DNA of 64,000 nt, taken from Kaistia terrae. GTDB taxonomy: Bacteria; Pseudomonadota; Alphaproteobacteria; Rhizobiales; Kaistiaceae. This document shows positions 1-64,000 of the stretch, one piece after another. The notes under the pieces were generated by a model. It was not told where the DNA came from and made no database searches. It was given only the letters and a program-made list of their open reading frames with translations. The stretch lies in assembly GCF_026344005.1 (NCBI RefSeq), contig NZ_JAPKNH010000007.1, forward strand, positions 186,001 to 250,000. Direction: 5' to 3'. Numbering within the stretch: the first letter of the stretch is position 1; each line of letters starts with the position of its first letter. The position numbers and the translations under genes are program-made.

Positions 1-978
1 CTCGACGGCTACCGGCTGACCGACCTCTCGGCCGAGGAAGGCGACCACGTCAAGGCAGGGCAGGTGCTGGCGCGCCTCTCGACCGACATGCTCGACGTCC
101 AGCTTGCCCAGAACGAATCCTCGCTCGCCCGCAATGACGCGGCCATCGCGCAGGCCAAGAGCCAGATCGCGGAAGCCACCGCCATCGAGGCGATGGCGAT
201 CGCCGCCCTTGATCGCGGACAATCCCTCAAGACCAAGGGATTTGTCGCCCAGGACGCGCTCGACGCACGCGAATCGACCGCCAAGACGGCGGCCGCCCGC
301 CGCGACGCCGCGGCGCAGGGCCTGGCGCTTGCAGAAGCCGACAAGACCCTGACCGAGGCCCAGCGCCGCGAATTGCAACTGCGCGTCTCCAAGACGGAGA
401 TCAAGGCCCCCACCGACGGTCTCGTGCTGTCGCGCTCCGCCCGCATCGGCGCCATCGTCTCTGGCGGCGGCGAACCGCTGTTCCGCTTGGCTGAAGACGG
501 CGCCATTGAGCTCGAAGCGCAGGTCCCGGAAGCCGAACTGGCGCAGATCGCCGTCGGCCAGCCGGTGACCATCACCGTCCAGGGTATCCCGAACGGGATC
601 AAGGGCACGGTACGCCTCGTCTCGCCCAAGATCGACAACACCAGCCGCCTCGGCCGCCTGCGCGTGGCGCTGCCGCCCGACGTCAAGGTCAATGCCGGAG
701 CCTTCGCGCGCGGCACGGTTGAGCTCGCCCGGCATGAAAGCGTGACGATCCCCGTCTCGGCAGTGGTCACCACCGCTGGCGAAGCAACGGCGCAGATCGT
801 GGTCGACGGCAAGGTGCGGACTCGGCCGATCCAGACCGGCATTTCCGGCAAGGGCCTGATTGAGGTCGTCGAAGGCATTTCCGTCGGCGACTCCGTGATC
901 CTGCGCGCCGGCACCTTCGTGCGCGACGGCGACGCCGTCACCGCAGTCGAAGCGCCGAGCGAGGGAGCGAAGGGATGA
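1..978 (+). CDS. RND efflux periplasmic adaptor (membrane fusion protein), 5' end missing
   Basis: The reading frame is open from base 1, so the N-terminus, with any signal peptide, lies outside the window; 325 codons are visible. The first visible residues (EEGDHVKAGQVLARL) are the first half of a biotinyl/lipoyl-like hairpin. An alpha-helical coiled coil follows (about residues 30-125), then the second lipoyl half near SKTEIKAPTDGLVLSRSA, and beta-barrel and membrane-proximal domains to the C-terminus. This is the domain order of HlyD/AcrA-type adaptors that link an RND pump to an outer-membrane channel. The stop codon overlaps the start of the pump gene (ATGA), indicating translational coupling. 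No outer-membrane factor is visible. Substrate unknown. Confidence 0.9.
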   Translation, partial: LDGYRLTDLSAEEGDHVKAGQVLARLSTDMLDVQLAQNESSLARNDAAIAQAKSQIAEATAIEAMAIAALDRGQSLKTKGFVAQDALDARESTAKTAAARRDAAAQGLALAEADKTLTEAQRRELQLRVSKTEIKAPTDGLVLSRSARIGAIVSGGGEPLFRLAEDGAIELEAQVPEAELAQIAVGQPVTITVQGIPNGIKGTVRLVSPKIDNTSRLGRLRVALPPDVKVNAGAFARGTVELARHESVTIPVSAVVTTAGEATAQIVVDGKVRTRPIQTGISGKGLIEVVEGISVGDSVILRAGTFVRDGDAVTAVEAPSEGAKG

Positions 979-3900
979 GCTGGAACTTTTCCGCCTGGGC
1001 GATCCGCAATCCGGTCCCGCCCATTCTCCTCTTCGTCGTCCTCTGCGCCTTCGGCATCATCTCCTTCATGGGACTGCCGATCACGCGCTTTCCCAACATC
1101 GACGTGCCCGTCATCTCGGTGACGGTCACCGACGCCGGCACCGCGCCGGCCGAGTTGGAGACGCAGGTCACCAAGAAGGTCGAGGACGCGGTTGCCGCCA
1201 TCACCGGCGTCAAGCATGTCAGTTCAACCATCACGGACGGCCAATCGTCGACCGGTATCGAGTTCCGGCTCGAGGTCAACACCGACCGTGCGCTGAACGA
1301 CGTCAAGGATGCCATCGCCAAGATACGCGGCGACCTGCCCCGCACCGTCGACGAACCGATCATCCAGCGCATCGACGTCGAGAACCAGTCGATCATCACC
1401 TACGGCGCGCTGGCGCCGACCATGTCGCCGGAGCAGCTTTCCTGGTTCATCGACGACAGCGTCATCCGCGATTTGCAGGCGCTGAAGGGCGTCGGCCGCG
1501 TCGAGCGCATGGGTGGCGTGACCCGCGAAATCCAGATCCGCCTTGATCCCGACCGCCTGATGGCGCTGGGCGTCACGGCGGCCGACGTCAATCGCCAGCT
1601 CCAGATCACCAATGTCGATCTCGCCGGCGGCAAGAGCGAAGTCGGCAGCCAGGAACAGACCATCCGCACCCTTGCCGGCGCCAAGTCGATCGAGGATCTC
1701 GCCAATGCGCGGATCGTCATCTCGGGCGGCCGCGAGGTCCGTCTCGGCAATCTCGGCACAGTCGAGGACCATTGGGAGGAGCCGAAATCCTTCGCTCGCC
1801 TCGACGGCAAGCCCGTCGTCGCACTGGCGATCTACCGCGCCAAGGGCGCCAGCGATGCCTCTGTCGCCGATGTCGTCGACGCCAAGATTGCCGAAATCGG
1901 CCAGACCCATCCCGACGTCACCTTCTCGGTGATCGACAACACCGTCCACTACACCTACGGCAATTACGAAAGCGCGATGGATACCCTCTATGAGGGATCG
2001 GTCCTCGCCATCCTCGTCGTGCTCCTGTTCCTGCGTGACTGGCGCGCGACGCTTGTCGCGGCGATTGCCTTGCCGCTGTCGGCGATCCCGACCTTCTGGG
2101 CCTTGTCGATGCTGGGCTTCTCACTCAACCTCATCAGCCTGCTCGGCATCACGCTGGTCACCGGCATTCTCGTCGACGACGCCATCGTCGAGATCGAGAA
2201 CATCGTCCGCCATACCCGCATGGGCAAGAAACCTTATCGGGCGGCGCTGGAGGCGGCCGACGAGATCGGCCTCGCCGTTATCGCGATCTCGGCGACGATC
2301 ATTGCGATCTTCGCACCGGTCTCCTTCATGGGCGGTATTGCCGGCCAGTATTTCAAGCAATTCGGCCTGACCGTCGCCATCGCGGTGTTCTTCTCGTTGC
2401 TCGTTGCCCGCCTGATCACGCCGATGATGGCCGCCTATTTCATGCGCGCGCCCTATGTCGGCGACGGCTCCGATGGCGAACCGATCTATGGCGGCTTCCT
2501 GAACGATCTCGGCCGCAAGCTCAGGGCCATGATCCCCATCGCCGTGGTAATCGGCCTCGGTGCGCTCGTGCTGCAGATCACCGGCGAGGCACTGACCGGC
2601 GTACCGTTGCTTGGCACCCTGGCCGAACGCGTCGTGTCGATCGGCTGGACCAAGATTGCGCTTGGCGCCCTGGCGCTCGCCGCCGGCTTCGCCCTCGTGC
2701 GCGCCTGGCTCGGCCAGCCGCATCCGATGGAGGAGCATGACGGCCTGATCATGCGGATGTACACCGGCCTGCTCCGCGGGACGCTCGCCCGCGGCATGCG
2801 CTGGGTGACGCTTGGCGCTGGTATCGCCACCTTTGCCGTCTCGATCTGGGCGATGGGCCTGCTGCCGTCGGAATTCATCCCGGAAGGCGATGAGGGCCGT
2901 CTCGCGGTTTCCGTCGAACTGCCGCCAGGAACCGGGCTGGCCGAGACCACTGTCACCACCGACAAGATCGCCGCCGCACTGGGGCAATTGCCGCAGATCC
3001 GCAACGTCTTTGTCATGGGCGGCACTTCGCCCACCGGAACGCTGGAAACCCGCCGCGCCGCCGTCATCCTCGAACTGGTGCCGAAGGCGGAGCGCACGGT
3101 CAGCCAGAAGGACATGAAGCCGCTCGTCGCTTCCGTGCTTTCGACCATTCCCGACATCCGCTTCTACGTCGTCAACGAACGCGGCGACCGCGAAACGACC
3201 ATCGCCGTCACCGGCCCCGATGGCGACGGCGTCGCCAAGGCCTCCGGTGATCTTGAGGCGGCGATGAAGGCCGATCCGATGTTCCTGAACCCGGTCGCGC
3301 TCTCCTCCTTCGCGCGTCCGGAAATCCGCATCGTGCCGAAGCTGGACGAGGCATCCGCGCTCGGCATCGCCCCGGATCGGATCTCGGAGACCATCCGCGT
3401 CGCCACCACCGGCGACGCCGACGCCAACTTGGCCAAGTTCACCGTCGATGGCCGCCAGGTGCCGATCCGGGTCGAGTTGGATCGGATTGCCCGTTCCGAT
3501 CTGTCGATCCTGTCGGCGCTGCGCGTGCCGTTGCCGGCCGGCGGTTCGGTTCCGCTCGCCACCGTCGCCGATGTCAGCTTCGGCCAGGGCCCGGCGACGA
3601 TCGAACGCTTCGATCGCGAGCGGCTGGTCAAGGTCGGCACCGACATGGCCAAGGGCTTTACGTCCGGCCAGGGCACGGAGCGGATCAAGACGATGGACGT
3701 CGTCAAGAACTTCCCGGATGGCGTCCGGCTGCAGGAGACGGGCGATTCCGAGGCCCAGGCCGAGGTCTTTTCCGCCTTCGGCGTCGCCATGGGCTCCGGC
3801 ATTCTGCTGGTCTTCGTCGTGCTGATCATCCTGTTCAACAGTGTGTTCCAGCCGCTCACCATCCTTGCCTCGCTGCCGCTCTCGATCGGCGGCGTGGTGG

Positions 3901-4388
3901 CAGCGCTGCTCCTGACCAACAACGCCTTTTCCATGCCGGTCATCATCGGCATGCTGATGCTGATGGGCATCGTCACCAAGAACGCGATCATGCTGGTCGA
4001 TTTCGCGGTCGAGCAGGTCAAGCACGGCATGGACCGCAAGGAAGCGATCATCGACGCCGGCCGCAAGCGCGCTCGGCCGATCGTGATGACGACCATCGCC
4101 ATGGGCGCCGGCATGTTGCCGGCGGCGCTGGCATTCGGCGAAGGCGGAGAATTCCGCGCGCCGATGGCGATCGCCGTGATGGGCGGATTGTTCCTGTCGA
4201 CGATCCTGTCGCTCGTCTTCATCCCGTCCGTCTATACGATCATGGACGACCTCTCGCGGCTCGTCGCGCACCTGTTCCATTGGGCCTTCGCGCCGAACGA
4301 GGTCGACGAAGACGAGGCGGATACCGGCCACAAGCCGACCGGCGTCTTGCCGCCGCTCAGCAAGGAACTGCGGATCGCGGCGGAGTAA
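975..4388 (+). CDS. RND efflux pump inner-membrane subunit (HAE1/AcrB-like)
   Basis: A 1137-residue proton-driven efflux permease. It starts with a first transmembrane helix after WNFSAWAIRNPVPPILLFVV, then porter domain 1, TM2-6 with the HAE1 signature GILVDDAIVEIENIV (the Asp pair belongs to the proton relay), porter domain 2 and TM8-12 (GMLMLMGIVTKNAIMLVDF). It overlaps the adaptor gene by 4 bases. The protein is about 90 residues longer than usual (about 1040). The extra sequence lies between TM6 and TM7, about residues 495-600, and contains two additional hydrophobic segments (near MIPIAVVIGLGALVL and KIALGALALAAGFALV). A family A inverted repeat follows the stop and may act as terminator. 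Substrate cannot be read from sequence. Confidence 0.93.
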   Translation: MSWNFSAWAIRNPVPPILLFVVLCAFGIISFMGLPITRFPNIDVPVISVTVTDAGTAPAELETQVTKKVEDAVAAITGVKHVSSTITDGQSSTGIEFRLEVNTDRALNDVKDAIAKIRGDLPRTVDEPIIQRIDVENQSIITYGALAPTMSPEQLSWFIDDSVIRDLQALKGVGRVERMGGVTREIQIRLDPDRLMALGVTAADVNRQLQITNVDLAGGKSEVGSQEQTIRTLAGAKSIEDLANARIVISGGREVRLGNLGTVEDHWEEPKSFARLDGKPVVALAIYRAKGASDASVADVVDAKIAEIGQTHPDVTFSVIDNTVHYTYGNYESAMDTLYEGSVLAILVVLLFLRDWRATLVAAIALPLSAIPTFWALSMLGFSLNLISLLGITLVTGILVDDAIVEIENIVRHTRMGKKPYRAALEAADEIGLAVIAISATIIAIFAPVSFMGGIAGQYFKQFGLTVAIAVFFSLLVARLITPMMAAYFMRAPYVGDGSDGEPIYGGFLNDLGRKLRAMIPIAVVIGLGALVLQITGEALTGVPLLGTLAERVVSIGWTKIALGALALAAGFALVRAWLGQPHPMEEHDGLIMRMYTGLLRGTLARGMRWVTLGAGIATFAVSIWAMGLLPSEFIPEGDEGRLAVSVELPPGTGLAETTVTTDKIAAALGQLPQIRNVFVMGGTSPTGTLETRRAAVILELVPKAERTVSQKDMKPLVASVLSTIPDIRFYVVNERGDRETTIAVTGPDGDGVAKASGDLEAAMKADPMFLNPVALSSFARPEIRIVPKLDEASALGIAPDRISETIRVATTGDADANLAKFTVDGRQVPIRVELDRIARSDLSILSALRVPLPAGGSVPLATVADVSFGQGPATIERFDRERLVKVGTDMAKGFTSGQGTERIKTMDVVKNFPDGVRLQETGDSEAQAEVFSAFGVAMGSGILLVFVVLIILFNSVFQPLTILASLPLSIGGVVAALLLTNNAFSMPVIIGMLMLMGIVTKNAIMLVDFAVEQVKHGMDRKEAIIDAGRKRARPIVMTTIAMGAGMLPAALAFGEGGEFRAPMAIAVMGGLFLSTILSLVFIPSVYTIMDDLSRLVAHLFHWAFAPNEVDEDEADTGHKPTGVLPPLSKELRIAAE

Positions 4389-4410
4389 CGTCGCTCAGGG
4401 CTTTGAAAGA

Positions 4411-4548
4411 GCCTCACCCCAGCCCTCTCCCGCACGCGGGAGAGGGAGCAGACGGCGCCTCGACCTGCCATACGAGGCTCGGCGCCGACATCTGGCCGGC
4501 CGAAAAGCCCTCGCCCGTTCGCGGGAGAGGGTTGGGTGAGGGTCTTGC
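4411..4548. repeat. Intergenic repeat family A, inverted pair (copy A1)
   Basis: The left arm reads CCTCACCCCAGCCCTCTCCC followed by a small hairpin (CTCTCCCGcacGCGGGAGAG). About 70 bases later the motif returns in opposite orientation (GCGGGAGAGGGTTGGGTGAG). The whole unit can fold as a REP-doublet. It lies directly after the RND pump gene, where it may stop transcription. Related copies lie at 13250-13404, 14622-14660 and 33751-33790. Confidence 0.75.
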
Positions 4549-4625
4549 TTCAAGCCCCGCTCGAAACAGGTGACGTCTGGCCTCCCGACGGCCTATCCTG
4601 CGGGCCACGGAGGAAACCAAGAATA

Positions 4626-4934
4626 ATGATCACCCACTGCGTCTTCATCAATTACCGCGCCGACACCACCGCCACGACCAAGGTGGCCATCCTCGACGCG
4701 CTGCTCGCATTGCGCCCCCGGATTGACGGACTGATCAACATCATCGTCGGCAACAACATGAGCCCCGAAGGCCTCGACAAGGGCTTTTCGGAGGGCTTCA
4801 TCGTGACCTTCCGCGATGTCGCGGCGCGTGACCAGTATCTCGTCGACGAAGAGCACGCGAAGGTCGGCGCCGCCATCGTCGCGGCGGCGGAAGGTGGTGT
4901 GGACGGAATCCTGGTTTACGACCTGGAGCACTGA
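4626..4934 (+). CDS. Dabb-family (stress-responsive alpha/beta barrel) protein
   Basis: A 102-residue protein starting MITHCVFINYR and ending in VDGILVYDLEH. Length, the N-terminal strand-forming segment, the central helix region (LLALRPRIDGLINIIVGNN) and the late EGFIVTFRDVAARDQYL segment match the Dabb ferredoxin-like dimeric fold. Members range from stress proteins to small cyclases and oxygenases, so no reaction is assigned. The start at 4626 is chosen because GGAGG lies at 4609-4613 and homologous proteins begin at this strand; a longer frame from 4536 runs through repeat A1 and is unlikely. It sits alone between repeat elements. Confidence 0.82.
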   Translation: MITHCVFINYRADTTATTKVAILDALLALRPRIDGLINIIVGNNMSPEGLDKGFSEGFIVTFRDVAARDQYLVDEEHAKVGAAIVAAAEGGVDGILVYDLEH

Positions 4935-4986
4935 CGGGTTCAGTCCTCCCCGGCGAGATTGCATCCCGCCGCTGGAGCTTCGCTCG

Positions 4987-5008
4987 ACCTCTCCCCCATG
5001 GGAGAGGT
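4987..5008. repeat. Short hairpin related to family A
   Basis: ACCTCTCCC and GGGAGAGGT form a 9-bp stem with a 4-base loop just after the Dabb gene. It resembles the core of family A without its flanking CCTCACCCC arm. Confidence 0.5.
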
Positions 5009-5070
5009 GAAGGGCAACGCCGACAACACGCTCCCCTGAGCGCTCCGAAACCGGATGCCCCCCACTCGGT

Positions 5071-5171
5071 CGTCATCCCTGCGAAAGCAGGGATCCATGT
5101 CGACGACCGCACGGGAGCCCCACGCGGCGCGCGATCCGGCTAAGTGGATCCCTGCTTTCGCAGGGATGACG
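5071..5171. repeat. Intergenic repeat family B (copy B1), 101 bp
   Basis: Begins CGTCATCCCTGCGAAAGCAG and ends with the inverted sequence CTGCTTTCGCAGGGATGACG. Each end is itself a hairpin. It lies between the Dabb gene and the 3' end of dnaE2 (convergent genes). Copies B2 (14702-14803) and B3 (20990-21091) have nearly identical length and ends. Confidence 0.8.
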
Positions 5172-5226
5172 AAGAGCGTGTGACGGCCGTCATCGCGCGG
5201 GACCCACGTTTTGCTTCGCTCTTCCC

Positions 5227-8200
5227 TCAATGAAAATCACGCGATTTCGGGATGATGCGGACGTTGCGCGGATGGCTGCCGGGGTGGCTCGGGCGACTCG
5301 GATGGGCGAATTCGTCGGCGCGGGCAGGATCTAGCCTCGGCCGGCGGTCCTCGGCGAGATGATCGAGATCGCCGGTTCGATCGACCAGCCTCTTTGCCAC
5401 CAGATGGACGATCCCTTCCGGGCTCTTCTGGATCTGGCCCTCGACCAGCACCAGCTTGGCGCCGATGATGGTGCGGCGGAACTCGTCGAACAGCCGCGTC
5501 CAGACCACGACATTGACGATGCCGGTCTCGTCCTCGAGCGTCATGAACACGACATTGCCCTTGCCCGGCCGCTGGCGCACCAGCACGACGCCGGCCGTCC
5601 GCGCCCACTGGCCATCCCGAAGCGCCGTGATCGCGGCGGCCGACAGGATCCGCTCGCTGGTATAGCGCTCGCGCAAGAAGCTCATCGGATGCGCCTTCAG
5701 CGAAAGCCGCAGCGTCTGGTAGTCGGCGACGACATGCTCGGAGAGCGGCATGATGGGCAGCGGCATGTCCTGCTCCCGACCCAGTTCGGCCGCGTCGGCG
5801 GCGGCGAAGAGCGGTAGGATTTCGGCGCTCGGCAGGCGGCGCACTTCCCAGAGCCCCTGCCGCCGGTCGAGGCCGAGCGAACGCAGCGCATCGGCGTCGG
5901 CGAGTTTTTCATAGGCGCGCCGCTCGAGCTCCGTGTGGCGGACGAGATCGTCCATCGCCGCGAAGCCGGCGCCGCGCCGTGCCGCGATCGTCTTCGCCCA
6001 GTCCTCGCGGAAGCCGTCGATCTGGCGAAGGCCGAGGCGCAGCGCCAGCCCCTTTTCCGTCGGCTCCAGCGTGTTGTCCCAGAAGCTCGCATTGATATCG
6101 ACGGGATGGATCGGCACGTCGTGATCGGCGGCGTCGCGCACGATCTGCGCCGGAGCGTAGAAGCCCATCGGCTGCGAATTCAGCAGCGCGGCGGCGAAGG
6201 CGGCCGGGTGATGGCACTTGATCCAGGCCGAGACATAGACGAGGCGGGCAAAGCTCGCGGCATGGCTTTCGGGAAAACCATATTCGCCAAAGCCCTTGAT
6301 CTGCTCGAAGCAGCCATGGGCGAAGGCGGGATCATAGCCGCGCGCGATCATGCGGCCGACCATCTTCTCCTCATAGCGATGGATGGTGCCATTGTGCCGG
6401 AACGTCGCCATGGCGCGGCGCAGTCCGTTCGCCTCGTTGCCGGTGAACTTCGCAGCGACCATGGCGAGCTTCATTGCCTGTTCCTGGAAGATCGGCACGC
6501 CCAGCGTCCGGGACAGAACCTCCTTCAGTTCGTCGGGATGGCCATGCTCCGGCGCCGGTGACGGATAGGTCGCCTCTTCCAAGCCAGCCCGTCGTTTCAG
6601 ATAGGGATGCACCATGTTGCCCTGGATCGGACCGGGCCGGACGATCGCCACCTGGATGACGAGATCATAGAATTTTCGCGGTTGCAGGCGCGGCAGCATG
6701 TTCATCTGCGCCCGGCTCTCGACCTGGAAGACGCCGATCGAGTCGCCCTTGCAGAGCATGTCGTAGACGGCAAGGTCTTCATTATCGATGGTATGGAGCT
6801 CGTAGCGCTTGCCACCCATATCGGCGATCAGGTCGAACGCCTTGCGGATGCAGGTCAGCATGCCGAGCGCCAGGATATCGACCTTCATCATGTTGACGGT
6901 GTCGATATCGTCCTTGTCCCATTCGATGAAACTTCTGTCCTTCATCGCTGCCGGGCCGCTCGGCACCAGGTCGTTCAAAAGCTTCTCGGTCAGCACGAAG
7001 CCGCCGACATGCTGCGACAGGTGACGCGGAAAGCCGCGCAGTTCCATCGCCAGTTTCACCGCGCGCTCGACCTCCGGATTTCTTGGATCGAGGCCGGAAT
7101 CGCTGATATGCTTGTCCTGGATGGCCGAGCCCCAGCCGCCGCCCCAGACCGTGCCGCCGAGCGCGACGATGACGTCCTCCGAGAGCCCCAGCGCCTTGCC
7201 GACCTCGCGAATGGCGCTTTTCGTCCGGTAGGAAATGACGGTAGCGCAGATCGCGGCGCGGTCGCGGCCATAGCGTTCATAGATGAACTGGATCACCTCC
7301 TCGCGCCGCTCATGCTCGAAATCGACGTCGATATCCGGCGGCTCCTCGCGCTCCGACGACAGGAAGCGCTCGAACAGGAGCTGGTGCTTGACCGGGTCGA
7401 CCGAGGTGACGCCCAGGCAATAGCAGACGGCGGAATTGGCCGCCGACCCCCGCCCCTGGCAAAGAATGCCGACGCTGCGGGCGAAGACAACGATGTCGTG
7501 TACGGTAATGAAATAGGCGGCGTAGTTCCGCTCCCGGATCAGCGCGAATTCCTTGGCGAGCGTCGCGCGGACATCGGCCGGGATGCCATCCGGATAATGG
7601 CGCTCCGCCCCCTGCCACGTCAGGATTTCCAGATAGTCCTGCGGGCTCATGCCGGGCGGCACCGCCTCGTGCGGATATTCGTATTTTATCTCGTCGAGGG
7701 TGAAGGTGATCCGCTTCAGGAAGCGCATCGTCTCGCCGATGGCGCTCGGAAAATCGCGGAACAGCCGCGCCATCTCGAAGCCGGGCTTCAGATGCCGCTC
7801 GGCATTCGCCTGCAGCAAGCGCCCCGCCTTCTCGATCGTCGTCTTCTCACGGATACAGGTCAGGATGTCCTGCAAGGGACGACGCTCCGGCGCGTGATAA
7901 ACCACGTCGTTGACGGCGATGAGCGGCAGCCGGCTCTCGCGCGAAATCTCCGTGAGGGCGGCGAGCCGGCGGCGATCGTCGCCCTTGCGGTAGAGCACGG
8001 CGGCGATCCACGCGCGGCCCGATGCCAGACCGGCGAGTTTTCGCGCCGCGGCGGCAAAATCAGCAGGCACCCGGGCGGGCGGCATCAGGATGAACAGCGA
8101 GCCTTCCGCATGCGCCGCGAGATCCTCGAAATCGAGATGGCATTCGCCCTTCGGCGCACGACGCTTGCCGAGGCTCAGAAACTGGCAAAGCCGACTATAG

Positions 8201-8481
8201 GCGGCGAGATCCACGGGATAAGCGAGGATATCCGGGGTGCCATCGCGAAACACCAGCCGGACGCCGACGACGAGGCGAAACCCGGCAGCCCGCGTGTTGC
8301 CATAGTCCTCGCTGGACCACGCATCATGTGCCCGGACGATGCCGGCAAAAGTGTTGCGGTCGGCTATGCCGATGCCCTTCAGCCCCAATCCATGCGCCTG
8401 CACGATCAGCTCATAGGCATGCGCCCCGCCCTCCAGGAAGGAGAAGTTCGACATCACGGCGAGTTCGGCGTAGGCGGTCAT
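5227..8481 (-). CDS. dnaE2: Error-prone DNA polymerase III alpha subunit DnaE2 (ImuC)
   Basis: A 1084-residue C-family polymerase, the usual DnaE2 length. The N-terminal PHP domain starts AYAELAVMSNFSFLEGG and contains GLKGIGIADRNTFAGIV. The palm carries the acidic motifs PPDIDVDFEHERRE and MMKVDILALGML, followed by the finger/thumb, HhH and OB domains (GNVVFMTLEDETGIVNVVVW). It performs damage-induced translesion synthesis with ImuA and ImuB and is the catalytic member of the mutasome. The ATG at 8481 (MTAYAEL) is chosen over an upstream in-frame extension because it matches the start of the PHP domain. It is third in the imuA-imuB-dnaE2 order, but a family C inverted repeat fills the 241-base gap to imuB. 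Confidence 0.96.
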   Translation of the reverse strand: MTAYAELAVMSNFSFLEGGAHAYELIVQAHGLGLKGIGIADRNTFAGIVRAHDAWSSEDYGNTRAAGFRLVVGVRLVFRDGTPDILAYPVDLAAYSRLCQFLSLGKRRAPKGECHLDFEDLAAHAEGSLFILMPPARVPADFAAAARKLAGLASGRAWIAAVLYRKGDDRRRLAALTEISRESRLPLIAVNDVVYHAPERRPLQDILTCIREKTTIEKAGRLLQANAERHLKPGFEMARLFRDFPSAIGETMRFLKRITFTLDEIKYEYPHEAVPPGMSPQDYLEILTWQGAERHYPDGIPADVRATLAKEFALIRERNYAAYFITVHDIVVFARSVGILCQGRGSAANSAVCYCLGVTSVDPVKHQLLFERFLSSEREEPPDIDVDFEHERREEVIQFIYERYGRDRAAICATVISYRTKSAIREVGKALGLSEDVIVALGGTVWGGGWGSAIQDKHISDSGLDPRNPEVERAVKLAMELRGFPRHLSQHVGGFVLTEKLLNDLVPSGPAAMKDRSFIEWDKDDIDTVNMMKVDILALGMLTCIRKAFDLIADMGGKRYELHTIDNEDLAVYDMLCKGDSIGVFQVESRAQMNMLPRLQPRKFYDLVIQVAIVRPGPIQGNMVHPYLKRRAGLEEATYPSPAPEHGHPDELKEVLSRTLGVPIFQEQAMKLAMVAAKFTGNEANGLRRAMATFRHNGTIHRYEEKMVGRMIARGYDPAFAHGCFEQIKGFGEYGFPESHAASFARLVYVSAWIKCHHPAAFAAALLNSQPMGFYAPAQIVRDAADHDVPIHPVDINASFWDNTLEPTEKGLALRLGLRQIDGFREDWAKTIAARRGAGFAAMDDLVRHTELERRAYEKLADADALRSLGLDRRQGLWEVRRLPSAEILPLFAAADAAELGREQDMPLPIMPLSEHVVADYQTLRLSLKAHPMSFLRERYTSERILSAAAITALRDGQWARTAGVVLVRQRPGKGNVVFMTLEDETGIVNVVVWTRLFDEFRRTIIGAKLVLVEGQIQKSPEGIVHLVAKRLVDRTGDLDHLAEDRRPRLDPARADEFAHPSRPSHPGSHPRNVRIIPKSRDFH

Positions 8482-8539
8482 AGCGCCTCCGTCATCATCC
8501 GTGCCCTGCCTTCGCACAACGGTCTTGTCGACCTTCGAC

Positions 8540-8681
8540 CATCATCCTGAGGTGCCCGGCAAAGCCGGGCCTCGAAGGAGGATCCAGCGAGCGCCGTACT
8601 GCCTGCATTCGTCTGCACATTGCGGCGTCCCGCTGGATCCTCCTTCGAGGCTTCGCTGACGCGAAGCACCTCAGGATGATG
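8540..8681. repeat. Intergenic repeat family C, inverted pair (copy C1)
   Basis: The left end CATCATCCTGAGGTGCCCGG contains a GCCCGGcaaaGCCGGGC hairpin and runs on to CTCGAAGGAGGATCCAGCG. The right end is the reverse complement (CGCTGGATCCTCCTTCGAGG ... CACCTCAGGATGATG). The element is 142 bp and sits between imuB and dnaE2, inside what is an operon in other alphaproteobacteria. A degenerate relative lies near 33846-33957. Confidence 0.78.
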
Positions 8682-8722
8682 GCTGAGGTTGATCAGCAGG
8701 GGTGAGGATTTTGTCTGCCCCT

Positions 8723-10288
8723 TCACGCAAACAATCCATGCAAAAACCAGCGCGGCTGCGGCCGGTCCGCCGCATAGAGCCCCTCGCGAAAGAGCCAGAA
8801 GCGGCCGCCATTGCGATCCTCGACGCGGTAATAATCGCGGTCCGGCGTGTCGCCGCCACCACGCCACCACTCCGGCGCGATCCGCTCCGGCCCCTCGGCC
8901 CGGGCCACCTGATGCAGCACGCGACGCCAGCGGAAGGAGAGCGGCGGGCCGTCCGGCACTTCGCCCAGCGCCTCGACCGGTTCGGGCGGGTTGAACAGGC
9001 TCAACGGCCGCAAGGGCGGCTCGCCTGTCTCCAGTCCACCGCCCCATACCTGCGGTCGATCGCCGATGGAAAAGACCGGCACCAGCTTCGCCCGCTGCTC
9101 CGGAATATGCGTATCGGAGGAGACAAAGCCCTGCACATGCTCCGGCCCGAAACGGGCGCCGAGCCGATCGACGAGATCAGCAACCGCCTCGTCATCGAGC
9201 GCGTGGCCGTCCAAGTTCGCCTGCGCGGCGAGGAAGGGTTCGGTATGGAAGGCGCCAAGGCGGATCAGATCGAAACCGAAGCCGGCATCGAGCGGATCGG
9301 AGAGCGCATCCATCTTTTCGTGAAACAGCCGGGCGATCGCCTTCGGCGAGCGATTGGGCCGGGCCGTCGCGACCGCGATCCGCCGCACCGCGCCATCGAC
9401 CCGGTAAAAGCTCGCCTCGAAATGGCGGCCGCCTTCGCCGCGCGCCTCCAGCAGCGAGGCGACATCGACGGCGAGGCGGGCGAGCGTCGCGGCGATATCA
9501 TCGGTGAGCGCGATCGGCTGGAAGAAGATCCGTTCGGCCAGGGCCGCCGGCACCAGCCGGCGCGGCGAGATCGGATGTTCGGCAATCCCTGCCAACCGCT
9601 CCAGCCGCTCGACGCAATCGGCGCCAAAGCGGGCGGCAAGCGGCGCGCGCGGCCGATCGATCAGGTCGGCGACGCATTTCAATCCGGCCCGCCGCAATGC
9701 CTGGACGCGCGCCGGATCGAGGCCGAGCGCGGTGACGGGCAGCGGCCGCACCGCTTCCGCCTCGCGCCCCGGCGGCACGATGACCGGTTTCCTGGAGCGC
9801 GCCAAGGCGCGGGCGGTGGCTGGCGCTCCGGCGATCGCGCCAAAGGCGGTCAGGCCAAAGCCGGCCAGCCGAGCCAGCAGGTCATCCAACAGCGCCGCCT
9901 CGCCCTTGAAGAGATGGGCGACGCCGGTGATATCGAGCATCATGCCGCGTTCGCCATGGCGCGCGACCAGGGGCGTATAGCGGTCGCACCAATCGGCGAT
10001 GTGCTCCATCAGCGTCTCGTCGGCGGTGGGATCGTGATCGGCGACAGCCAAGTCGGAGATGCGTGCCCGCGCCTCGGCCAGCGACAGGCCGGGGGCAAGC
10101 CCCTGATCGATCGCCGCCGGATCGGGCGCGGCAAGCACCAGCGCGCCCTTCGCCTTTTCGACGATCAGCAGCGGCGCATCAGCCGGCAAGCCGGAATGGG
10201 GCGCGTTCGGCAGGGTGCGGAGCCGGTTCGATGCGAGAAAGGGTAGCCGGATCGCGCAATAGCGTCGGGCGCTGGAAGCATTTTTCAT
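8723..10288 (-). CDS. imuB: ImuB, Y-family polymerase-like mutasome subunit
   Basis: A 521-residue protein (start MKNASSARRYCAIRLP). N-terminal Y-polymerase-like palm/finger regions (SLAEARARISDLAVADHD, GMMLDITGVAHLF) are followed by helix-hairpin-helix and little-finger regions (LGLDPARVQALRRAGLKCVADL) and the ImuB-type C-terminus (DYYRVEDRNGGRFWLFREGLY). ImuB proteins generally lack the acidic triad of active Y polymerases and act as a hub binding the beta clamp, ImuA and DnaE2. PLSLFNPPE near residue 415 is a possible clamp-binding motif. The start at 10288 overlaps the imuA 3' end by about 110 bases in another frame, so the two are probably translationally coupled. Confidence 0.92.
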   Translation of the reverse strand: MKNASSARRYCAIRLPFLASNRLRTLPNAPHSGLPADAPLLIVEKAKGALVLAAPDPAAIDQGLAPGLSLAEARARISDLAVADHDPTADETLMEHIADWCDRYTPLVARHGERGMMLDITGVAHLFKGEAALLDDLLARLAGFGLTAFGAIAGAPATARALARSRKPVIVPPGREAEAVRPLPVTALGLDPARVQALRRAGLKCVADLIDRPRAPLAARFGADCVERLERLAGIAEHPISPRRLVPAALAERIFFQPIALTDDIAATLARLAVDVASLLEARGEGGRHFEASFYRVDGAVRRIAVATARPNRSPKAIARLFHEKMDALSDPLDAGFGFDLIRLGAFHTEPFLAAQANLDGHALDDEAVADLVDRLGARFGPEHVQGFVSSDTHIPEQRAKLVPVFSIGDRPQVWGGGLETGEPPLRPLSLFNPPEPVEALGEVPDGPPLSFRWRRVLHQVARAEGPERIAPEWWRGGGDTPDRDYYRVEDRNGGRFWLFREGLYAADRPQPRWFLHGLFA

Positions 10289-11027
10289 CGCGGTTCCACT
10301 CCAGCCGCCACGGCCCGCCGGGCGGTCCATGGCGATGGCGCAACAAGGTCAGATCGAAAGTCGGATGGCCGGGCGCGTTCATCGCCATCGGCGTCGCCGG
10401 GCTGGAAGCAATCTGCCAGCGGGTCTCCGCCCCGCCGGGCATCGGTCGCGCGCCGGGGCGCAGCAAAAAGACGGTGACGCCGGAAATCTCGGCGGCGAGC
10501 GAAAACCGGCGCTGCGTCGTCAGGTCGAGCGCCTTCGGCTCGCCCCAGGGTTCGATGATGACGGCGCCGAGCGCGCCGCAACGCGTCGCCTCGCCGCCGG
10601 CACGCAGCACCGCGAGCGGATCGCGCAGTTGCACCAGGATCAACGCGGCAGGATCGAGGCCAAGCGCCTGCAAGCCATCGGCGTGAAGCTCGCCGCCCTC
10701 CTTGGCCGCATAATCCTGCCGCACCCAGACGATCGTCCGCCCGGCGGGAGCAGCGGCAAGCGCCAAGGCCAGCGAAAAGCCTGAAGCCGCGATGTTGTCG
10801 GCGCCGGAGGCGGCATGGATCTCATGCAGCGCGCCGCGCGCCAGCCCTCCGCCCAAAGTCAGGTCGACCTCGTCCCGATCGAGCGCGATGCGGCCGGCGC
10901 GCGACGTCGATATGGCCGGCGCGGACCCGCTCGATGCCGCCTCGGCCGGCGGCACGGATCGCGCCGTCGTCTCGATCGCGGCAATGCGCTGTCGCAATGC
11001 GGAAAGGGTCGCCTTCGCCGTGCTCAT
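10179..11027 (-). CDS. imuA: ImuA, RecA-like mutasome accessory protein
   Basis: A 282-residue protein starting MSTAKATLSALRQRIAAIE. The middle (LGGGLARGALHEIHAASGAD, GRTIVWVRQDYAAKEGGELH, LAVLRAGGEATRCGALGAVI) corresponds to the RecA/SulA-like core of ImuA; position next to imuB and dnaE2 settles the identity. It is required for ImuB/DnaE2-dependent mutagenesis in related bacteria. The first gene of the cassette, it is preceded 33 bases upstream by a perfect LexA box (11061-11075). The C-terminal 35 residues are encoded within the overlap with imuB and are poorly constrained. Confidence 0.9.
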   Translation of the reverse strand: MSTAKATLSALRQRIAAIETTARSVPPAEAASSGSAPAISTSRAGRIALDRDEVDLTLGGGLARGALHEIHAASGADNIAASGFSLALALAAAPAGRTIVWVRQDYAAKEGGELHADGLQALGLDPAALILVQLRDPLAVLRAGGEATRCGALGAVIIEPWGEPKALDLTTQRRFSLAAEISGVTVFLLRPGARPMPGGAETRWQIASSPATPMAMNAPGHPTFDLTLLRHRHGPPGGPWRLEWNRDEKCFQRPTLLRDPATLSRIEPAPHPAERAPFRLAG

Positions 11028-11401
11028 CGTCTTCAGTCGCTGTCCGATCCAACCGTCATTGTTCCTGTTTTGTTCTATCTAATACGACTCCAAATCGAGC
11101 AAGAGTCAATCGCGCGACAGGCGAACTTCCCAGCCTTGCGACATGCCGCTGCGGCGGCGACCCATGGCGAGAAAGAGGCGCAAGATCGACCAGAATTGTT
11201 TCCCGAAGCCCGCGTCGAGCGAATTTAACCTTCGGCGGCCAATAGAACGGCAATACGGCTTAAGAATCGCCACAAATCAGGCTAGCATCCTTTCTCAACG
11301 ACGCCCGGGCGCGTTTCCCCTGCCTGGACGCGTTCATCGCCCCGCTTTTGCGCCGCGACGTTCGCCCCGTTTGCACCCACCCGCCTGCCGTCGAGATCAT
11401 C
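11028..11401. other. Divergent intergenic region imuA / ABC exporter
   Basis: This 374-base gap holds the LexA box at 11061-11075 and must carry the exporter's promoter. AT-rich stretches occur around 11076-11100 and 11215-11285. I see no convincing additional ORF; short frames here continue into exporter shadow frames. Confidence 0.5.
11061..11075 (-). promoter_or_regulatory. LexA (SOS) box upstream of imuA
   Basis: GTTCCTGTTTTGTTC is an exact match to the direct-repeat operator GTTC-N7-GTTC used by alphaproteobacterial LexA. Read on the gene strand it is GAACAAAACAGGAAC. It lies 33 bases from the imuA ATG, where repressor binding would block the promoter. The next gene on the other strand starts at 11402, so imuA is the likely target. 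Confidence 0.88.
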
Positions 11402-13237
<1,836 letters not shown>

Positions 13238-13249
13238 TCCTCTCGGTCA

Positions 13250-13404
13250 AAGGCCCTCACCCCAACCCTCTCCCAGAGGGAGAGGGGGCGGATCGTGTCT
13301 TGGCCCGAAGATGTGGCCTTCCCCCGAAGAAAACGCTCTTTGCTGCCACCACACTGCGCCCGGAAAACCCTCTCCCTCTGGGAGAGGGTTGGGGTGAGGG
13401 CCTT
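13250..13404. repeat. Intergenic repeat family A, near-perfect inverted pair (copy A2)
   Basis: AAGGCCCTCACCCCAACCCT... (about 37 bases, including a CTCTCCCagaGGGAGAG hairpin) is repeated in reverse complement at 13367-13404, flanking about 78 bases of unrelated sequence. It lies directly after the ABC exporter and before a divergent-context regulator gene. This is the best-preserved family A pair in the window. Confidence 0.82.
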
Positions 13405-13480
13405 GCTTTCCTTCAGGCTCTCGCCCCCTCGCGCCAGTGCTGACAAAATGTGGCACCATGGCGTGAGAGGAGTTTTCAAA

Positions 13481-14179
13481 ATGTCCCGTTCGCAACGCCT
13501 GCTCGACCTGATCCAACTCCTGCGCCGCCACCGCCGGCCGGTGAGCGGGCAGGTGCTGGCCGGCGAACTCGGCGTCAGCCTGCGCACGCTCTATCGCGAC
13601 ATCGCAACCCTCCAGGCACAGGGCGCCTCGATCCAGGGCGAGGCCGGCATCGGCTACATCCTGAAGCCCGGCTTCATGCTGCCGCCGCTGATGTTCTCCG
13701 AGGATGAGATCGAGGCGCTGGTACTCGGGTCGCGCTGGGTCTCCAAACGCGCCGATCCCCGGCTGGCTCTGGCGGCGAGCAATGCGCTCGCCAAGATCGC
13801 CGCCGTGCTTCCCGCCGATCTTCGCGAGGATCTCGACAGCTCGACGCTGCTGGTCGGCAGCAGTTCAACCGAGACGCCGGGCGTCGACCTCGCGCTGGTC
13901 CGCGCCGCGATCCGATCGGAGCGCAAGCTTTCCTTCGCCTATACCGACGCCGTCGGCGCCGGGTCGCAGCGAATGGTCTGGCCGTTCGCGCTTGGCTTCT
14001 TCGAAAAGGTCCGCGTGCTCGTCGCCTGGTGCGAAACCCGGCAGGATTTTCGGCATTTCCGCACAGAGCGGATCGCCGACCTCGTCGTCACCGAGACCCG
14101 CTATCCGCGCCGGCTACAGGTACTGCTCAAGGAATGGAAGATCGCCGAGGGCATCAGCCATCCGACACTGCTGCCATAA
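13481..14179 (+). CDS. WYL-domain transcriptional regulator (YafY/DeoR-like)
   Basis: A 232-residue protein. The N-terminal winged helix is HTH_11 type (RSQRLLDLIQLLRRHRRPVS, then LAGELGVSLRTLYRDIATLQ as the recognition region). The middle and C-terminal half is a WYL ligand-sensing domain (RSERKLSFAYTDAVG ... VLVAWCETRQDFRHFR). Such proteins usually repress or activate a neighbouring gene in response to nucleic-acid or small ligands. The start ATG at 13481 has GAGAGGAG about 9 bases upstream; the longer frame from 13295 reads through repeat A2 and is rejected. The VOC-fold gene 51 bases downstream is the obvious candidate target. Confidence 0.9.
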   Translation: MSRSQRLLDLIQLLRRHRRPVSGQVLAGELGVSLRTLYRDIATLQAQGASIQGEAGIGYILKPGFMLPPLMFSEDEIEALVLGSRWVSKRADPRLALAASNALAKIAAVLPADLREDLDSSTLLVGSSSTETPGVDLALVRAAIRSERKLSFAYTDAVGAGSQRMVWPFALGFFEKVRVLVAWCETRQDFRHFRTERIADLVVTETRYPRRLQVLLKEWKIAEGISHPTLLP

Positions 14180-14230
14180 ACTGACAGCAGATCAGCATAG
14201 TCTGCCTTCATCGACAACGGAGGCAACACC

Positions 14231-14608
14231 ATGACGACCACCCCGAACATGATCCTGCTCTATGTGAAGGATACCGCGGCCAGCGCCGCCTTCTATACCG
14301 ACCTGCTCGGCCAGCCGGCGATGAACGCGTCGCCCAATTTCGCCGCGCTGCCGCTCGACAACGGCCTGACGCTCGGCCTCTGGGGTCGTGCCCAGGCCAA
14401 GCCCGCCACCACCGCCACGGCGAACGGCGCCAATGGCGAGATCGTCTTCATGGTCGAGAACAAGGCGAAGATCGAGGCGCTCTATGCCGACTGGCAGCAG
14501 CGCGGGCTGCCCATCGAGCAGGAACTCGTCGAGCTCGATTTCGGCCCGACCTTCGTCGCCCTCGACCCCGACGGCCACCGCCTGCGCGTCTGCCTGCCGG
14601 ACGCGTGA
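14231..14608 (+). CDS. VOC-superfamily (glyoxalase/bleomycin-resistance fold) protein
   Basis: A 125-residue single-copy VOC protein. MILLYVKDTAASAAFYTDLL is the classical first beta-alpha-beta unit, and FVALDPDGHRLRVCLPDA is the typical C-terminal strand pair with the late metal-site region. VOC dimers include glyoxalases, dioxygenases and antibiotic-sequestering proteins; sequence alone does not separate these. Phenylalanine and glycine-rich loops (LPLDNGLTLGLWG) resemble PhnB/YaeR-type small members. It follows the WYL regulator with a GGAGG ribosome site and is probably co-transcribed with or controlled by it. Confidence 0.85.
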   Translation: MTTTPNMILLYVKDTAASAAFYTDLLGQPAMNASPNFAALPLDNGLTLGLWGRAQAKPATTATANGANGEIVFMVENKAKIEALYADWQQRGLPIEQELVELDFGPTFVALDPDGHRLRVCLPDA

Positions 14609-14621
14609 GTAGGCCAAAAAA

Positions 14622-14660
14622 CCCCTCACCCCAACCCTCTCCCGCCAGCGAGAGAGGGAG
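14622..14660. repeat. Intergenic repeat family A, single arm (copy A3)
   Basis: CCCTCACCCCAACCCTCTCC followed by the CCGCCAGCGAGAGAGG half-hairpin; the inverted partner arm is absent. It lies after the VOC gene and is followed at once by family B copy B2. Confidence 0.65.
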
Positions 14661-14701
14661 CTGACGGAGCATTCTTTTCCGAAAGCGGAGCCAAAACTCT
14701 C

Positions 14702-14803
14702 CGTCATCCCGGGCGAAGACCCGGGATCCATTCAGCCAGATTTCCCGGCGTTTCGCGCGGGCGAGGCTTCGGATGCATGGATCCCCGCCTTCGCGAGGAT
14801 GAC
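14702..14803. repeat. Intergenic repeat family B (copy B2), 102 bp
   Basis: Begins CGTCATCCCGGGCGAAGACC, with a CCCGGGcgaagaCCCGGG hairpin and GATCCATTCAGCC. The right end reads TGCATGGATCCCCGCCTTCG and closes in GGATGACG. The ends and interior match B3, which lies 6 kb away. It sits between convergent genes. Confidence 0.8.
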
Positions 14804-14848
14804 GGCGAGCGTGGGACAGCGATCGCGCTTGAGCGACAGATGCCGTCC

Positions 14849-16909
14849 CTACTTCCACATGCCGCGCATCTTCGCCGCGATGTCGACGGGGATGCGCGGC
14901 TGGGCTGCCGCTCCTTCGACCTCGCTCGGCGCCGGCGGCCATATCACCTGCTGGAACAGGCCGATGATGACGGAGGGGATGAAGCGGGTGCGTGTCGCGT
15001 AGACGTGGCGGTCGCCGCCGCGTGTCTGCTGGGTGACGAAGAAGCGCTGCGGCATGACGAGGTGCAACTCGTCCTTCGCCCGCGTCATCGCGACATAGAG
15101 GAGCCGCCGCTCCTCCTCGATCTCTTCCGCCGTGCCGGTCGAGAGGTCGATCGGCATGCAGCCGTCGACGACGTTGAGCACGAAGACGGATTTCCACTCC
15201 TGCCCCTTGGCGGAATGTATGGTGGAGAGGATGAGATAATCCTCGTCGAGCAACGGCACCCCCGCCTCGCCGCTGGTCGCATCCGGCGGATCGAGCGTCA
15301 GCTCGGTCAGGAAGCGTTCGCGCGACGAGAAGCCGGCGGCGATCTGCTCGAGTTGCACGAGGTCGGCGAGGCGCACCGTCGCGTCCTCGTGGATGCGCTC
15401 CAGATGCGGCTCGTACCAGTTTCGCACCGCCTCGATCTCGGCCGGCCAGCCCATGCACCGGGTCCGCAGCGCGCCGATCATCTCGACGAAGGAAGGCCAG
15501 TCGGCCGCCGTCTTCTGTGGCGGCTTGAACTCGGCCAAAGCTGCGACCGGATCGACAGCCCCGGCCATCGATTCCAGCATCTTGCCGGCCGTGCCCGGCC
15601 CGACGCCCGGCAGCAATTGCGCGACGCGAAAGCCGGCGACGCGATCGCGCGGGTTCTCGACGAAACGCAAGACCGCCAGCAGGTCCTTCACATGCGCCGC
15701 ATCGAGGAACTTCAGCCCGCCAAACTTCACGAAGGGGATGTTGCGCCGGGTCAGCTCGAACTCGAGCGGGCCGGAATGATGCGAGGCGCGGAACATCACC
15801 GCCTGTTCCTTCAGCGCGACGCCGCGCTCGCGCGCCTCCAACACGGTCTCGACGACATAGCGCGCCTGCTCGGCCTCGCCGCGTACGGTGACGAGCTGCG
15901 GTTTGTCGCCGCTTTCGCGCTCGGTCCAGAGGTTCTTGGTGAAGCGCTCGGTCGCGAGAGAGATGACGCCATTGGCGGCGGCGAGGATCGGCTGGGTCGA
16001 GCGATAGTTGCGCTCCAGCGTGACGATCTCGGCGGCCGGAGAGAAATGGCCGGGAAAATCGAGGATGTTGCGCACGGTCGCGGCGCGGAACGAATAGATC
16101 GACTGCGCGTCGTCGCCGACCACCGTCAGCCCGTCGCCCTTCGGCTTCAGCCCGAGCAGGACGGAAGCCTGCAGCCGGTTGGTGTCCTGGTACTCGTCGA
16201 CCAGCACATGATCAAAACGGGCGGCGATCTCGGCCGATATGGATGGCTCGGCCATCAGATAGGCCCAATAGAGCAGCAGATCGTCGTAATCCAGCACGTT
16301 CTGCGCCTGCTTCGCCTCGACATAGGCCGCAAACAGCGCCTTCAGCTCGTCCTTCCACATGGCGCACCAGGGGAAGACCTTGACCAGCACCTCGTCGAGC
16401 GTCGTCTCGGCATTGACGACGCGGGAATAGATAGCGAGGCAAGTACCCTTGGCGGGGAAGCGGCTCTCCCTCTTCGACAGGCCCCGCTCGTGGCGGACGA
16501 GGTTCATCAGGTCGGCCGAATCCTCGCGGTCATGGATGGTGAAAGCGGGATCGAGGCCGATCCACTGCGCATGCTCGCGCAGGATTTTTGCGCCGATGCC
16601 ATGAAACGTGCCGGACCAGGCGAGCGCGTCGGTGAGCACGCCGCCCTTGGTTCCCAGAACACCGGCGGCGATCCGCTCGACCCGCTTCGCCATCTCGCTC
16701 GCCGCGCGCCGCGAGAACGTCATCAGCAGGATGCGGCGCGGATCGGCACCGTTCAGGATCAGGTGCGCGACCCGGTGCGCCAGCGTATTCGTCTTGCCGG
16801 AACCGGCGCCGGCGATCACCAGCAACGGGCCGCGCTCCGGCGTAGTGACACCGAATTCGACGGCGCGGCGCTGGTCGTCATTCAGCCTGGCGAGATGGGC
16901 AGCCGTCAT
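14849..16909 (-). CDS. UvrD/PcrA-family ATP-dependent DNA helicase
   Basis: A 686-residue superfamily 1 helicase. Motifs in order: Q-motif region LNDDQRRAVEFG, Walker A VIAGAGSGKTNTLAHRV, motif II DHVLVDEYQDTNRLQ, motif III VVGDDAQSIYSFRAA, motif IV ERNYRSTQPIL, motif V STIHSAKGQEWKSVFV and motif VI LYVAMTRAKDELHLV. Members unwind 3'-5' in repair and replication restart. At 686 residues it is shorter than canonical UvrD (about 720-790), so it is probably an accessory paralogue. The ATG at 16909 (MTAAHLARLND) is chosen because it leads straight into the Q motif, and a LexA-like box lies 55 bases upstream; a longer start would read through that box. Confidence 0.93.
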   Translation of the reverse strand: MTAAHLARLNDDQRRAVEFGVTTPERGPLLVIAGAGSGKTNTLAHRVAHLILNGADPRRILLMTFSRRAASEMAKRVERIAAGVLGTKGGVLTDALAWSGTFHGIGAKILREHAQWIGLDPAFTIHDREDSADLMNLVRHERGLSKRESRFPAKGTCLAIYSRVVNAETTLDEVLVKVFPWCAMWKDELKALFAAYVEAKQAQNVLDYDDLLLYWAYLMAEPSISAEIAARFDHVLVDEYQDTNRLQASVLLGLKPKGDGLTVVGDDAQSIYSFRAATVRNILDFPGHFSPAAEIVTLERNYRSTQPILAAANGVISLATERFTKNLWTERESGDKPQLVTVRGEAEQARYVVETVLEARERGVALKEQAVMFRASHHSGPLEFELTRRNIPFVKFGGLKFLDAAHVKDLLAVLRFVENPRDRVAGFRVAQLLPGVGPGTAGKMLESMAGAVDPVAALAEFKPPQKTAADWPSFVEMIGALRTRCMGWPAEIEAVRNWYEPHLERIHEDATVRLADLVQLEQIAAGFSSRERFLTELTLDPPDATSGEAGVPLLDEDYLILSTIHSAKGQEWKSVFVLNVVDGCMPIDLSTGTAEEIEEERRLLYVAMTRAKDELHLVMPQRFFVTQQTRGGDRHVYATRTRFIPSVIIGLFQQVIWPPAPSEVEGAAAQPRIPVDIAAKMRGMWK

Positions 16910-16964
16910 GGGAGATGGATCGTTCCGTCGAATCAAAGGCAGGATCGTCCCGGATTGGAGCATG

Positions 16965-16979
16965 TTTCCCGTTTTGTTC
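16965..16979 (-). promoter_or_regulatory. Degenerate LexA-like box upstream of the UvrD-like helicase
   Basis: TTTCCCGTTTTGTTC matches the imuA operator GTTCCTGTTTTGTTC at 13 of 15 positions and keeps one perfect GTTC half-site with N7 spacing; the other half-site is TTTC. It lies 55 bases before the helicase ATG. Function as an operator is inferred. Confidence 0.5.
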
Positions 16980-17148
16980 GCAATGCGGGACGCAGCCGCA
17001 GCCGCCAGCGTTGACTCCATATTTCCGTTACGTCACCTTGGGTTGTGCGATCGATCGCTGCATCCCACCACCGGCACGAGATGAGCGCTTTGTGGCGGGC
17101 GATGCTTGGGCAGCAGATCTGGTCGGCAGGCTTGGGCGGGGAGATCAG

Positions 17149-19392
17149 ATGTTGCACGGCGGGGGCTTGCGCCTTGCCTCGGATGACGGCTGGCCTACCG
17201 GCGATCAGCCGGCTTCCGAACGTCTTCCGCTTCCCGGTCCCGAGGCGCTCGATCCGTGGCGGTTCTTCAAGATGCTGCGCCGACAAGCCTGGTTCGTCCT
17301 CGCCGTAATCCTCGCCTTCAATCTCCTGACCCTGCTGGGGCTGTCGCAGATCCCACCGATCTGCAAGACATCGGCGCTCGTCATCGTCGATCCGTGGCAG
17401 CAAAGCATGCTGGATGCCGACCGCAGTGTCCCAAGCCAACCGGCCGATGCAGCCCGCGTCGAAAGCGAAGTCGAGATCCTGCGATCGCCCTCCGTTCTCC
17501 TCGCCGCGCTGCGCAAACTCGAGCTGGCACAGGACGCGGAATTCGCGCCGAGGCCCGGATGGGGTGCAAGGCTTGCCTCGCTCGTCGGAATCAAGGCGCC
17601 ACCGCTCTCGCCGGAGCAGGCCGCGAAGCTGACGCTGAAGAAGCTCGGCTCGTCGGTCGCAGTCACGCGGCGCGGCGCGACCTATGTGATCGAGGTCGCC
17701 GCCCGCTCGAAAGATCCCGACAAGGCCGCCCGGATCGCCAATGCGCTGGCCGCTGCCTATATCGACGCACAGATCCGCGCCAAGGTCGACTTCGCCGCCA
17801 GCGTTCGCAAACGCCTCGCGATGCAGCTGGAAAGCGCGCGCGAAACGCTGCGCGAACTCGACCGCAAGCTCGATAGTTTCCTCGACGATCGCATCGTCCA
17901 GATCGAACCACCTGAACTGCGCGCCGAATTGTCCGAGATCCGCGCCGCCATCCGGGAGCAGGAGGCAAACCGGGTGCGCTACGACGCGCTCGCCGGTCGC
18001 GCACGCGAACTTGCGCGCAAGCGCGACTGGGAAGCGCTGATTGCCGAGCTGAACTCTGAACGGATGGTGCGCCTCCATGCGCAATATACGGCAATCCGAC
18101 GCGGGTTGGGTGCCGGTCAAAAGGATGATACGCCGACGCGACTGGCCCAGATCGACCAGCAGATCGACAAGGAAGCGCAGGCGGTTATCGGCAGGATCGC
18201 CGCGGAGGCAAGCGCCGCGCAGCAGAGCGAAACCGAACTTCGTACCCGCCTCAGCCAGCGGCTGGCCAACGCCGACGCGCCCGCTGAACTCGTGAGGCAT
18301 TTTCGCGAGGTGGAGAGCGACGCGGCGGCCCTTCGCCTCGTCGTTGACAAGCTGACGACCAACTCCACCACCGCGACCGCGGAAATCGAACTGCAGCTTC
18401 CCGACAGCCGCGTCGTCTCGGCGGCGCTGTCGCCCGCGACGCCGGCCTATCCCGACAAACCGCTGATCCTCGGCCTCGCCGGAGCGCTATCGCTGATCCT
18501 CGGTGTCGCCGCAGGGATTCTTCGTGACCACGTCTCCGGGGGCATCGCCGATGAGGACGAGTTGGAGCGGCTTTCGAACGTTCCCGTGCTTTCCGCCCTG
18601 CCGACGATCCCCGCCCGCGCCGATCGTCCGGGCGAAAATCCGGCGACCGAGGTCCTGAACCATCCCAACGACGCTTATGCCGAGGCTGTCCGGCGGCTTC
18701 GGCTCGGCCTCGACCTCTCCCCCGCCGGCAGGCGCGCGAACAACTCGGGCCGAGTCGTTGTGGTGACGGCCGCCCTTCCCGGCGAAGGCGCGACGCTGGC
18801 GGCGATCTCGCTGGCCCGCTCGCTGGCGCTTTCCGGCCGCAGGACGCTGCTGATCGACGGCAATCTCCGCCAGCCGGACCTTCATGAGATTTTGGATCTC
18901 GAGCGTCGACATGGGCTGGCAAGCCATCTCGCCGGGCGTGGAACGGCCCCATCGTCGGACGGGCTGATCGTCGACATTGGCCCGCACCTCTCCGTGGCCG
19001 CCGGACCGGCAGATCCGCGCCTCAACATCGATGTCCTGATGCAATCGAGCCGTCTTGCTGCCCTGTTGCAGACGGCGCGACAGAATTTTGAGCATGTCGT
19101 GATCGACAGCCCGTCCCCGCTGGTCGCGATCGATGCACTGCAGTGGAGCCCGCATGCCGACGACATCGTGATGGTGGTCGCGGCTTCCACCCCGCCGCGC
19201 GATATTCGCGCCGGGCTGCGGACACTGGCGCGTGGCGGACACGGCACCGCCCACCTCTGGCTCGCCCTCAATCACGCCTCAGGTCGCCAGCCAAACCGCG
19301 ACTATGCCCCTCGCTCTCGGCCCGCCAAACCCACGCCGCGCAACCATTCGGAAAGAATGTCGCCAATCGAACGAACCGAGTCGAACTCTTGA
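17149..19392 (+). CDS. Polysaccharide co-polymerase / BY-kinase-like protein (GumC/ExoP-like) with degenerate ATPase site
   Basis: A 747-residue protein. Domains: N-terminal cytoplasmic stretch, TM1 (about 47-67, WFVLAVILAFNLLTLLGL), Wzz region with long periplasmic coiled coils (about 240-420), TM2 (about 437-458), then a CpsD/BY-kinase-like ATPase domain (about 530-690). The ATPase region reads TAALPGEGATLAAISLA: the Walker A lysine is Ala548 (family GEGKS/T). Walker A' is LLIDGNLRQP where LLIDADLRRP is usual (Asn572), and VVIDSPSPL stands for Walker B. There is no C-terminal tyrosine cluster. Likely role: chain-length control of an exported polysaccharide without tyrosine-kinase activity. 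The start at 17149 has GGGGAG upstream. Confidence 0.85.
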   Translation: MLHGGGLRLASDDGWPTGDQPASERLPLPGPEALDPWRFFKMLRRQAWFVLAVILAFNLLTLLGLSQIPPICKTSALVIVDPWQQSMLDADRSVPSQPADAARVESEVEILRSPSVLLAALRKLELAQDAEFAPRPGWGARLASLVGIKAPPLSPEQAAKLTLKKLGSSVAVTRRGATYVIEVAARSKDPDKAARIANALAAAYIDAQIRAKVDFAASVRKRLAMQLESARETLRELDRKLDSFLDDRIVQIEPPELRAELSEIRAAIREQEANRVRYDALAGRARELARKRDWEALIAELNSERMVRLHAQYTAIRRGLGAGQKDDTPTRLAQIDQQIDKEAQAVIGRIAAEASAAQQSETELRTRLSQRLANADAPAELVRHFREVESDAAALRLVVDKLTTNSTTATAEIELQLPDSRVVSAALSPATPAYPDKPLILGLAGALSLILGVAAGILRDHVSGGIADEDELERLSNVPVLSALPTIPARADRPGENPATEVLNHPNDAYAEAVRRLRLGLDLSPAGRRANNSGRVVVVTAALPGEGATLAAISLARSLALSGRRTLLIDGNLRQPDLHEILDLERRHGLASHLAGRGTAPSSDGLIVDIGPHLSVAAGPADPRLNIDVLMQSSRLAALLQTARQNFEHVVIDSPSPLVAIDALQWSPHADDIVMVVAASTPPRDIRAGLRTLARGGHGTAHLWLALNHASGRQPNRDYAPRSRPAKPTPRNHSERMSPIERTESNS

Positions 19393-19417
19393 CGGGGCTT
19401 GCACGTTGAATTGGTAA
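19389..19417 (+). promoter_or_regulatory. Candidate promoter for manC
   Basis: TTGACG at 19389-19394, 17 bases, then TGGTAA at 19412-19417. The -35 match is good and the -10 poor. It overlaps the stop codon of the preceding gene, so manC may also be read through from it. Confidence 0.3.
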
Positions 19418-19498
19418 CCACCGCCATGCAAGATCCCGGCAAAGCGGGTGGCACCCCCGGCAAAAGCGCATGAAAGCGCGCGCAGCGTTTGAGAGGCT

Positions 19499-20929
19499 AT
19501 GACTATGGCAGGTTCGAAGATTGTTCCGGTGATACTGGCGGGCGGATCCGGAACACGCCTCTGGCCGGTTTCGCGCGACAGCATGCCGAAGCAGTTTCTC
19601 TCCCTCGGTTCGGAACGCACTTTCTATCAGGACACGCTGCTGCGCCTGCCGCCCAAGAGCGGCGGCGGTACGGATCCGATCGTCATCACTGCGGACGCCT
19701 TCCGCTTTTTTGCCCGCCGTCAGGCCGCCGAAATCGGCATTGACGCCACCATCATTCTGGAGCCCGCACGCCGCGATTCCGCTGCTGCCCTGATCGTGGC
19801 GGCTCGCTACGCGCAGAAGCTGCATGGCGATGATTGCCTCGTGCTGGCGCTGGCCGCCGACCATCTCGTCCCGGATGTGGCGCTGTTCCGGCAGGCCTGC
19901 CTGGATGCCGCCGCCGCCGCCGAGGAAGGCCACATCGTTACCTTCGGCATCACCCCGACCGAACCGCGCACCAGCTATGGCTATATCAAGCCGGGCAAAC
20001 CGCTCGGCACGCCGGGCGCCTTCGCCGTCACGTCCTTTGTCGAGAAGCCGGACCGCGAGACCGCCGAGCGTTATGTTTCCGAAGGCTATCTCTGGAATTC
20101 CGGCAATTTCATCTTCCCGGCCTCGCTGATGCTGACAGAGGCTACGAAGTTCGAGCCCGAGATCGCCGCCGGGGCCGAGGCGACGATCGCCGGCGCCCAT
20201 GAAGATCTCGGCTTCATCCGCCTGGAAGAGAAAAGCTTCGTGGCGATGCCGGCGAAGTCGATCGATTATGCCGTGCTGGAACGCACCGACCGCGCCGCTG
20301 TCATCGAGGGGCGCTTCAGCTGGTCCGACATCGGCAGCTGGGACGCGGTGCGCGACAGCCGCGAGGCCGGCGAGCATGGCAATGTCACCTCCGGCCCCGT
20401 TGCGCTGATCGACAGCCACAACGCCTTCATCCACTCCGAAGGCCCGCTGATCACCGGCATCGGCCTCGACAACATGACCGTCGTCGCTTCGGAAGATGCG
20501 ATTCTGATCATGCCGTCGGACCGCGCGCAGGACGTCAAGCATCTGGTCACCAGCCTCAAGGCGGAAAAGCGCAACGAGGCCAACGAGCACATCAAGATCC
20601 ACCGCCCCTGGGGCACGTATCAGACGATCTGCCGGGGCGACCGCTTCCATGTGAAGAAAATCGTCGTCGAGCCCGGCGCCAAGCTGTCGCTGCAGAAGCA
20701 CCATCACCGGGCCGAACACTGGGTCGTGGTGCGAGGCACGGCCGAAGTAACGCTGAACGACACCATCAAGACGGTGAACGAGAACGAGTCGATCTACCTG
20801 CCGCTCGGCGCGATCCACCGCGTCTCCAACCCCGGCAAGATCCCGCTCGAACTGATCGAAGTCCAGACGGGTTCGTATCTCGGCGAGGACGATATCGTCC
20901 GCATCGAGGATATTTACGCACGGGTTTGA
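19499..20929 (+). CDS. manC: Bifunctional mannose-1-phosphate guanylyltransferase / mannose-6-phosphate isomerase
   Basis: A 476-residue type II PMI/GMP enzyme making GDP-mannose for polysaccharide synthesis. The N-terminal nucleotidyltransferase has the signature LAGGSGTRLWPVSRDSMPKQ, plus FVEKPDRETAERYV and WNSGNFIF. The C-terminal cupin isomerase domain starts near RPWGTYQTICRGDRFHVK and holds the metal-binding segment LQKHHHRAEHWVVVRGTAEV. Length fits the fused family (AlgA/XanB/ManC about 470-480). Start 19499 or the second ATG at 19505 are both possible. It follows the Wzz-like gene by 106 bases, which suggests a shared polysaccharide role. Confidence 0.94.
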   Translation: MTMAGSKIVPVILAGGSGTRLWPVSRDSMPKQFLSLGSERTFYQDTLLRLPPKSGGGTDPIVITADAFRFFARRQAAEIGIDATIILEPARRDSAAALIVAARYAQKLHGDDCLVLALAADHLVPDVALFRQACLDAAAAAEEGHIVTFGITPTEPRTSYGYIKPGKPLGTPGAFAVTSFVEKPDRETAERYVSEGYLWNSGNFIFPASLMLTEATKFEPEIAAGAEATIAGAHEDLGFIRLEEKSFVAMPAKSIDYAVLERTDRAAVIEGRFSWSDIGSWDAVRDSREAGEHGNVTSGPVALIDSHNAFIHSEGPLITGIGLDNMTVVASEDAILIMPSDRAQDVKHLVTSLKAEKRNEANEHIKIHRPWGTYQTICRGDRFHVKKIVVEPGAKLSLQKHHHRAEHWVVVRGTAEVTLNDTIKTVNENESIYLPLGAIHRVSNPGKIPLELIEVQTGSYLGEDDIVRIEDIYARV

Positions 20930-20989
20930 GGGCGCCGTTTCGGTCGCCCTTGCCCCGGTGGCGTGGCGCTCCCACGCCACCCACTCAGT

Positions 20990-21091
20990 CGTCATCCCGG
21001 GCGGAGACCCGGGATCCATTCAGCCGGGTTTCGCCCGCGCAAAACGCCCAAAATCACGGCTGCATGGGTCCCCGCCTTCGCGGGGATGACG
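20990..21091. repeat. Intergenic repeat family B (copy B3), 102 bp
   Basis: Begins CGTCATCCCGGGCGGAGACC, continues GGGATCCATTCAGCCGGGTT and ends CCCCGCCTTCGCGGGGATGA plus CG. It matches B2 in length and in both ends. It occupies the gap between the convergent manC and dehydrogenase genes. Confidence 0.82.
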
Positions 21092-21151
21092 CCGGTGGAG
21101 TTGGAAGCGTGGAGCCCCTCGCCGCCAACGTCGCATTGCCATCGAGGGGAA

Positions 21152-22018
21152 TTACTTCTCCAGGCGCGCGAGCAGGCTGGACGTATCCCAGCGTTTGCCA
21201 CCCATGGCCTGAACGTCGCCATAAAACTGGTCGACCAGCGCCGTCAGCGGCAATTTCGCGCCGTTGTGGCGCGCCTCGTCCAGGCAAATGCCGAGGTCCT
21301 TGCGCATCCAGTCGACGGCGAAGCCGAATTCGAACTGGCCGGCATTCATCGTCTTGTAGCGGTTTTCCATCTGCCAGGACTGCGCCGCGCCCTTCGAGAT
21401 CACTTCCACAACCGCCTCGACATCGAGACCGGCGCGCTTGCCGAAATGCAGCGCCTCGGCCAGGCCCTGGACGATGCCGGCAATGCAGATCTGGTTCATC
21501 ATCTTGGCCAACTGGCCGGAGCCGACCGGCCCGAGCAGGCGGCAGGCGCGGGCGTAGCTCTGGATCACCGGCTCGGCGCGGGCAAACGGCTCGGCATCGC
21601 CGCCGCACATCACCGTCAGCACGCCGTTCTCGGCACCGGCCTGGCCGCCCGAAACAGGCGCATCGATGAAGGCGAAGCCGCGCTTCTCGGCTTCGGCATG
21701 AAGCTCGCGCGCCACTTCGGCCGAGGCCGTCGTGTGATCGACAAAGACAACACCGGCGGCAAGCCCGGCAAAAGCGCCGTCTGGGCCAATCGTGACGGCG
21801 CGCAAATCGTCGTCATTGCCGACGCAGGCAAACACGATGTCCTGGCCCTCTGCGGCTTCCTTCGGCGTCGCGGCGGCGCGTCCGCCAAACTCGGAAACCC
21901 ATTTGGCGGACTTGGCGGCGTTGCGGTTGTAGACGGTCACCTCGTGACCCTTCGCCTGCAGATGCCTCGCCATGGGATAGCCCATCACGCCGAGGCCCAG
22001 GAACGCTACCTTCGTCAT
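21152..22018 (-). CDS. NAD(P)-dependent beta-hydroxyacid dehydrogenase (3-hydroxyisobutyrate dehydrogenase family)
   Basis: A 288-residue enzyme starting MTKVAFLGLGVMGYPMARHL, a Rossmann dinucleotide motif. The substrate-binding signature FIDAPVSGGQAGAENG and the catalytic-lysine segment GQLAKMMNQ are present. Family members oxidise 3-hydroxyisobutyrate or reduce tartronate semialdehyde or succinic semialdehyde. It is the last gene of the minus-strand amino-acid importer cluster, 102 bases after the ATPase gene, so it probably acts on a product of the imported compound after the class III aminotransferase. Start 22018 is preferred to an upstream in-frame start at 22033 (MTEIEMTKV) because it is the family start. 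Confidence 0.9.
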   Translation of the reverse strand: MTKVAFLGLGVMGYPMARHLQAKGHEVTVYNRNAAKSAKWVSEFGGRAAATPKEAAEGQDIVFACVGNDDDLRAVTIGPDGAFAGLAAGVVFVDHTTASAEVARELHAEAEKRGFAFIDAPVSGGQAGAENGVLTVMCGGDAEPFARAEPVIQSYARACRLLGPVGSGQLAKMMNQICIAGIVQGLAEALHFGKRAGLDVEAVVEVISKGAAQSWQMENRYKTMNAGQFEFGFAVDWMRKDLGICLDEARHNGAKLPLTALVDQFYGDVQAMGGKRWDTSSLLARLEK

Positions 22019-22120
22019 CTCGATCTCCGTCAAAACGCATCATGCCGGCATCGACCTGCGACACCCCGGCCAAGGCCTATCATGACGCTCGCGTCCTGAC
22101 ACCCCGCGCCTGCCACAAGA

Positions 22121-22903
22121 TCAGTGGCGCGAGCTCTTCAAAAACTCGTTCAGGCGCTGGCTGCGACCCTCGCCGAAAATCTCCGAAGGTGTGCCTTCCT
22201 CGGCGATCCGGCCCTGCTCCATGAAGACGATCCGGCTGGAGACTTCGCGGGCGAAGCGCATTTCATGCGTGACGATCAGGAGCGTAGCGCCGTCATCGGC
22301 GATGCTCTTGATGGTCGTCAGCACTTCCTGCACCAGCTCGGGATCGAGCGCCGAGGTCACTTCGTCGAGCAGAACCAGCTTCGGGTTCATGGCAAGCGCA
22401 CGGGCAATCGCGACACGCTGCTGCTGGCCGCCGGAAAGCTGGCTCGGATAGTGATCGAGCCTGGGGCCGAGTCCGACGCGGATCAGCCATTTCTCCGCGA
22501 TGGCGAAGGCTTCTTCCTTGCCAAGCTTCTTCACCTTGCGCAGGCCGAGCATGACATTGCCGGCGGCGGTCAGATGCGGAAACAGGTTGAAGCTCTGGAA
22601 CACCATTCCAGTCATGGCGCGCTGGCGCGACAGCTCGGCATCGCGCAGCCGGGTACGCTTTGCGCCGACCGTCTTGTAGCCGATCGTCTCGCCGTCGAGG
22701 ATTATGTCGCCGCCCTGGAATTCCTCCAGCAGGTTGACGCAACGCAGCAACGTGGTCTTGCCGGAGCCGCTCGATCCGATGATCGAGACGACATCCTTCG
22801 GCTGCAGGCTGAGATCGACGCCCTTGAGGATCTCGACGGCGCCGAAATTCTTCTTCAGGCCCCGGATGTCGAGCAGCGGGCGCGCGGTATCAATCTTGGT
22901 CAT
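22121..22903 (-). CDS. Polar amino-acid ABC importer ATPase (GlnQ/HisP family)
   Basis: A 260-residue ATPase. Walker A is IIGSSGSGKTTLLRCVNLLE, the signature LSGGQQQRVAIARALAMNPK, and Walker B KLVLLDEVTSALDPELV, with the H-loop in IVTHEMRFAREVSSRIVFME. The FMEQGRIAEEGTPSEIF ending is typical of the polar amino-acid class. It overlaps the upstream permease gene by 4 bases. It energises the importer formed by the next three genes. Confidence 0.95.
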   Translation of the reverse strand: MTKIDTARPLLDIRGLKKNFGAVEILKGVDLSLQPKDVVSIIGSSGSGKTTLLRCVNLLEEFQGGDIILDGETIGYKTVGAKRTRLRDAELSRQRAMTGMVFQSFNLFPHLTAAGNVMLGLRKVKKLGKEEAFAIAEKWLIRVGLGPRLDHYPSQLSGGQQQRVAIARALAMNPKLVLLDEVTSALDPELVQEVLTTIKSIADDGATLLIVTHEMRFAREVSSRIVFMEQGRIAEEGTPSEIFGEGRSQRLNEFLKSSRH

Positions 22904-23556
22904 AGGCGAGCTCCGAGGCGGCGTTCCAGTGACTTGCCGAGCAGGTCCAGGGTGACATTGACGAGCAGATAGAGAATGCCGGCGAAGACGTAGAATTGGA
23001 TGGTCATGAAGTTTCGGCCGATCACTTCCTGCGACTTCAACAGAAGCTCTCCGACGCCGATCATCGACAGCAGGCTGGAACCCTTGATCAGTTCGACGCC
23101 GGTGTTGATCCAGGGCGGCAGCGAGGTGCGGAGCGCCTGCGGCAGCAGCACATTGGCGAGGATCTGTGGGAAGGTGAGCCCGATGGAGCGACCCGCCTCG
23201 ATCTGGCCGGGTGGGATCGCCTGCAGCGACCCCCGCACCAACTCACCGATATGCGCGCCGGCAAACAGGCCGAGCGCCAGCGTGCCGGCCTGCGCCGCCG
23301 AGAGCGACAGCCCCATCACCGCCGGAATGTAGAAGGCGGCGAGGATGAGGACGAGCAGGGGCGTACCGCGCATGATGTCGACATAGGCGCGGAACGGAAG
23401 GCGGAGCCAAAGCGGCGCGAAGACAAGCTGGATGCCGACGATGCAGCCGAGGATCGTGCCGAACACGATCGCCCCGACCGAAATGCCGATCGTCATCAGG
23501 AAGCCGTCGAAGAGCGGCCATCGGGCGATCCAGAGCTGGGCGAGAAAAGCGTCCAT
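22900..23556 (-). CDS. Polar amino-acid ABC importer permease (HisM/GlnP family)
   Basis: A 218-residue inner-membrane permease with about five helices. The ATPase-coupling EAA loop reads GQIEAGRSIGLTFPQILANV, followed by LLPQALRTSLPPWINTGVEL, the family hallmark. It pairs with the second permease encoded 18 bases upstream. Confidence 0.94.
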   Translation of the reverse strand: MDAFLAQLWIARWPLFDGFLMTIGISVGAIVFGTILGCIVGIQLVFAPLWLRLPFRAYVDIMRGTPLLVLILAAFYIPAVMGLSLSAAQAGTLALGLFAGAHIGELVRGSLQAIPPGQIEAGRSIGLTFPQILANVLLPQALRTSLPPWINTGVELIKGSSLLSMIGVGELLLKSQEVIGRNFMTIQFYVFAGILYLLVNVTLDLLGKSLERRLGARL

Positions 23557-23574
23557 TGGATAGGTTTGACCCGA

Positions 23575-24234
23575 TCAGAATTTGGGGAAACGACGCTCGA
23601 GCATCCGCAACAGCGCGGCGATCGTGAAGCAGGCGGCGATATAGAGGCCGCTCGCGACCGTCCATGTCTCGACGACGCGAAACGTATCGACGTTGATCTT
23701 GCGGGCTTCAAAGGTCAGTTCAGGAATGGCGATCGCGGCGGCGATCGAGCTGTCCTTGAACATGCCGATGAAGGTGTTGCCGAGCGAGGGCAGCGAATTG
23801 CGCAGCATCACCGGCATGACGACCGAGATGTTGGTCTGCATCCGCGTCAGACCGATCGCCCTGCCCGCTTCGACAATGCCCTTCGGCACGGAAAGCAGAC
23901 CGGCGCGAAAAACCTCGGTCAGATAGGCGCCGGCATAGAGCGCCAGCGAGCCGATGAAGCTCTCATATTTATCGAGCCGGATGCCGGTCTGGGGCAGCGC
24001 GAAATAGACGAGCAGCACCAGAACCAGCAGCGGGATGTTGCGGATCAGCAGGACATAAGTCCCGCTGATCCCGCGCAGCAGACGCGACCTGGACACGCTG
24101 GCAAAGGCTGACAGCAGGCCGATGACGGTGCCGACCGCGACGGCGGCGACAGCAAGAGCCAGTCCGATGGCGAGCCCGCCCAGAAGATGGTCGAAGCTCG
24201 CCCAGACGGCACCGAAGTGCAGCGTGTAGTTCAC
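23575..24234 (-). CDS. Polar amino-acid ABC importer permease, second subunit
   Basis: A 219-residue permease (MNYTLHFGAVWASFDHLLGG start). The EAA loop is IVEAGRAIGLTRMQTNISVV, and RNIPLLVLVLLVYFALPQTG is the typical helix-loop of the HisQ/GlnP class. It lies 18 bases after the binding-protein gene and forms a heterodimer with the other permease. Confidence 0.94.
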   Translation of the reverse strand: MNYTLHFGAVWASFDHLLGGLAIGLALAVAAVAVGTVIGLLSAFASVSRSRLLRGISGTYVLLIRNIPLLVLVLLVYFALPQTGIRLDKYESFIGSLALYAGAYLTEVFRAGLLSVPKGIVEAGRAIGLTRMQTNISVVMPVMLRNSLPSLGNTFIGMFKDSSIAAAIAIPELTFEARKINVDTFRVVETWTVASGLYIAACFTIAALLRMLERRFPKF

Positions 24235-24252
24235 GGTGTGAACGGTCCAGGC

Positions 24253-25095
24253 TTAGCGGAATTCAGCCGGGAAGCCGATGGTCGGATCGGACGGCGACGT
24301 GCCGAACCACTTCTCGTAGGAGGCCTTGTACTGCGGGAAGGTGGTGCCGGTCATCGACTCGCGCAGCGCGATGTTGACGAAGTTCAGCCAGTCGGGATCG
24401 CCCTGCTTGACGATGCAGGAATAGGTCTGCGGGTTCCAGCTGAAGCCCGAATCCACGTAGCGACCTTCGTTCTGCTTCATATAGTAGGCGAGCGACGAGG
24501 TATCCGTCGCGGCCGCGTCGGCACGGCCGGAATTCAGCGCCTGGTACATGAGATCGACGCTCTCGAACTGGTCGACCTTGGCTTCCGGCAGGGCCGCATG
24601 GACCATGCCCTCGGCAAAGACGTTCTGCAGGACGGAGACGGTCACGGCGTTGCCGGCAGCCTTCAGCGCCGCATAGTCGGGATACTTGCCGCCGGCCACC
24701 ATCATCAGGCTGACGCCCTCGCGATAGTAGGGAACGGTGAAGGCGACCTGCTGGGCGCGGGCTGCCGTCACGGTGATGAACTGGCAGGAAATGTCGACCT
24801 TGTCGGTGACGATGTTCGGGATGCGGGCGTCGGACGCCTGGTTCACGAACTCGATCTTGGTCTCGTCGTCGAACAGGCCCTTGGCGACGATCTTGGCGAC
24901 GTCAATGTCGAAGCCGACCAGTTCGCCGGATTCATCGCGGAAATGCCAGGGCGGGTTGGTGCTGCCGGTGCCGACAACCAGCTTGCCGCGGCTCAGGACG
25001 TCCTGGAGCTTGCCGGCCGAAGCGGTCTGCGTGAACGACAATACCAGCGAAAGGGCGCCAAGACCCGCCGCGACCTTCAATGCAGTAGCGCGCAT
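24253..25095 (-). CDS. Polar amino-acid ABC importer substrate-binding protein
   Basis: A 280-residue periplasmic family 3 solute-binding protein. A Sec signal peptide (MRATALKVAAGLGALSLVLS, cleavage near TASA|GK) precedes LSRGKLVVGTGSTNPPWHFR and ELVGFDIDVAKIVAKGL, the conserved opening of this family. The ligand-contact region RADAAATDTSSLAYYM is typical. The ATG at 25095 is preferred because GAGGGGAAT precedes it and it begins the signal peptide; the frame extends to 25152 but without support. The ligand may be an unusual amino compound, given the linked aminotransferase. Confidence 0.93.
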   Translation of the reverse strand: MRATALKVAAGLGALSLVLSFTQTASAGKLQDVLSRGKLVVGTGSTNPPWHFRDESGELVGFDIDVAKIVAKGLFDDETKIEFVNQASDARIPNIVTDKVDISCQFITVTAARAQQVAFTVPYYREGVSLMMVAGGKYPDYAALKAAGNAVTVSVLQNVFAEGMVHAALPEAKVDQFESVDLMYQALNSGRADAAATDTSSLAYYMKQNEGRYVDSGFSWNPQTYSCIVKQGDPDWLNFVNIALRESMTGTTFPQYKASYEKWFGTSPSDPTIGFPAEFR

Positions 25096-25421
25096 TTTAT
25101 TCCCCTCTTTGAGGTAGCGCGACATATCCGAAGATATTCCCTGCCGCGCCACGATTAAATTAGATCGGGCGGCGAATTAAACTTCGCCTGCCCAAGCTTT
25201 CCCGACGATACTGCCAACAGAACCTCGGCGCGAGGGCCGTCTGTCCTGTCGCCGTTTCGATCCTGCGGTGCACAACGTCCCTCGCCGCAGAGTGCAATGC
25301 AAGGCGACAGCGTTTCACCTGATGGAATTTTCAACAACCGCCTTGCGAGCTTTTTCGAGCAAGGGGTGGGGCGGGTTCGCTCGAAGGAACTGCGAACCCG
25401 CGAGGCTCAGGCTTCAGAGCC
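25096..25421. other. Intergenic region upstream of the amino-acid importer
   Basis: These 326 bases separate the aminotransferase 3' end from the binding-protein gene on the same strand. They contain a 10-bp-stem hairpin at 25371-25401 and a second weaker hairpin near 25341-25364 with a T-run in its loop. The importer probably has its own promoter here, with AT-rich sequence at 25154-25186. I see no coding frame with support. Confidence 0.5.
25371..25401 (-). terminator. Hairpin after the class III aminotransferase
   Basis: GCGGGTTCGC and GCGAACCCGC form a 10-bp perfect stem with an 11-base loop, 21 bases beyond the aminotransferase stop codon. No T-run follows directly on the minus strand, so termination may be partial or Rho-assisted. 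Confidence 0.5.
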
Positions 25422-26783
25422 CTAGAGGATGCCGCGTTCCCTAAGTTCCGCGACAGCGCCCTCGACGGCCACCAGAGTCGCGTCGACAACCGCTTCGTCA
25501 TGCGTCACCGACATGAACCACGCACCGCGCTCGAGGGCACGGACGCCGCGCTGAAGCAGCGCTGTGGTGAAGGCGACATAGGCCTTCTTGTCGGAACGGG
25601 CGAGATCGCGATAGTCGTGTGCCGGGCCGTCAATGCCGAAGGCGACATGGAACACCTGCGGATAGCCGGTGACCACCGCCTTGACGCCGACCTTCTCGAA
25701 CACCGCGCGCATACCCTCCATGAGCCGCGTGCCGTTGCGGTCGATGGTGGCATAAAGCTCCGGCGTCAACGACTTCAACGTCGCAACGGTCGCCGCCATG
25801 GCGAGCGGCTGCGAATTATAGGTGCCGCCATGCACCACGCCGCCCGACACGAACATGTCGAGCAGGTCGGCGCGGCCGGCAATGGCCGCGACCGGGAAGC
25901 CGTTGGCGATGGCCTTGCCGAAGGTGGCGAGGTCGGGCGTCACGCCGAAATGCGCCTGCGCGCCGCCGGCGCCGAGACGGAAGCCGGTGATGACTTCGTC
26001 GAAGATCAGGATGGTGCCGGCCTTGGTGCAGGCCTCGCGCACGCCTTCCAGATAACCAGCCGCCGGATGGATGGCGCCCGCGTTGCACATCGAGGCTTCC
26101 ATGATCACGCCGGCGACGTCGCCCTTGGCAAGACGCTGCTGAAGAAGCTCGAGATTGTTCCAGGGCAGGACTTCCAGCCCGTCGATCGACTGCGGCAACT
26201 GGCCCTTGCTGCCGGCGAACGGCACCGGCTTGTCGGCAGGGCCGGCTGCGTCGAGCGGCGGCGCGGTCGACCACAGGACGTTGTCGAACCAGCCATGATA
26301 ATGGCCTTCGAACTTGATGATGATCTGGCGGCCGGTGGCAGCACGGGCGAGGCGCAGGGCCGCCTGGTCGGCTTCCGAGCCGGACGAGGCAAAGCGCATG
26401 CGCTCGGCGCAGGGCACCATCTCGCAGACCAGACGGGCAGCCTCGGCCTCGACCTTCGATTGGCCGCCGAAAAGGATGCCGTGCTTCATCTGCTCGGTGA
26501 CCGCGTCGCTCAGCGCCTGCGGATTGTGGCCGAGGATCATCGGGCCCATGCCGAGGTAATAATCGATGAGCTTGTTGCCATCGACGTCGAACAGATACGG
26601 GCCCTCCGCCTTCTCGAAGACGAGCGGCGTCGGCGAGATGTTCATGCGGAAATTGCTGTTGACGCCACCGGCGATCCACTGGGCGTTACGGCGGATTTCC
26701 TCCGCTGAACGCTCGAAGGTCAGCGGCTTGGACGACTGGGCGGTTTCGGTGGACGTGCTGGCCGCCTGGTTGTGGATGGTCAA
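25422..26783 (-). CDS. Class III PLP aminotransferase / glutamate-1-semialdehyde aminomutase-like enzyme
   Basis: A 453-residue PLP enzyme. The core has GHNPQALSDAVTEQMKHGI, SSGSEADQAALRLARAATGR, the cofactor aspartate in LIFDEVITGFRLGAGG and the Schiff-base lysine in LATFGKAIANGFPVAAIAGR. It resembles HemL, but the cluster context (amino-acid importer, hydroxyacid dehydrogenase, IclR regulator) points to a catabolic transaminase or aminomutase rather than haem synthesis. The start is TTG at 26783 because AGGAG lies 6 bases upstream; no in-frame ATG fits, and a further TTG at 26816 has no ribosome site. It diverges from the IclR gene. Confidence 0.85.
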   Translation of the reverse strand: MTIHNQAASTSTETAQSSKPLTFERSAEEIRRNAQWIAGGVNSNFRMNISPTPLVFEKAEGPYLFDVDGNKLIDYYLGMGPMILGHNPQALSDAVTEQMKHGILFGGQSKVEAEAARLVCEMVPCAERMRFASSGSEADQAALRLARAATGRQIIIKFEGHYHGWFDNVLWSTAPPLDAAGPADKPVPFAGSKGQLPQSIDGLEVLPWNNLELLQQRLAKGDVAGVIMEASMCNAGAIHPAAGYLEGVREACTKAGTILIFDEVITGFRLGAGGAQAHFGVTPDLATFGKAIANGFPVAAIAGRADLLDMFVSGGVVHGGTYNSQPLAMAATVATLKSLTPELYATIDRNGTRLMEGMRAVFEKVGVKAVVTGYPQVFHVAFGIDGPAHDYRDLARSDKKAYVAFTTALLQRGVRALERGAWFMSVTHDEAVVDATLVAVEGAVAELRERGIL

Positions 26784-26827
26784 CGCTAGCTCCTGTGCTT
26801 GGTATAACCGTACCAAGCCAGAAGGCC

Positions 26828-26866
26828 CGTTTCATGTAAACGAGCGCTTGTTTCGCGTGACGGAAA
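26828..26866. promoter_or_regulatory. Candidate IclR operator region
   Basis: Two inverted motifs lie between the divergent TTG start (26783) and the iclR-type gene (26897): CGTTT-N5-AAACG at 26828-26842 and TTTC-N8-GAAA at 26851-26866. IclR-family dimers bind imperfect TTTC/GAAA-type palindromes between divergent genes. The match is suggestive only. Confidence 0.35.
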
Positions 26867-26896
26867 AAAGCTAGATTCCGGGCGACGGAAGCAGGA

Positions 26897-27709
26897 ATGG
26901 ATTGCAGGAACATGAGCACGGAACCGGACGACCGCTACATTGTCGGTCCCGTCTTGAAGGCCCTCAAGGTTCTCGACGCAATCGCCCAAAAAGGCCATCC
27001 GGCCTCGCTGACGACGATCGCCACGGAACTCGGGCTGCCGAAGACCAGCGTCTTCCGCTATCTGCGCACGCTGAGCGCCGCCGGCTTCCTAACCTATGAC
27101 GCCAATCGCGACCGTTACAGTGTCGGCATCCGGTTTCGTGCGCTGGCAACGGCGGACAAGAGCATCCAGCGCCTGCGCGAATGCGCCATGCCGGCACTGG
27201 CCGAAATCAATCGCGAGTTCAACGAGACGACCAATCTCGCCGTATTGGCCGAGAACCACGTCGTCTATATCGACATCATTGAATCGACCCGCGCGCTGCG
27301 CATGCAGGCGCGCATCGGCAGTCGCGATCCCGTTCATTCGACAGCGCTTGGCAAGGCGATCCTGGCCCGCCTGCCGCTCGACGAACGAACACAGTTGCTC
27401 TCCGACGCCCTGCCGCAACGGACGCTGCGCACGATCACGCAATTGAAGACGATCGAGAAGCAGCTTGCCGAGGCGGCGACGAGCGGCGTTGCCATCGAAA
27501 TCGGCGAGAACGAGGAAGGCACGATGTGCATGGGCGTCGCCATCCTCAACGAGACCGGCTATCCGGTCGCGGCCATCAGCATCTCGGCGCCCGAGCGGCG
27601 CGTCACGACAGAGATCCGTCCGCGCATGATCGCCAGGCTGCAGGAGGCGACGACGCAGATCTCGCAAAAGCTCGCCTCGTCGCAATTGCAGCAACTGCCC
27701 GTCGACTGA
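26897..27709 (+). CDS. IclR-family transcriptional regulator
   Basis: A 270-residue regulator. The winged helix (about 20-75) contains PVLKALKVLDAIAQKG and TTIATELGLPKTSVFRYLRT. The C-terminal IclR effector domain includes NHVVYIDIIESTRALRMQAR, RDPVHSTALGKAILARLPLD and the ligand-pocket signature GVAIEIGENEEGTMCMGVAI. It diverges from the class III aminotransferase and most likely controls it and the importer behind it. A start at 26912 (MSTEPDD) is also possible; the first ATG has GGAAG 6 bases upstream. Confidence 0.92.
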   Translation: MDCRNMSTEPDDRYIVGPVLKALKVLDAIAQKGHPASLTTIATELGLPKTSVFRYLRTLSAAGFLTYDANRDRYSVGIRFRALATADKSIQRLRECAMPALAEINREFNETTNLAVLAENHVVYIDIIESTRALRMQARIGSRDPVHSTALGKAILARLPLDERTQLLSDALPQRTLRTITQLKTIEKQLAEAATSGVAIEIGENEEGTMCMGVAILNETGYPVAAISISAPERRVTTEIRPRMIARLQEATTQISQKLASSQLQQLPVD

Positions 27710-27970
27710 TTCGACCACCTCCCGGCAACACCTCTTTTCTCGACAGGCCGCTCGACGCTCCTTTGTGGGCCGTCGTCACGCCGGTGCTCGAACGTGCTTT
27801 CGCGGCAGCGGCGTGCTGTTCATTTTTTTGTTTCGTGCCGAAAAGACCGGCGACAATCCTCGCTTCGCCCATTCCCGCCGCCGTCAATGTCACGCTAGAC
27901 TGCCAGCTCAGTCGGCCTGCCGGCCGCATCAAGATCCGCCCAAGCGGACCGACGCACAACGGAGGACTTC

Positions 27971-28426
27971 ATGCTGAAATCAATCGACCCGCGCCTCAAT
28001 GCGGATGTGCTGTATGCCCTGAGGGCGATGGGTCATGGCGACGAACTCGTCATCTGCGACACCAATTTCCCCGCTGATGCCGTGGCCCGCGAAACCGTGC
28101 TGGGCGAACTGCTGCGCATCGACAATGTTTCGGCCGCCGAAGCCGCGAACGCGATCCTCTCCGTGATGCCGCTCGACAGCTTTGTCGACCAGCCGGCGCT
28201 GCGCATGGAGATCGTCGGCAGCCCCGATCAGCTCCCCGACGTGCAGAACGAAGTTCAGGCTGAGATCGACGCTGCGGAAGGCCGGTCCTGGCCGATGGGC
28301 TCGGTCGAGCGCTTCGATTTCTATGAGCGCGCCAGAAGCGCCTATTGCGTCATCCAGACCGGCGAGCGCCGCTTTTATGGCTGCTTCATCCTGAAAAAGG
28401 GCGTCATTCCGCCCGACGCGCGCTAG
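27971..28426 (+). CDS. RbsD/FucU-family sugar mutarotase
   Basis: A 151-residue protein of the decameric RbsD/FucU family, which interconverts pyranose/furanose or alpha/beta sugar anomers. MLKSIDPRLNADVLYALRAM and GHGDELVICDTNFP are the conserved opening, including the active-site histidine of GHGD. RRFYGCFILKKGVI is the C-terminal signature. The length fits FucU (L-fucose mutarotase) better than RbsD (about 130-140), but the sugar is not proven. A GGAGG site lies upstream. It leads the cluster with the PfkB kinase and CUT1 importer, so it likely prepares the imported sugar for phosphorylation. Confidence 0.88.
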   Translation: MLKSIDPRLNADVLYALRAMGHGDELVICDTNFPADAVARETVLGELLRIDNVSAAEAANAILSVMPLDSFVDQPALRMEIVGSPDQLPDVQNEVQAEIDAAEGRSWPMGSVERFDFYERARSAYCVIQTGERRFYGCFILKKGVIPPDAR

Positions 28427-28503
28427 GGCGTCTTGCCGGGTCGCGTCTTCACGCAGCCCGGCTTCCCACTTTGCTCGAAAACGCTCTAGGCCGGAGACAC
28501 AAC

Positions 28504-29442
28504 ATGGCGGATAGCAGGCGCGGCGTCGCCATTCTCGGCATCTTCGTGGCGGATCTCGCCTTTCGAGCCGGACGGATGCCGGCAGTCGGCGAGACGATCG
28601 CCGGCTCCGGCTTCAAGATGGGACCGGGCGGCAAAGGCTCCAACCAGGCCGTAGCGGCGGCGCGAGCCGGCGCATCCGTCACCTTTCTCTCGAAGATTGG
28701 CAAGGACGCATTTGGCGCCGTCGCGCTCGACACGTGGAGCGCCGAGGGAATTTCCGCCCGCGTCACCCAGATGGAGGACGAGCCGACGGGCGCCGCCTTC
28801 ATCTATGTGAACGAGACCTCCGGAGAAAACGCCATCATCGTCGTTCCGGGCGCGGCAGCGACCATCAGCGCCGCCGATGTCGACGCAGCAGCGGATGCGA
28901 TCCGCGAGGCGGCCGTCTTCATCACCCAGCTTGAGCAGCCGGTCGCGGCAGCGAAGCGAGGGCTCGAAATTGCGCGGGCGGCAGGCGTCATCACCATCTT
29001 CAACCCCGCCCCGGCGGAGGCGTTCGACGACGCACTCTATCCGCTTTGCGACTACGTCACGCCGAACGAGAGCGAGGCGGCGTTCCTGACCGGTATCGCC
29101 GTCACGGACCTCGACAGCGCGCGAAAAGCGGGGGATGCGTTTCTCGCAAAGGGTGTCGGCACCGCCTTGATCACGCTGGGCGAGGCGGGCGCGCTGCTGC
29201 ATTCGCGAGCCGGCTCGATCCACGTTCCCGCCGTCAGCGCCGGTCCGGTCGTCGAGACGGCCGGCGCGGGGGACGCGTTCAACGGCGGCTTCGCGGCGGC
29301 GCTGGCGCGCGGCGCCGATCCCATCGAGGCGGCCCGCTTCGGCTGCGCCGTCGCCGGAATCTCCGTGACGCGGGCGGGCACGGCGCCGTCCATGCCGTAT
29401 CTTGCCGAAGTCGAGCCCCTGCTCGAAACGACACGGACATGA
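28504..29442 (+). CDS. PfkB-family carbohydrate kinase (ribokinase-like)
   Basis: A 312-residue kinase. PfkB signature 1 is GPGGKGSNQAVAAARAGASV. Signature 2, ETAGAGDAFNGGFAAALA, carries the catalytic Asp of GAGD and the anion hole. The segment ITLGEAGALLHS is a typical nucleotide-side loop. The ribokinase subgroup is the best fit. Start 28504 (MADSRRGVAIL) is used; the frame continues upstream through the fucU stop region without support. It lies 77 bases after the mutarotase gene and probably phosphorylates the same sugar. Confidence 0.9.
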   Translation: MADSRRGVAILGIFVADLAFRAGRMPAVGETIAGSGFKMGPGGKGSNQAVAAARAGASVTFLSKIGKDAFGAVALDTWSAEGISARVTQMEDEPTGAAFIYVNETSGENAIIVVPGAAATISAADVDAAADAIREAAVFITQLEQPVAAAKRGLEIARAAGVITIFNPAPAEAFDDALYPLCDYVTPNESEAAFLTGIAVTDLDSARKAGDAFLAKGVGTALITLGEAGALLHSRAGSIHVPAVSAGPVVETAGAGDAFNGGFAAALARGADPIEAARFGCAVAGISVTRAGTAPSMPYLAEVEPLLETTRT

Positions 29443-29827
29443 CGTAGAGGCTCCAGCGCCCCCCTCAACAGGGGCGCCTTGAGGCCGCTCCGGATTGATA
29501 ATGCGCCTCTAAAATAGCTGAGGCACACAGAACATATGCGCGACGTTTGATTTTTTACCTGTGAAAAGCATACTGCAGGGAAGAAAAACTTACTGATTGA
29601 CGCAAGCCGAAATTGTGGCTCTTGTTGACTCCCTGTGGGGCTGACGCATACTTCGCGCGGTCTTCGCCAGAAGGGGATTGCACCGCTGGAGGGTGGTGCG
29701 GAGAACGCTGGATGCGCGATTTTCGCGGATCCAGGGTGGATGTGTGCAGGCGCGCCAGATGAGCCGTAAAACGGTCCGGCGATGCTGCTGCAAAAGCCAA
29801 AATATCATCGAAATCGGGAGGATTTTC
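29443..29827. other. Intergenic region upstream of the first CUT1 importer
   Basis: This 385-base gap between the kinase and the binding-protein gene includes AT-rich sequence at 29535-29600 and a candidate sigma-70 promoter at 29625-29652. A long leader of about 170 bases would follow. A frame running back from the binding-protein gene lacks a ribosome site and is taken as non-coding. Confidence 0.5.
29625..29652 (+). promoter_or_regulatory. Candidate sigma-70 promoter for the CUT1 binding-protein gene
   Basis: TTGACT at 29625-29630 and CATACT at 29647-29652 with a 16-base spacer, in the AT-richer part of the gap. The next gene starts at 29828. Confidence 0.4.
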
Positions 29828-31504
29828 ATGAAGACGCAGGACTACGATCAGCATTCGAAGTGGCAGGCCAGCCGTCGCGGCGTCCTGAAGGGCGCCGCCG
29901 GCCTCGGCGCGCTCGCTGCGACCGGCGCGCTCGGCATGGGCGGTGCCAGCCTGTTCGCCCAGCCTGCCCTGGCGCAGGCATCCGACCTTCGCGCCCAGTT
30001 GCTGGCGGTTCCCGGTGTTGGCAAGGGCTCGCCCACCGACGCCGACTGGCAGAAGGTCGGCGAGATGGTTCTCGACGCGACCAAGAAGAACGTCAAGGAA
30101 GGCGAATTCGCCGGTGTCGAGCTGACCTTCATGGGGCTCAACAACCAGAACCTGCACAACATGCTGTTCCGCGGCTTCCTGAAGCCGTGGGAGACCTATA
30201 CCGGCGCCAAGATCAACTGGATCGATCTGGCCCAGGCTGACTATAACGCCCGCCTGCAGCAGTCGATCGCTACCGGCACCGTCGATTTCGACGTCATCGA
30301 GATGGGCGCTCCCTTCGAGGGCGACGTCTGCGGCAAGGGCCTCGCGTCCGAAATGCCGGACTGGGTCAAGGCCCAGATCGAGATGGACGACTATGTCGGC
30401 TACCTCAAGGCGCCGGTCGGCACCTGGAACGGCAAGACCTATCGCGTCTCGATCGACGGCGACTGCCACACCTTCAACCACCGCACCGACGTGTTCGCCG
30501 ATGCCGACCTCGCCAAGGCGTGGAAGGAAGCCGGCAATACGACCGAGTGGGAGGTTCCCAAGACCTGGCAGCAGGTTCAGGCAGCGACCAAGTTCCTCAA
30601 GGGCAAGAAGCTCGGTGGCCAAGACCTCTACGGCTATCTCGACGCGCCGAAGGCATGGGGCGGTTTCGGCTTCTACTTCCTCGGCAGCCGCGCCACCGCT
30701 TACGCCAAGCATCCGGACGACAAGGCCTGGCTGTTCGACGCCGACACGATGAAGCCGCGGGTCAACAATCCGGCCTGGGTGCGCGCCATCCAGGACGTGA
30801 TCGACGCGCTGCCTTCGGAGCCGGCCGACCAGATCAACGCCGACCCGAACACCACCGCCTTCCAGCAGTTCCTCGGCGGCACCGGCTCGATGGTCTCCTG
30901 GTGGGGCGATGTCGGCTCCAACGCCAAGACCAGCGACACCTCGGTCGTCGGCGACGTCACCGGCTTCTCGATCCTGCCGGGCTCGGACGACGTCTACAAC
31001 GCCAAGACCGGCCAGTGGGACAAGCTCGCGAGCGGCCCGAACTACGCGCCGAACATGGCCTTCATCGGCTGGGGCGTTTACGTCATGTCCCGCGTCGACG
31101 CGGACGAAAAGAAGAAGAAGGCGGCCTGGTCCGCTGCCGCCCATCTCGGCGGCAAGGACATCGGGCTCTGGATGTCGGCCTATCCGTCGGGCTTCCAGCC
31201 TTACCGGAACAGCCAGTTCAACATCCCGGAATGGGTTGCCGCCGGCTATGACGAGGCGTTCATCACCGCCTACCTCAACGCCAACAAGGACAGCTACAAC
31301 CACCCGAACGCGGCGATCGAGCCGCGCATCCCCGGCATCTTCCAGTACTACTCGATCGCCGAGGACGAACTGGCCAAGACCTTTGCCGGTCAGGGTACCG
31401 CCCAGGAAGGCGCCGACAAGATCGCCGCTGCCTGGGAGAAGCTGACCGACCAGATCGGCCGCGAAAAGCAGATCGAGCTCTACAAGGCTTCGCTCGGTAG
31501 CTGA
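29828..31504 (+). CDS. CUT1-type carbohydrate ABC importer substrate-binding protein
   Basis: A 558-residue family 1 solute-binding protein, large for the class (usually about 400-450). The N-terminus has a twin-arginine-type signal (SRRGVLKGAAGLGALAATGA) with cleavage near PALAQA|SD. Domain 1 follows with LKPWETYTGAKINWIDLAQA and DFDVIEMGAPFEG, and the late region has AAWSAAAHLGGKDIGLWM. The ATG at 29828 has GGGAGG 8 bases upstream. It heads the importer whose permeases follow; a terminator-like hairpin at 31587-31622 separates them. The sugar is presumably the substrate of the upstream FucU/PfkB enzymes. Confidence 0.9.
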   Translation: MKTQDYDQHSKWQASRRGVLKGAAGLGALAATGALGMGGASLFAQPALAQASDLRAQLLAVPGVGKGSPTDADWQKVGEMVLDATKKNVKEGEFAGVELTFMGLNNQNLHNMLFRGFLKPWETYTGAKINWIDLAQADYNARLQQSIATGTVDFDVIEMGAPFEGDVCGKGLASEMPDWVKAQIEMDDYVGYLKAPVGTWNGKTYRVSIDGDCHTFNHRTDVFADADLAKAWKEAGNTTEWEVPKTWQQVQAATKFLKGKKLGGQDLYGYLDAPKAWGGFGFYFLGSRATAYAKHPDDKAWLFDADTMKPRVNNPAWVRAIQDVIDALPSEPADQINADPNTTAFQQFLGGTGSMVSWWGDVGSNAKTSDTSVVGDVTGFSILPGSDDVYNAKTGQWDKLASGPNYAPNMAFIGWGVYVMSRVDADEKKKKAAWSAAAHLGGKDIGLWMSAYPSGFQPYRNSQFNIPEWVAAGYDEAFITAYLNANKDSYNHPNAAIEPRIPGIFQYYSIAEDELAKTFAGQGTAQEGADKIAAAWEKLTDQIGREKQIELYKASLGS

Positions 31505-31517
31505 GCCAACGGACCCC

Positions 31518-31541
31518 GGCCGGCCTTCGGGCTGGCCGGCC
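31518..31541 (+). repeat. Stem-loop just after the CUT1 binding-protein gene
   Basis: GGCCGGCC and GGCCGGCC (self-complementary) form an 8-bp GC stem with an 8-base loop, flanked by CCCC and GGGG. It starts 14 bases after the stop codon and probably protects the 3' end of the binding-protein mRNA. Confidence 0.6.
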
Positions 31542-31586
31542 TCTGCCGGGGCTGCCCGATGGAGGCAAGGTCTGGGGATCCTTCAG

Positions 31587-31622
31587 GGCTGGCGGCGCGA
31601 AGGCGTCGCCAGCCGGTTTTTT
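31587..31622 (+). terminator. Rho-independent-type terminator between binding protein and first permease
   Basis: GGCTGGCG, 12 bases, CGCCAGCC, then GG and six T residues. It lies 82 bases after the binding-protein stop and 41 bases before the permease ATG. Partial termination here would lower permease expression relative to the binding protein. Confidence 0.75.
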
Positions 31623-31662
31623 CTGCAGTGTCGTTTTCGACGCTCCTTGATGAGCAAACCCC

Positions 31663-32778
31663 ATGCAGACGTCCCAAATTGCCGCGCCGCAGGATTTGAT
31701 CGCGACGCACGACATACCCCCGGCACGTCGTTCGGCCGGCAAATGGCTGATCACGCTGGCGACCCTCGCGCTCGCCGCGATCGTGCTCTATCAGGGGCTT
31801 TATGCCGCCGGCCAGACGGAAACGGGCTTCGCCAACTGGCGGCCGGTTCTCTATGCCTATCTCGCCTGGGGCGTCGCGCTCGGCTGGGGCCAGGTGCTCA
31901 TGCGCGGCGAAGGCGGCAAGCGCGCGCTGTTCGTGCTTCCGGCGATCCTGTTCACCGTCGCCGTGGTGATCTTCCCGACGGTGGCCGGGCTCTACATCGC
32001 CTTCACCGACTGGAACCTCGCCTCGTTTGACGGCCGCTCGTTCAACGGCCTCGCCAATTTCTGGGCGTTGATGCACGACAGCTACTTCTGGAACGCCCTG
32101 CGCAACATGGGCTATTATGTGCTGGCCGTGCTGGTGCAGTACGCCATCGCCTTCGGCCTCGCGCTTCTCCTCAACGCCGAAATCCGGGCGCGAAAGTTTT
32201 TCCGCGTCGCCTTCCTGATGCCGTTCATGCTGAGCCCTGTCGCCGTCGGCTGGATGGTCGGCAAGTCGCTGATGGAATATCGCTTCGGCCCGGCCGCGAC
32301 GCTGGCCCGCCATCTCGGCTGGGAAAACCCCGCCTTCTTCGCCTCGCCCTGGATCGCCCGCTTCTCGATCATGGCGATGGACGCCTGGGTCTGGATCCCG
32401 TTCGTAATGATCCTGCTGCTGGCTGGCCTGCAGGCGCTGCCCAAGGAAATTCTGGAAGCCGCCAAGGTTGACGGCGCCAATGGCTGGCGCTCGTTCTGGC
32501 AGATCATCTTCCCGCTGATGCTGCCGGTCTCGATCACCGCGATCATCATCCGCATCATCTTCCAGCTGAAGCTCGCCGACATCGTCATCACCGTGACCTC
32601 CGGCGGCCCCGGCGGCTCGACTGACACCGTCTCGAGCTTCATTTTCCGCGAGTATCGCGATCGCTCGAATGTCGGCTACGGCACCATGGTGGCCGAGTTC
32701 TACTTCATCCTGATCGCCCTGTTCGTGGCGCTGCTGCTCTGGGGTTCGAGCCGCTGGATGAAGCGGGTGACAGGCTGA
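31663..32778 (+). CDS. CUT1 carbohydrate ABC importer permease, MalF-like
   Basis: A 371-residue permease with about eight hydrophobic segments; the first two (residues about 25-75) form an N-terminal extension like that of MalF. The EAA coupling loop is EILEAAKVDGANGWRSFWQI. The next gene starts by overlapping the stop (TGATG). No ATPase gene follows, so a shared MsmX/UgpC-type ATPase from elsewhere is needed. Confidence 0.93.
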   Translation: MQTSQIAAPQDLIATHDIPPARRSAGKWLITLATLALAAIVLYQGLYAAGQTETGFANWRPVLYAYLAWGVALGWGQVLMRGEGGKRALFVLPAILFTVAVVIFPTVAGLYIAFTDWNLASFDGRSFNGLANFWALMHDSYFWNALRNMGYYVLAVLVQYAIAFGLALLLNAEIRARKFFRVAFLMPFMLSPVAVGWMVGKSLMEYRFGPAATLARHLGWENPAFFASPWIARFSIMAMDAWVWIPFVMILLLAGLQALPKEILEAAKVDGANGWRSFWQIIFPLMLPVSITAIIIRIIFQLKLADIVITVTSGGPGGSTDTVSSFIFREYRDRSNVGYGTMVAEFYFILIALFVALLLWGSSRWMKRVTG

Positions 32779-33731
32779 TGGCTAGTACAATGAAAGCACA
32801 ATCCGGCATGGCCACCCGTCCCTACACCTACCGCGAACCGCAGAGCGAGCTCGCCAGCAACACCAAACGCATCGCCGGCAAGGTCGCGATCTACACGCTG
32901 CTGATCCTGTGGACCTTCATCGCGCTGTTCCCGATCTACTGGACAATCACGACCTCGTTCAAAGTCGCGGTTGATGTCACCCAGGGCCATATGATCCCTT
33001 GGGTCGACTACACGCCCGACTGGCGTGGCTGGCGGTCGATCGGCTTGTCGCCGGACACCATCTTCAGCACCTCGACGGTGCGCGAAGAGTTCATGAAGCG
33101 CTTCCTGAATTCGGCCATCATGGCCATCGGCGCGTCGCTTCTGGCCGTCATTCTCGGCTCGCTCGCTGCCTACGGGCTGGTGCGGTTCGACTACAAATTC
33201 GCCATCTGGCGCAACCGCGACATCTCCTTCTTCTTCCTGTCGCAGCTGATCCTGCCGCCCGTCGTCCTCGCCATGCCTTTCCTCGTTCTCTACAAGGAAC
33301 TGGCACTGCTCGACACGCGCATCGGCCTGATCGTCGTCTACACGCTGATGGTGCTGCCGATCGTTATCTGGATCATGCGCGACCAGTTCCGCGGCATCCC
33401 GGTCGAACTCGAACAGGCGGCGCTGGTCGACGGCTGCTCGACCTGGGGCGCGTTCATGCGCATCGTGCTGCCGATCTCGCTGCCGGGCATGGTCGCCGCC
33501 TTCATCCTGTCGGTGGTGCTGTGCTGGAACGAGTATTTCTTCGCAGCGCTTTTGACCTCGACCAACGCCAATACCCTGCCCGTCATGGTGGCGAGCCAGA
33601 CCGGTTCGCAGGGCATCAACTGGTGGTCGATGGCGGCGCTCTCGACGGCGGCGATCGCCCCGCTCGCCATCGTCGGCATCTTCCTCGAGCGCTACATCGT
33701 CAAGGGCCTCACGGCCGGCGCGGTTAAGTAG
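32778..33731 (+). CDS. CUT1 carbohydrate ABC importer permease, MalG-like
   Basis: A 317-residue permease. Hydrophobic segments begin at YTLLILWTFIALFPIYWTIT, and the EAA loop is ELEQAALVDGCSTWGAFMRI followed by VLPISLPGMVAAFIL. The C-terminus LERYIVKGLTAGAVK is the conserved MalG ending. It overlaps the MalF-like gene by one base and is the last gene of the cluster. Confidence 0.94.
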   Translation: MASTMKAQSGMATRPYTYREPQSELASNTKRIAGKVAIYTLLILWTFIALFPIYWTITTSFKVAVDVTQGHMIPWVDYTPDWRGWRSIGLSPDTIFSTSTVREEFMKRFLNSAIMAIGASLLAVILGSLAAYGLVRFDYKFAIWRNRDISFFFLSQLILPPVVLAMPFLVLYKELALLDTRIGLIVVYTLMVLPIVIWIMRDQFRGIPVELEQAALVDGCSTWGAFMRIVLPISLPGMVAAFILSVVLCWNEYFFAALLTSTNANTLPVMVASQTGSQGINWWSMAALSTAAIAPLAIVGIFLERYIVKGLTAGAVK

Positions 33732-33750
33732 ACCGGACCGCTCAAGCAAG

Positions 33751-33790
33751 CCCCTCACCCCACCCTCTCCCGCTCGCGGGAGAGGGCTTT
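33751..33790. repeat. Intergenic repeat family A, single arm (copy A4)
   Basis: CCCCTCACCCCACCCTCTCC with the CCCGCTCGCGGGAGAGGG hairpin, 20 bases after the MalG-like stop. The partner arm is missing. It may serve as the cluster's terminator. Confidence 0.68.
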
Positions 33791-33845
33791 TCGGGCGGCG
33801 GGCTTCATCGACGTCGAGCCCAGTCAGGCCCGCAATGCCTCCGAC

Positions 33846-33957
33846 ATTCGCGCGAGCGAAGCCTCGAAAGGAGATCTAGCGAGGCACACAGGGGCGAGAG
33901 GCGTGTTCCCTGAACCCTCCTTCGAGGCCCGGCTCCGCCGGGCACCTCAGGATGATG
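33846..33957. repeat. Intergenic repeat family C, degenerate pair (copy C2)
   Basis: The right end CTCCTTCGAGGCCCGGCTCC, GCCGGGCACCTCAGGATGAT, G matches copy C1. The left arm (GAGCGAAGCCTCGAAAGGAG) is eroded and lacks the terminal CATCATCCTGAGG. It lies between the convergent MalG-like and ligD genes and reaches close to the ligD stop. Confidence 0.6.
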
Positions 33958-36592
33958 AGCGAACTTTGCCCTTCTTCCCAGCCGCCGCGCCAAATTCCAG
34001 CGGCTTGGCCGCCTTGCGGAAATCAGCCCAAGGATCGACGCCGAGCGAGGCGAGCCGGGTCGGCAAATTAAGGACTGTGAAGTAGTTGGGACCGACGCCA
34101 GGACTCAGTTCGTCCCAGGCGAGAGGCGCGGAAACCGGAGCACCGGCCCGGGCGCGCGTCGAATACGGCGCCACCGCCGTCTGGCCACGTTGGTTTCGCA
34201 GATAGTCGATCAGGATTTTGCCGGGCCGCTTCGCCTTGCTGATCGTCGCGACGTAGTGGTCGGGACTGTCTGAAGCCATCGCGTCGGCGAGCCCCTTGGT
34301 AAAAGCCTTGATCTCAGGCCATTCCGCCTTCGGCGTCAGCGGCGAAACGACATGCAGCCCCTTGCCGCCCGACGTCTTGACGAAGGCGGCGAGCCCGGCG
34401 TCCTCCAGCCGTTGCCGAACTTCCTGCGCCGCGTCGATCACCGTCTGCCAATCGACACCCTCGCCGGGGTCCAGATCCATGATGATCATGTCCGGCTTTT
34501 CCCAGGCATCGATCGTCGAGCCCCAGGGGTGGATCTCGAGCACGGCCGATTGCACCAGCGCGATCAACCCGTCGAGATTCTCGATGCTGATCAGTTGTTC
34601 CACCGCATCCGTCGAAGGATCGTCGACCAGCACGATCGCCTCGTTCAGGCCCTTCCAGGCGTTCTTCTGGAAAAACTGTTCGCCGGTGATTCCGCTCGGA
34701 CAGCGCAATAACGACAGCGGCCGATGCGTGATGAACGGCGCGATATGCGGCCATATCTCGGCATAGTAGTCGGCAAGCCCCTGCTTGGTGACGCCGGCAT
34801 CCGGCCAATAGATCCGGTCGGGATGCGTCAGCTTGACGGTGGAGTTAGGCTCCACCTTGAGCCCCCGTTTCCTCGACGGTTTCGCTTCCATGGTGGGCGC
34901 CTCCCGTATGATCTCGCTGGCCGGCTTGTCTTCGCGCAGCCCCCGGAACGAAGCATGGCGGAGATGACCGTCCGCCGTCCAGGCGCGGAACTCCACCTCG
35001 GCCACCAGTTCGGGCCGGACAAAGCGAACCTGCCGCCTTTCCTCCGCCGTCAGCGGCTTTTCAAACGGACTTTCACTCACCCGCATGCGCTCCAGCGTCT
35101 GGAACAGGTCTTCCGCCAGCCGCGCGGAAAACCCGGTGCCGACACGACCGACATGCTTCAACGCGCCGTCCTCCTGCACGCCGAGCACCAGCGAACCGAT
35201 GGCCCGGCGCGAGGTCGAGGAAGGCACATAGCCACCGATGACGAATTCCTGCCGATCGGAGCTTTTCGCCTTCAGCCAGCTTTTGTTGCGGCCGGATCGA
35301 TAGGGAGAATCCAGAACCTTCGAGACGATGCCCTCAAGCCCAAGCCGCTTGGCATGGCGAAAGACGACCTCGCCGTCTTCTTCGAAGTGCTGGCTGACGC
35401 GGAGGAGCGGCGCTCCATCCGCCACGATCTGCGCCAGGACCTGCTTGCGCTCGGAAAGTGGCAGTTCACGAAGGTCATAGCCATCGAGATAGAGCAGATC
35501 GAAGACGTAGAAGGCGAAGCGATCGGAACGCCCCTCGCTCAGATCCGCCTGCAGGGCCGAAAAATCCGACGCCCCACTCGCTGTCTCGACCACGAGTTCG
35601 CCGTCGATCAGCGCCGTGCCGATGGGCAGCGCCTGCAACGCACCGACGATCTCCTTGCCGAACTTTTTGGTCCAGTCGAGACCGGTGCGGGTCAGAAGCT
35701 TTACACGCCCGGCCGCGACATGCGCCTGCAGGCGATAGCCGTCGAACTTTATCTCATGGATCCAGCGCTCGCCGGCGGGCGGCGCGTCCGTGAGCGTCGC
35801 CAGCGCGGGCTCGACGAAAGCCGGTTGCGGGCCCTTCGTCGCGCCCTTCAGTTTCGCGGGATCAGGCAACGGCGGAGACGGCGCCGCCTCGATAGTCGGC
35901 TCCGGCTTGTCGGTGACCTTTACTTTGGCCGCCGACTTGGCGACTGGCTTGGCCTTCGGAATCTTGCCGGTTTTGGACGACCAGCCCGGCGCCTCGTTCT
36001 CGACATCGGCGATGGCGCGGCCGGTCTTCACCGAATCCGGCATTTCCTCGAGGATATCCGGCGCGCCGGACGAGCGGGCTTCCTCATCCTCGGCCTTGAT
36101 CAGCAGCCAGTTCTCGCGCTTTTCGCGTGGGCGCCCGTGCATCTTCACCAGATGCCAGCGGCCATGCAGCTTCTCTCCCTTCAGTTCGAATTCGAGATGG
36201 CCCTTGGCATAGCCCTTGTGCGGGTCCCCGACCGGCTCCCAGACGCCGCGATCCCAAACGATGACCGTGCCGCCGCCATACTCGCCCTTGGGAATGGTGC
36301 CTTCGAAGCCGCCATATTCAAGCGGGTGGTCCTCGACATGCACAGCGAGGCGCTTCTCTTCAGGATCGAGACTCGGCCCCCGCGTCACGGCCCAGCTTTT
36401 CAGGACGCCATCCATCTCGAGCCGGAAGTCGTAGTGCAGGCGGGTCGCATCGTGTTTCTGGATGACAAAGCTGGGCCCGGCCTTTTTGGCGACTTTCGCA
36501 GACCTGGTCGCCTTGATCGTTTTGGCGCCGGCTGGCTCCGGCGTCGTCTTGAAGTCGCGCTTGCTGCGATAGGCTTCGAGCGGCGCGGCCAT
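33947..36592 (-). CDS. ligD: Multidomain NHEJ DNA ligase D (phosphoesterase-ligase-polymerase)
   Basis: An 881-residue LigD. Domains in order: 3'-phosphoesterase (about 30-190; HDATRLHYDFRLEMDG, GTIPKGEYGGGTVIVWD), ATP-dependent ligase (about 265-560; EIKFDGYR with the adenylated Lys282, EGIVSKVLDSPYRSGR) and archaeo-eukaryotic primase-like polymerase (about 590-870; IYWPDAGVTKQGLADYYAEI, IIMDLDPGEGVDW with the metal-binding Asp pair, FVKTSGGKGLHV). It processes and seals double-strand breaks with Ku. It begins one base after the ku stop codon, a tight operon. A lysine/proline-rich linker joins PE and ligase domains. Confidence 0.96.
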   Translation of the reverse strand: MAAPLEAYRSKRDFKTTPEPAGAKTIKATRSAKVAKKAGPSFVIQKHDATRLHYDFRLEMDGVLKSWAVTRGPSLDPEEKRLAVHVEDHPLEYGGFEGTIPKGEYGGGTVIVWDRGVWEPVGDPHKGYAKGHLEFELKGEKLHGRWHLVKMHGRPREKRENWLLIKAEDEEARSSGAPDILEEMPDSVKTGRAIADVENEAPGWSSKTGKIPKAKPVAKSAAKVKVTDKPEPTIEAAPSPPLPDPAKLKGATKGPQPAFVEPALATLTDAPPAGERWIHEIKFDGYRLQAHVAAGRVKLLTRTGLDWTKKFGKEIVGALQALPIGTALIDGELVVETASGASDFSALQADLSEGRSDRFAFYVFDLLYLDGYDLRELPLSERKQVLAQIVADGAPLLRVSQHFEEDGEVVFRHAKRLGLEGIVSKVLDSPYRSGRNKSWLKAKSSDRQEFVIGGYVPSSTSRRAIGSLVLGVQEDGALKHVGRVGTGFSARLAEDLFQTLERMRVSESPFEKPLTAEERRQVRFVRPELVAEVEFRAWTADGHLRHASFRGLREDKPASEIIREAPTMEAKPSRKRGLKVEPNSTVKLTHPDRIYWPDAGVTKQGLADYYAEIWPHIAPFITHRPLSLLRCPSGITGEQFFQKNAWKGLNEAIVLVDDPSTDAVEQLISIENLDGLIALVQSAVLEIHPWGSTIDAWEKPDMIIMDLDPGEGVDWQTVIDAAQEVRQRLEDAGLAAFVKTSGGKGLHVVSPLTPKAEWPEIKAFTKGLADAMASDSPDHYVATISKAKRPGKILIDYLRNQRGQTAVAPYSTRARAGAPVSAPLAWDELSPGVGPNYFTVLNLPTRLASLGVDPWADFRKAAKPLEFGAAAGKKGKVRSSS

Positions 36593-36593
36593 A

Positions 36594-37454
36594 TCAGCTT
36601 GCCTTGCGCCGTGGCACTACCGGCTTCGGATCAGACTTGGCAACCTTCTTGGGCGCCGCCCTCTTGTCGCCTGCCGCCTTCATCGCCCCGGCGCTTTCGC
36701 GCAACGCCGCCATCAGGTCGACCACCTTGTCGGTCTTGCGCGGCGGTGGCGGTGCGAAAGTCTTGCCCTCCAGCTTCGCCTTGACGAGATCGGCGAGCGC
36801 CGCTTCATAGCGGTCGTCGAAAGCCGCCGGATCGAATGTCCCGCGCTTGGTCTGGATGATGTGCTGCGCCAGCTCCAGCATCTCGCCTTCGATCTTCAGC
36901 TTCGGAATACCATCGAAGGCTTCCCTAGCGGGGCGGACCGCATAGTCGAAGCTCAGCGTCGTGGCGACAAGGCCATCGCCTTCGGCGCGGATCAGAACGC
37001 TGCGCATCCGGCGGAACAGCACTGCGCGGGCGATGGCTGCCGCATGGCTCTTGCGCATGCCCTCGCGGATCAGCCCGAACGCCTCTTCCGCCGCCTTGTC
37101 GCTCGGCGTCAGGTAGTAGGGACGGTCGAAGAACACGTCGTCGACCTCGTCGCTGCGGACGAACGCCTCCACCGCCAGCGTCTTGTCGCTTTCCGGCGTG
37201 GCGGCGGCGATCTCTTCCGGATCGATCTCGACATATTCGCCGGCGGCGATCTCGTAGCCCTTGATCTGGTCCTCGGTTTCAACCGGCTTGCCGGTATCCT
37301 GATCAACATAGTGCCGGCGGACCCGGTTGCCGGTGGCGCGGTTCAGCGTGTGGAAGGTGATGCGATCCGACGTCGAGGCGGCCGTGTGCAGCGCCACGGG
37401 GCAGACAATTTCGGCGACCTTGAGAAAGCCCTTCCAAACTGCCCTTGGAGCCAT
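36594..37454 (-). CDS. ku: Ku homodimeric DNA end-binding protein, first copy
   Basis: A 286-residue bacterial Ku: MAPRAVWKGFLKVAEIVCPV, the conserved TFHTLNRATGNRVRRHYVDQ segment, then DEVDDVFFDRPYYLTP and the bridge/pillar core. The C-terminal tail is lysine- and proline-rich (KKVAKSDPKPVVPRRKAS), as in Ku proteins with DNA- or LigD-contacting extensions. The start at 37454 is the family start; frames extend upstream to 37679 without conservation. It is directly upstream of ligD, so the two are co-expressed. Confidence 0.95.
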   Translation of the reverse strand: MAPRAVWKGFLKVAEIVCPVALHTAASTSDRITFHTLNRATGNRVRRHYVDQDTGKPVETEDQIKGYEIAAGEYVEIDPEEIAAATPESDKTLAVEAFVRSDEVDDVFFDRPYYLTPSDKAAEEAFGLIREGMRKSHAAAIARAVLFRRMRSVLIRAEGDGLVATTLSFDYAVRPAREAFDGIPKLKIEGEMLELAQHIIQTKRGTFDPAAFDDRYEAALADLVKAKLEGKTFAPPPPRKTDKVVDLMAALRESAGAMKAAGDKRAAPKKVAKSDPKPVVPRRKAS

Positions 37455-37608
37455 TTGCCGTACTCCTACGCCACGAAACGCGTGTCCCGTACCCATTCCT
37501 GACGGGCACGGACGAGGAGTCCAATGACGTTCGCGCGATTCCGTTCCGGCGGATAGCGCCAAGCCGTAATCCGGATGGTGGCGGCGCCACCATCCGGATC
37601 GCCATCCA

Positions 37609-39870
37609 CTAGACGAACGGCGTTTCGTCCAGGAAGCGCTCCAGCACGTTCCAGGTGATGCGCGAGACGTTGTTGTCATAGTCGTTGTGCAGCAGCGAGC
37701 CGCACCAGGCGATGGAAGACGTAGCGAACAGCGCGCCGCCCGAGGGCGTCTCGCCGAAGGCCAGATCGGCGTGGACGCGCTCGTTCTGGTCGCCGCCGAG
37801 ATTGGGCGGCACGACGCCGAATTCCTCGTTGACCAGCATCATCATGGCGCTGTGACCATCCGACGAGGCGAGCCGCAGCATGTTGGGCGGACCGCCGAGA
37901 TTTTGGGAGATGCAATCGAGCTCGATGCCAGCCGCACCACCGCCAACCAGGCCGAAATCGCCGATGATCTCGTCCGGCACATCCTTGAAGATGAACGCCG
38001 CACGGGGATTATCCGCGTCGGGCGCGCGCCGGTAGAAGGTCGAAACATCAAAGCCCTGGGCGATGAAGCCGACGCCGGCCATGACGTTGGGCGCGCGGCC
38101 GATGCGGCGCCAGAGGCCGCCGAACTCGCCATTGAACGACTGGTAATATTCGCCGGGCTCGGCCGCCCAGGTGCGGATGCCATCCTCGGCGCGGCGCACC
38201 TCGATAACGCCGGGCTCGGTCTTGTGGAAGCCGATGCGCCAGTACCAGCCATTGCCGCCCATATACATCAGCCGGCCGCCGCGATCGATCCACGCCTTCA
38301 TACCATCCCACATTGCCGTCGAATGATATTCTGGATGGGTGCCGGTGAGAATGACGCGGTAGTCGGCGAGAAGGTCGTAGCCTTCCTCGTGCAGGTCCTC
38401 GTCGGTGATCAGGTCGTAGTCGACGCCCTTGTGGTCGAGCCAGTCGAACAGATGCGTATCGGCATTGTACTGGTAGAGCGCCGAGCCGGGGCCGCCGAGC
38501 CAGGAATGATAGCGCGGCGAGAAGTTCAAATTCGGCCGCAGCCGGCTCGAATAGCAGACGCCCGAGCCATCGGCATGGGTGTCGTATTGCGAGCCGCCAA
38601 GCTCGGGGTGGTCGTACATGTAGAGATCGGCATGGCCGAAGGTGAGAAGCCGGCCCATCTGCCGCTCGGCGCCCCGCGCCGTAATGTGTTCGGCGTGGTT
38701 GCAATAGGAGAGATAGGACATGGTCGGGGCCAGCACGAGGACGGACGGGCGCTTGCCGCGCTTGGCCTTGTCGCGCGGCGGGCGGACGAAGAACGGAATG
38801 TAGGTCTCGCGCGTCGCGGTTTCGTCGCTGTCGCCGGCTGAGGCGTGCAATGCATAGGCGCCGCTCTTCAGATCGTCGGGGATCGTCAGCGAGACCGAGG
38901 TCTCCCAGCCCGCGTCATAAATGTCGTCATGGTGGAAATGCACCGCGCCGTAATGCTCGGGCTTTCGCGGCCAGGCCTGCTCCTCGCCCGTCCAGTTATG
39001 CCCCTTCATGCCGCGCGCCGGCATTTGCATCAGCTTGCCATGCCGGCCGAACGGGCCGATATCGACGGCATCGACGCTCTCGATCTCGCGGGAGAAATCC
39101 CACTGCGCGATCCGCGCCGTCTGCACATCGCGCGGAGCGATGCCGGCGAGCAGGCTGTCATGATCGGCATGGCTGCGAATGCCGGAGAGCAGGATCGGGC
39201 CGTCGATCTTGCCGTCGAAGTGCCGGCCGATGGTGCCGTCCGCTTCCGGGCGACCGGCAAGATAGAACGGCAGTGCCGACGCCTTGACGCCGAGCCGGAT
39301 GCGGCCGCGGAACTGGCCGTGATCCCGGATCACGGCGACCGGGATCAAGGGGCGCTGGTCGAGCGTGACCTCGCCGCTGGCCGGGTCGAAGGTCACGGCG
39401 AGCTGATACCAATGTCGTTCCAGCATGGCGTGTTCGACGCGCACCGTTTCCGTCTCGCCCGAGCCATCGCCGATCGTCAGCGAAAGCCGGCCGTCATCGC
39501 CGATGCTGATCTGGAAGCCGGCCTGGGTGGCCGCATCCCATTGCGCGGCGATCACCTGTTCGTCGCGCGTCGGCATTGTCGGCCAGACGAAGCCGAGAAA
39601 GGAGAAGGGCTGCGCGGCAACGGCCGGCATGTCGGCGGCAATCATGTAGGAGCCGGCGTCGATGCGCTGCGGCTTGCCGGCATGGATGCCGTCGATTTCG
39701 GTCGGAATGTGCGGAAACTTCAGGCCGGGACCGGCCGGATTGCAGTCGCCGTTGACGACGCGGACCAGCCGGGCCTCAAACGTCTCCCCCTCTTCTAGCG
39801 AAAGCTTGAAGGCGATCTCCTCGCCAGGGGCGACGCTGTAGCGCTCGGGATAGCCGACGATCTTGAGCAT
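37609..39870 (-). CDS. N,N-dimethylformamidase-like large (beta) subunit
   Basis: A 753-residue protein matching the large subunit of N,N-dimethylformamidase (about 762). The N-terminal part includes a LamG-like beta-sandwich (about 110-270; AMLERHWYQLAVTFDPASGE). The C-terminal part is a glutamine-amidotransferase-like fold with SVLVLAPTMSYLSYCNHAEH, HADLYMYDHPELGGSQYD and LTGTHPEYHSTAMWDGMKAW. The known enzyme uses a mononuclear iron held by two tyrosines and one carboxylate; Glu514 here (HPEYHS) is the likely carboxylate, and Tyr386/389 with Tyr417/419/429 are candidate ligands. It would hydrolyse an N-substituted formamide or related amide. It follows the small subunit by 70 bases. Confidence 0.85.
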   Translation of the reverse strand: MLKIVGYPERYSVAPGEEIAFKLSLEEGETFEARLVRVVNGDCNPAGPGLKFPHIPTEIDGIHAGKPQRIDAGSYMIAADMPAVAAQPFSFLGFVWPTMPTRDEQVIAAQWDAATQAGFQISIGDDGRLSLTIGDGSGETETVRVEHAMLERHWYQLAVTFDPASGEVTLDQRPLIPVAVIRDHGQFRGRIRLGVKASALPFYLAGRPEADGTIGRHFDGKIDGPILLSGIRSHADHDSLLAGIAPRDVQTARIAQWDFSREIESVDAVDIGPFGRHGKLMQMPARGMKGHNWTGEEQAWPRKPEHYGAVHFHHDDIYDAGWETSVSLTIPDDLKSGAYALHASAGDSDETATRETYIPFFVRPPRDKAKRGKRPSVLVLAPTMSYLSYCNHAEHITARGAERQMGRLLTFGHADLYMYDHPELGGSQYDTHADGSGVCYSSRLRPNLNFSPRYHSWLGGPGSALYQYNADTHLFDWLDHKGVDYDLITDEDLHEEGYDLLADYRVILTGTHPEYHSTAMWDGMKAWIDRGGRLMYMGGNGWYWRIGFHKTEPGVIEVRRAEDGIRTWAAEPGEYYQSFNGEFGGLWRRIGRAPNVMAGVGFIAQGFDVSTFYRRAPDADNPRAAFIFKDVPDEIIGDFGLVGGGAAGIELDCISQNLGGPPNMLRLASSDGHSAMMMLVNEEFGVVPPNLGGDQNERVHADLAFGETPSGGALFATSSIAWCGSLLHNDYDNNVSRITWNVLERFLDETPFV

Positions 39871-39940
39871 GGAATATCATCCAGATTGGCGCATGAAACG
39901 GGATCGCCGTGGCGGCGACCTGCTGTTCGAACGGGAAGGC

Positions 39941-40261
39941 TCAGTCGCGGAGCGGCCGATTGATGCTTTCGCCTGTCAGAAGGCGCCAGCGGCGACGGAA
40001 GACTTCCCATTCCGCCTCTTCGATGTCGGTGAAGACGGGCCCGTCCTCGATCGCGATCGGCTCGCGCCGATCGACCGGCATCAGGCCCAGCACCCATTCC
40101 TCGAACGGGCGCTTGCAGACCAGCACGACCTGCTTGCCCGAAGGGTCGTGGCGCATCGTATTGAGGAGCCGTTGCAGGCCGGGGCTATGAGCACCGATCG
40201 GCTTCTGGCGGAATTCCTCGATGTAGTGTCGATCTATCTCTGGATCGATCTTGTAGACCAT
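39941..40261 (-). CDS. N,N-dimethylformamidase-like small (alpha) subunit
   Basis: A 106-residue helical protein (MVYKIDPEIDRHYIEEFRQK, then PGLQRLLNTMRHDPSGKQVV, LVCKRPFEEWVLGLMP). Position immediately before the large-subunit gene and the sequence pattern fit the dimethylformamidase light chain, which is about 130 residues in characterised enzymes; this one is shorter. A strong GGGGGAG lies upstream of the ATG at 40261. A longer overlapping frame reads back into the ROK gene on another frame and is not used. It starts 19 bases after the ROK stop codon, so ROK, alpha and beta form one operon. Confidence 0.78.
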   Translation of the reverse strand: MVYKIDPEIDRHYIEEFRQKPIGAHSPGLQRLLNTMRHDPSGKQVVLVCKRPFEEWVLGLMPVDRREPIAIEDGPVFTDIEEAEWEVFRRRWRLLTGESINRPLRD

Positions 40262-40280
40262 GAAGCACTCCCCCTGAACT

Positions 40281-41534
40281 CTACAACGGAAACTGAAGCA
40301 ACTCCGACAAGACAAGACCCGCCGCGCCCAGAAGCGCCGCGCGATCTTCCGTCTCCCCAATCGCGAAGCGGATCTCCCCCCCGCTGCGCGATGGTACGAG
40401 CGCGCGAACGTGTCCGGCAATCGCCTCGGCCATGATTTCCCCGCCGCCGACGACATCGCCATGCAGAATGTAGAAATTCGGCGCCACGGTCTGCTGCAGA
40501 TTGGCAATCCCCACGGCGACATTGCGCGCATAGAGATCGAGCAGGCTTGCCGCCCCCGGCACGCCGGCGCCTGCCAGCGCCACGAGGCGGGCCGAATTGA
40601 TCGCGTCCGGCGCGTCGATGCCGATCGCGCGGGCCTGACGGCGCAGCCAGCCGACCGTGGCGATCGTCTCCCAGCAACCGCGCCTGCCGCACGCGCAGAG
40701 ATCGCCATCGACCTGCACAAAGGTGTGGCCAAGCTCGCCGCCGGCGCCGCTCTGGCCGCGATAGAGATGGCCGCCGAGATAAAGCGCCCCGCCCAGAACC
40801 TCTCCGGTATAGACGGCGGCGAAATTCTGCATGCCGCGTCCCTTGCCGAACCAGCGGTCGCCAACGAGCAGTGCGCGCGGATGATGGTCGAGCAGGGCCG
40901 GCAGGCCGAAGCGCCGGGTCAGCATGTCGCCAAGCTCAAAGCCGTTCATCACCGGCGCGAGATTGACGGCGATGACGGCGCGGCGATCCGTGTCGACCAT
41001 GCCGCCAACGGCGACGCCGATGCCGAGCGGCTCGCGATGCGCGGCGGAAAGGGTTTTTTTCGTCGCCTGCTCGATGGCGCGCGTCACCTCGGCGAGGGTC
41101 GGGTTTTCGGCGGGAAAGCGCACGCTTTCCTCGGCCGATATCGTGCCGGCGAGCGTCACGAGGCAGGTCTGGACGGCGTCGGGCATCAGCATCATGCCGC
41201 AGATCGGCCGCGCCTCCGGCGAGAACCACAGCGGACGCGCCGGCTTGCCGCCCGCCTCGCTCGGCCGGATCGGCTTGCCCTCGACGAGAACCTGCTGGTC
41301 GAGCAGAGGCTGCACGATCCCGGAAATGGTGGTGCGATTGACGCCGGCGAGCCGCGCCAGCTCCGCCCGGCTCGTCGGGCCCAGATCAAACAAGGTCTGC
41401 AGCACGCGGCCACGATTGGCCGAGCCGACCATCGAAGAGGAAAGCAGCGCACGCCCCGGCCGGGCGGTGCGGACATCGGCGGGAATGTCTTCCTCGTCCA
41501 TAGGCCAACGCTGCGGGGAAGTTTCGCGCTCCAA
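40281..41534 (-). CDS. ROK-family transcriptional regulator
   Basis: A 417-residue ROK repressor. The N-terminal winged helix contains NRGRVLQTLFDLGPTSRAEL and ARLAGVNRTTISGIVQPLLD. The ROK domain has the PLGIGVAVGGMVDTD phosphate-region segment, SGAGGELGHTFVQVDGD and the zinc motif CACGRRGCWE. ROK regulators usually sense sugars or sugar phosphates. Start: TTG at 41534 with GAGGA 5 bases upstream; the ATG at 41501 (MDEEDIP) is the alternative and lacks a ribosome site. It is co-directional with the dimethylformamidase-like genes and divergent from a CUT1 importer, so it probably controls both. Confidence 0.88.
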   Translation of the reverse strand: MERETSPQRWPMDEEDIPADVRTARPGRALLSSSMVGSANRGRVLQTLFDLGPTSRAELARLAGVNRTTISGIVQPLLDQQVLVEGKPIRPSEAGGKPARPLWFSPEARPICGMMLMPDAVQTCLVTLAGTISAEESVRFPAENPTLAEVTRAIEQATKKTLSAAHREPLGIGVAVGGMVDTDRRAVIAVNLAPVMNGFELGDMLTRRFGLPALLDHHPRALLVGDRWFGKGRGMQNFAAVYTGEVLGGALYLGGHLYRGQSGAGGELGHTFVQVDGDLCACGRRGCWETIATVGWLRRQARAIGIDAPDAINSARLVALAGAGVPGAASLLDLYARNVAVGIANLQQTVAPNFYILHGDVVGGGEIMAEAIAGHVRALVPSRSGGEIRFAIGETEDRAALLGAAGLVLSELLQFPL

Positions 41535-41833
41535 TCTGTCCTCGTCCTGCTTGCGGACGGCCAGGCGGCCGGTCTTGCGCTTCCTATACGGAATGTCGGC
41601 TGGGTGCGCGCGCTACCAGTCCGACCTCCGAATTAATTCTTAGCCGAACATCGGGTCGTTGACGAGTTAAAATGTTTGTGCGAGCCTCATACTAACAAGA
41701 CGATCGAGACGCCACGACAAGCTTCGTCGGGAACCGAAGCTGTTGTTCGCACCCATAATTGCGTTCGTCATTGAAGAACGAGCTCCAGGCATAGATCTGG
41801 CGCCGAAAAACCTTCCAAGAGGAGAGTGGGAAC
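41535..41833. other. Divergent regulatory region ROK / CUT1 importer
   Basis: About 300 bases, AT-rich for this genome. It contains the palindrome at 41630-41639 and a TTGACG at 41655 followed by the AT-rich AGTTAAAATGTTT. The importer's ribosome site (GAGGAGAGTGGGA) lies at its right end. No ORF seen. Confidence 0.5.
41630..41639. promoter_or_regulatory. Candidate ROK operator palindrome
   Basis: GAATTAATTC is a perfect 10-bp palindrome in the divergent region. Known ROK operators are AT-rich inverted repeats with TTA/TAA elements, so this is a reasonable but unproven site. Confidence 0.3.
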
Positions 41834-43282
41834 ATGAAGTCTGGATTCGATTTCAACCTTTCCCGCCGCGGCCTGCTGAAAAGCGGCGTGGCGCTGGCCG
41901 GAACCGCGGCTATCGGCGGAGGATTAATGCCCCGCCGAGCCATGGCGGCCGACAAGACTTTGCGGGTTTTGCTTGCCGGCGACCCCTTCTACTATGCAAT
42001 CGAGGGCCTGAAGGGCCAGTTCGAGCAGGAAACCGGCATCAAGCTGGCAATCGAGGCGATTTCGCTTGAAGCGCTGCAGGCTCGCCTGACCTCATCCTTC
42101 ATCAGCAACGAGCCGGACGCGGACGTCATCTCCGTCGACCAGATGTGGCTTGGTCAGTATCTCGAGAGCAAGTGGATCACGCCGCTCAACGAATTCATCA
42201 AGGCGGATAGCGACACCAACATCGAGGACTACATTCCCGAAGTCCTCTATTCGCTGAATACGTGGCGCGGCCAGGTCGGAACGCTGCCCGTCGCGGCCTA
42301 TGGCCAGATGGTTCTCTACCGCAAGGACTTTGCCGAAAAGGCCGGCATTGCCGTGCCGGAAGACGGCAGCTGGACCTGGGAACAGTATCTCGCCGCCGTC
42401 CAGAAGATGCACGGCCAGGATTTCGACGGCCAGAAGATGAGTGGCACCGTGCTGGCCGGGCAGCAGCCAGCGCCCGTCGTCCACATGTATTCGCAGCTCG
42501 CCGCCAGCATGGGCACGCGCTGGTTCAAGGACTTCCCGGCCGGCACCCCCTGGGATTTCCAGCCGACCATCAACAGCCCGGAAAATCTCGCCGCGCTGAA
42601 GATCTTCTCCGAGCTCTACAAGAATGCTCCGGCTGAATCGGTCGGTTACAACTGGTTCGACGCTGGCATGCGCTTCGCCAAGGGCGATGTCGGCATGTTC
42701 TACTGGTGGACGCCTTATGCCTACCTTTGCAAGAAGGACGGCTATATGAGCGGCAAGGACTCAGTCGTCGCCGACAAGCTCGGCATGGCCCGCCTGCCCA
42801 AGGGTCCGGGTGAACAGGTGGTTTCGCTCGGCGGCCACAGCCTCGGCATCACTGCCAACTCGGCCAACCGCGATGCTTCCTGGCAGTTCGTCAAATGGGC
42901 GACCTCCGCCAAGACGCAAAAGGCGATGGGCCTCTACGACAAGTATGGCCACCAGTTCTCCGACTTCGCCCGCAAGTCGCTCTACAGCGATGCGGAACTC
43001 TTGAAGATCTATCCGCATCTGACCGCCCAACTCGGCGATCTCGAGCGCGGCAACGGCAAGATCGTCCGTCCGCCGGCCCCGGTCTACACGACGCTCGAGG
43101 GCATTTACGGCCTCAACCTCAACAAGGTTCTGACAGGGCAACTGACGCCGGAAGCCTGCCTCTCGGATACCTCGACCTATTTCGAGACGATCCTGAAGGG
43201 CAACTTCCTCATCCCGTATCAGCAGGCGTCCTATGCCGACACGCTGGACGCGACCAAGAGCCTGCTGAAGTCGCTTAGCTGA
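41834..43282 (+). CDS. CUT1-type carbohydrate ABC importer substrate-binding protein, second cluster
   Basis: A 482-residue family 1 solute-binding protein. It has a twin-arginine-type signal (LSRRGLLKSGVALAGTAAIG) with cleavage near RAMA|ADK. Conserved segments include EQETGIKLAIEAISLEALQA, DVISVDQMWLGQYLESKWIT and GMFYWWTPYAYL. It begins the plus-strand operon divergent from the ROK regulator; a strong hairpin at 43292-43329 follows. Ligand unknown; a glycoside or amide-bearing sugar would suit the linked genes. Confidence 0.91.
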   Translation: MKSGFDFNLSRRGLLKSGVALAGTAAIGGGLMPRRAMAADKTLRVLLAGDPFYYAIEGLKGQFEQETGIKLAIEAISLEALQARLTSSFISNEPDADVISVDQMWLGQYLESKWITPLNEFIKADSDTNIEDYIPEVLYSLNTWRGQVGTLPVAAYGQMVLYRKDFAEKAGIAVPEDGSWTWEQYLAAVQKMHGQDFDGQKMSGTVLAGQQPAPVVHMYSQLAASMGTRWFKDFPAGTPWDFQPTINSPENLAALKIFSELYKNAPAESVGYNWFDAGMRFAKGDVGMFYWWTPYAYLCKKDGYMSGKDSVVADKLGMARLPKGPGEQVVSLGGHSLGITANSANRDASWQFVKWATSAKTQKAMGLYDKYGHQFSDFARKSLYSDAELLKIYPHLTAQLGDLERGNGKIVRPPAPVYTTLEGIYGLNLNKVLTGQLTPEACLSDTSTYFETILKGNFLIPYQQASYADTLDATKSLLKSLS

Positions 43283-43291
43283 GTTTGGCTA

Positions 43292-43329
43292 GGAGCCGAC
43301 GTCTTCATATCGAAGAGATCGTCGGCTCC
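43292..43329 (+). terminator. Long stem-loop after the second CUT1 binding-protein gene
   Basis: GGAGCCGACG pairs with CGTCGGCTCC, extended inward by TCTTC/GAAGA around ATATC. No T-run follows, so mRNA stabilisation or partial attenuation between binding protein and permeases is more likely than full termination. Confidence 0.6.
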
Positions 43330-43432
43330 GGGCCACGACTAGAGCAAAGAGTCCCAAGATCTTTGCTCGACTAGAGCGGACGGGGTGCTCCCTCCCCGCC
43401 CCGTTCGCTCTCTCTTTTCAATTGGAGCGTCC

Positions 43433-44347
43433 ATGTCCGCAGTTTCCATCGCCGCGCCGCCTCGGGCGCGACGGCGCTTGCCCGACTATACGCCGTGGCT
43501 TCTCATCAGCCCGTCGATCCTGCTGCTGGTGGCGCTGATCGCGTTCCCGCTGCTGTTCGCGCTGAAAAACAGCTTCTACTTCTGGAACCTGCAGATGGGC
43601 CCTGCGCCGATGGGTTTCATCGGCCTCGACAACTACCGCATGGCGCTGTCGAACGGCATGTTCCTGGAATCGCTGCGGACGACGCTGCTGATGACGGTGG
43701 TCGGCACGACCGTGCAGTTCAGCCTCGGCCTCGCCATCGCGCTGCTGCTGTTGCGCCGGTTGCACGGCATCAAGATGACCCGCGTGCTGCTGATCATGCC
43801 GACGACCATCGCGCCGATCGTCGTCGGGTTCCTGTTCCGCTACATGTACGATCCGAATGGCGGGCTGATCCCCTGGCTGCTGACCTCGGCCGGCATTCCG
43901 CTTCCCGCCGCCGGCCTGCTCGGCTCGCCGTCGACGGCGCTCTGGGCAGTGTTGTTCGCCGATATCTGGCAGTGGACGCCGTTCTTCGCGATCGTCCTCT
44001 ATGCAGCGCTGCTGGCTGTTCCGGGCGAGATCGTCGAGGCGGCGAAGATCGACGGCGTCTCGCCCTGGAAGCAATTGCTTCACATCAAGCTGCCGCTGAT
44101 CCGCAAGACGGCGCTGATCATCGTCATGCTGCGCTTCATGCAGATCTTCAATACTTTCGATCTCGTCGTCGTGCTGACCAAGGGAGGTCCCGGAACGTCG
44201 AGCCGGACACTTGGCTACAGCCTTTATCAAGCCGGCATGGTCGATTTCAACATAGGCGTTTCCAGCGCCATGACGTGGATGATGGTGATCATCGTCAACG
44301 CGATCATCGGCCTGTTTGTCTTCTTCGCGTTCAAGGATTGGGATTGA
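43433..44347 (+). CDS. CUT1 carbohydrate ABC importer permease, MalF-like, second cluster
   Basis: A 304-residue permease with six helices; start MSAVSIAAPPRARRRLPDYT, first helix PWLLISPSILLLVALIAFPL. The EAA loop is EIVEAAKIDGVSPWKQLLHI, and LTKGGPGTSSRTLGYSLYQA is a conserved MalF-family loop. It is 150 bases after the binding-protein gene and 1 base before the next permease. No ATPase gene in the cluster. Confidence 0.94.
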   Translation: MSAVSIAAPPRARRRLPDYTPWLLISPSILLLVALIAFPLLFALKNSFYFWNLQMGPAPMGFIGLDNYRMALSNGMFLESLRTTLLMTVVGTTVQFSLGLAIALLLLRRLHGIKMTRVLLIMPTTIAPIVVGFLFRYMYDPNGGLIPWLLTSAGIPLPAAGLLGSPSTALWAVLFADIWQWTPFFAIVLYAALLAVPGEIVEAAKIDGVSPWKQLLHIKLPLIRKTALIIVMLRFMQIFNTFDLVVVLTKGGPGTSSRTLGYSLYQAGMVDFNIGVSSAMTWMMVIIVNAIIGLFVFFAFKDWD

Positions 44348-44348
44348 G

Positions 44349-45182
44349 ATGGAAGGCTCGGAGAGCGTCGCGGGCCGTCTGCTCGGCTATGCAGCCATGG
44401 TGCTGTTGCTGCTGGTATTCATCGGCCCAATCATCTGGTTCGTGCTGCTGGCGATCCGGCCGGCCGAAACCTACTTTTCCATGCCGCCCGTTCTCTCGTT
44501 CAAGCCGAACTGGGAATCGATCCGCTACACCTTCTTCGATCCCGGCAACAACGCGCCGCAGCTGCTGAACAGCCTGATCGTCGCCGTCGGGGCGGTGGCG
44601 CTGAACCTGCCGTTCTCGTTTCCGGCCGCCTATGCGCTGTCGCGCTACAAGATCCGCGGCCGCAAGCACATCATGCTCTGGTATCTCGGCCTGCTGATGG
44701 CGCCGCCGGTCGCCTTTCTCATCCCCTACTCGATCCTCGCCAGCCTGGCGGGCGTCAAGGGCACCTACTTCTCGATGATCCTGATCTCGCAGACTCTCAC
44801 CATTCCGTTCTCGGTCTGGCTGATGCGCTCGTTCATCGACGAGGTGCCGATCGAGATCGAGGAAGCGGCCCGCATCGACGGCGCCGGCACGACGACGATC
44901 CTGCTGAAATTCATCCTGCCGATGGTGATGCCGGGCCTGATCGTCACCTCGATGTTCGCCTTCGTGTTCTCGTGGAACAACGCGGCCTTCCCGCTGGTTC
45001 TCGCCAATCGCAGCACGACGACGCTGCCGGTCGGCACGCTGCAATATTTCGGCACCGCCGGCGTCACCTGGGGCTTCATCGCCTCCGCCGCCGTCGCCGC
45101 CATGATCCCCCCCATGCTGATCTTCCTCGTGCTCGACCGCTATGTCGTCCGAGGCCTGACTTTTGGTTCCGTGAAAGGATGA
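44349..45182 (+). CDS. CUT1 carbohydrate ABC importer permease, MalG-like, second cluster
   Basis: A 277-residue permease (MEGSESVAGRLLGYAAMVLL start). The EAA loop EIEEAARIDGAGTTTILLKF is followed by ILPMVMPGLIVTSMFAFVFS, and the C-terminus is LDRYVVRGLTFGSVKG as in MalG proteins. It is followed within 7 bases by the oxidoreductase gene. Confidence 0.94.
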   Translation: MEGSESVAGRLLGYAAMVLLLLVFIGPIIWFVLLAIRPAETYFSMPPVLSFKPNWESIRYTFFDPGNNAPQLLNSLIVAVGAVALNLPFSFPAAYALSRYKIRGRKHIMLWYLGLLMAPPVAFLIPYSILASLAGVKGTYFSMILISQTLTIPFSVWLMRSFIDEVPIEIEEAARIDGAGTTTILLKFILPMVMPGLIVTSMFAFVFSWNNAAFPLVLANRSTTTLPVGTLQYFGTAGVTWGFIASAAVAAMIPPMLIFLVLDRYVVRGLTFGSVKG

Positions 45183-45189
45183 AACGGAA

Positions 45190-46236
45190 ATGACGTCATC
45201 GCGTAAAATTCGCTTCGGCGTAGTCGGGGCGGGCCTCTGGGGCTCGTTCCATTGCAAGACCCTGAGCGCCATCGACGGCGCCGAGCTCGCCGCCGTCTGC
45301 GATCTCGACCCGGCGCGCGTCGCCGACATGCAGAAGCAGTTCGGCGCGGCCAAGGCCTATACCGACTATCGCGAGCTGTTGGCTGACCCCGACATCGACG
45401 CCGTCACTGTGGCGACGCCTGATTTCGCCCATGGCGACATCGTGCTGGCGGCGATCCAGGCCGGCAAGCATGTGATGAGCGAGAAGCCGCTGGCGACGAC
45501 GCTCGCCGAAGCAGAGGCGATCGCCGATGCCGCGGATCGCAGCGGTCGCAAGGTGATGGTCGATTTCCACAATCGCGTCAGCCCGGCCATCGTCGCCCTT
45601 CGCGATACGATTGCCGCCGGCGACATCGGCTTGCCGCTACATGGCGCCGCGCGCCTCTCCAACACGCTGTTCGTGCCGTTCGAGCTGCTTTCCTGGGCCA
45701 GCAAATCGTCGGCGCTGTGGTTCCTCGGCAGCCACTCCGTCGATGCCTTGCGCTTTGTCATGGGTTCCGAGGTCAAGCGCGTCCAGGCCATGGTACGCCG
45801 CGGCTTCCTCGCCTCGCAGGGCGTCGACACCGCCGACGTGCATGTCGCCGTGCTGGAGTTCGAGAATGGCGCGGTGATCTCGCTGGAAAACAGCTGGGTG
45901 CTGCCGAACGACATGCCCAACATCGTCGATTTCAAGATCGAGATCGTCGGCGAGAAGGGGCTGGTCCAGGTAGAACCGACCCAGGCAGGGCCTTTCCGGA
46001 AGTTCACCGGACCCGGTCTTCGCACGGCCGACCTCTTCGGCGTCACGCCGGCTGCCGGTGGTCGCATCGGTGGCTTCGTCATGGAAGCGATTGCCCGCTT
46101 CATTGACGCGGTCGCGACCGATGCGCCGGTCATTGCCGACGCGCGCGACGGCCTGCAAGTGACGCGCGTACTGGCAGCGATCGAACAGGCAGCCGCGTCC
46201 GGCACGACCATCACTCTGTCCGACGGCGTCGCCTGA
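45190..46236 (+). CDS. Gfo/Idh/MocA-family NAD(P)-dependent oxidoreductase
   Basis: A 348-residue sugar/cyclitol dehydrogenase-like enzyme. The N-terminal Rossmann fold has FGVVGAGLWGSFHCKTLSAI. The family's EKP motif is HVMSEKPLATTLAEAEAIAD, with the lysine likely near the active site. The C-terminal beta-sheet domain begins around residue 125 and includes WFLGSHSVDALRFVMGSEVK, where the histidine is the usual second catalytic candidate. It closes the CUT1 operon and presumably oxidises the imported sugar or inositol-like compound. Confidence 0.92.
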   Translation: MTSSRKIRFGVVGAGLWGSFHCKTLSAIDGAELAAVCDLDPARVADMQKQFGAAKAYTDYRELLADPDIDAVTVATPDFAHGDIVLAAIQAGKHVMSEKPLATTLAEAEAIADAADRSGRKVMVDFHNRVSPAIVALRDTIAAGDIGLPLHGAARLSNTLFVPFELLSWASKSSALWFLGSHSVDALRFVMGSEVKRVQAMVRRGFLASQGVDTADVHVAVLEFENGAVISLENSWVLPNDMPNIVDFKIEIVGEKGLVQVEPTQAGPFRKFTGPGLRTADLFGVTPAAGGRIGGFVMEAIARFIDAVATDAPVIADARDGLQVTRVLAAIEQAAASGTTITLSDGVA

Positions 46237-46294
46237 CCGTCCGCAGGCCTATCTCATGGAAAAGGGCGGCGGCGCGTTGCTTCGCGCCGCCGCT

Positions 46295-47095
46295 TCAACG
46301 TCCTTTGGGCTTGGTCTCCGAGGCGATGCTCTTGCGCAGGGCGTCGAGGATGCTGACGACATTGCCCTTCGTCTCCGGCGCAGCCTTGCGCGCGGCCGGC
46401 TTCTTGCCCTTTTTCTTGGCGGCGATGATCTCCAAAAGCCGATCCTGCACCGGGTCGGTGGCCATGGCGGGCGACCACGGCTTGGTGCGCTCCTGGATCA
46501 GGGTCTGCATCATCTCCATCAATTTCGGATCAGGCTTCGCCTCGCCAAGACCCTCGAAATAATTGGTCTCGTCGCGGATCTCGTCGCCATAGTGCAGCGT
46601 CCAAAGCTCGATGCCGTTTTCACGCGGCTTCAGCATCACGGCACGCTCGCGTCGATAGAGCACAAGCCTTGAAATCCCGACCGTCTCGGTTGCCGCCATC
46701 GCGTCGCGAATGACCGAAAAGGCCTCTTCGCCGACTGGATCGTCCGGCACCAGATAATGCGGCTTGTCGTACCAGATCCAACCGATGTCATCGCGCGGCA
46801 CGAACATCTCGATGTCGATAGTGCGCGTGCTCTCGAGGGCGACGGAATCGATCTCGTCATCCTCGAGCATCAAATACTCATCCTCGCCGCGCTGGTAGCC
46901 CTTGACCTGCTCGTCGTCCTCGACGGCCTCGCCGGTCGCGCTGTCGACATACTCGCTCACCACCCGGTTGCCGGTGGCGCGGTTCAGCGTGTGAAAGCGG
47001 ACCTTCTCGTTGTCGGTCGTGGCAGGGATCATCGCCACCGGGCACGTCACGAGCGAGAGCTTCAGATAGCCCTTCCAGAACGAACGCGGCGCCAT
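46295..47095 (-). CDS. Ku homodimeric DNA end-binding protein, second copy
   Basis: A 266-residue Ku: MAPRSFWKGYLKLSLVTCPV, VRFHTLNRATGNRVVSEYVD and DDIGWIWYDKPHYLVPDDPV. It is clearly homologous to the first Ku (36594-37454) but diverged, for example in RFHTLNRATGNRVVSEYVD against TFHTLNRATGNRVRRHYVD. It ends in a lysine-rich tail (AAKKKGKKPAARKAAPETKG). It stands alone, without a ligase gene nearby. Rhizobial genomes commonly carry several ku genes with different partners or conditions. Start 47095 is the family start. Confidence 0.94.
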   Translation of the reverse strand: MAPRSFWKGYLKLSLVTCPVAMIPATTDNEKVRFHTLNRATGNRVVSEYVDSATGEAVEDDEQVKGYQRGEDEYLMLEDDEIDSVALESTRTIDIEMFVPRDDIGWIWYDKPHYLVPDDPVGEEAFSVIRDAMAATETVGISRLVLYRRERAVMLKPRENGIELWTLHYGDEIRDETNYFEGLGEAKPDPKLMEMMQTLIQERTKPWSPAMATDPVQDRLLEIIAAKKKGKKPAARKAAPETKGNVVSILDALRKSIASETKPKGR

Positions 47096-47171
47096 GATGC
47101 GGCCTCCGTTGGGTTGCAACGGGGGACCAATGCATCAGGCGGGCCGGAGGTTCCGGCCCAGCCCGAACCGG

Positions 47172-47624
47172 TCAGGCCGTCTCTTCGCAGAGTGCCGTAT
47201 AGACCTGCTCCGGCAGGCCTGCCTGGCGGATCGACTTCACGACCTTGGAGGAGCGCAGCTTGCGGGCCATGCTGGCGAGCACGTTCAGATAGCCGCCGGA
47301 GTTCTGGCCGGGCATCAGGAGCAGGCAGACGATGTCGACCGGGATATCGTCGATCGATTCAAAATCGATCGGCTTCTTCAGCCGGGCCACCATGCCGAAC
47401 GGGACTTCGAGTCCCGGAACCGGCGCATGCGGGATCGCAACGCCCTCGCCGACACCGGTCGAACCCAGCTTTTCGCGATTGTAGATGGCCTGGAAGATGT
47501 CGTCGGCCGGAAGGCCCAACATCAGCGCGGCCTGTTCCGACAGGCTGCGCAGCAGCTTCGTCTTGGAAGGCGCCGGCAAATCGATCATCACGCTTTCGGG
47601 CTTGATGAATTCGGAAAGATTCAT
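47172..47624 (-). CDS. PTS EIIA-type regulatory protein (PtsN/EIIA-Ntr-like)
   Basis: A 150-residue EIIA-2-fold protein: MNLSEFIKPESVMIDLPAPS, KTKLLRSLSEQAALMLGLPA, the phospho-acceptor motif GEGVAIPHAPVPGL with His66, and DIVCLLLMPGQNSGGYLNVL. No EIIB or EIIC domain is attached, so it is regulatory. It lies 63 bases after kdpE in the same direction. EIIA-Ntr is known in Escherichia coli to bind KdpD and the K+ transporter TrkA, which makes this link meaningful. It may be a second copy rather than the rpoN-linked ptsN. Start 47624 is the family start. Confidence 0.88.
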   Translation of the reverse strand: MNLSEFIKPESVMIDLPAPSKTKLLRSLSEQAALMLGLPADDIFQAIYNREKLGSTGVGEGVAIPHAPVPGLEVPFGMVARLKKPIDFESIDDIPVDIVCLLLMPGQNSGGYLNVLASMARKLRSSKVVKSIRQAGLPEQVYTALCEETA

Positions 47625-47687
47625 AGTCTCACTCGCATCGGCGCCACGTAGCGCATCAGATCCAGGCACAACCCGTGCCAATTTCGT

Positions 47688-48376
<689 letters not shown>

Positions 48377-48380
<4 letters not shown>

Positions 48381-51094
48381 GACAGCTCTTCCAGCGTGGC
48401 GATGTCGGCGGACACCGGCATCCTGATCGTGAACACCGCGCCGGAACGATCCGCTCGGTTTTCGGCCTGGATCGTGCCGCCCATCGCCTCGACAAAGCCG
48501 CGGCAGATCGAAAGCCCGAGCCCGGTTCCAGCCCGCACCTGATCGGACTTGCGCACGCGATAGAAGGTATCGAAGACGCGTTCAAGGTCGGCGGGCGGAA
48601 TGCCCGGCCCCTCATCCATCACCTGCAGCAGCACAAAACCGCCATCGGTCCAACCCTGGATCCGGACTGTCGTGTCGTCCGGCGCATATTTCGCGGCATT
48701 GTCGAACAGGTTGAACAACACCTGTTCGAACAGAACAGGATCCAGCCGCACCATCGGCAAATCGGCAGGGATCGCCACCTGGACCTCGTGTTGCGCCAGG
48801 ATCTTGGTGGCGCGGCGAAGCGCCGTGCCGACGACATCGCCGACATAGTGGGGCGAGGCATTCGGCTCCATCGCGCCGGATTCGATCCGCGTCATGTCGA
48901 GTAGATTGGCGATGAAACGGTGCAGCCGCTCCGACTCGTCAATGACGGTCGAGAGCAGTTCGACACGATCTTCCTCGGGGATCGCCTTCGGATAATCGCG
49001 CAGTGCCTCTGCCGCGCCCATGATGGCGGCGAGCGGCGTCTTCAGGTCATGCGAGATTGAGGTCAACAGCGCCGAGCGCAACCGATCCGCCTCGGCAGCG
49101 AGCCTTGCCCTGTCGACATCGGCGACCAGCTCGATCCGCTCGATGGCGAGCGCCGCCTGGTCGGCGAGCGAGTCGAACAGCCGCTGCTCCTCCGGCGTCA
49201 GCAGCGGGCCCTGCCCGTCATCGTCGAGGCCGACGACGCCGACGGCTGTGCGTCCGGTGCGCAACGGCAGATAGAGTCGCCTGGCGCCGGGCAGCGTATC
49301 GGCGCCGCGACCGGCCGGGCGATTATGCTCCCAGGCCCAGCGCGCGGCCGCGATGTCGGCGTCGACCAGCGTATCGTCCGGTGGGTACCCGGCGCGAACC
49401 GCGATCGTGCCGTTTTCCGGCAGCAGCACGACGACACGCACCTTCAGCATCGAGGCGATCTGGTAGACGGTCGCCCAGAGCACGTCCTCGAGCGTACCGG
49501 CGCCGGCCAGCTTCTTGCTGAACAGATACAGCCCCTCGGTCGTGCGGGCGCGCTGACGCGCGGCGGCGGCCTGTCGCTGGACGCGGGCGGTCAAATTGCT
49601 GGCGATGACCGCGACGCCGAGGAAGAAAACGAAGGCGATGACGCTTTCCGGGTCGCCTATGTCGAGCGTGTAGAGCGGCGGCAGGAAGAAGAAGTTGAAG
49701 GCGAGCGCCGATACCACCGAGGTGAACAAGGCCGGCCACAGCCCGGCCGTGACGGCCGATGCCAGCACCGCCATCAGGAAGACCAGCGCGAGATTGCGCA
49801 CATCGAGCACGTGCAGCAACAGCATGGCGAAGGCGAGCGCGATGCCAACATAGAAGACACCGAGCGCATAGGGCCGCGGCTTGAACCGGGAAGGCGTGGC
49901 CAGCGCCACCTCGCGCGCCGGCGGGGCCTCGCGATCGTCGCCGGAAATGACATGGACGCTGATGTCGCCGGCAAGCCGGATCAAATCATGCGAGACAGAA
50001 CCTTCGACCGTCTCGCGCCAGCGCGACTTGGTCGGCTTGCCAACGATGATGTGCGTAGCGTTGGAGGCCATCGCGTGGCGGACGATGTCGCGCGCCACAT
50101 CCTGGCCCGGCAGCGTGATCGCCTCGCCGCCCAGTTGTTCGGCCAGCCGCAACGTCGCGGCGACACGATCCTTCGCCGCCTCCGGCAATCCGGCCGAACG
50201 CGCCGTCTCGATGTAAAGCGCTGCCCAGGGAGCCCGCAGCCGGTCCGCCTGCCGCCGCGCATAGCGGATGAGCGACGCGCTGCGGGGCTGCTCGTCGATA
50301 CAGACAAGCACGCGGTCGCCCGCCGCCCAGGGGCCTGAGATGGCATGGGCCTGCATGTGGCTGACGAGCTGCTCGTCGACCCGCTGCGCCGTGCGGCGAA
50401 GCGCAAGCTCGCGCAGCGCGGTCAGATTGCCGGGCGAAAAATAGTTCTCGATTGCCCGCTTGGCCGTGCCGGCGAAATAGACCTTGCCCTCGTGCAGGCG
50501 CTTGATCAGGTCGTCCGGCGTCAGGTCGATGACCTCGACGTCATCGGCGCGGTCGATGATCGAATCCGGCACGGTCTCCCGCACCCGGATGCGGGTGATC
50601 TGGGCGACGACGTCGTTCAGGCTTTCGACATGCTGGATGTTGAGAGTCGTGTAGACGTCGATGCCGCGCGCCAGGATCTCCTCGACATCGAGATAGCGCT
50701 TGGGGTGGCGGCTGCCCTCGGCATTGGTATGCGCCAGCTCGTCGACCAGCACCAGCGCCGGCCGCCGCGCGAGGATGGCGTCGATGTCCATCTCTTCGAG
50801 CACCCGGCCGCGATAATCGACGATTCTGCGCGGGATGACTTCAAAACCTTCGACCAGCGCTTGGGTCTCCGCCCGGCCATGCGTCTCGACCACGCCGATG
50901 ACAACGTCGACGCCGTCTGCCTTTCGGGCGCGGCCGGACATCAGCATCTCGTAGGTCTTGCCAACGCCCGGCGCCGCGCCGAGGAATATCTTCAGCCGGC
51001 CGCGCGTCTCGCGTGTCGCGCGCTCCAGCAGGGCGTCCGGCGATGGCCGGCTCGGCGCGTCTCGACTGTCGTCAGGCATCCAATCGTGACCCAT
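48377..51094 (-). CDS. kdpD: Sensor histidine kinase KdpD
   Basis: About 905 residues from this start. Domains: N-terminal KdpD ATP-binding region (GRLKIFLGAAPGVGKTYEML; VLVDELAHTNAEGSRHPKRY), a UspA-like domain (about 235-360), four close transmembrane helices (about 385-480), a GAF domain, the phospho-acceptor helix TSISHDLKTPLAAIMGAAEA and the HATPase (LFDNAAKYAPDD, GTGLGLSICRGFVEAMGG). It senses K+ limitation or ionic stress and phosphorylates KdpE. The start is uncertain: GTG at 51139 (7 bases from the kdpC stop), ATG at 51094 and ATG at 51079 are all possible, none with a good ribosome site. Confidence 0.95.
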
Positions 51095-51145
51095 CTGTCC
51101 AAACGGCCGGAACCGGCGCCAGAGCACAGGTTCCGACACTCCCTG

Positions 51146-51715
51146 TCATTGCGCGCCGGCAGCGTCCAGCGCAAGGTTCAAGGCGAGTACGTTGACGACC
51201 GGCTCGCCCATGAAGCCGAGTTGCCGGCCTTCGACATGGCTGTCGACCAACGCCTTGACCGTGACTTCGTCCAGCCCGCGCGCCTTGGCGACGCGGGGCA
51301 CCTGGAACAAGGCAGCCTCCGGCGAGATGTCCGGGTCGAGGCCGCTGCCCGAGGTAGTGACGAGGTCGATCGGCACGGCGGCGTTCGGGTTTTCCGCCTT
51401 CAGCTTTTCAACATCGGCCTTGATGCGCTCGATCAGGGCCGGGTTGCTCGGGCCGAGATTGGAGCCGCCGGAGGCGGCCGCGTCATAGCCCTTGCCGGCG
51501 GCCGAGAGACGGCCGTGGAAATAGCGCTCGGAGGTAAAGTTCTGGCCGATGAGTTCCGAACCGATCACCTTGCCGTCTTTCTCGATCAGGCTGCCATTGG
51601 CCTGGTGCGGGAACAGCGCCTGGGCGATGCCGGTCATGCCCAGCGGATAGATCAGGCCGGTGATGATGGTGAGCGCGACGATCATGAAGATCGCGGGGCG
51701 AAGCTGTTTCAACAT
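51146..51715 (-). CDS. kdpC: K+-transporting P-type ATPase subunit KdpC
   Basis: A 189-residue single-span subunit: one N-terminal helix ([20 protein letters not shown]), then [20 protein letters not shown] and the C-terminal [24 protein letters not shown]-like [16 protein letters not shown]. KdpC couples KdpA and KdpB. It is 11 bases after kdpB. Confidence 0.96.
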
Positions 51716-51726
51716 GGGAATATCCT

Positions 51727-53799
51727 TCAGACGAGGCCAAGGGCGGTGATGGCCATGTCGATGGCCTTGATGCCGGCAAATGGCACGATGAGACCGCCGA
51801 CCCCGTAAATCAGCAGGTTGCGCGACAGCAGGGCTCCGGCGCCGACGGCCCGGTATTTGACGCCCCTCAGCGACAGCGGGATCAGCGCGACGATGATCAG
51901 CGCGTTGAAGATGATCGCCGACAGGATCGCGCTTTGCGGCGTTGCGAGGCCCATGATGTTGAGCGCGCCGAGCTGTGGGTAGAAGGCCAGGAACATCGCC
52001 GGGATGATGGCGAAATACTTGGCGACGTCGTTGGCGATCGAGAAGGTGGTCAGCGCGCCGCGCGTCATCAGCAACTGCTTGCCGATCTCCACGATCTCGA
52101 TGAGTTTTGTCGGATCGCTGTCGAGATCGACCATGTTGCCGGCTTCTCGCGCCGCGACGGTACCCGTGTTCATCGCCACGCCGACATCGGATTGCGCCAG
52201 CGCCGGAGCGTCGTTGGTGCCGTCGCCGCACATCGCTACCAGCTTGCCCTTGGCCTGCTCCTCGCGGATCAGCGCCAGCTTCATCTCGGGCGTCGCCTGG
52301 GCGAGGAAGTCGTCGACACCCGCCTCGGCCGCGATGGCCGCCGCCGTCATCGGGTTGTCGCCGGTGATCATCACAGTGCGGATGCCCATGCGGCGAAGCT
52401 CGGCGAAACGCTCCTTGATGCCGCCCTTGACGATGTCCTTGAGGTGGACAACGCCGAGCAGGCGACCATCCCGAACCACGGCCAGCGGCGTGCCGCCCGA
52501 CTTGGCGATGTCGTCGGCGATCGTCTGGATCTCGCGGATCGTGCTGGCGCTTGCCCGGTTGCCGCCGGTGGCGACCGTTGCCAGGTCGACATGCTTCAGC
52601 ACCGCCTCGACCGCGCCCTTGCGGATCGACGAACCATCGAAATCGACGCCGCTCATGCGGGTCTGCGCCGTGAACGGCACGAAGGTCGCATGCAAACTCT
52701 GCATGTCGCGGGCGCGGATGCCGTATTTCTCCTTGGCGAGCACGACGATCGAGCGGCCTTCCGGCGTTTCGTCGGCGAGCGAGGCCAGTTGCGCCGCGTC
52801 GGCCAACTCCTGCTCGGTGACGCCGCGCACCGGGCGAAGCTCGGTCGCCTGGCGGTTGCCGAGCGTGATCGTGCCGGTCTTGTCGAGCAGCAGCGTGTCG
52901 ACATCACCGGCCGCCTCGACGGCGCGGCCCGACATGGCAAGCACGTTGAAGCGCACCAGCCGGTCCATTCCGGCGATGCCGATCGCCGAAAGCAGCGCGC
53001 CGATGGTCGTCGGGATCAAGGTGACGAACAGCGCCACCAGCACGACGACCGGAATATAGCCGCCGGCATAGTTGGCAAAACTCGGGATGGTGACGACGGC
53101 GAGCACGAAGATCAGCGTCATGCCGGCGAGCAGGATGTTGAGTGCGATCTCGTTCGGCGTCTTCTGCCGTTCGGCACCCTCGACCAGCGCAATCATCCGG
53201 TCGATGAAGGTCGAGCCGGCGGCGGCGGTGATGCGGACGCGGATCCAGTCGGACAGCACCTGCGTGCCGCCGGTGACGGCCGAGCGGTCGCCGCCGGATT
53301 CGCGGATGACGGGGGCGGACTCACCCGTGATCGCCGCCTCGTTGACCGAGGCGACGCCCTCGATGACCTCGCCATCGGACGGGATGATGTCACCGGCCTC
53401 GACCAGCACGACATCGCCGACTTTCAGGCTGGTGCCGGGCACGAGCCGGAATGCGTCGCGCTCGCTGCCGGAAAGCAGCTTGGCCTGCGTCTCGGTGCGG
53501 GTACGGCGGAGCGATTCCGCCTGCGCCTTGCCGCGCCCTTCGGCGACGGCCTCGGCGAAATTGGCGAACAGCACCGTGAACCACAGCCAGATGACGATCT
53601 GCAGCGAGAAGCCGAGATTGGCGCCGCCGGTCAAGAGATCGCGCAGGAACAGGATGGTTGTCAGCGCCGACACGACGGCGACGACGAACATCACCGGGTT
53701 GCGCGCCAGGCTGCGCGGATCGAGCTTTTTGAACGCGCCGCTAATGGCAGGAACGAGGATGCGAGCGTCCATGATGCTCGCGGATTTGGACTGGCTCAT
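51727..53799 (-). CDS. kdpB: K+-transporting P-type ATPase catalytic subunit KdpB
   Basis: A 690-residue P-type ATPase. It has the actuator motif [17 protein letters not shown], the phosphorylation motif [15 protein letters not shown] (Asp306), [10 protein letters not shown]-like [20 protein letters not shown] and the hinge [20 protein letters not shown]. It hydrolyses ATP to drive K+ uptake by KdpA. The start ATG at 53799 (MSQSKSAS) has GGAG upstream; the frame extends to 53877 without support. A 61-codon small ORF separates it from kdpA. Confidence 0.97.
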
Positions 53800-53842
53800 A
53801 GGAGACTCCAGCTTGGTGTTCCGGTGACAGGCGGTCCGAGCT

Positions 53843-54028
53843 TCAGCTCGCCGCGATCGACCGGATGAAAAGTTCAACGACCAGCGCGACTGCGAACAGC
53901 GCCAGGGTCAGCCCCAGGATGAGGGTGGACGCGCGGGGTGCTCCGCCCTCCCCCCGCGCCAAACCGGCGCGAGGGGAACGGAGAGACCGGACGAGGTGCG
54001 GAGTGGCTAGCCACGAACGATAGCTCAT
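53843..54028 (-). CDS. 61-residue putative small membrane protein between kdpA and kdpB
   Basis: The ATG at 54028 is preceded by TGAGGAGACACC, an excellent ribosome site that overlaps the kdpA stop codon; the gap to kdpA is 9 bases. The N-terminal 33 residues are arginine/proline/glycine-rich ([20 protein letters not shown]) and encoded by a GC hairpin (53951-53976). The last 28 residues form one hydrophobic helix ([20 protein letters not shown]). Not recognised as a named family. The helix resembles KdpF in size and placement, so it may be an extra KdpF-like peptide, or a shorter peptide disrupted by a repeat-like insertion. Confidence 0.6.
53951..53976. repeat. GC-rich hairpin inside the kdpA-kdpB small ORF
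   Basis: CCCCCGCGCC and GGCGCGAGGGG pair around AAACC, with one bulged A. It has the look of an intergenic REP-like hairpin but lies in frame within the 61-codon ORF. No second copy in this window. Confidence 0.5.
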
Positions 54029-54037
54029 GGTGTCTCC

Positions 54038-55741
54038 TCACAGTCCCGGTGCCTGGATCATGGCGAGGTGCTCGACGATCGGGCCCAGCGCCAGCGCCGG
54101 GAAGAAGGTCAGTCCGCCGACGATCAGGATGACGCCGACCAGCAGGCCGACGAAGAGTGGCCCATGCGTCGGGAAGGTGCCGGCGGAAGCGGGCGAGACC
54201 TTCTTCGTCACCAGCGACCCGGCGATCGCCATGGCCGGGATGATGACCAGGAAGCGGCCCATCAGCATGGCCAGGCCGAGGGTCAGATTGTACCAGGGCG
54301 TATTGCCCGACAGGCCGCCAAAGGCCGAGCCGTTATTGGCCGCCGCCGAGGTATAGGCATAGAGCACCTCGGAGAAGCCGTGCGGACCAGGATTGGCGAT
54401 CGAGGCAAGGCCGGTCGGTAGCACGATGGCGATGGCCGTGAAGCCGAGCATGGTCAAGGGCAGGCAAAGCACGGCGAGCATCGCCATCTTGACCTCCTTG
54501 GCCTCGATCTTCTTGCCGAGATACTCTGGCGTACGACCGACCATCAAACCCGCGACGAAGATCGCAATGATGATGAACAGCAGGATGCCGTAGAATCCGG
54601 CGCCGACGCCGCCGACGATGATCTCGCCCAGCATCATGTTGATCATCGGGATCATGCCGCCGAGCGCCATGAAGCTGTCATGCATCGCATTGACCGCGCC
54701 GCAGGAAGCCGCCGTGGTCACGACGGCGAACAACGCCGAGAGGACAATGCCGAAGCGCGCCTCCTTGCCCTCCATGTTGCCGCCGTCGATGCCGAGGGCA
54801 TGGACAAGCGGATTGCCTGCAGCTTCCGCCCAGTAGCAGATGACGACGCCGGCGATAAACAGCACGCCCATGGCGGCGAGGATCGCCCAGCCCTGCTTCT
54901 CGCTGCCGACCATGCGGCCGAAGACGTTGGTCAGCGCCGCGCCAATGGCGAAGATCATCACCATGTGGATCAAATTGGCGAATGCGGTCGGGTTCTCGAA
55001 CGGATGCGCGGCGTTGGCGTTGAAGAAGCCGCCGCCATTGGTGCCGAGATGCTTGATCATCATCTGCGAGGCGACTGGCCCCTGCGCGATGGTCTGCTGC
55101 GCGCCTTCGAGCGTGGTGGCGACAGTATAAGGATTGAGGTTCTGCGGCACGCCCTGCCAGACCAGAACCAGCGTGCCGACGACGCAGATCGGCAGCAGCA
55201 CATAGAGGGTGGCGCGGACGAGGTCGGCCCAAAAATTGCCGAGCGTCTTGCCCGATTTGCGCGAGAAGGCGCGGATCAGCGCGATGGCGATGGCGATGCC
55301 CGAGGCGGCGGAGACGAAGTTCTGGACGTTCAGCCCCGCCATCTGCACGAGATACGACATCGTGCTTTCGCCGCCATAGTTCTGCCAGTTGGTGTTGGCG
55401 ACGAAGCTGGTGGCAGTGTTGAAGGCGAGCTCCGGCGGCACGGCGCCCATGCCGGCCGGGTTGAAGGGCAGTGAGCCCTGTACCCGCTGCATCACGTAAA
55501 GCAGCAGGAAGCCGGCGAAATTGAACAGCAGGAACGCGCCCGTATAGGTGGTCCAGTGCTGCTCCTCGCGGTCGCTGGTCCCGGCAAGCTTATACAGCCC
55601 GCGCTCGAGTGGCCCGAAGATGATGGAGAGTATCGTGCGCTCGCCGTTGAAGACGCGGGTCATGTAGCCGCCGAGCGGCTTCACGAGCGCGATGATGATC
55701 CCGCAGAAGACCAGGATCTGTATCCAACCGTTGACGGTCAT
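54038..55741 (-). CDS. kdpA: K+-transporting P-type ATPase K+-translocating subunit KdpA
   Basis: A 567-residue membrane protein with about ten helices, homologous to K+-channel-like transporters. Selectivity-loop regions include [39 protein letters not shown] and [20 protein letters not shown]. It forms the K+ path of KdpFABC. Start at [20 protein letters not shown], 52 bases after the kdpF stop. Confidence 0.97.
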
Positions 55742-55793
55742 TTGACGTGCTTTCCGAGAATGGCGCCTTGAGAGGGAGATCGCGCGCCGGCGA

Positions 55794-55883
55794 TCAGAAC
55801 CGTTCCGGGCGCACCAGCGCGTAGGTCAGGTAGATGAGCAGGAACACCGTGACGGCGCCGCCAAGCATGTAATCAACAAACAT
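55794..55883 (-). CDS. kdpF: KdpF small subunit (29 residues)
   Basis: Translation of the minus strand gives [20 protein letters not shown] followed by YALVRPERF and a TGA stop. This is the classical KdpF form: one hydrophobic helix ending in Y-A-L-x-x-P-E-x-F. The ribosome site GGAGGAGA lies 6 bases upstream. KdpF stabilises the KdpABC complex in the membrane. It sits directly before kdpA, as in other kdp operons. Confidence 0.92.
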
Positions 55884-55898
55884 AACTCTCTCCTCCGG

Positions 55899-55979
55899 CT
55901 ATAGAATTTCGCAGAGGCGGACGTAGAAGAAGGATATGGCGAAGAAAACGACGCCTATCCCCACGACGATAAAGTCCAT
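55899..55979 (-). CDS. 26-residue putative membrane micro-protein at the head of the kdp operon
   Basis: MDFIVVGIGVVFFAISFFYV followed by RLCEIL and a TAG stop. It is a single hydrophobic helix with a short basic/acidic tail. AAGGAG lies 8 bases before the ATG at 55979. It is 15 bases upstream of kdpF, same strand. Comparable tiny helices of the form MDxxxxGxxxxFFAxSxxxVRLC seem to recur before kdpF in other genomes from memory, but I cannot check this. Function unknown; it could be a subunit or a leader peptide. Confidence 0.65.
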   Translation of the reverse strand: MDFIVVGIGVVFFAISFFYVRLCEIL

Positions 55980-56335
55980 GATCATGGCTCCTTGCAGTTT
56001 TCGCATCGTCTCGACGCATCGCGTGCGCCCCGACGACGATCGATAGCGGCAAGGACCGGCGCATCGACTGCGCCAGGCTCTGCCACCTTGATGAAAGTCT
56101 GCAGGGAATATGGCCTCGAACCGCATAGGCGTTCGAGAGCGGCCAAGCGGCTAAGATATAAAAATCTTATAGGAATTGGCGGGAATGCCCGGACATCCCC
56201 AGTCGGTGCCCAGCCATAGAAGGCAGGCATGACCCGACTACCTCCCGGCAAGAATGCCTCGGGTGCGATAGGCGGTTGAACATCGATCGGTCCGTCGCCA
56301 AACTGTAAGCCAACGGAACCAACGGGAGGATTTCC
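55980..56335. other. Divergent regulatory region kdp operon / aldehyde dehydrogenase
   Basis: These 356 bases hold the AT-rich inverted repeat at 56153-56170 and must contain promoters in both directions. Frames crossing it are shadows of the aldehyde dehydrogenase or lack ribosome sites. The dehydrogenase has GGGAGG at its right end. Confidence 0.5.
56153..56170. promoter_or_regulatory. AT-rich inverted repeat, candidate KdpE-controlled promoter region
   Basis: TAAGAT-ATAAAA-ATCTTA, an 18-base AT block in a GC-rich genome, 174 bases upstream of the first kdp ORF. E. coli KdpE binds a T-rich TTTATA-type sequence; the minus strand here contains TTTTTATATC. Suggestive only. Confidence 0.35.
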
Positions 56336-57766
56336 ATGTCGCACGAGTTGCAGTTCTATATCGATGGTGCCTGGGTCGACCCGGTCGTTCCGAAGGTCAT
56401 CGACGTGATCGACCCCTCCAACGAGGACGCCTTCGCGCAGATCTCGCTGGGCTCGAAGGCCGATGTCGACAAGGCCGTCGCCGCCGCCAAACGCGCCTTC
56501 GCCACCTTCGGCTTCACCAAGCCGGCCGAACGGCTGGAGCTGCTGCGCAGCATCCTTTCCGTCTACAACAAGCGCGCCGACGACCTCGCCTATGCCATCT
56601 CTCGCGAGATGGGCGCGCCGCTTCCCTTCGCGCTCGACAGCCAGGTCGGCATCGGCCGCGCCCATCTCGAGAAGATCATCGAGGTGCTGAAGGACTTTTC
56701 GTTCCAGCACGCCAAGGGCACCTCGCTGGTGGTGAAGGAGCCGATCGGCGTCGTCGGCCTGATCACGCCATGGAACTGGCCGCTGAACCAGATCACCTGC
56801 AAGGTCGGGCCGGCGCTGGCCGCTGGCTGCACCATGGTGCTGAAGCCGAGCGAGATCGCGCCGCTCGACGCCATCATCTTCGCCGAGATCCTCGACGAGG
56901 CCGGCGTCCCCCCCGGCGTGTTCAACCTCGTCAATGGCGATGGCCCGACGGTCGGCGAGGCGCTTTCGAGCCATCCCGACATCGACATGATGTCGTTCAC
57001 CGGCTCGACCCGCGCCGGTATCCTGGTGGCCAAGGCCGCAGCCGAAACGGTCAAGCGCGTGGCGCAGGAACTGGGCGGCAAGTCGGCCAACATCCTGTTC
57101 CCGGATGTGGATTTCTCCGTCGCCGTGCCGAAGGGCGTTGCCAATTGCTTCGGCAATAGCGGCCAGTCCTGCAACGCGCCGACGCGGATGTTCGTGCCGC
57201 GCGACCGACAGGATGAAGTCATCGGCTATGCCCGCGAGGCGGCCGAGAAATTCGTCGTCGGCCCGGCCGATGCGCCGAACACCAAGCTCGGCCCGGTCGT
57301 CAGCCAGGTGCAATACGACAAGATCCAGAGCCTGATCGAAAGCGGCATCGCCGAGGGCGCGACGCTGGTTGCCGGCGGTCCCGGCCGCCCGGCCGATCTC
57401 AACCGCGGCTACTACATCCGCCCGACCGTCTTCGCGGACGTGACTCCGGACATGCGGATTTCTCGCGAAGAGATCTTCGGGCCGGTGCTTTCGATCCTGC
57501 CCTATGACAGCGTCGAAGAGGCGATCGAGGAAGCCAACAACACGGTCTACGGCCTCGCCGCCTACATCCAGTCGGCCGATCTGCAGACGGCGCGCGACGC
57601 CGCGACCAAAATGCGGGCGGGCGCCGTCCACATCAACTATCCGGCCTGGGATTCGGGCATCCCGTTCGGCGGCTACAAGCAGTCCGGCAACGGCCGCGAA
57701 TATGCCGAATACGGCCTGGAAGACTTCCTCGAGACCAAGGGCATCCTCGGCTACGAGGCCGCCTGA
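56336..57766 (+). CDS. NAD(P)-dependent aldehyde dehydrogenase
   Basis: A 476-residue ALDH. The cofactor region PIGVVGLITPWNWPLNQITC is conserved. The general base is Glu245 (AQELGGKSANILF) and the nucleophile Cys279 (GNSGQSCNAPTRMFV), followed by EEIFGPVLSILPYDSVEEAI. The family oxidises aldehydes to acids; the substrate is not deducible, though the GQSCNAPTR variant is common in betaine/semialdehyde-like and broad-range members. It has its own ribosome site (GGGAGG) and a perfect 16-bp hairpin after the stop, so it is probably monocistronic. Confidence 0.95.
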   Translation: MSHELQFYIDGAWVDPVVPKVIDVIDPSNEDAFAQISLGSKADVDKAVAAAKRAFATFGFTKPAERLELLRSILSVYNKRADDLAYAISREMGAPLPFALDSQVGIGRAHLEKIIEVLKDFSFQHAKGTSLVVKEPIGVVGLITPWNWPLNQITCKVGPALAAGCTMVLKPSEIAPLDAIIFAEILDEAGVPPGVFNLVNGDGPTVGEALSSHPDIDMMSFTGSTRAGILVAKAAAETVKRVAQELGGKSANILFPDVDFSVAVPKGVANCFGNSGQSCNAPTRMFVPRDRQDEVIGYAREAAEKFVVGPADAPNTKLGPVVSQVQYDKIQSLIESGIAEGATLVAGGPGRPADLNRGYYIRPTVFADVTPDMRISREEIFGPVLSILPYDSVEEAIEEANNTVYGLAAYIQSADLQTARDAATKMRAGAVHINYPAWDSGIPFGGYKQSGNGREYAEYGLEDFLETKGILGYEAA

Positions 57767-58069
57767 CTTAGAAAGGGAACCGGCGTCGCCGCCGGTTCCC
57801 TTTCTCGCAACACCAGTTCTGCCGGAGTGCGTCTGCCCGGCGCGGCAGATCCCAACCTGATGTTGGCCGACAAACCACCGTGATCGTCGACCGTCGCCAC
57901 GCCGGTGCTCGCGCGTCCTTGCGCGCCGACCGCCGTTCACGGCCACAATGATCTCCGCGACGCGACAACAAGAGAATGGCGTTTCTTCACTGCCTGACTG
58001 GCAGTTCTAAGATTGTCTCGAATTTGATGCTGCCTTTGAAAATTCCGGCCGCGCCACGGGACGATAAAA
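57767..58069. other. Intergenic region before the organosulfur cluster
   Basis: After the terminator at 57770-57805 the remaining 260 bases shift to AT-richer sequence from about 57960 (TTCTAAGATTGTCTCGAATT). This is the likely promoter of the dioxygenase-led cluster. I looked for a SAM-type riboswitch pattern and saw none I could support. Confidence 0.45.
57770..57805. terminator. Perfect 16-bp stem terminator after aldehyde dehydrogenase
   Basis: AGAAAGGGAACCGGCG and CGCCGGTTCCCTTTCT pair without mismatch around a TCGC tetraloop, 3 bases after the stop. The stem ends in CCCTTTCT with no pure T-run; the symmetric form could work on either strand. Confidence 0.75.
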
Positions 58070-59113
58070 ATGACATCAGCCAAGACCTTGCCGACTCTCG
58101 ACATCTCCCGCTTTGACGCCGGACCGGCTGAACGAGACAAATTTCTCGAAGAACTTCGCGTAACGGCCCGCGATGTTGGTTTTTTCTACCTGACCGGACA
58201 TGGAATTTCCGAAAATATTACTCGCGAGATTGTAGAATTGTCGCGACGCTTCTTCCAGTTGCCCGATGAAGACAAGCTGGCGATTGAAATGGCCAACTCG
58301 CCCCATTTCCGCGGCTATACGCGGGTTGGGCTGGAGGTGACGCGCGGCCAGGCCGATTGGCGCGAGCAAATCGACTTTTCATCCGAGCGCGATGTGCTGC
58401 CGCGCACGCCGGGCACGCCGGACTGGGCGCGCTTGCAGGGACCGAACCAGTGGCCGGCGACGCTGCCGGAACTGAAGCCTGTCGTGCTCGAATGGCAGCG
58501 CCAACTGACCGATCTCGGTATCCGCGTGCTGGAAGCCTTCGCTTTGGCGCTGCGGCAGGACAAGGACGTTTTCGCGCCGATCTACGAGACAGGCGCGATC
58601 CAGCACATCAAGCTGATCCGCTATCCCGGCCGCGACGCCACCGGCGGCGACCAGGGCGTCGGCGCGCACAAGGATGGCGGCTTCCTGACGTTGCTGTTGC
58701 AGGATGTGCAGGGCGGCTTGCAGGTCGAGGCCGATGACGGCACCTGGATCGATGCGCCGCCGGTCCCCGGCACCTTCATCGTCAATATCGGTGAAGTGCT
58801 GGAGATGGCCTCGAACGGCTTCCTCCGCGCTACCGTCCACCGCGTCGTGACGCCACCGGCCGGCAAGGACCGGCTCTCGGTCGCCTTCTTCCTGGGCGCC
58901 GCCCTCGACGCGCATATCCCGCTGCTCGATCTCGGCGCGGATCTCGCGGCGCAAGCGCTCGGCCCGACCGCCGACCCACTCAATCCGCTCTTCCGCGAGA
59001 TCGGCCAGAACTACCTCAAGGGACGCCTGCGCTCGCATCCCGACGTGGCCGAGCGCCACTACGCCGATCTCATCGACGCCAAGGCCAAGCGCGAACCTGC
59101 CTCGGCCTACTAG
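58070..59113 (+). CDS. Fe(II)/2-oxoglutarate-type dioxygenase of the isopenicillin N synthase family
   Basis: A 347-residue enzyme. The N-terminal DIOX_N region has LPTLDISRFDAGPAERDKFL and DVGFFYLTGHGISENITREI. The iron triad is His200 and Asp202 (GAHKDGGFLTLLL) with His257 (TVHRVVTPPAGKDRLS), and Arg268/Ser270 form the co-substrate RxS motif. It likely hydroxylates or desaturates a small molecule. It leads a run of sulfur-related genes; oxidative release of sulfite from an organosulfonate by a TauD-like logic is possible, but TauD belongs to another subfamily. The codons near the start are AT-richer than those downstream. Confidence 0.88.
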   Translation: MTSAKTLPTLDISRFDAGPAERDKFLEELRVTARDVGFFYLTGHGISENITREIVELSRRFFQLPDEDKLAIEMANSPHFRGYTRVGLEVTRGQADWREQIDFSSERDVLPRTPGTPDWARLQGPNQWPATLPELKPVVLEWQRQLTDLGIRVLEAFALALRQDKDVFAPIYETGAIQHIKLIRYPGRDATGGDQGVGAHKDGGFLTLLLQDVQGGLQVEADDGTWIDAPPVPGTFIVNIGEVLEMASNGFLRATVHRVVTPPAGKDRLSVAFFLGAALDAHIPLLDLGADLAAQALGPTADPLNPLFREIGQNYLKGRLRSHPDVAERHYADLIDAKAKREPASAY

Positions 59114-59152
59114 TCCCTCCATCCAAATTCCCTCGGCAGCCGGAGACGCACC

Positions 59153-60463
59153 ATGACCTTCCAGCCGACCAAATTCGAGACCAAGCGCTTCGAGACCATC
59201 GCCGTGCATGGCGGAAGCTATCGCGCCGATCCGGCGACCGGCGCCGTCGCCGTGCCGATCTACCAGACCACCTCGTTCCAGTTCCAGGACACCGACCACG
59301 CCGACCGGCTCTTCGCGCTGGACGAACTCGGCTACATCTACACCCGCGTCGGCAACCCGACGCAGGACGCGCTGGAGCAGCGGATCGCGGCGATCGAGGG
59401 CGGCGTCGCGGCGCTGGCGCTCGCTTCCGGCCAGGCGGCTTCAGCCTATTCGATCCTCAACCTGACCCGGCCGGGCGACAACATCGTTTCCTCGACCGGC
59501 CTCTATGGCGGCACCTATGCGCTGTTCAACGCGACGCTGAAGAATCTCGGCGTCGAGACGCGGTTCGTCGATCCGTCCGACCCGGAGAATTTCCGCCGCG
59601 CCACCGACAGCCGCACCCGCGCCTATTACGCGGAATCGCTGCCCAATCCGCGTCTCGAAGTGTTCCCGATCGCCGAGGTCGCCGCCATCGGCCGTTCGTT
59701 TGGCGTGCCGCTGATCGTCGACAACACGGCGGCACCCCTCACCATCCGTCCGCTCGATCATGGCGCGGCGATCGTCGTCTATTCGGCAACGAAATATATC
59801 GGCGGTCACGGCACGACGATCGGCGGGCTGATCGTCGATGGCGGCAATTTCCCCTGGGCGGACCATCCGGAGCGCTTCCCCAATCTGCACGAGCCGGACC
59901 CGAGCCATCACGGCGCGACCTGGCTGGAGAAGGCAAAGCCGCTGGGTCCGATCGCCTATGTGCTGCGCGCCCGCGCCGTGCTGTTGCGCGATATCGGCGC
60001 GGCGATCTCGCCCTTTGCCGCCTTCCAGTTCATCCAGGGGCTGGAGACGCTGCCGCTGCGCATCCGCCAGCACAATGAAAACGCCATCAAGGTCGCAAGC
60101 TTCCTCGAGGCCCATCCCAAGGTCGAGAAAGTGATCTTCCCGGGCTTGCAGAGCGGCGTCGCCAAGGAACGGGCCGATCGCTACCTGAATGGCGGCAAGG
60201 GTGCGCTGGTCGGCTTCGAGGTCAAGGGTGGCCGGGATGCCGGGCGCGCCTTCATCAACGCGCTGCGGCTCTTCTATCACGTCGCCAATATCGGCGATGC
60301 GCGCTCGCTCGCCATCCATCCCTCGACGACGACCCATTCGCAGCTTTCCGTCGAGGAGCAACTCGCGACCGGCGTGACGCCCGGCTATGTGCGCCTCTCG
60401 ATCGGCATCGAGCATCCCGACGACATCATCGCCGACCTCGCCCAGGCGCTGGACCGCGCCTGA
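59153..60463 (+). CDS. O-acetylhomoserine sulfhydrylase-like PLP enzyme (Cys/Met metabolism family)
   Basis: A 436-residue fold type I PLP enzyme. FETIAVHGGSYRADPATGAV and VPIYQTTSFQFQDTDHADRL are the MetY opening. YTRVGNPTQDALEQRIAAIE follows, then the Schiff-base Lys214 in VYSATKYIGGHGTTIGG. The length fits O-acetylhomoserine aminocarboxypropyltransferase (about 430), longer than MetB/MetC (about 390). It combines sulfide or a thiol with O-acetylhomoserine. It is 39 bases after the dioxygenase and shortly before an SsuABC/TauABC-like importer, placing it in sulfur assimilation. Confidence 0.92.
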   Translation: MTFQPTKFETKRFETIAVHGGSYRADPATGAVAVPIYQTTSFQFQDTDHADRLFALDELGYIYTRVGNPTQDALEQRIAAIEGGVAALALASGQAASAYSILNLTRPGDNIVSSTGLYGGTYALFNATLKNLGVETRFVDPSDPENFRRATDSRTRAYYAESLPNPRLEVFPIAEVAAIGRSFGVPLIVDNTAAPLTIRPLDHGAAIVVYSATKYIGGHGTTIGGLIVDGGNFPWADHPERFPNLHEPDPSHHGATWLEKAKPLGPIAYVLRARAVLLRDIGAAISPFAAFQFIQGLETLPLRIRQHNENAIKVASFLEAHPKVEKVIFPGLQSGVAKERADRYLNGGKGALVGFEVKGGRDAGRAFINALRLFYHVANIGDARSLAIHPSTTTHSQLSVEEQLATGVTPGYVRLSIGIEHPDDIIADLAQALDRA

Positions 60464-60510
60464 CCCACCACCCTTTCAGGACATTGCCACCCCCTTTTCA
60501 GGAAATCGCC

Positions 60511-61545
60511 ATGAGCATTCTCGACGGAAAGAAGCCTTCGCTGTTCGGTCGCCGCATCTCACGGCGCACGGCCCTGACAGGGGGCGGCGTGCTGGCCGGC
60601 GCCGCCTTCCTCGGCGTCGCGCCGACCTTCTCGGCCCGCGCCGGCAACCGCACCAAGATCCGGCTCGCCTGGACCGAGTTTGCCGCCTGCCATTCGCCGA
60701 TCGCCTTCGGCGTCGCCAAGGGCATCTACGAAAAGCACGATCTCGATGTCGAGCTGTTCTACCAGGGCGCCAGCGGGCAGACGCTGGTGCAGGCACTGGC
60801 GACCGGCAAGGCCGATGCCGGCGCCGGCCTGCTGCTCGACTGGGTCAAGCCGCTGGAGCAGGGTCTAGACGTCAAGCTCTTCGTCGGCTCGCATGGCGGC
60901 TGCACCCGCCTCCTCGCTTCGAAGGCATCCGGCATCACCACGCTGGAAGGGCTGAAGGGCAAGACCATCGTCAGCTATGACCCGGCCAGCCCGCCGAAGC
61001 ACTCGTTCCAGATCGCGCTCGCCCGCGCCGGCATCGATCCCGAGCAGGACGTCAACTGGAAGGCCGTGCCGTTCGATCTCGTCGGCGCGACGGTCGATCG
61101 CGGCGAGGCGGATGCGCTCGCCCATCTCGATCCCTGGGCCTATTCGCTCAAGAAGAAATACGACCTGGTCGAGATCGCCAACACCCAGACCGGCATCTTC
61201 GCCGACAAGGTCTGCTGCGTGCTCGGCGTCAACGGCCCGTTCCTGGAAGCCAACCGCGACGCCGTTCGTCGTCTGGCCGAGGCCAATATCGAGATCCACG
61301 AATATACCGGCAAGCATCCGGAAGAAGTGGCGAAGTGGTATCTCGAAAACCTCAAGCCCGATCTGGAACTGGCCGATCTCTCCGACGATCTCGGTTCCTT
61401 CGTCTATCACATCCACCCGATCGGTCCGGAACTGGTCGAGCAGGTAAAATGGGCGGCCGAGGATCTGCAACTGATCAAGGTGATCGACGCCTCGACCGAC
61501 CCGGCCGAACTGGCACAGCGCGTCACCGCCAATCTGCTCGCCTGA
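60511..61545 (+). CDS. NitT/TauT-family ABC importer substrate-binding protein (SsuA/TauA-like)
   Basis: A 344-residue periplasmic protein with a twin-arginine-type signal (FGRRISRRTALTGGGVLAGA; ends near FSARA|GN). The mature part has RLAWTEFAACHSPIAFGVAK and DVELFYQGASGQTLVQALAT, a typical SsuA/TauA/NrtA two-lobe opening. Expected ligands are sulfonates, sulfate esters or related anions. Start 60511 (MSILDG) is used; the frame from 60484 lacks a better ribosome site. Confidence 0.91.
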   Translation: MSILDGKKPSLFGRRISRRTALTGGGVLAGAAFLGVAPTFSARAGNRTKIRLAWTEFAACHSPIAFGVAKGIYEKHDLDVELFYQGASGQTLVQALATGKADAGAGLLLDWVKPLEQGLDVKLFVGSHGGCTRLLASKASGITTLEGLKGKTIVSYDPASPPKHSFQIALARAGIDPEQDVNWKAVPFDLVGATVDRGEADALAHLDPWAYSLKKKYDLVEIANTQTGIFADKVCCVLGVNGPFLEANRDAVRRLAEANIEIHEYTGKHPEEVAKWYLENLKPDLELADLSDDLGSFVYHIHPIGPELVEQVKWAAEDLQLIKVIDASTDPAELAQRVTANLLA

Positions 61546-61552
61546 GCGAGAC

Positions 61553-62551
61553 ATGGCCGACACCACGCAAACAGCCGGAGGCGCGCTCGCGTCTTCGGCA
61601 CTTTTTGGCGACATCTGGCGCAATGGCCTGTTGGCTGCGGCAAGCTGGTTACTGGCGGCGGCCGTCACGGTCGGCTTCACCGATGTCGTGCCCTGGGGCC
61701 AGACGAAGCTGTTCGCCCTGCTGCTGGTGATCGGCGCCGGCGCTTTCCTCGAGCTCGCCTTCACCGTCCATCGTCTCGGCGCCATCGGCCGCAAGCTGGT
61801 CCATTACGGACCGTGGTGGATCGCGCTCGGCCTCTGGCTGGCCGCCTGGGAGGTCTCGACCGCCAAGCTCGGCTGGCTGCCAAAACCGTTCTTCTCGCCT
61901 CCGCAGGGGCTGCTGCATGTCTATCTGACGGACTGGGACCGGCTGCTGGTCTGCGTGCTTTATTCGCTGCGCCTCTGGGGCCTCGGCTTTTTCTCCGGTA
62001 TCGCCATCGGCTTCATCGTCGGCGTCGCGCTCGGCTGGTCGAAGCGCTTCAGCTATTGGGGCATGCCGCTGCTGAAACTGATCGGACCGGTGCCTGCCAG
62101 CGCCTGGATCCCCAGCGCCTTCTTCATCTTCCCGACCACCTTCGGCGCGTCGATCTTCCTGGTGGCGCTCGCGTCGGGCATTCCGGTGATCATCCTGACC
62201 GCCTCCGGCGTCGCCTCAGTCAACCGCTCGCTTTACGACGTCGCCCGAACGCTCGGCGCCGACCGGCGTTTCCTCGTGCTGAAGGTGGCGATCCCGGCGG
62301 CGCTGCCCAACGTCTTCGTCGGCCTGTTCATGGGCCTCTATTCCTCCTTCGCCGTCCTCGTCATCGCCGAGATGCTCGGCGCCAAATACGGGCTCGGCTG
62401 GTATCTGCAGTTCCAGACCGCCTATTCGGCCTATGCCAATGTCTATGCCGCGTTGATCCTGATGGCGCTGCTTTGCTCGGGGCTGGTCAAGCTGCTCTTC
62501 GTCGGACGCGACCGCCTGCTCGGCTGGCAGAAGGGGATCGTGCAATGGTAG
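61553..62551 (+). CDS. NitT/TauT-family ABC importer permease (SsuC/TauC-like)
   Basis: A 332-residue permease, longer than the usual 250-270. The extra N-terminal part (residues about 20-75) holds two added helices (LLAAASWLLAAAVTVGFTDV; LFALLLVIGAGAFLELAFTV). The EAA-type loop is SLYDVARTLGADRRFLVLKV, followed by AIPAALPNVFVGLFMGLYSS. It starts 7 bases after the binding-protein gene and overlaps the ATPase gene by 7 bases. Confidence 0.92.
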   Translation: MADTTQTAGGALASSALFGDIWRNGLLAAASWLLAAAVTVGFTDVVPWGQTKLFALLLVIGAGAFLELAFTVHRLGAIGRKLVHYGPWWIALGLWLAAWEVSTAKLGWLPKPFFSPPQGLLHVYLTDWDRLLVCVLYSLRLWGLGFFSGIAIGFIVGVALGWSKRFSYWGMPLLKLIGPVPASAWIPSAFFIFPTTFGASIFLVALASGIPVIILTASGVASVNRSLYDVARTLGADRRFLVLKVAIPAALPNVFVGLFMGLYSSFAVLVIAEMLGAKYGLGWYLQFQTAYSAYANVYAALILMALLCSGLVKLLFVGRDRLLGWQKGIVQW

Positions 62552-63339
62552 CGGTCCTCGCCTCGGCTCCTGAGCCTGTCACGACCGGCCTCGCCATCGA
62601 ACTGCGCAACGTCTCGCACGCCTATGACCTGCCATCCGGCCGGCTGGCGGTGCTGGAAAACATCGACCTCGTCATCGAGCCGGGCACCTGCGTGGCGCTG
62701 CTCGGTCCGTCCGGCTCCGGCAAGTCGACGCTGTTGCGCCTCGTCGCCGGGCTCGAACAGCCGGAGACGGGCAGCGTGCTCGCCGATGGCGTGCCGGTGG
62801 AAAAACCCGATCCATCCCGCGTGCTGGTTTTTCAGGATCCGACGCTGTTCCCCTGGCGCACTGTTCGCCGCAATGTTGCGCTCGGGCTTGAGGCGCAGGG
62901 CCGGCTCAAGACGGAAGGCCACCGCATCGACGAGGCGATCGCCCGCGTGCGCTTGACCGAATTCGCCGACGCCTTTCCGCACCAGCTTTCCGGCGGCATG
63001 GCGCAGCGTGCGGCGCTTGCCCGCGCGCTCGTCAACGATCCGCGCCTGCTGTTGCTCGATGAACCGCTCGGCAAGCTCGACCAACTGACCCGCCTCACCA
63101 TGCAGGGCGAATTGCTGTCGCTCTGGCAGCAATCCGGCTTCACCGCGCTGCTCGTCACCCATGATGTCGAGGAGGCGCTGCTGCTCGCCGATCGCGTCAT
63201 CATCTTTAGCGATCGGCCGGCCCGCATCCTTGGCGAGCGGCGCGTCGAGCTTCCCCATCCGCGCCATCGCGGCGGCGCCGAGCTGATCGCGCTGCGGCGC
63301 GAGATCCTGCAGCTTCTCGGCGTCAGCGAGGCGATATGA
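62545..63339 (+). CDS. NitT/TauT-family ABC importer ATPase (SsuB/TauB-like)
   Basis: A 264-residue ATPase. Walker A is LLGPSGSGKSTLLRLVAGLE, the Q-loop FQDPTLFPWRTVRRNV, the signature LSGGMAQRAALARALVNDP, and Walker B LLLLDEPLGKLDQLTR with the H-loop THDVEEALLLADRV. LFPW and GGMAQR are typical of the SsuB/TauB/NrtD group. It overlaps genes on both sides (7 bases with the permease, 4 with the small ORF), indicating tight coupling. Confidence 0.94.
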   Translation: MVAVLASAPEPVTTGLAIELRNVSHAYDLPSGRLAVLENIDLVIEPGTCVALLGPSGSGKSTLLRLVAGLEQPETGSVLADGVPVEKPDPSRVLVFQDPTLFPWRTVRRNVALGLEAQGRLKTEGHRIDEAIARVRLTEFADAFPHQLSGGMAQRAALARALVNDPRLLLLDEPLGKLDQLTRLTMQGELLSLWQQSGFTALLVTHDVEEALLLADRVIIFSDRPARILGERRVELPHPRHRGGAELIALRREILQLLGVSEAI

Positions 63340-63674
63340 GCCAGCGCGTTTCCCGGAGCGATGTCGTTGCAACGACGCTACTTTTCGCCGGGATCGTGTC
63401 GCTCGTCGTCGCACTCGCCTGGTGGGGTCTCGTCTTTGGCAATGTGGCGGCGAATACCAGCCTTTCGATCCAGGCGGCGGTGCCTTGCCTCGTCAACACC
63501 TCGGACCTTTGCTCGCTCGCCATGTCGCTCTGCGGCGCAGGTCACTGGTTTGGCATCACCCGCTACTGGGAAGGACTGTTCTGGGCCGGAGCCGCGCTGA
63601 CGATGGCCGCCGCGGCATTCCAGTTCGTCGGGGCGAGGGCGGGAACAGGATCGCAACTGGGCGGGAAGAATTGA
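63336..63674 (+). CDS. Small membrane protein of the NitT/TauT-type importer operon (112 residues)
   Basis: Not recognised as a named family. It shows two clear hydrophobic helices (TTLLFAGIVSLVVALAWWGL; YWEGLFWAGAALTMAAAAFQ) and a central loop with three cysteines (PCLVNTSDLCSLAMSLCGAGH). It overlaps the ATPase gene by 4 bases (ATGA), so it is translated with the importer. Canonical ssu/tau operons have no such gene. The Cys-rich periplasm- or membrane-facing loop could bind a metal or thiol, or undergo disulfide exchange; this is speculation. Confidence 0.75.
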   Translation: MSQRVSRSDVVATTLLFAGIVSLVVALAWWGLVFGNVAANTSLSIQAAVPCLVNTSDLCSLAMSLCGAGHWFGITRYWEGLFWAGAALTMAAAAFQFVGARAGTGSQLGGKN

Positions 63675-63843
63675 AATGGATTTTCCTGCATTTTGCCCGT
63701 TTCGTGAGCAGCCATGCTTCGCCATTCATCGATGTTGATGGAATGATCATCGAAGTCTCGCGGGGCTGAGCCGCACGGTTTGCAGAATAAACAACAATTG
63801 ATTGAACCCAGACGGGCATGGCCCGTTCGAGGAATGATGAATC

Positions 63844-64000
63844 ATGGCGATTTTTAATCGAAATATTGTGACGAAGACTGTCGCTACGCTTGGCGCCTTG
63901 CTGGTCTCGGCGTCGATGCTGGCTGGTGCGGCGCAGGCCGGCGAGACGCTCGACAAGATCAAGTCGCGCGGCCAGATCAAGGTCGGCGTCGGCACGCTGC
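63844..64000 (+). CDS. Amino-acid-type ABC substrate-binding protein, 3' end beyond the window
   Basis: Fifty-two codons are visible, starting MAIFNRNIVTKTVATLGALL. A Sec signal peptide ends near GAAQA|GE, then TLDKIKSRGQIKVGVGTL, the usual start of family 3 solute-binding proteins. A purine-rich GAGGAATGATGA lies upstream. AT-rich codons at the very start (AIFNRN) are common at translation initiation. Ligand and partners lie outside the window. Confidence 0.8.
   Translation, partial: MAIFNRNIVTKTVATLGALLVSASMLAGAAQAGETLDKIKSRGQIKVGVGTL

Follow-up and report, generated by a model that had tools for sequence, protein, structure and literature searches.

In the soil bacterium Kaistia terrae, a probable iron amidase of the dimethylformamidase (DMFase) type, a CUT1-type importer and a ROK-family regulator are encoded side by side, and the best explanation of the set as a whole, to which we give a probability of roughly 0.58, is that they serve an amide with a sugar- or polyol-like part. 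Within the window (the entire 64,000-nucleotide stretch of DNA that was analysed), the genes of the ROK protein, a small (alpha) subunit and a large (beta) subunit form one minus-strand unit with gaps of 19 and 70 bases. On the plus strand, in divergent orientation, Pfam identifies the binding protein and the two permeases of a CUT1-type importer, followed by a dehydrogenase of the Gfo/Idh/MocA family. This layout, including the positions of the open reading frames, bears out the preliminary description of the region.

The beta subunit (37609-39870, minus strand, 753 aa) is a DMFA2_C protein (PF20254, 300 bits against a cut-off of 27) with an additional Laminin_G_3 stretch. In phmmer comparisons it scores 515 bits to the N-acetyl-(R)-beta-phenylalanine acylase 8huy and 514.8 bits to the Paracoccus DMFase 6lvb, the latter over residues 3-751. 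Residue mapping places Tyr389, Tyr429 and Glu514 on the iron ligands Tyr399, Tyr440 and Glu521 of DMFase, and His512, Asn540 and Glu650 on its catalytic residues His519, Asn547 and Glu657, the roles of all six having been described for the Paracoccus enzyme (PMC7686228). Glu514 and tyrosines near 386-429 had been proposed beforehand as iron ligands; a check for their loss found all three retained, and the proposal was right. Five of the six residues occur in 68 of the 68 betas examined, and Asn540 in 64.

By sequence alone the alpha subunit (39941-40261, minus strand, 106 aa), whose reading frame is nested in a longer TTG frame (39941-40864), has no match in Pfam, NCBIfam or the PDB. Profile comparison by hhalign nevertheless pairs it with Paracoccus DmfA1 (92% probability, E 5e-7), from alignments in which one alpha with masked letters was present in the first set (A1) and left out of the second (A2). 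The top three PDB matches of its structural model are the DMFase small subunits 6lvv_B, 6lvb_B and 6lvd_B (TM 0.40-0.44); these top matches alone were used, model confidence being low (pLDDT 63). On profile evidence, alpha is a homologue of the DMFase small subunit DmfA1. From homology and residue retention we infer that alpha and beta together make up an Fe(III) amidohydrolase that works in the cytosol and is of the dimethylformamidase type.

Among the nearest known counterparts, the N,N-dimethylformamidase DmfA1A2 of Paracoccus (6lvb; pAMI2 of P. aminophilus) shares the two-subunit organisation, the DMFA2_C large subunit, the six site residues and a homologous small subunit. The Kaistia system differs from it in having Val686 in place of Phe693, a ROK instead of a LuxR regulator, an adjoining CUT1-type importer with sugar-type genes, and a beta that belongs to a separate clade. 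The regulator in Paracoccus had previously been noted to be of a different type, which agrees with an extract of PMC4543880 that assigns it to the LuxR family. DMFase itself is known from work on an industrial solvent that dates from 1893, and Phe693 has been proposed as a gate restricting it to small amides (PMC7686228).

In a tree built by a quick method, from which betas shorter than 650 aa were excluded, 22 betas including that of the window fall on one branch (SH-aLRT 100). L116, a copy of L034, was left out of both tree and counts. Since the clade has one phylogenetic origin, locus counts within it are not independent; for loci of common ancestry, Fisher p-values were not read as probabilities. 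The Paracoccus DMFase lies outside the clade, on a long branch whose own placement is unsure. At the gate position 17 of the 22 members have Val, 4 have Pro and 1 has Ile, although Phe is found there in just 8 of the 46 betas outside the clade. The family as a whole is widespread, with matches to this beta, not all of them full-length, in 71 of 385 alphaproteobacterial genomes at E 0.001. That the enzyme is a true dimethylformamidase, or detoxifies small formamides, would agree with its two subunits and an iron site identical in kind; given the gate residues, a regulator that is not of the DmfR type and the position of the Paracoccus enzyme in the tree, it appears highly improbable.

The preliminary description had assumed that known relatives act on small formamides only. 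This premise is incomplete, because the N-acetyl-(R)-beta-phenylalanine acylase (8huy, 8i59, 8i5a) is an equally close solved relative, homologous over its full length and with a phmmer score equal to that of DMFase; judging by its name, the fold is able to accommodate a larger N-acyl substrate. It could be argued that the clade consists of acylases of N-acyl (beta-)amino acids, for which the released amino acid is what matters, with the sugar-type genes either serving another part or being chance neighbours. Such a role would fit the similar identities of beta to 8huy (39.8%) and to the Paracoccus DMFase (41.1%, over 735 columns), as well as an M20 ArgE/DapE-type deacylase in clade loci L039 and L041-L043, a 3-hydroxy-D-aspartate-aldolase-like gene in L039 and L043, and a Ser/Thr dehydratase in L121 (PRK06110, 431 bits vs 317), of which L122 has a 96% identical copy. 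However, 8huy sits in a different starred group of the tree (8 rows, long branch), and no orthologues of the M20, aldolase-like and dehydratase genes turned up in L033, L034, L036, L037, L117-L120 or the ROK-type loci of Kaistia, where the other neighbours are mostly unannotated; an FGGY kinase, by contrast, is present in 13 of 21 clade loci. An acylase of this kind is an unlikely alternative to an amidase for sugar- or polyol-like amides.

The neighbourhoods of the betas argue for the latter. Within 9.5 kb of beta, the 21 clade loci outside the window contain, besides the 13 FGGY kinases, BtpA in 11, SDR in 10, HAD in 10, ROK in 11 and the solute-binding protein (SBP) in 11, and the kinase is usually accompanied by SDR, DeoR, BtpA/SgcQ and HAD genes. 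Around more distant betas, no orthologue of FGGY, BtpA, SDR, HAD, ROK or SBP was found within the same distance in any of 44 loci, which came from the upper parts of match lists, are not a random sample and include four under 15 kb. FGGY accompanies alpha-beta in 12 of 13 non-Kaistia clade loci, and in 13 of the 14 that are not of the Kaistia ROK type; the exception, L039, lacks ROK/SBP as well as a strong FGGY orthologue. The 57% identical beta of Vibrio (L037) keeps the FGGY module, and L034 and L118-L120 combine the ROK/binding-protein set and the FGGY set with alpha-beta in one locus. In genomes G018 and G022, clade betas occur where this SBP does not.

Inside the genus, beta occurs in 8 of 14 Kaistia genomes, and in all eight the order ROK-alpha-beta / CUT1-MocA is kept, as a conserved linkage would predict. 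The SBP is found in these eight and in G007, whose contig ends inside ROK. One relative, G015, keeps ROK, the intergenic dyad described below, SBP, permeases and MocA, and in it no alpha-beta, no FGGY (E 1e-100) and no BtpA (1e-40) were detected, so the importer can serve without them. FGGY and BtpA are present in 14 of 14 Kaistia genomes, including the six without this beta; they therefore do not track alpha-beta inside the genus, and the profile is non-discriminating. The G015 arrangement and the many FGGY-module loci without alpha-beta might suggest that the amidase is a loosely coupled passenger, merely sharing a transcript with a ROK/CUT1/MocA system that imports and oxidises an ordinary sugar. 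Against this, ROK/SBP accompanies alpha-beta in all eight beta-bearing Kaistia, and 20 of the 21 clade loci outside the window have FGGY or ROK+SBP beside it, across 57-93% identity and several gene orders, which makes a mere passenger rather improbable. The earlier idea that an amide hydrolase here serves a pathway of the sugar/polyol type is partly supported and appears strengthened by the kept ligands and by the conserved linkage to ROK/CUT1 or FGGY; neither ligand loss nor a lack of conserved linkage, two conditions that would have refuted it, was observed, while G015 is among the observations that count against it.

The cluster sits between Ku/LigD and a second Ku, and these NHEJ genes were considered as part of the system and rejected, their linkage not being constant: they stay with the cluster in L031, L032, L038, L054 and L055 but do not in L035 and L040.

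The ROK regulator (40281-41534, minus strand) has 417 aa if read from TTG at 41534, although a gene caller prefers a start at 41501. It matches PF00480 (136 bits) and, like Mlc and NagC, has the ROK domain and the CxCGxxGCxE and ExGH motifs (here CACGRRGCWE and ELGH). A possible N-terminal helix-turn-helix shows as weak matches (HVO_A0261_N 25 bits and MarR 18 bits, residues 34-82, both below cut-offs). The Mlc and NagC models match it from residues 38 and 43, but far below their equivalog cut-offs (110 bits vs 530, and 78 vs 650). Between the divergent units lies a 25-bp dyad, TGTTTGTGCGAGCCTCATACTAACA (41673-41697), recognised in an alignment of 13 ROK/SBP intergenic regions; 18 of its 25 positions are symmetric, and TTGACGA (41659-41665) adjoins it. 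Its conservation and symmetry make it a probable, putative ROK operator. The window genome has one site at up to 2 mismatches (0 for a reversed-pattern control), and the dyad is present in 11 of 12 genomes scanned. At up to 4 mismatches over 1.79 Mb, 16 of 17 rows fall between ROK and SBP, one of them being the L040 site again, read on the other strand; the exception is in L172. Symmetry is weaker outside Kaistia (L118 16/25, L034 12/25).

The importer has the expected CUT1 make-up of an SBP_bac_1 binding protein (41834-43282, plus strand; PF01547, 115 bits; nearest solved chain 5iai, 152 bits) and two BPD_transp_1 permeases (PF00528), also on the plus strand. The first (43385-44347, start possibly 43478) is UgpA-like at 116 bits, below the cut-off, and the second (44316-45182, start possibly 44349) GlcU- and MalG-like, below cut-offs. 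The dehydrogenase follows on the same strand (45190-46236; PF01408, 116 bits; inositol 2-dehydrogenase-like at 155 bits, below the equivalog cut-off). The cluster at 41834-46236 showed no gene for an ATPase, which the importer may share with a system encoded elsewhere.

In the pathway that we infer, from the class of substrate through the binding of ROK to the dyad to the order of steps, the substrate would probably be an N-substituted amide larger than dimethylformamide, with one part sugar- or polyol-like, imported by the CUT1 system with a borrowed ATPase. ROK, which carries the family's carbohydrate- and zinc-binding signature, would leave the dyad upon binding an inducer, switching on ROK-alpha-beta and CUT1-MocA together. 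Alpha-beta would then cleave the amide, Fe(III) serving as Lewis acid and Glu650 as base with help from Asn540 and His512; this mechanism is taken from the Paracoccus enzyme. For the polyol or ketose set free, oxidation would fall to MocA or the SDR, phosphorylation to the FGGY kinase and processing to BtpA/SgcQ. Speculative candidates for the substrate are ribityl compounds (flavins, F420), pterins, mycothiol, formamido sugars and pantothenate.

In the window genome itself, the FGGY, SDR and BtpA genes are on other contigs than alpha-beta. The FGGY orthologue (61%, 655 bits vs 203 for the next kinase) adjoins DeoR and SDR genes, and BtpA is 79% identical. The dyad was not found at these distant FGGY and BtpA genes in scans at up to 2 and up to 4 mismatches and, the local dyad being the sole site at up to 2 mismatches, their control by ROK is not obvious. 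Elsewhere, the nine FGGY-first loci covered, out of ten matching genomes other than the window's, all lack beta. Related SDR-DeoR-BtpA/SgcQ-FGGY(-HAD) modules with ABC importers are carried by plasmids of Rhizobium leguminosarum (pRL10), Salipiger, Labrenzia and Shinella, with identities to the Taklimakanibacter module of 57-64% (FGGY), 53-80% (BtpA) and 67-70% (SDR). They differ in being without alpha-beta and in binding proteins that are not close orthologues of the window's; some have a gamma-glutamyltransferase or amidases as amide-handling neighbours, none of this kind being noted in Labrenzia and Shinella.

The iron amidase may be one of several interchangeable entry enzymes. A tentative extension of this notion, which we hold to be somewhat less probable than its negation, is that amide cleavage by the clade's enzyme is the entry step of a pathway not described so far, whose substrates would be natural polyol or ketose amides, possibly amino-acid or opened-heterocycle conjugates. 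The core SDR-BtpA/SgcQ-FGGY-HAD would take the freed polyol, and lineages would plug different amide-breaking enzymes into it: alpha-beta, gamma-glutamyltransferase, amidases, isochorismatase-type hydrolases or an M20 deacylase. If so, a natural role would emerge for dimethylformamidase-type iron enzymes, and a metabolic role for BtpA/SgcQ. A literature search found no paper on a function or named pathway of the SDR-DeoR-BtpA-FGGY module. In another, on dimethylformamidase, a sugar-linked branch was not found among the matches listed; the word 'dimethylformamidase' does not occur in the main text of PMC11801797, and an extract of the preprint PMC13081902 concerns another superfamily. The clade, with its defined importer, its regulator and visible operator, and its kinase module, makes the natural role of such iron amidases directly testable, since the ligand can be read out through the binding protein and the regulator.

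Questin-oxidase, FAD-monooxygenase and amidohydrolase genes adjoin the FGGY module in the window genome (L114) and in L224; L226 has the questin-oxidase and amidohydrolase without the monooxygenase, and R. leguminosarum (L154) shows the set in part. With such neighbours a ring-opening step is thinkable. Directly downstream of beta, AAC(3)-IV-like genes are present in L033, L034 and L036.

The window corresponds to G000:C35:186001-250000, within a Kaistia genome, and the cluster is composed of two divergent gene runs. The minus-strand run includes the ROK regulator gene (40281-41534), the small subunit gene alpha (39941-40261) and, last of the three, the large subunit gene beta (37609-39870), separated by gaps of 19 and 70 bases. 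The plus-strand run begins 299 bases away with the CUT1-type binding protein (41834-43282), followed by two permeases and a Gfo/Idh/MocA dehydrogenase (MocA); among the cluster's genes no ATPase was seen.

Beta is a DMFA2_C protein over its full length, an enzyme type that is already known. Its closest named relatives are from Kaistia granuli, K. defluvii and K. adipata (91-92%). It scores alike against its solved relatives: 515 bits with N-acetyl-(R)-beta-phenylalanine acylase (8huy, 39.8% identity) and 514.8 bits with Paracoccus dimethylformamidase (41.1% identity to the P. aminophilus enzyme). The iron ligands of the latter are Tyr399, Tyr440 and Glu521, and the enzyme is inactive when Tyr440, Glu521, His519, Asn547 or Glu657 is mutated (PMC7686228). 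In an alignment of 68 betas, the counterparts of these residues in the window protein are Tyr389, Tyr429, Glu514, His512, Asn540 and Glu650; all are kept in 68/68 sequences except Asn540, which is kept in 64 and replaced by Asp in the other four. Phe693 of the Paracoccus enzyme has been proposed as a constriction against larger amides (PMC7686228). This position is Val686 in the window protein and Val, Pro or Ile (17, 4 and 1, respectively) in the 22 members of its clade; Phe occupies it in 8 of the 46 betas outside the clade. Alpha itself has no match to any database model. In a profile comparison, ten aligned relatives match DmfA1, the dimethylformamidase small subunit of P. aminophilus pAMI2 (92% probability, E 5e-7, 83 columns). 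The AlphaFold model of alpha is weak (pLDDT 63) and its best three PDB matches are dimethylformamidase small-subunit chains, with low TM-scores (0.40-0.44). A recognisable alpha is present at 27 of 41 loci with more distant betas (L044-L053, L123-L153).

In a tree of 69 betas, built by a quick method without bootstrap, the window protein falls within a 22-row group on one branch (SH-aLRT 100). The Paracoccus enzyme and the acylase, both long branches, lie outside this group, the acylase in a starred group of 8. The clade includes proteins from Kaistia, Aestuariivirgaceae, further genomes of the same order, an alphaproteobacterial MAG and Vibrio.

Gene neighbours were counted within 9.5 kb of beta, over half of the query and at identity thresholds of 45% (FGGY, BtpA), 55% (SDR), 40% (HAD) and 50% (ROK, binding protein), at the 21 clade loci outside the window and at 44 loci with more distant betas, hand-picked from the upper parts of match lists. 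FGGY occurs at 13 of the 21 clade loci, BtpA, ROK and the binding protein at 11 each and SDR and HAD at 10 each, against 0/44 for every one of them at the distant-beta loci, where a search of the whole stretches again gave zero for all six. Either FGGY or ROK with the binding protein is present at 20/21 clade loci (the exception is L039); since the clade has one origin, these counts show linkage kept through divergence rather than 20 independent events. The linkage of alpha-beta is kept down to 57% identity and across several gene orders. Both gene sets are joined at the Taklimakanibacter locus L034 and at L118-L120: binding protein and ROK, then SDR, DeoR, BtpA, FGGY, HAD, alpha and beta. The Vibrio locus L037 has SDR, DeoR, FGGY, HAD, alpha, beta and BtpA, with ABC permease genes nearby. 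Module genes were named by scanning the L034 copies with Pfam and NCBIfam, and elsewhere by their similarity to those copies. An AAC(3)-IV-like acetyltransferase gene lies directly downstream of beta at three loci of the Aestuariivirga/Taklimakanibacter type (L033 11275-12054, L034 11425-12213, L036 11275-12054); the L034 copy scores 433 bits (cut-off 420).

Thirteen ROK/binding protein intergenic regions have one block in common, TTGACGA followed by a 25-bp dyad. The dyad is at 41673-41697 in the window, with 18/25 symmetric positions (20/25 in L040); symmetry is lower in L118 (16/25) and L034 (12/25). When 12 genomes chosen for carrying ROK and the binding protein were scanned with up to 2 mismatches, 11 gave one site each, with a second, 2-mismatch site in G004; the site in the twelfth, G642, has 3 mismatches. 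A reversed-pattern control in the same 12 genomes found none. The ROK protein retains ELGH and CACGRRGCWE, and the dyad fits a single local predicted operator for both divergent units.

Other results loosen the linkage. In another genus of the family (G015), ROK, dyad, binding protein, permeases and MocA are all kept, and no match to beta, alpha, FGGY or BtpA passed the thresholds. In G018 and G022, clade betas occur without the window-type binding protein. Beta is absent from nine FGGY-first loci (ten genomes matched, not counting that of the window) and from the plasmid modules of Rhizobium leguminosarum, Salipiger, Labrenzia and Shinella. The kinase module thus functions in the absence of alpha-beta, as ROK/CUT1/MocA also can. 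The window's genome has its FGGY orthologue at C12:565521-566975 (61% and 655 bits, against 203 bits for the next kinase), adjoining DeoR and SDR, and its BtpA (79%) at C32:141564, adjoining another DeoR, so that the pathway, if there is one, is scattered in this Kaistia. FGGY and BtpA occur in 14/14 Kaistia genomes and the window-type beta in 8. The C12 region also carries MFS, cytosine-deaminase-like amidohydrolase, questin-oxidase-like and FAD-oxidoreductase genes. Amidohydrolase and questin-oxidase-like genes lie beside the FGGY/SDR module at three Kaistia loci (L114 12442-17478, from this C12 region, L224 and L226), and the FAD-oxidoreductase at two of them; R. leguminosarum (L154) has orthologues of the questin-oxidase (62%) and FAD-oxidoreductase (54%). 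It is possible that these genes form a ring-opening front end of the module.

The simplest account, as read from sequence, would be an amide-opening iron amidohydrolase feeding the FGGY module. An amide compound would be imported by the CUT1 system and sensed by ROK; beta with alpha would open the amide, and the freed part, sugar- or polyol-like, would be handed on to the module. A gamma-glutamyltransferase lies near the module on R. leguminosarum and related plasmids, one of which also has isochorismatase-type hydrolases and an amidohydrolase; amidases are near the Salipiger module and an M20 deacylase is found in L039 and L041-L043. No amide-handling gene was seen at the Labrenzia and Shinella modules. 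This variety suggests that the module often meets amides and, by inference, that the cleaving enzyme is exchangeable. The rival reading of beta as an N-acyl (beta-)amino acid acylase is kept alive by amino-acid genes beside some clade members: a 3-hydroxy-D-aspartate-aldolase-like gene in L039 and L043, and a Ser/Thr dehydratase in L121 and L122. Searches of the open-access literature, a scope outside which most subscription papers lie, showed no coupling of alpha-beta with ROK/CUT1 or with the SDR-BtpA-FGGY module.

At L121 and L122, MocA and the dehydratase come after alpha-beta; L121 additionally encodes an epimerase resembling NanE and a ROK protein resembling ManNAc kinase. These neighbours hint at an amino sugar or a hydroxy amino acid. 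At L043, the second alpha-beta copy of G005, the stretch 15343-19539 carries fructoselysine-6-kinase-like, deglycase-like, 3-hydroxy-D-aspartate-aldolase-like and fuconolactonase-like hydrolase genes, all below equivalog cut-offs. Very long open frames of about 1300-2340 aa (G008:C12, G006:C1, G013:C6, G001:C4 and others) weakly match part of beta, in most cases a stretch of about residues 460-560 surrounding the His-x-Glu motif, and are possibly giant proteins with a distant DMFA2-like domain. The cluster is flanked by two genes for Ku (PF02735) and by a long ORF, presumably LigD from its place beside Ku (36594-37454, 33947-36592 and 46295-47095); together they make up a bacterial NHEJ locus that has an additional Ku. 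A minus-strand potassium-uptake locus (47172-55741) encodes KdpA, a P-type ATPase in the KdpB position, the KdpD sensor kinase, a response regulator and a PTS EIIA-type protein.
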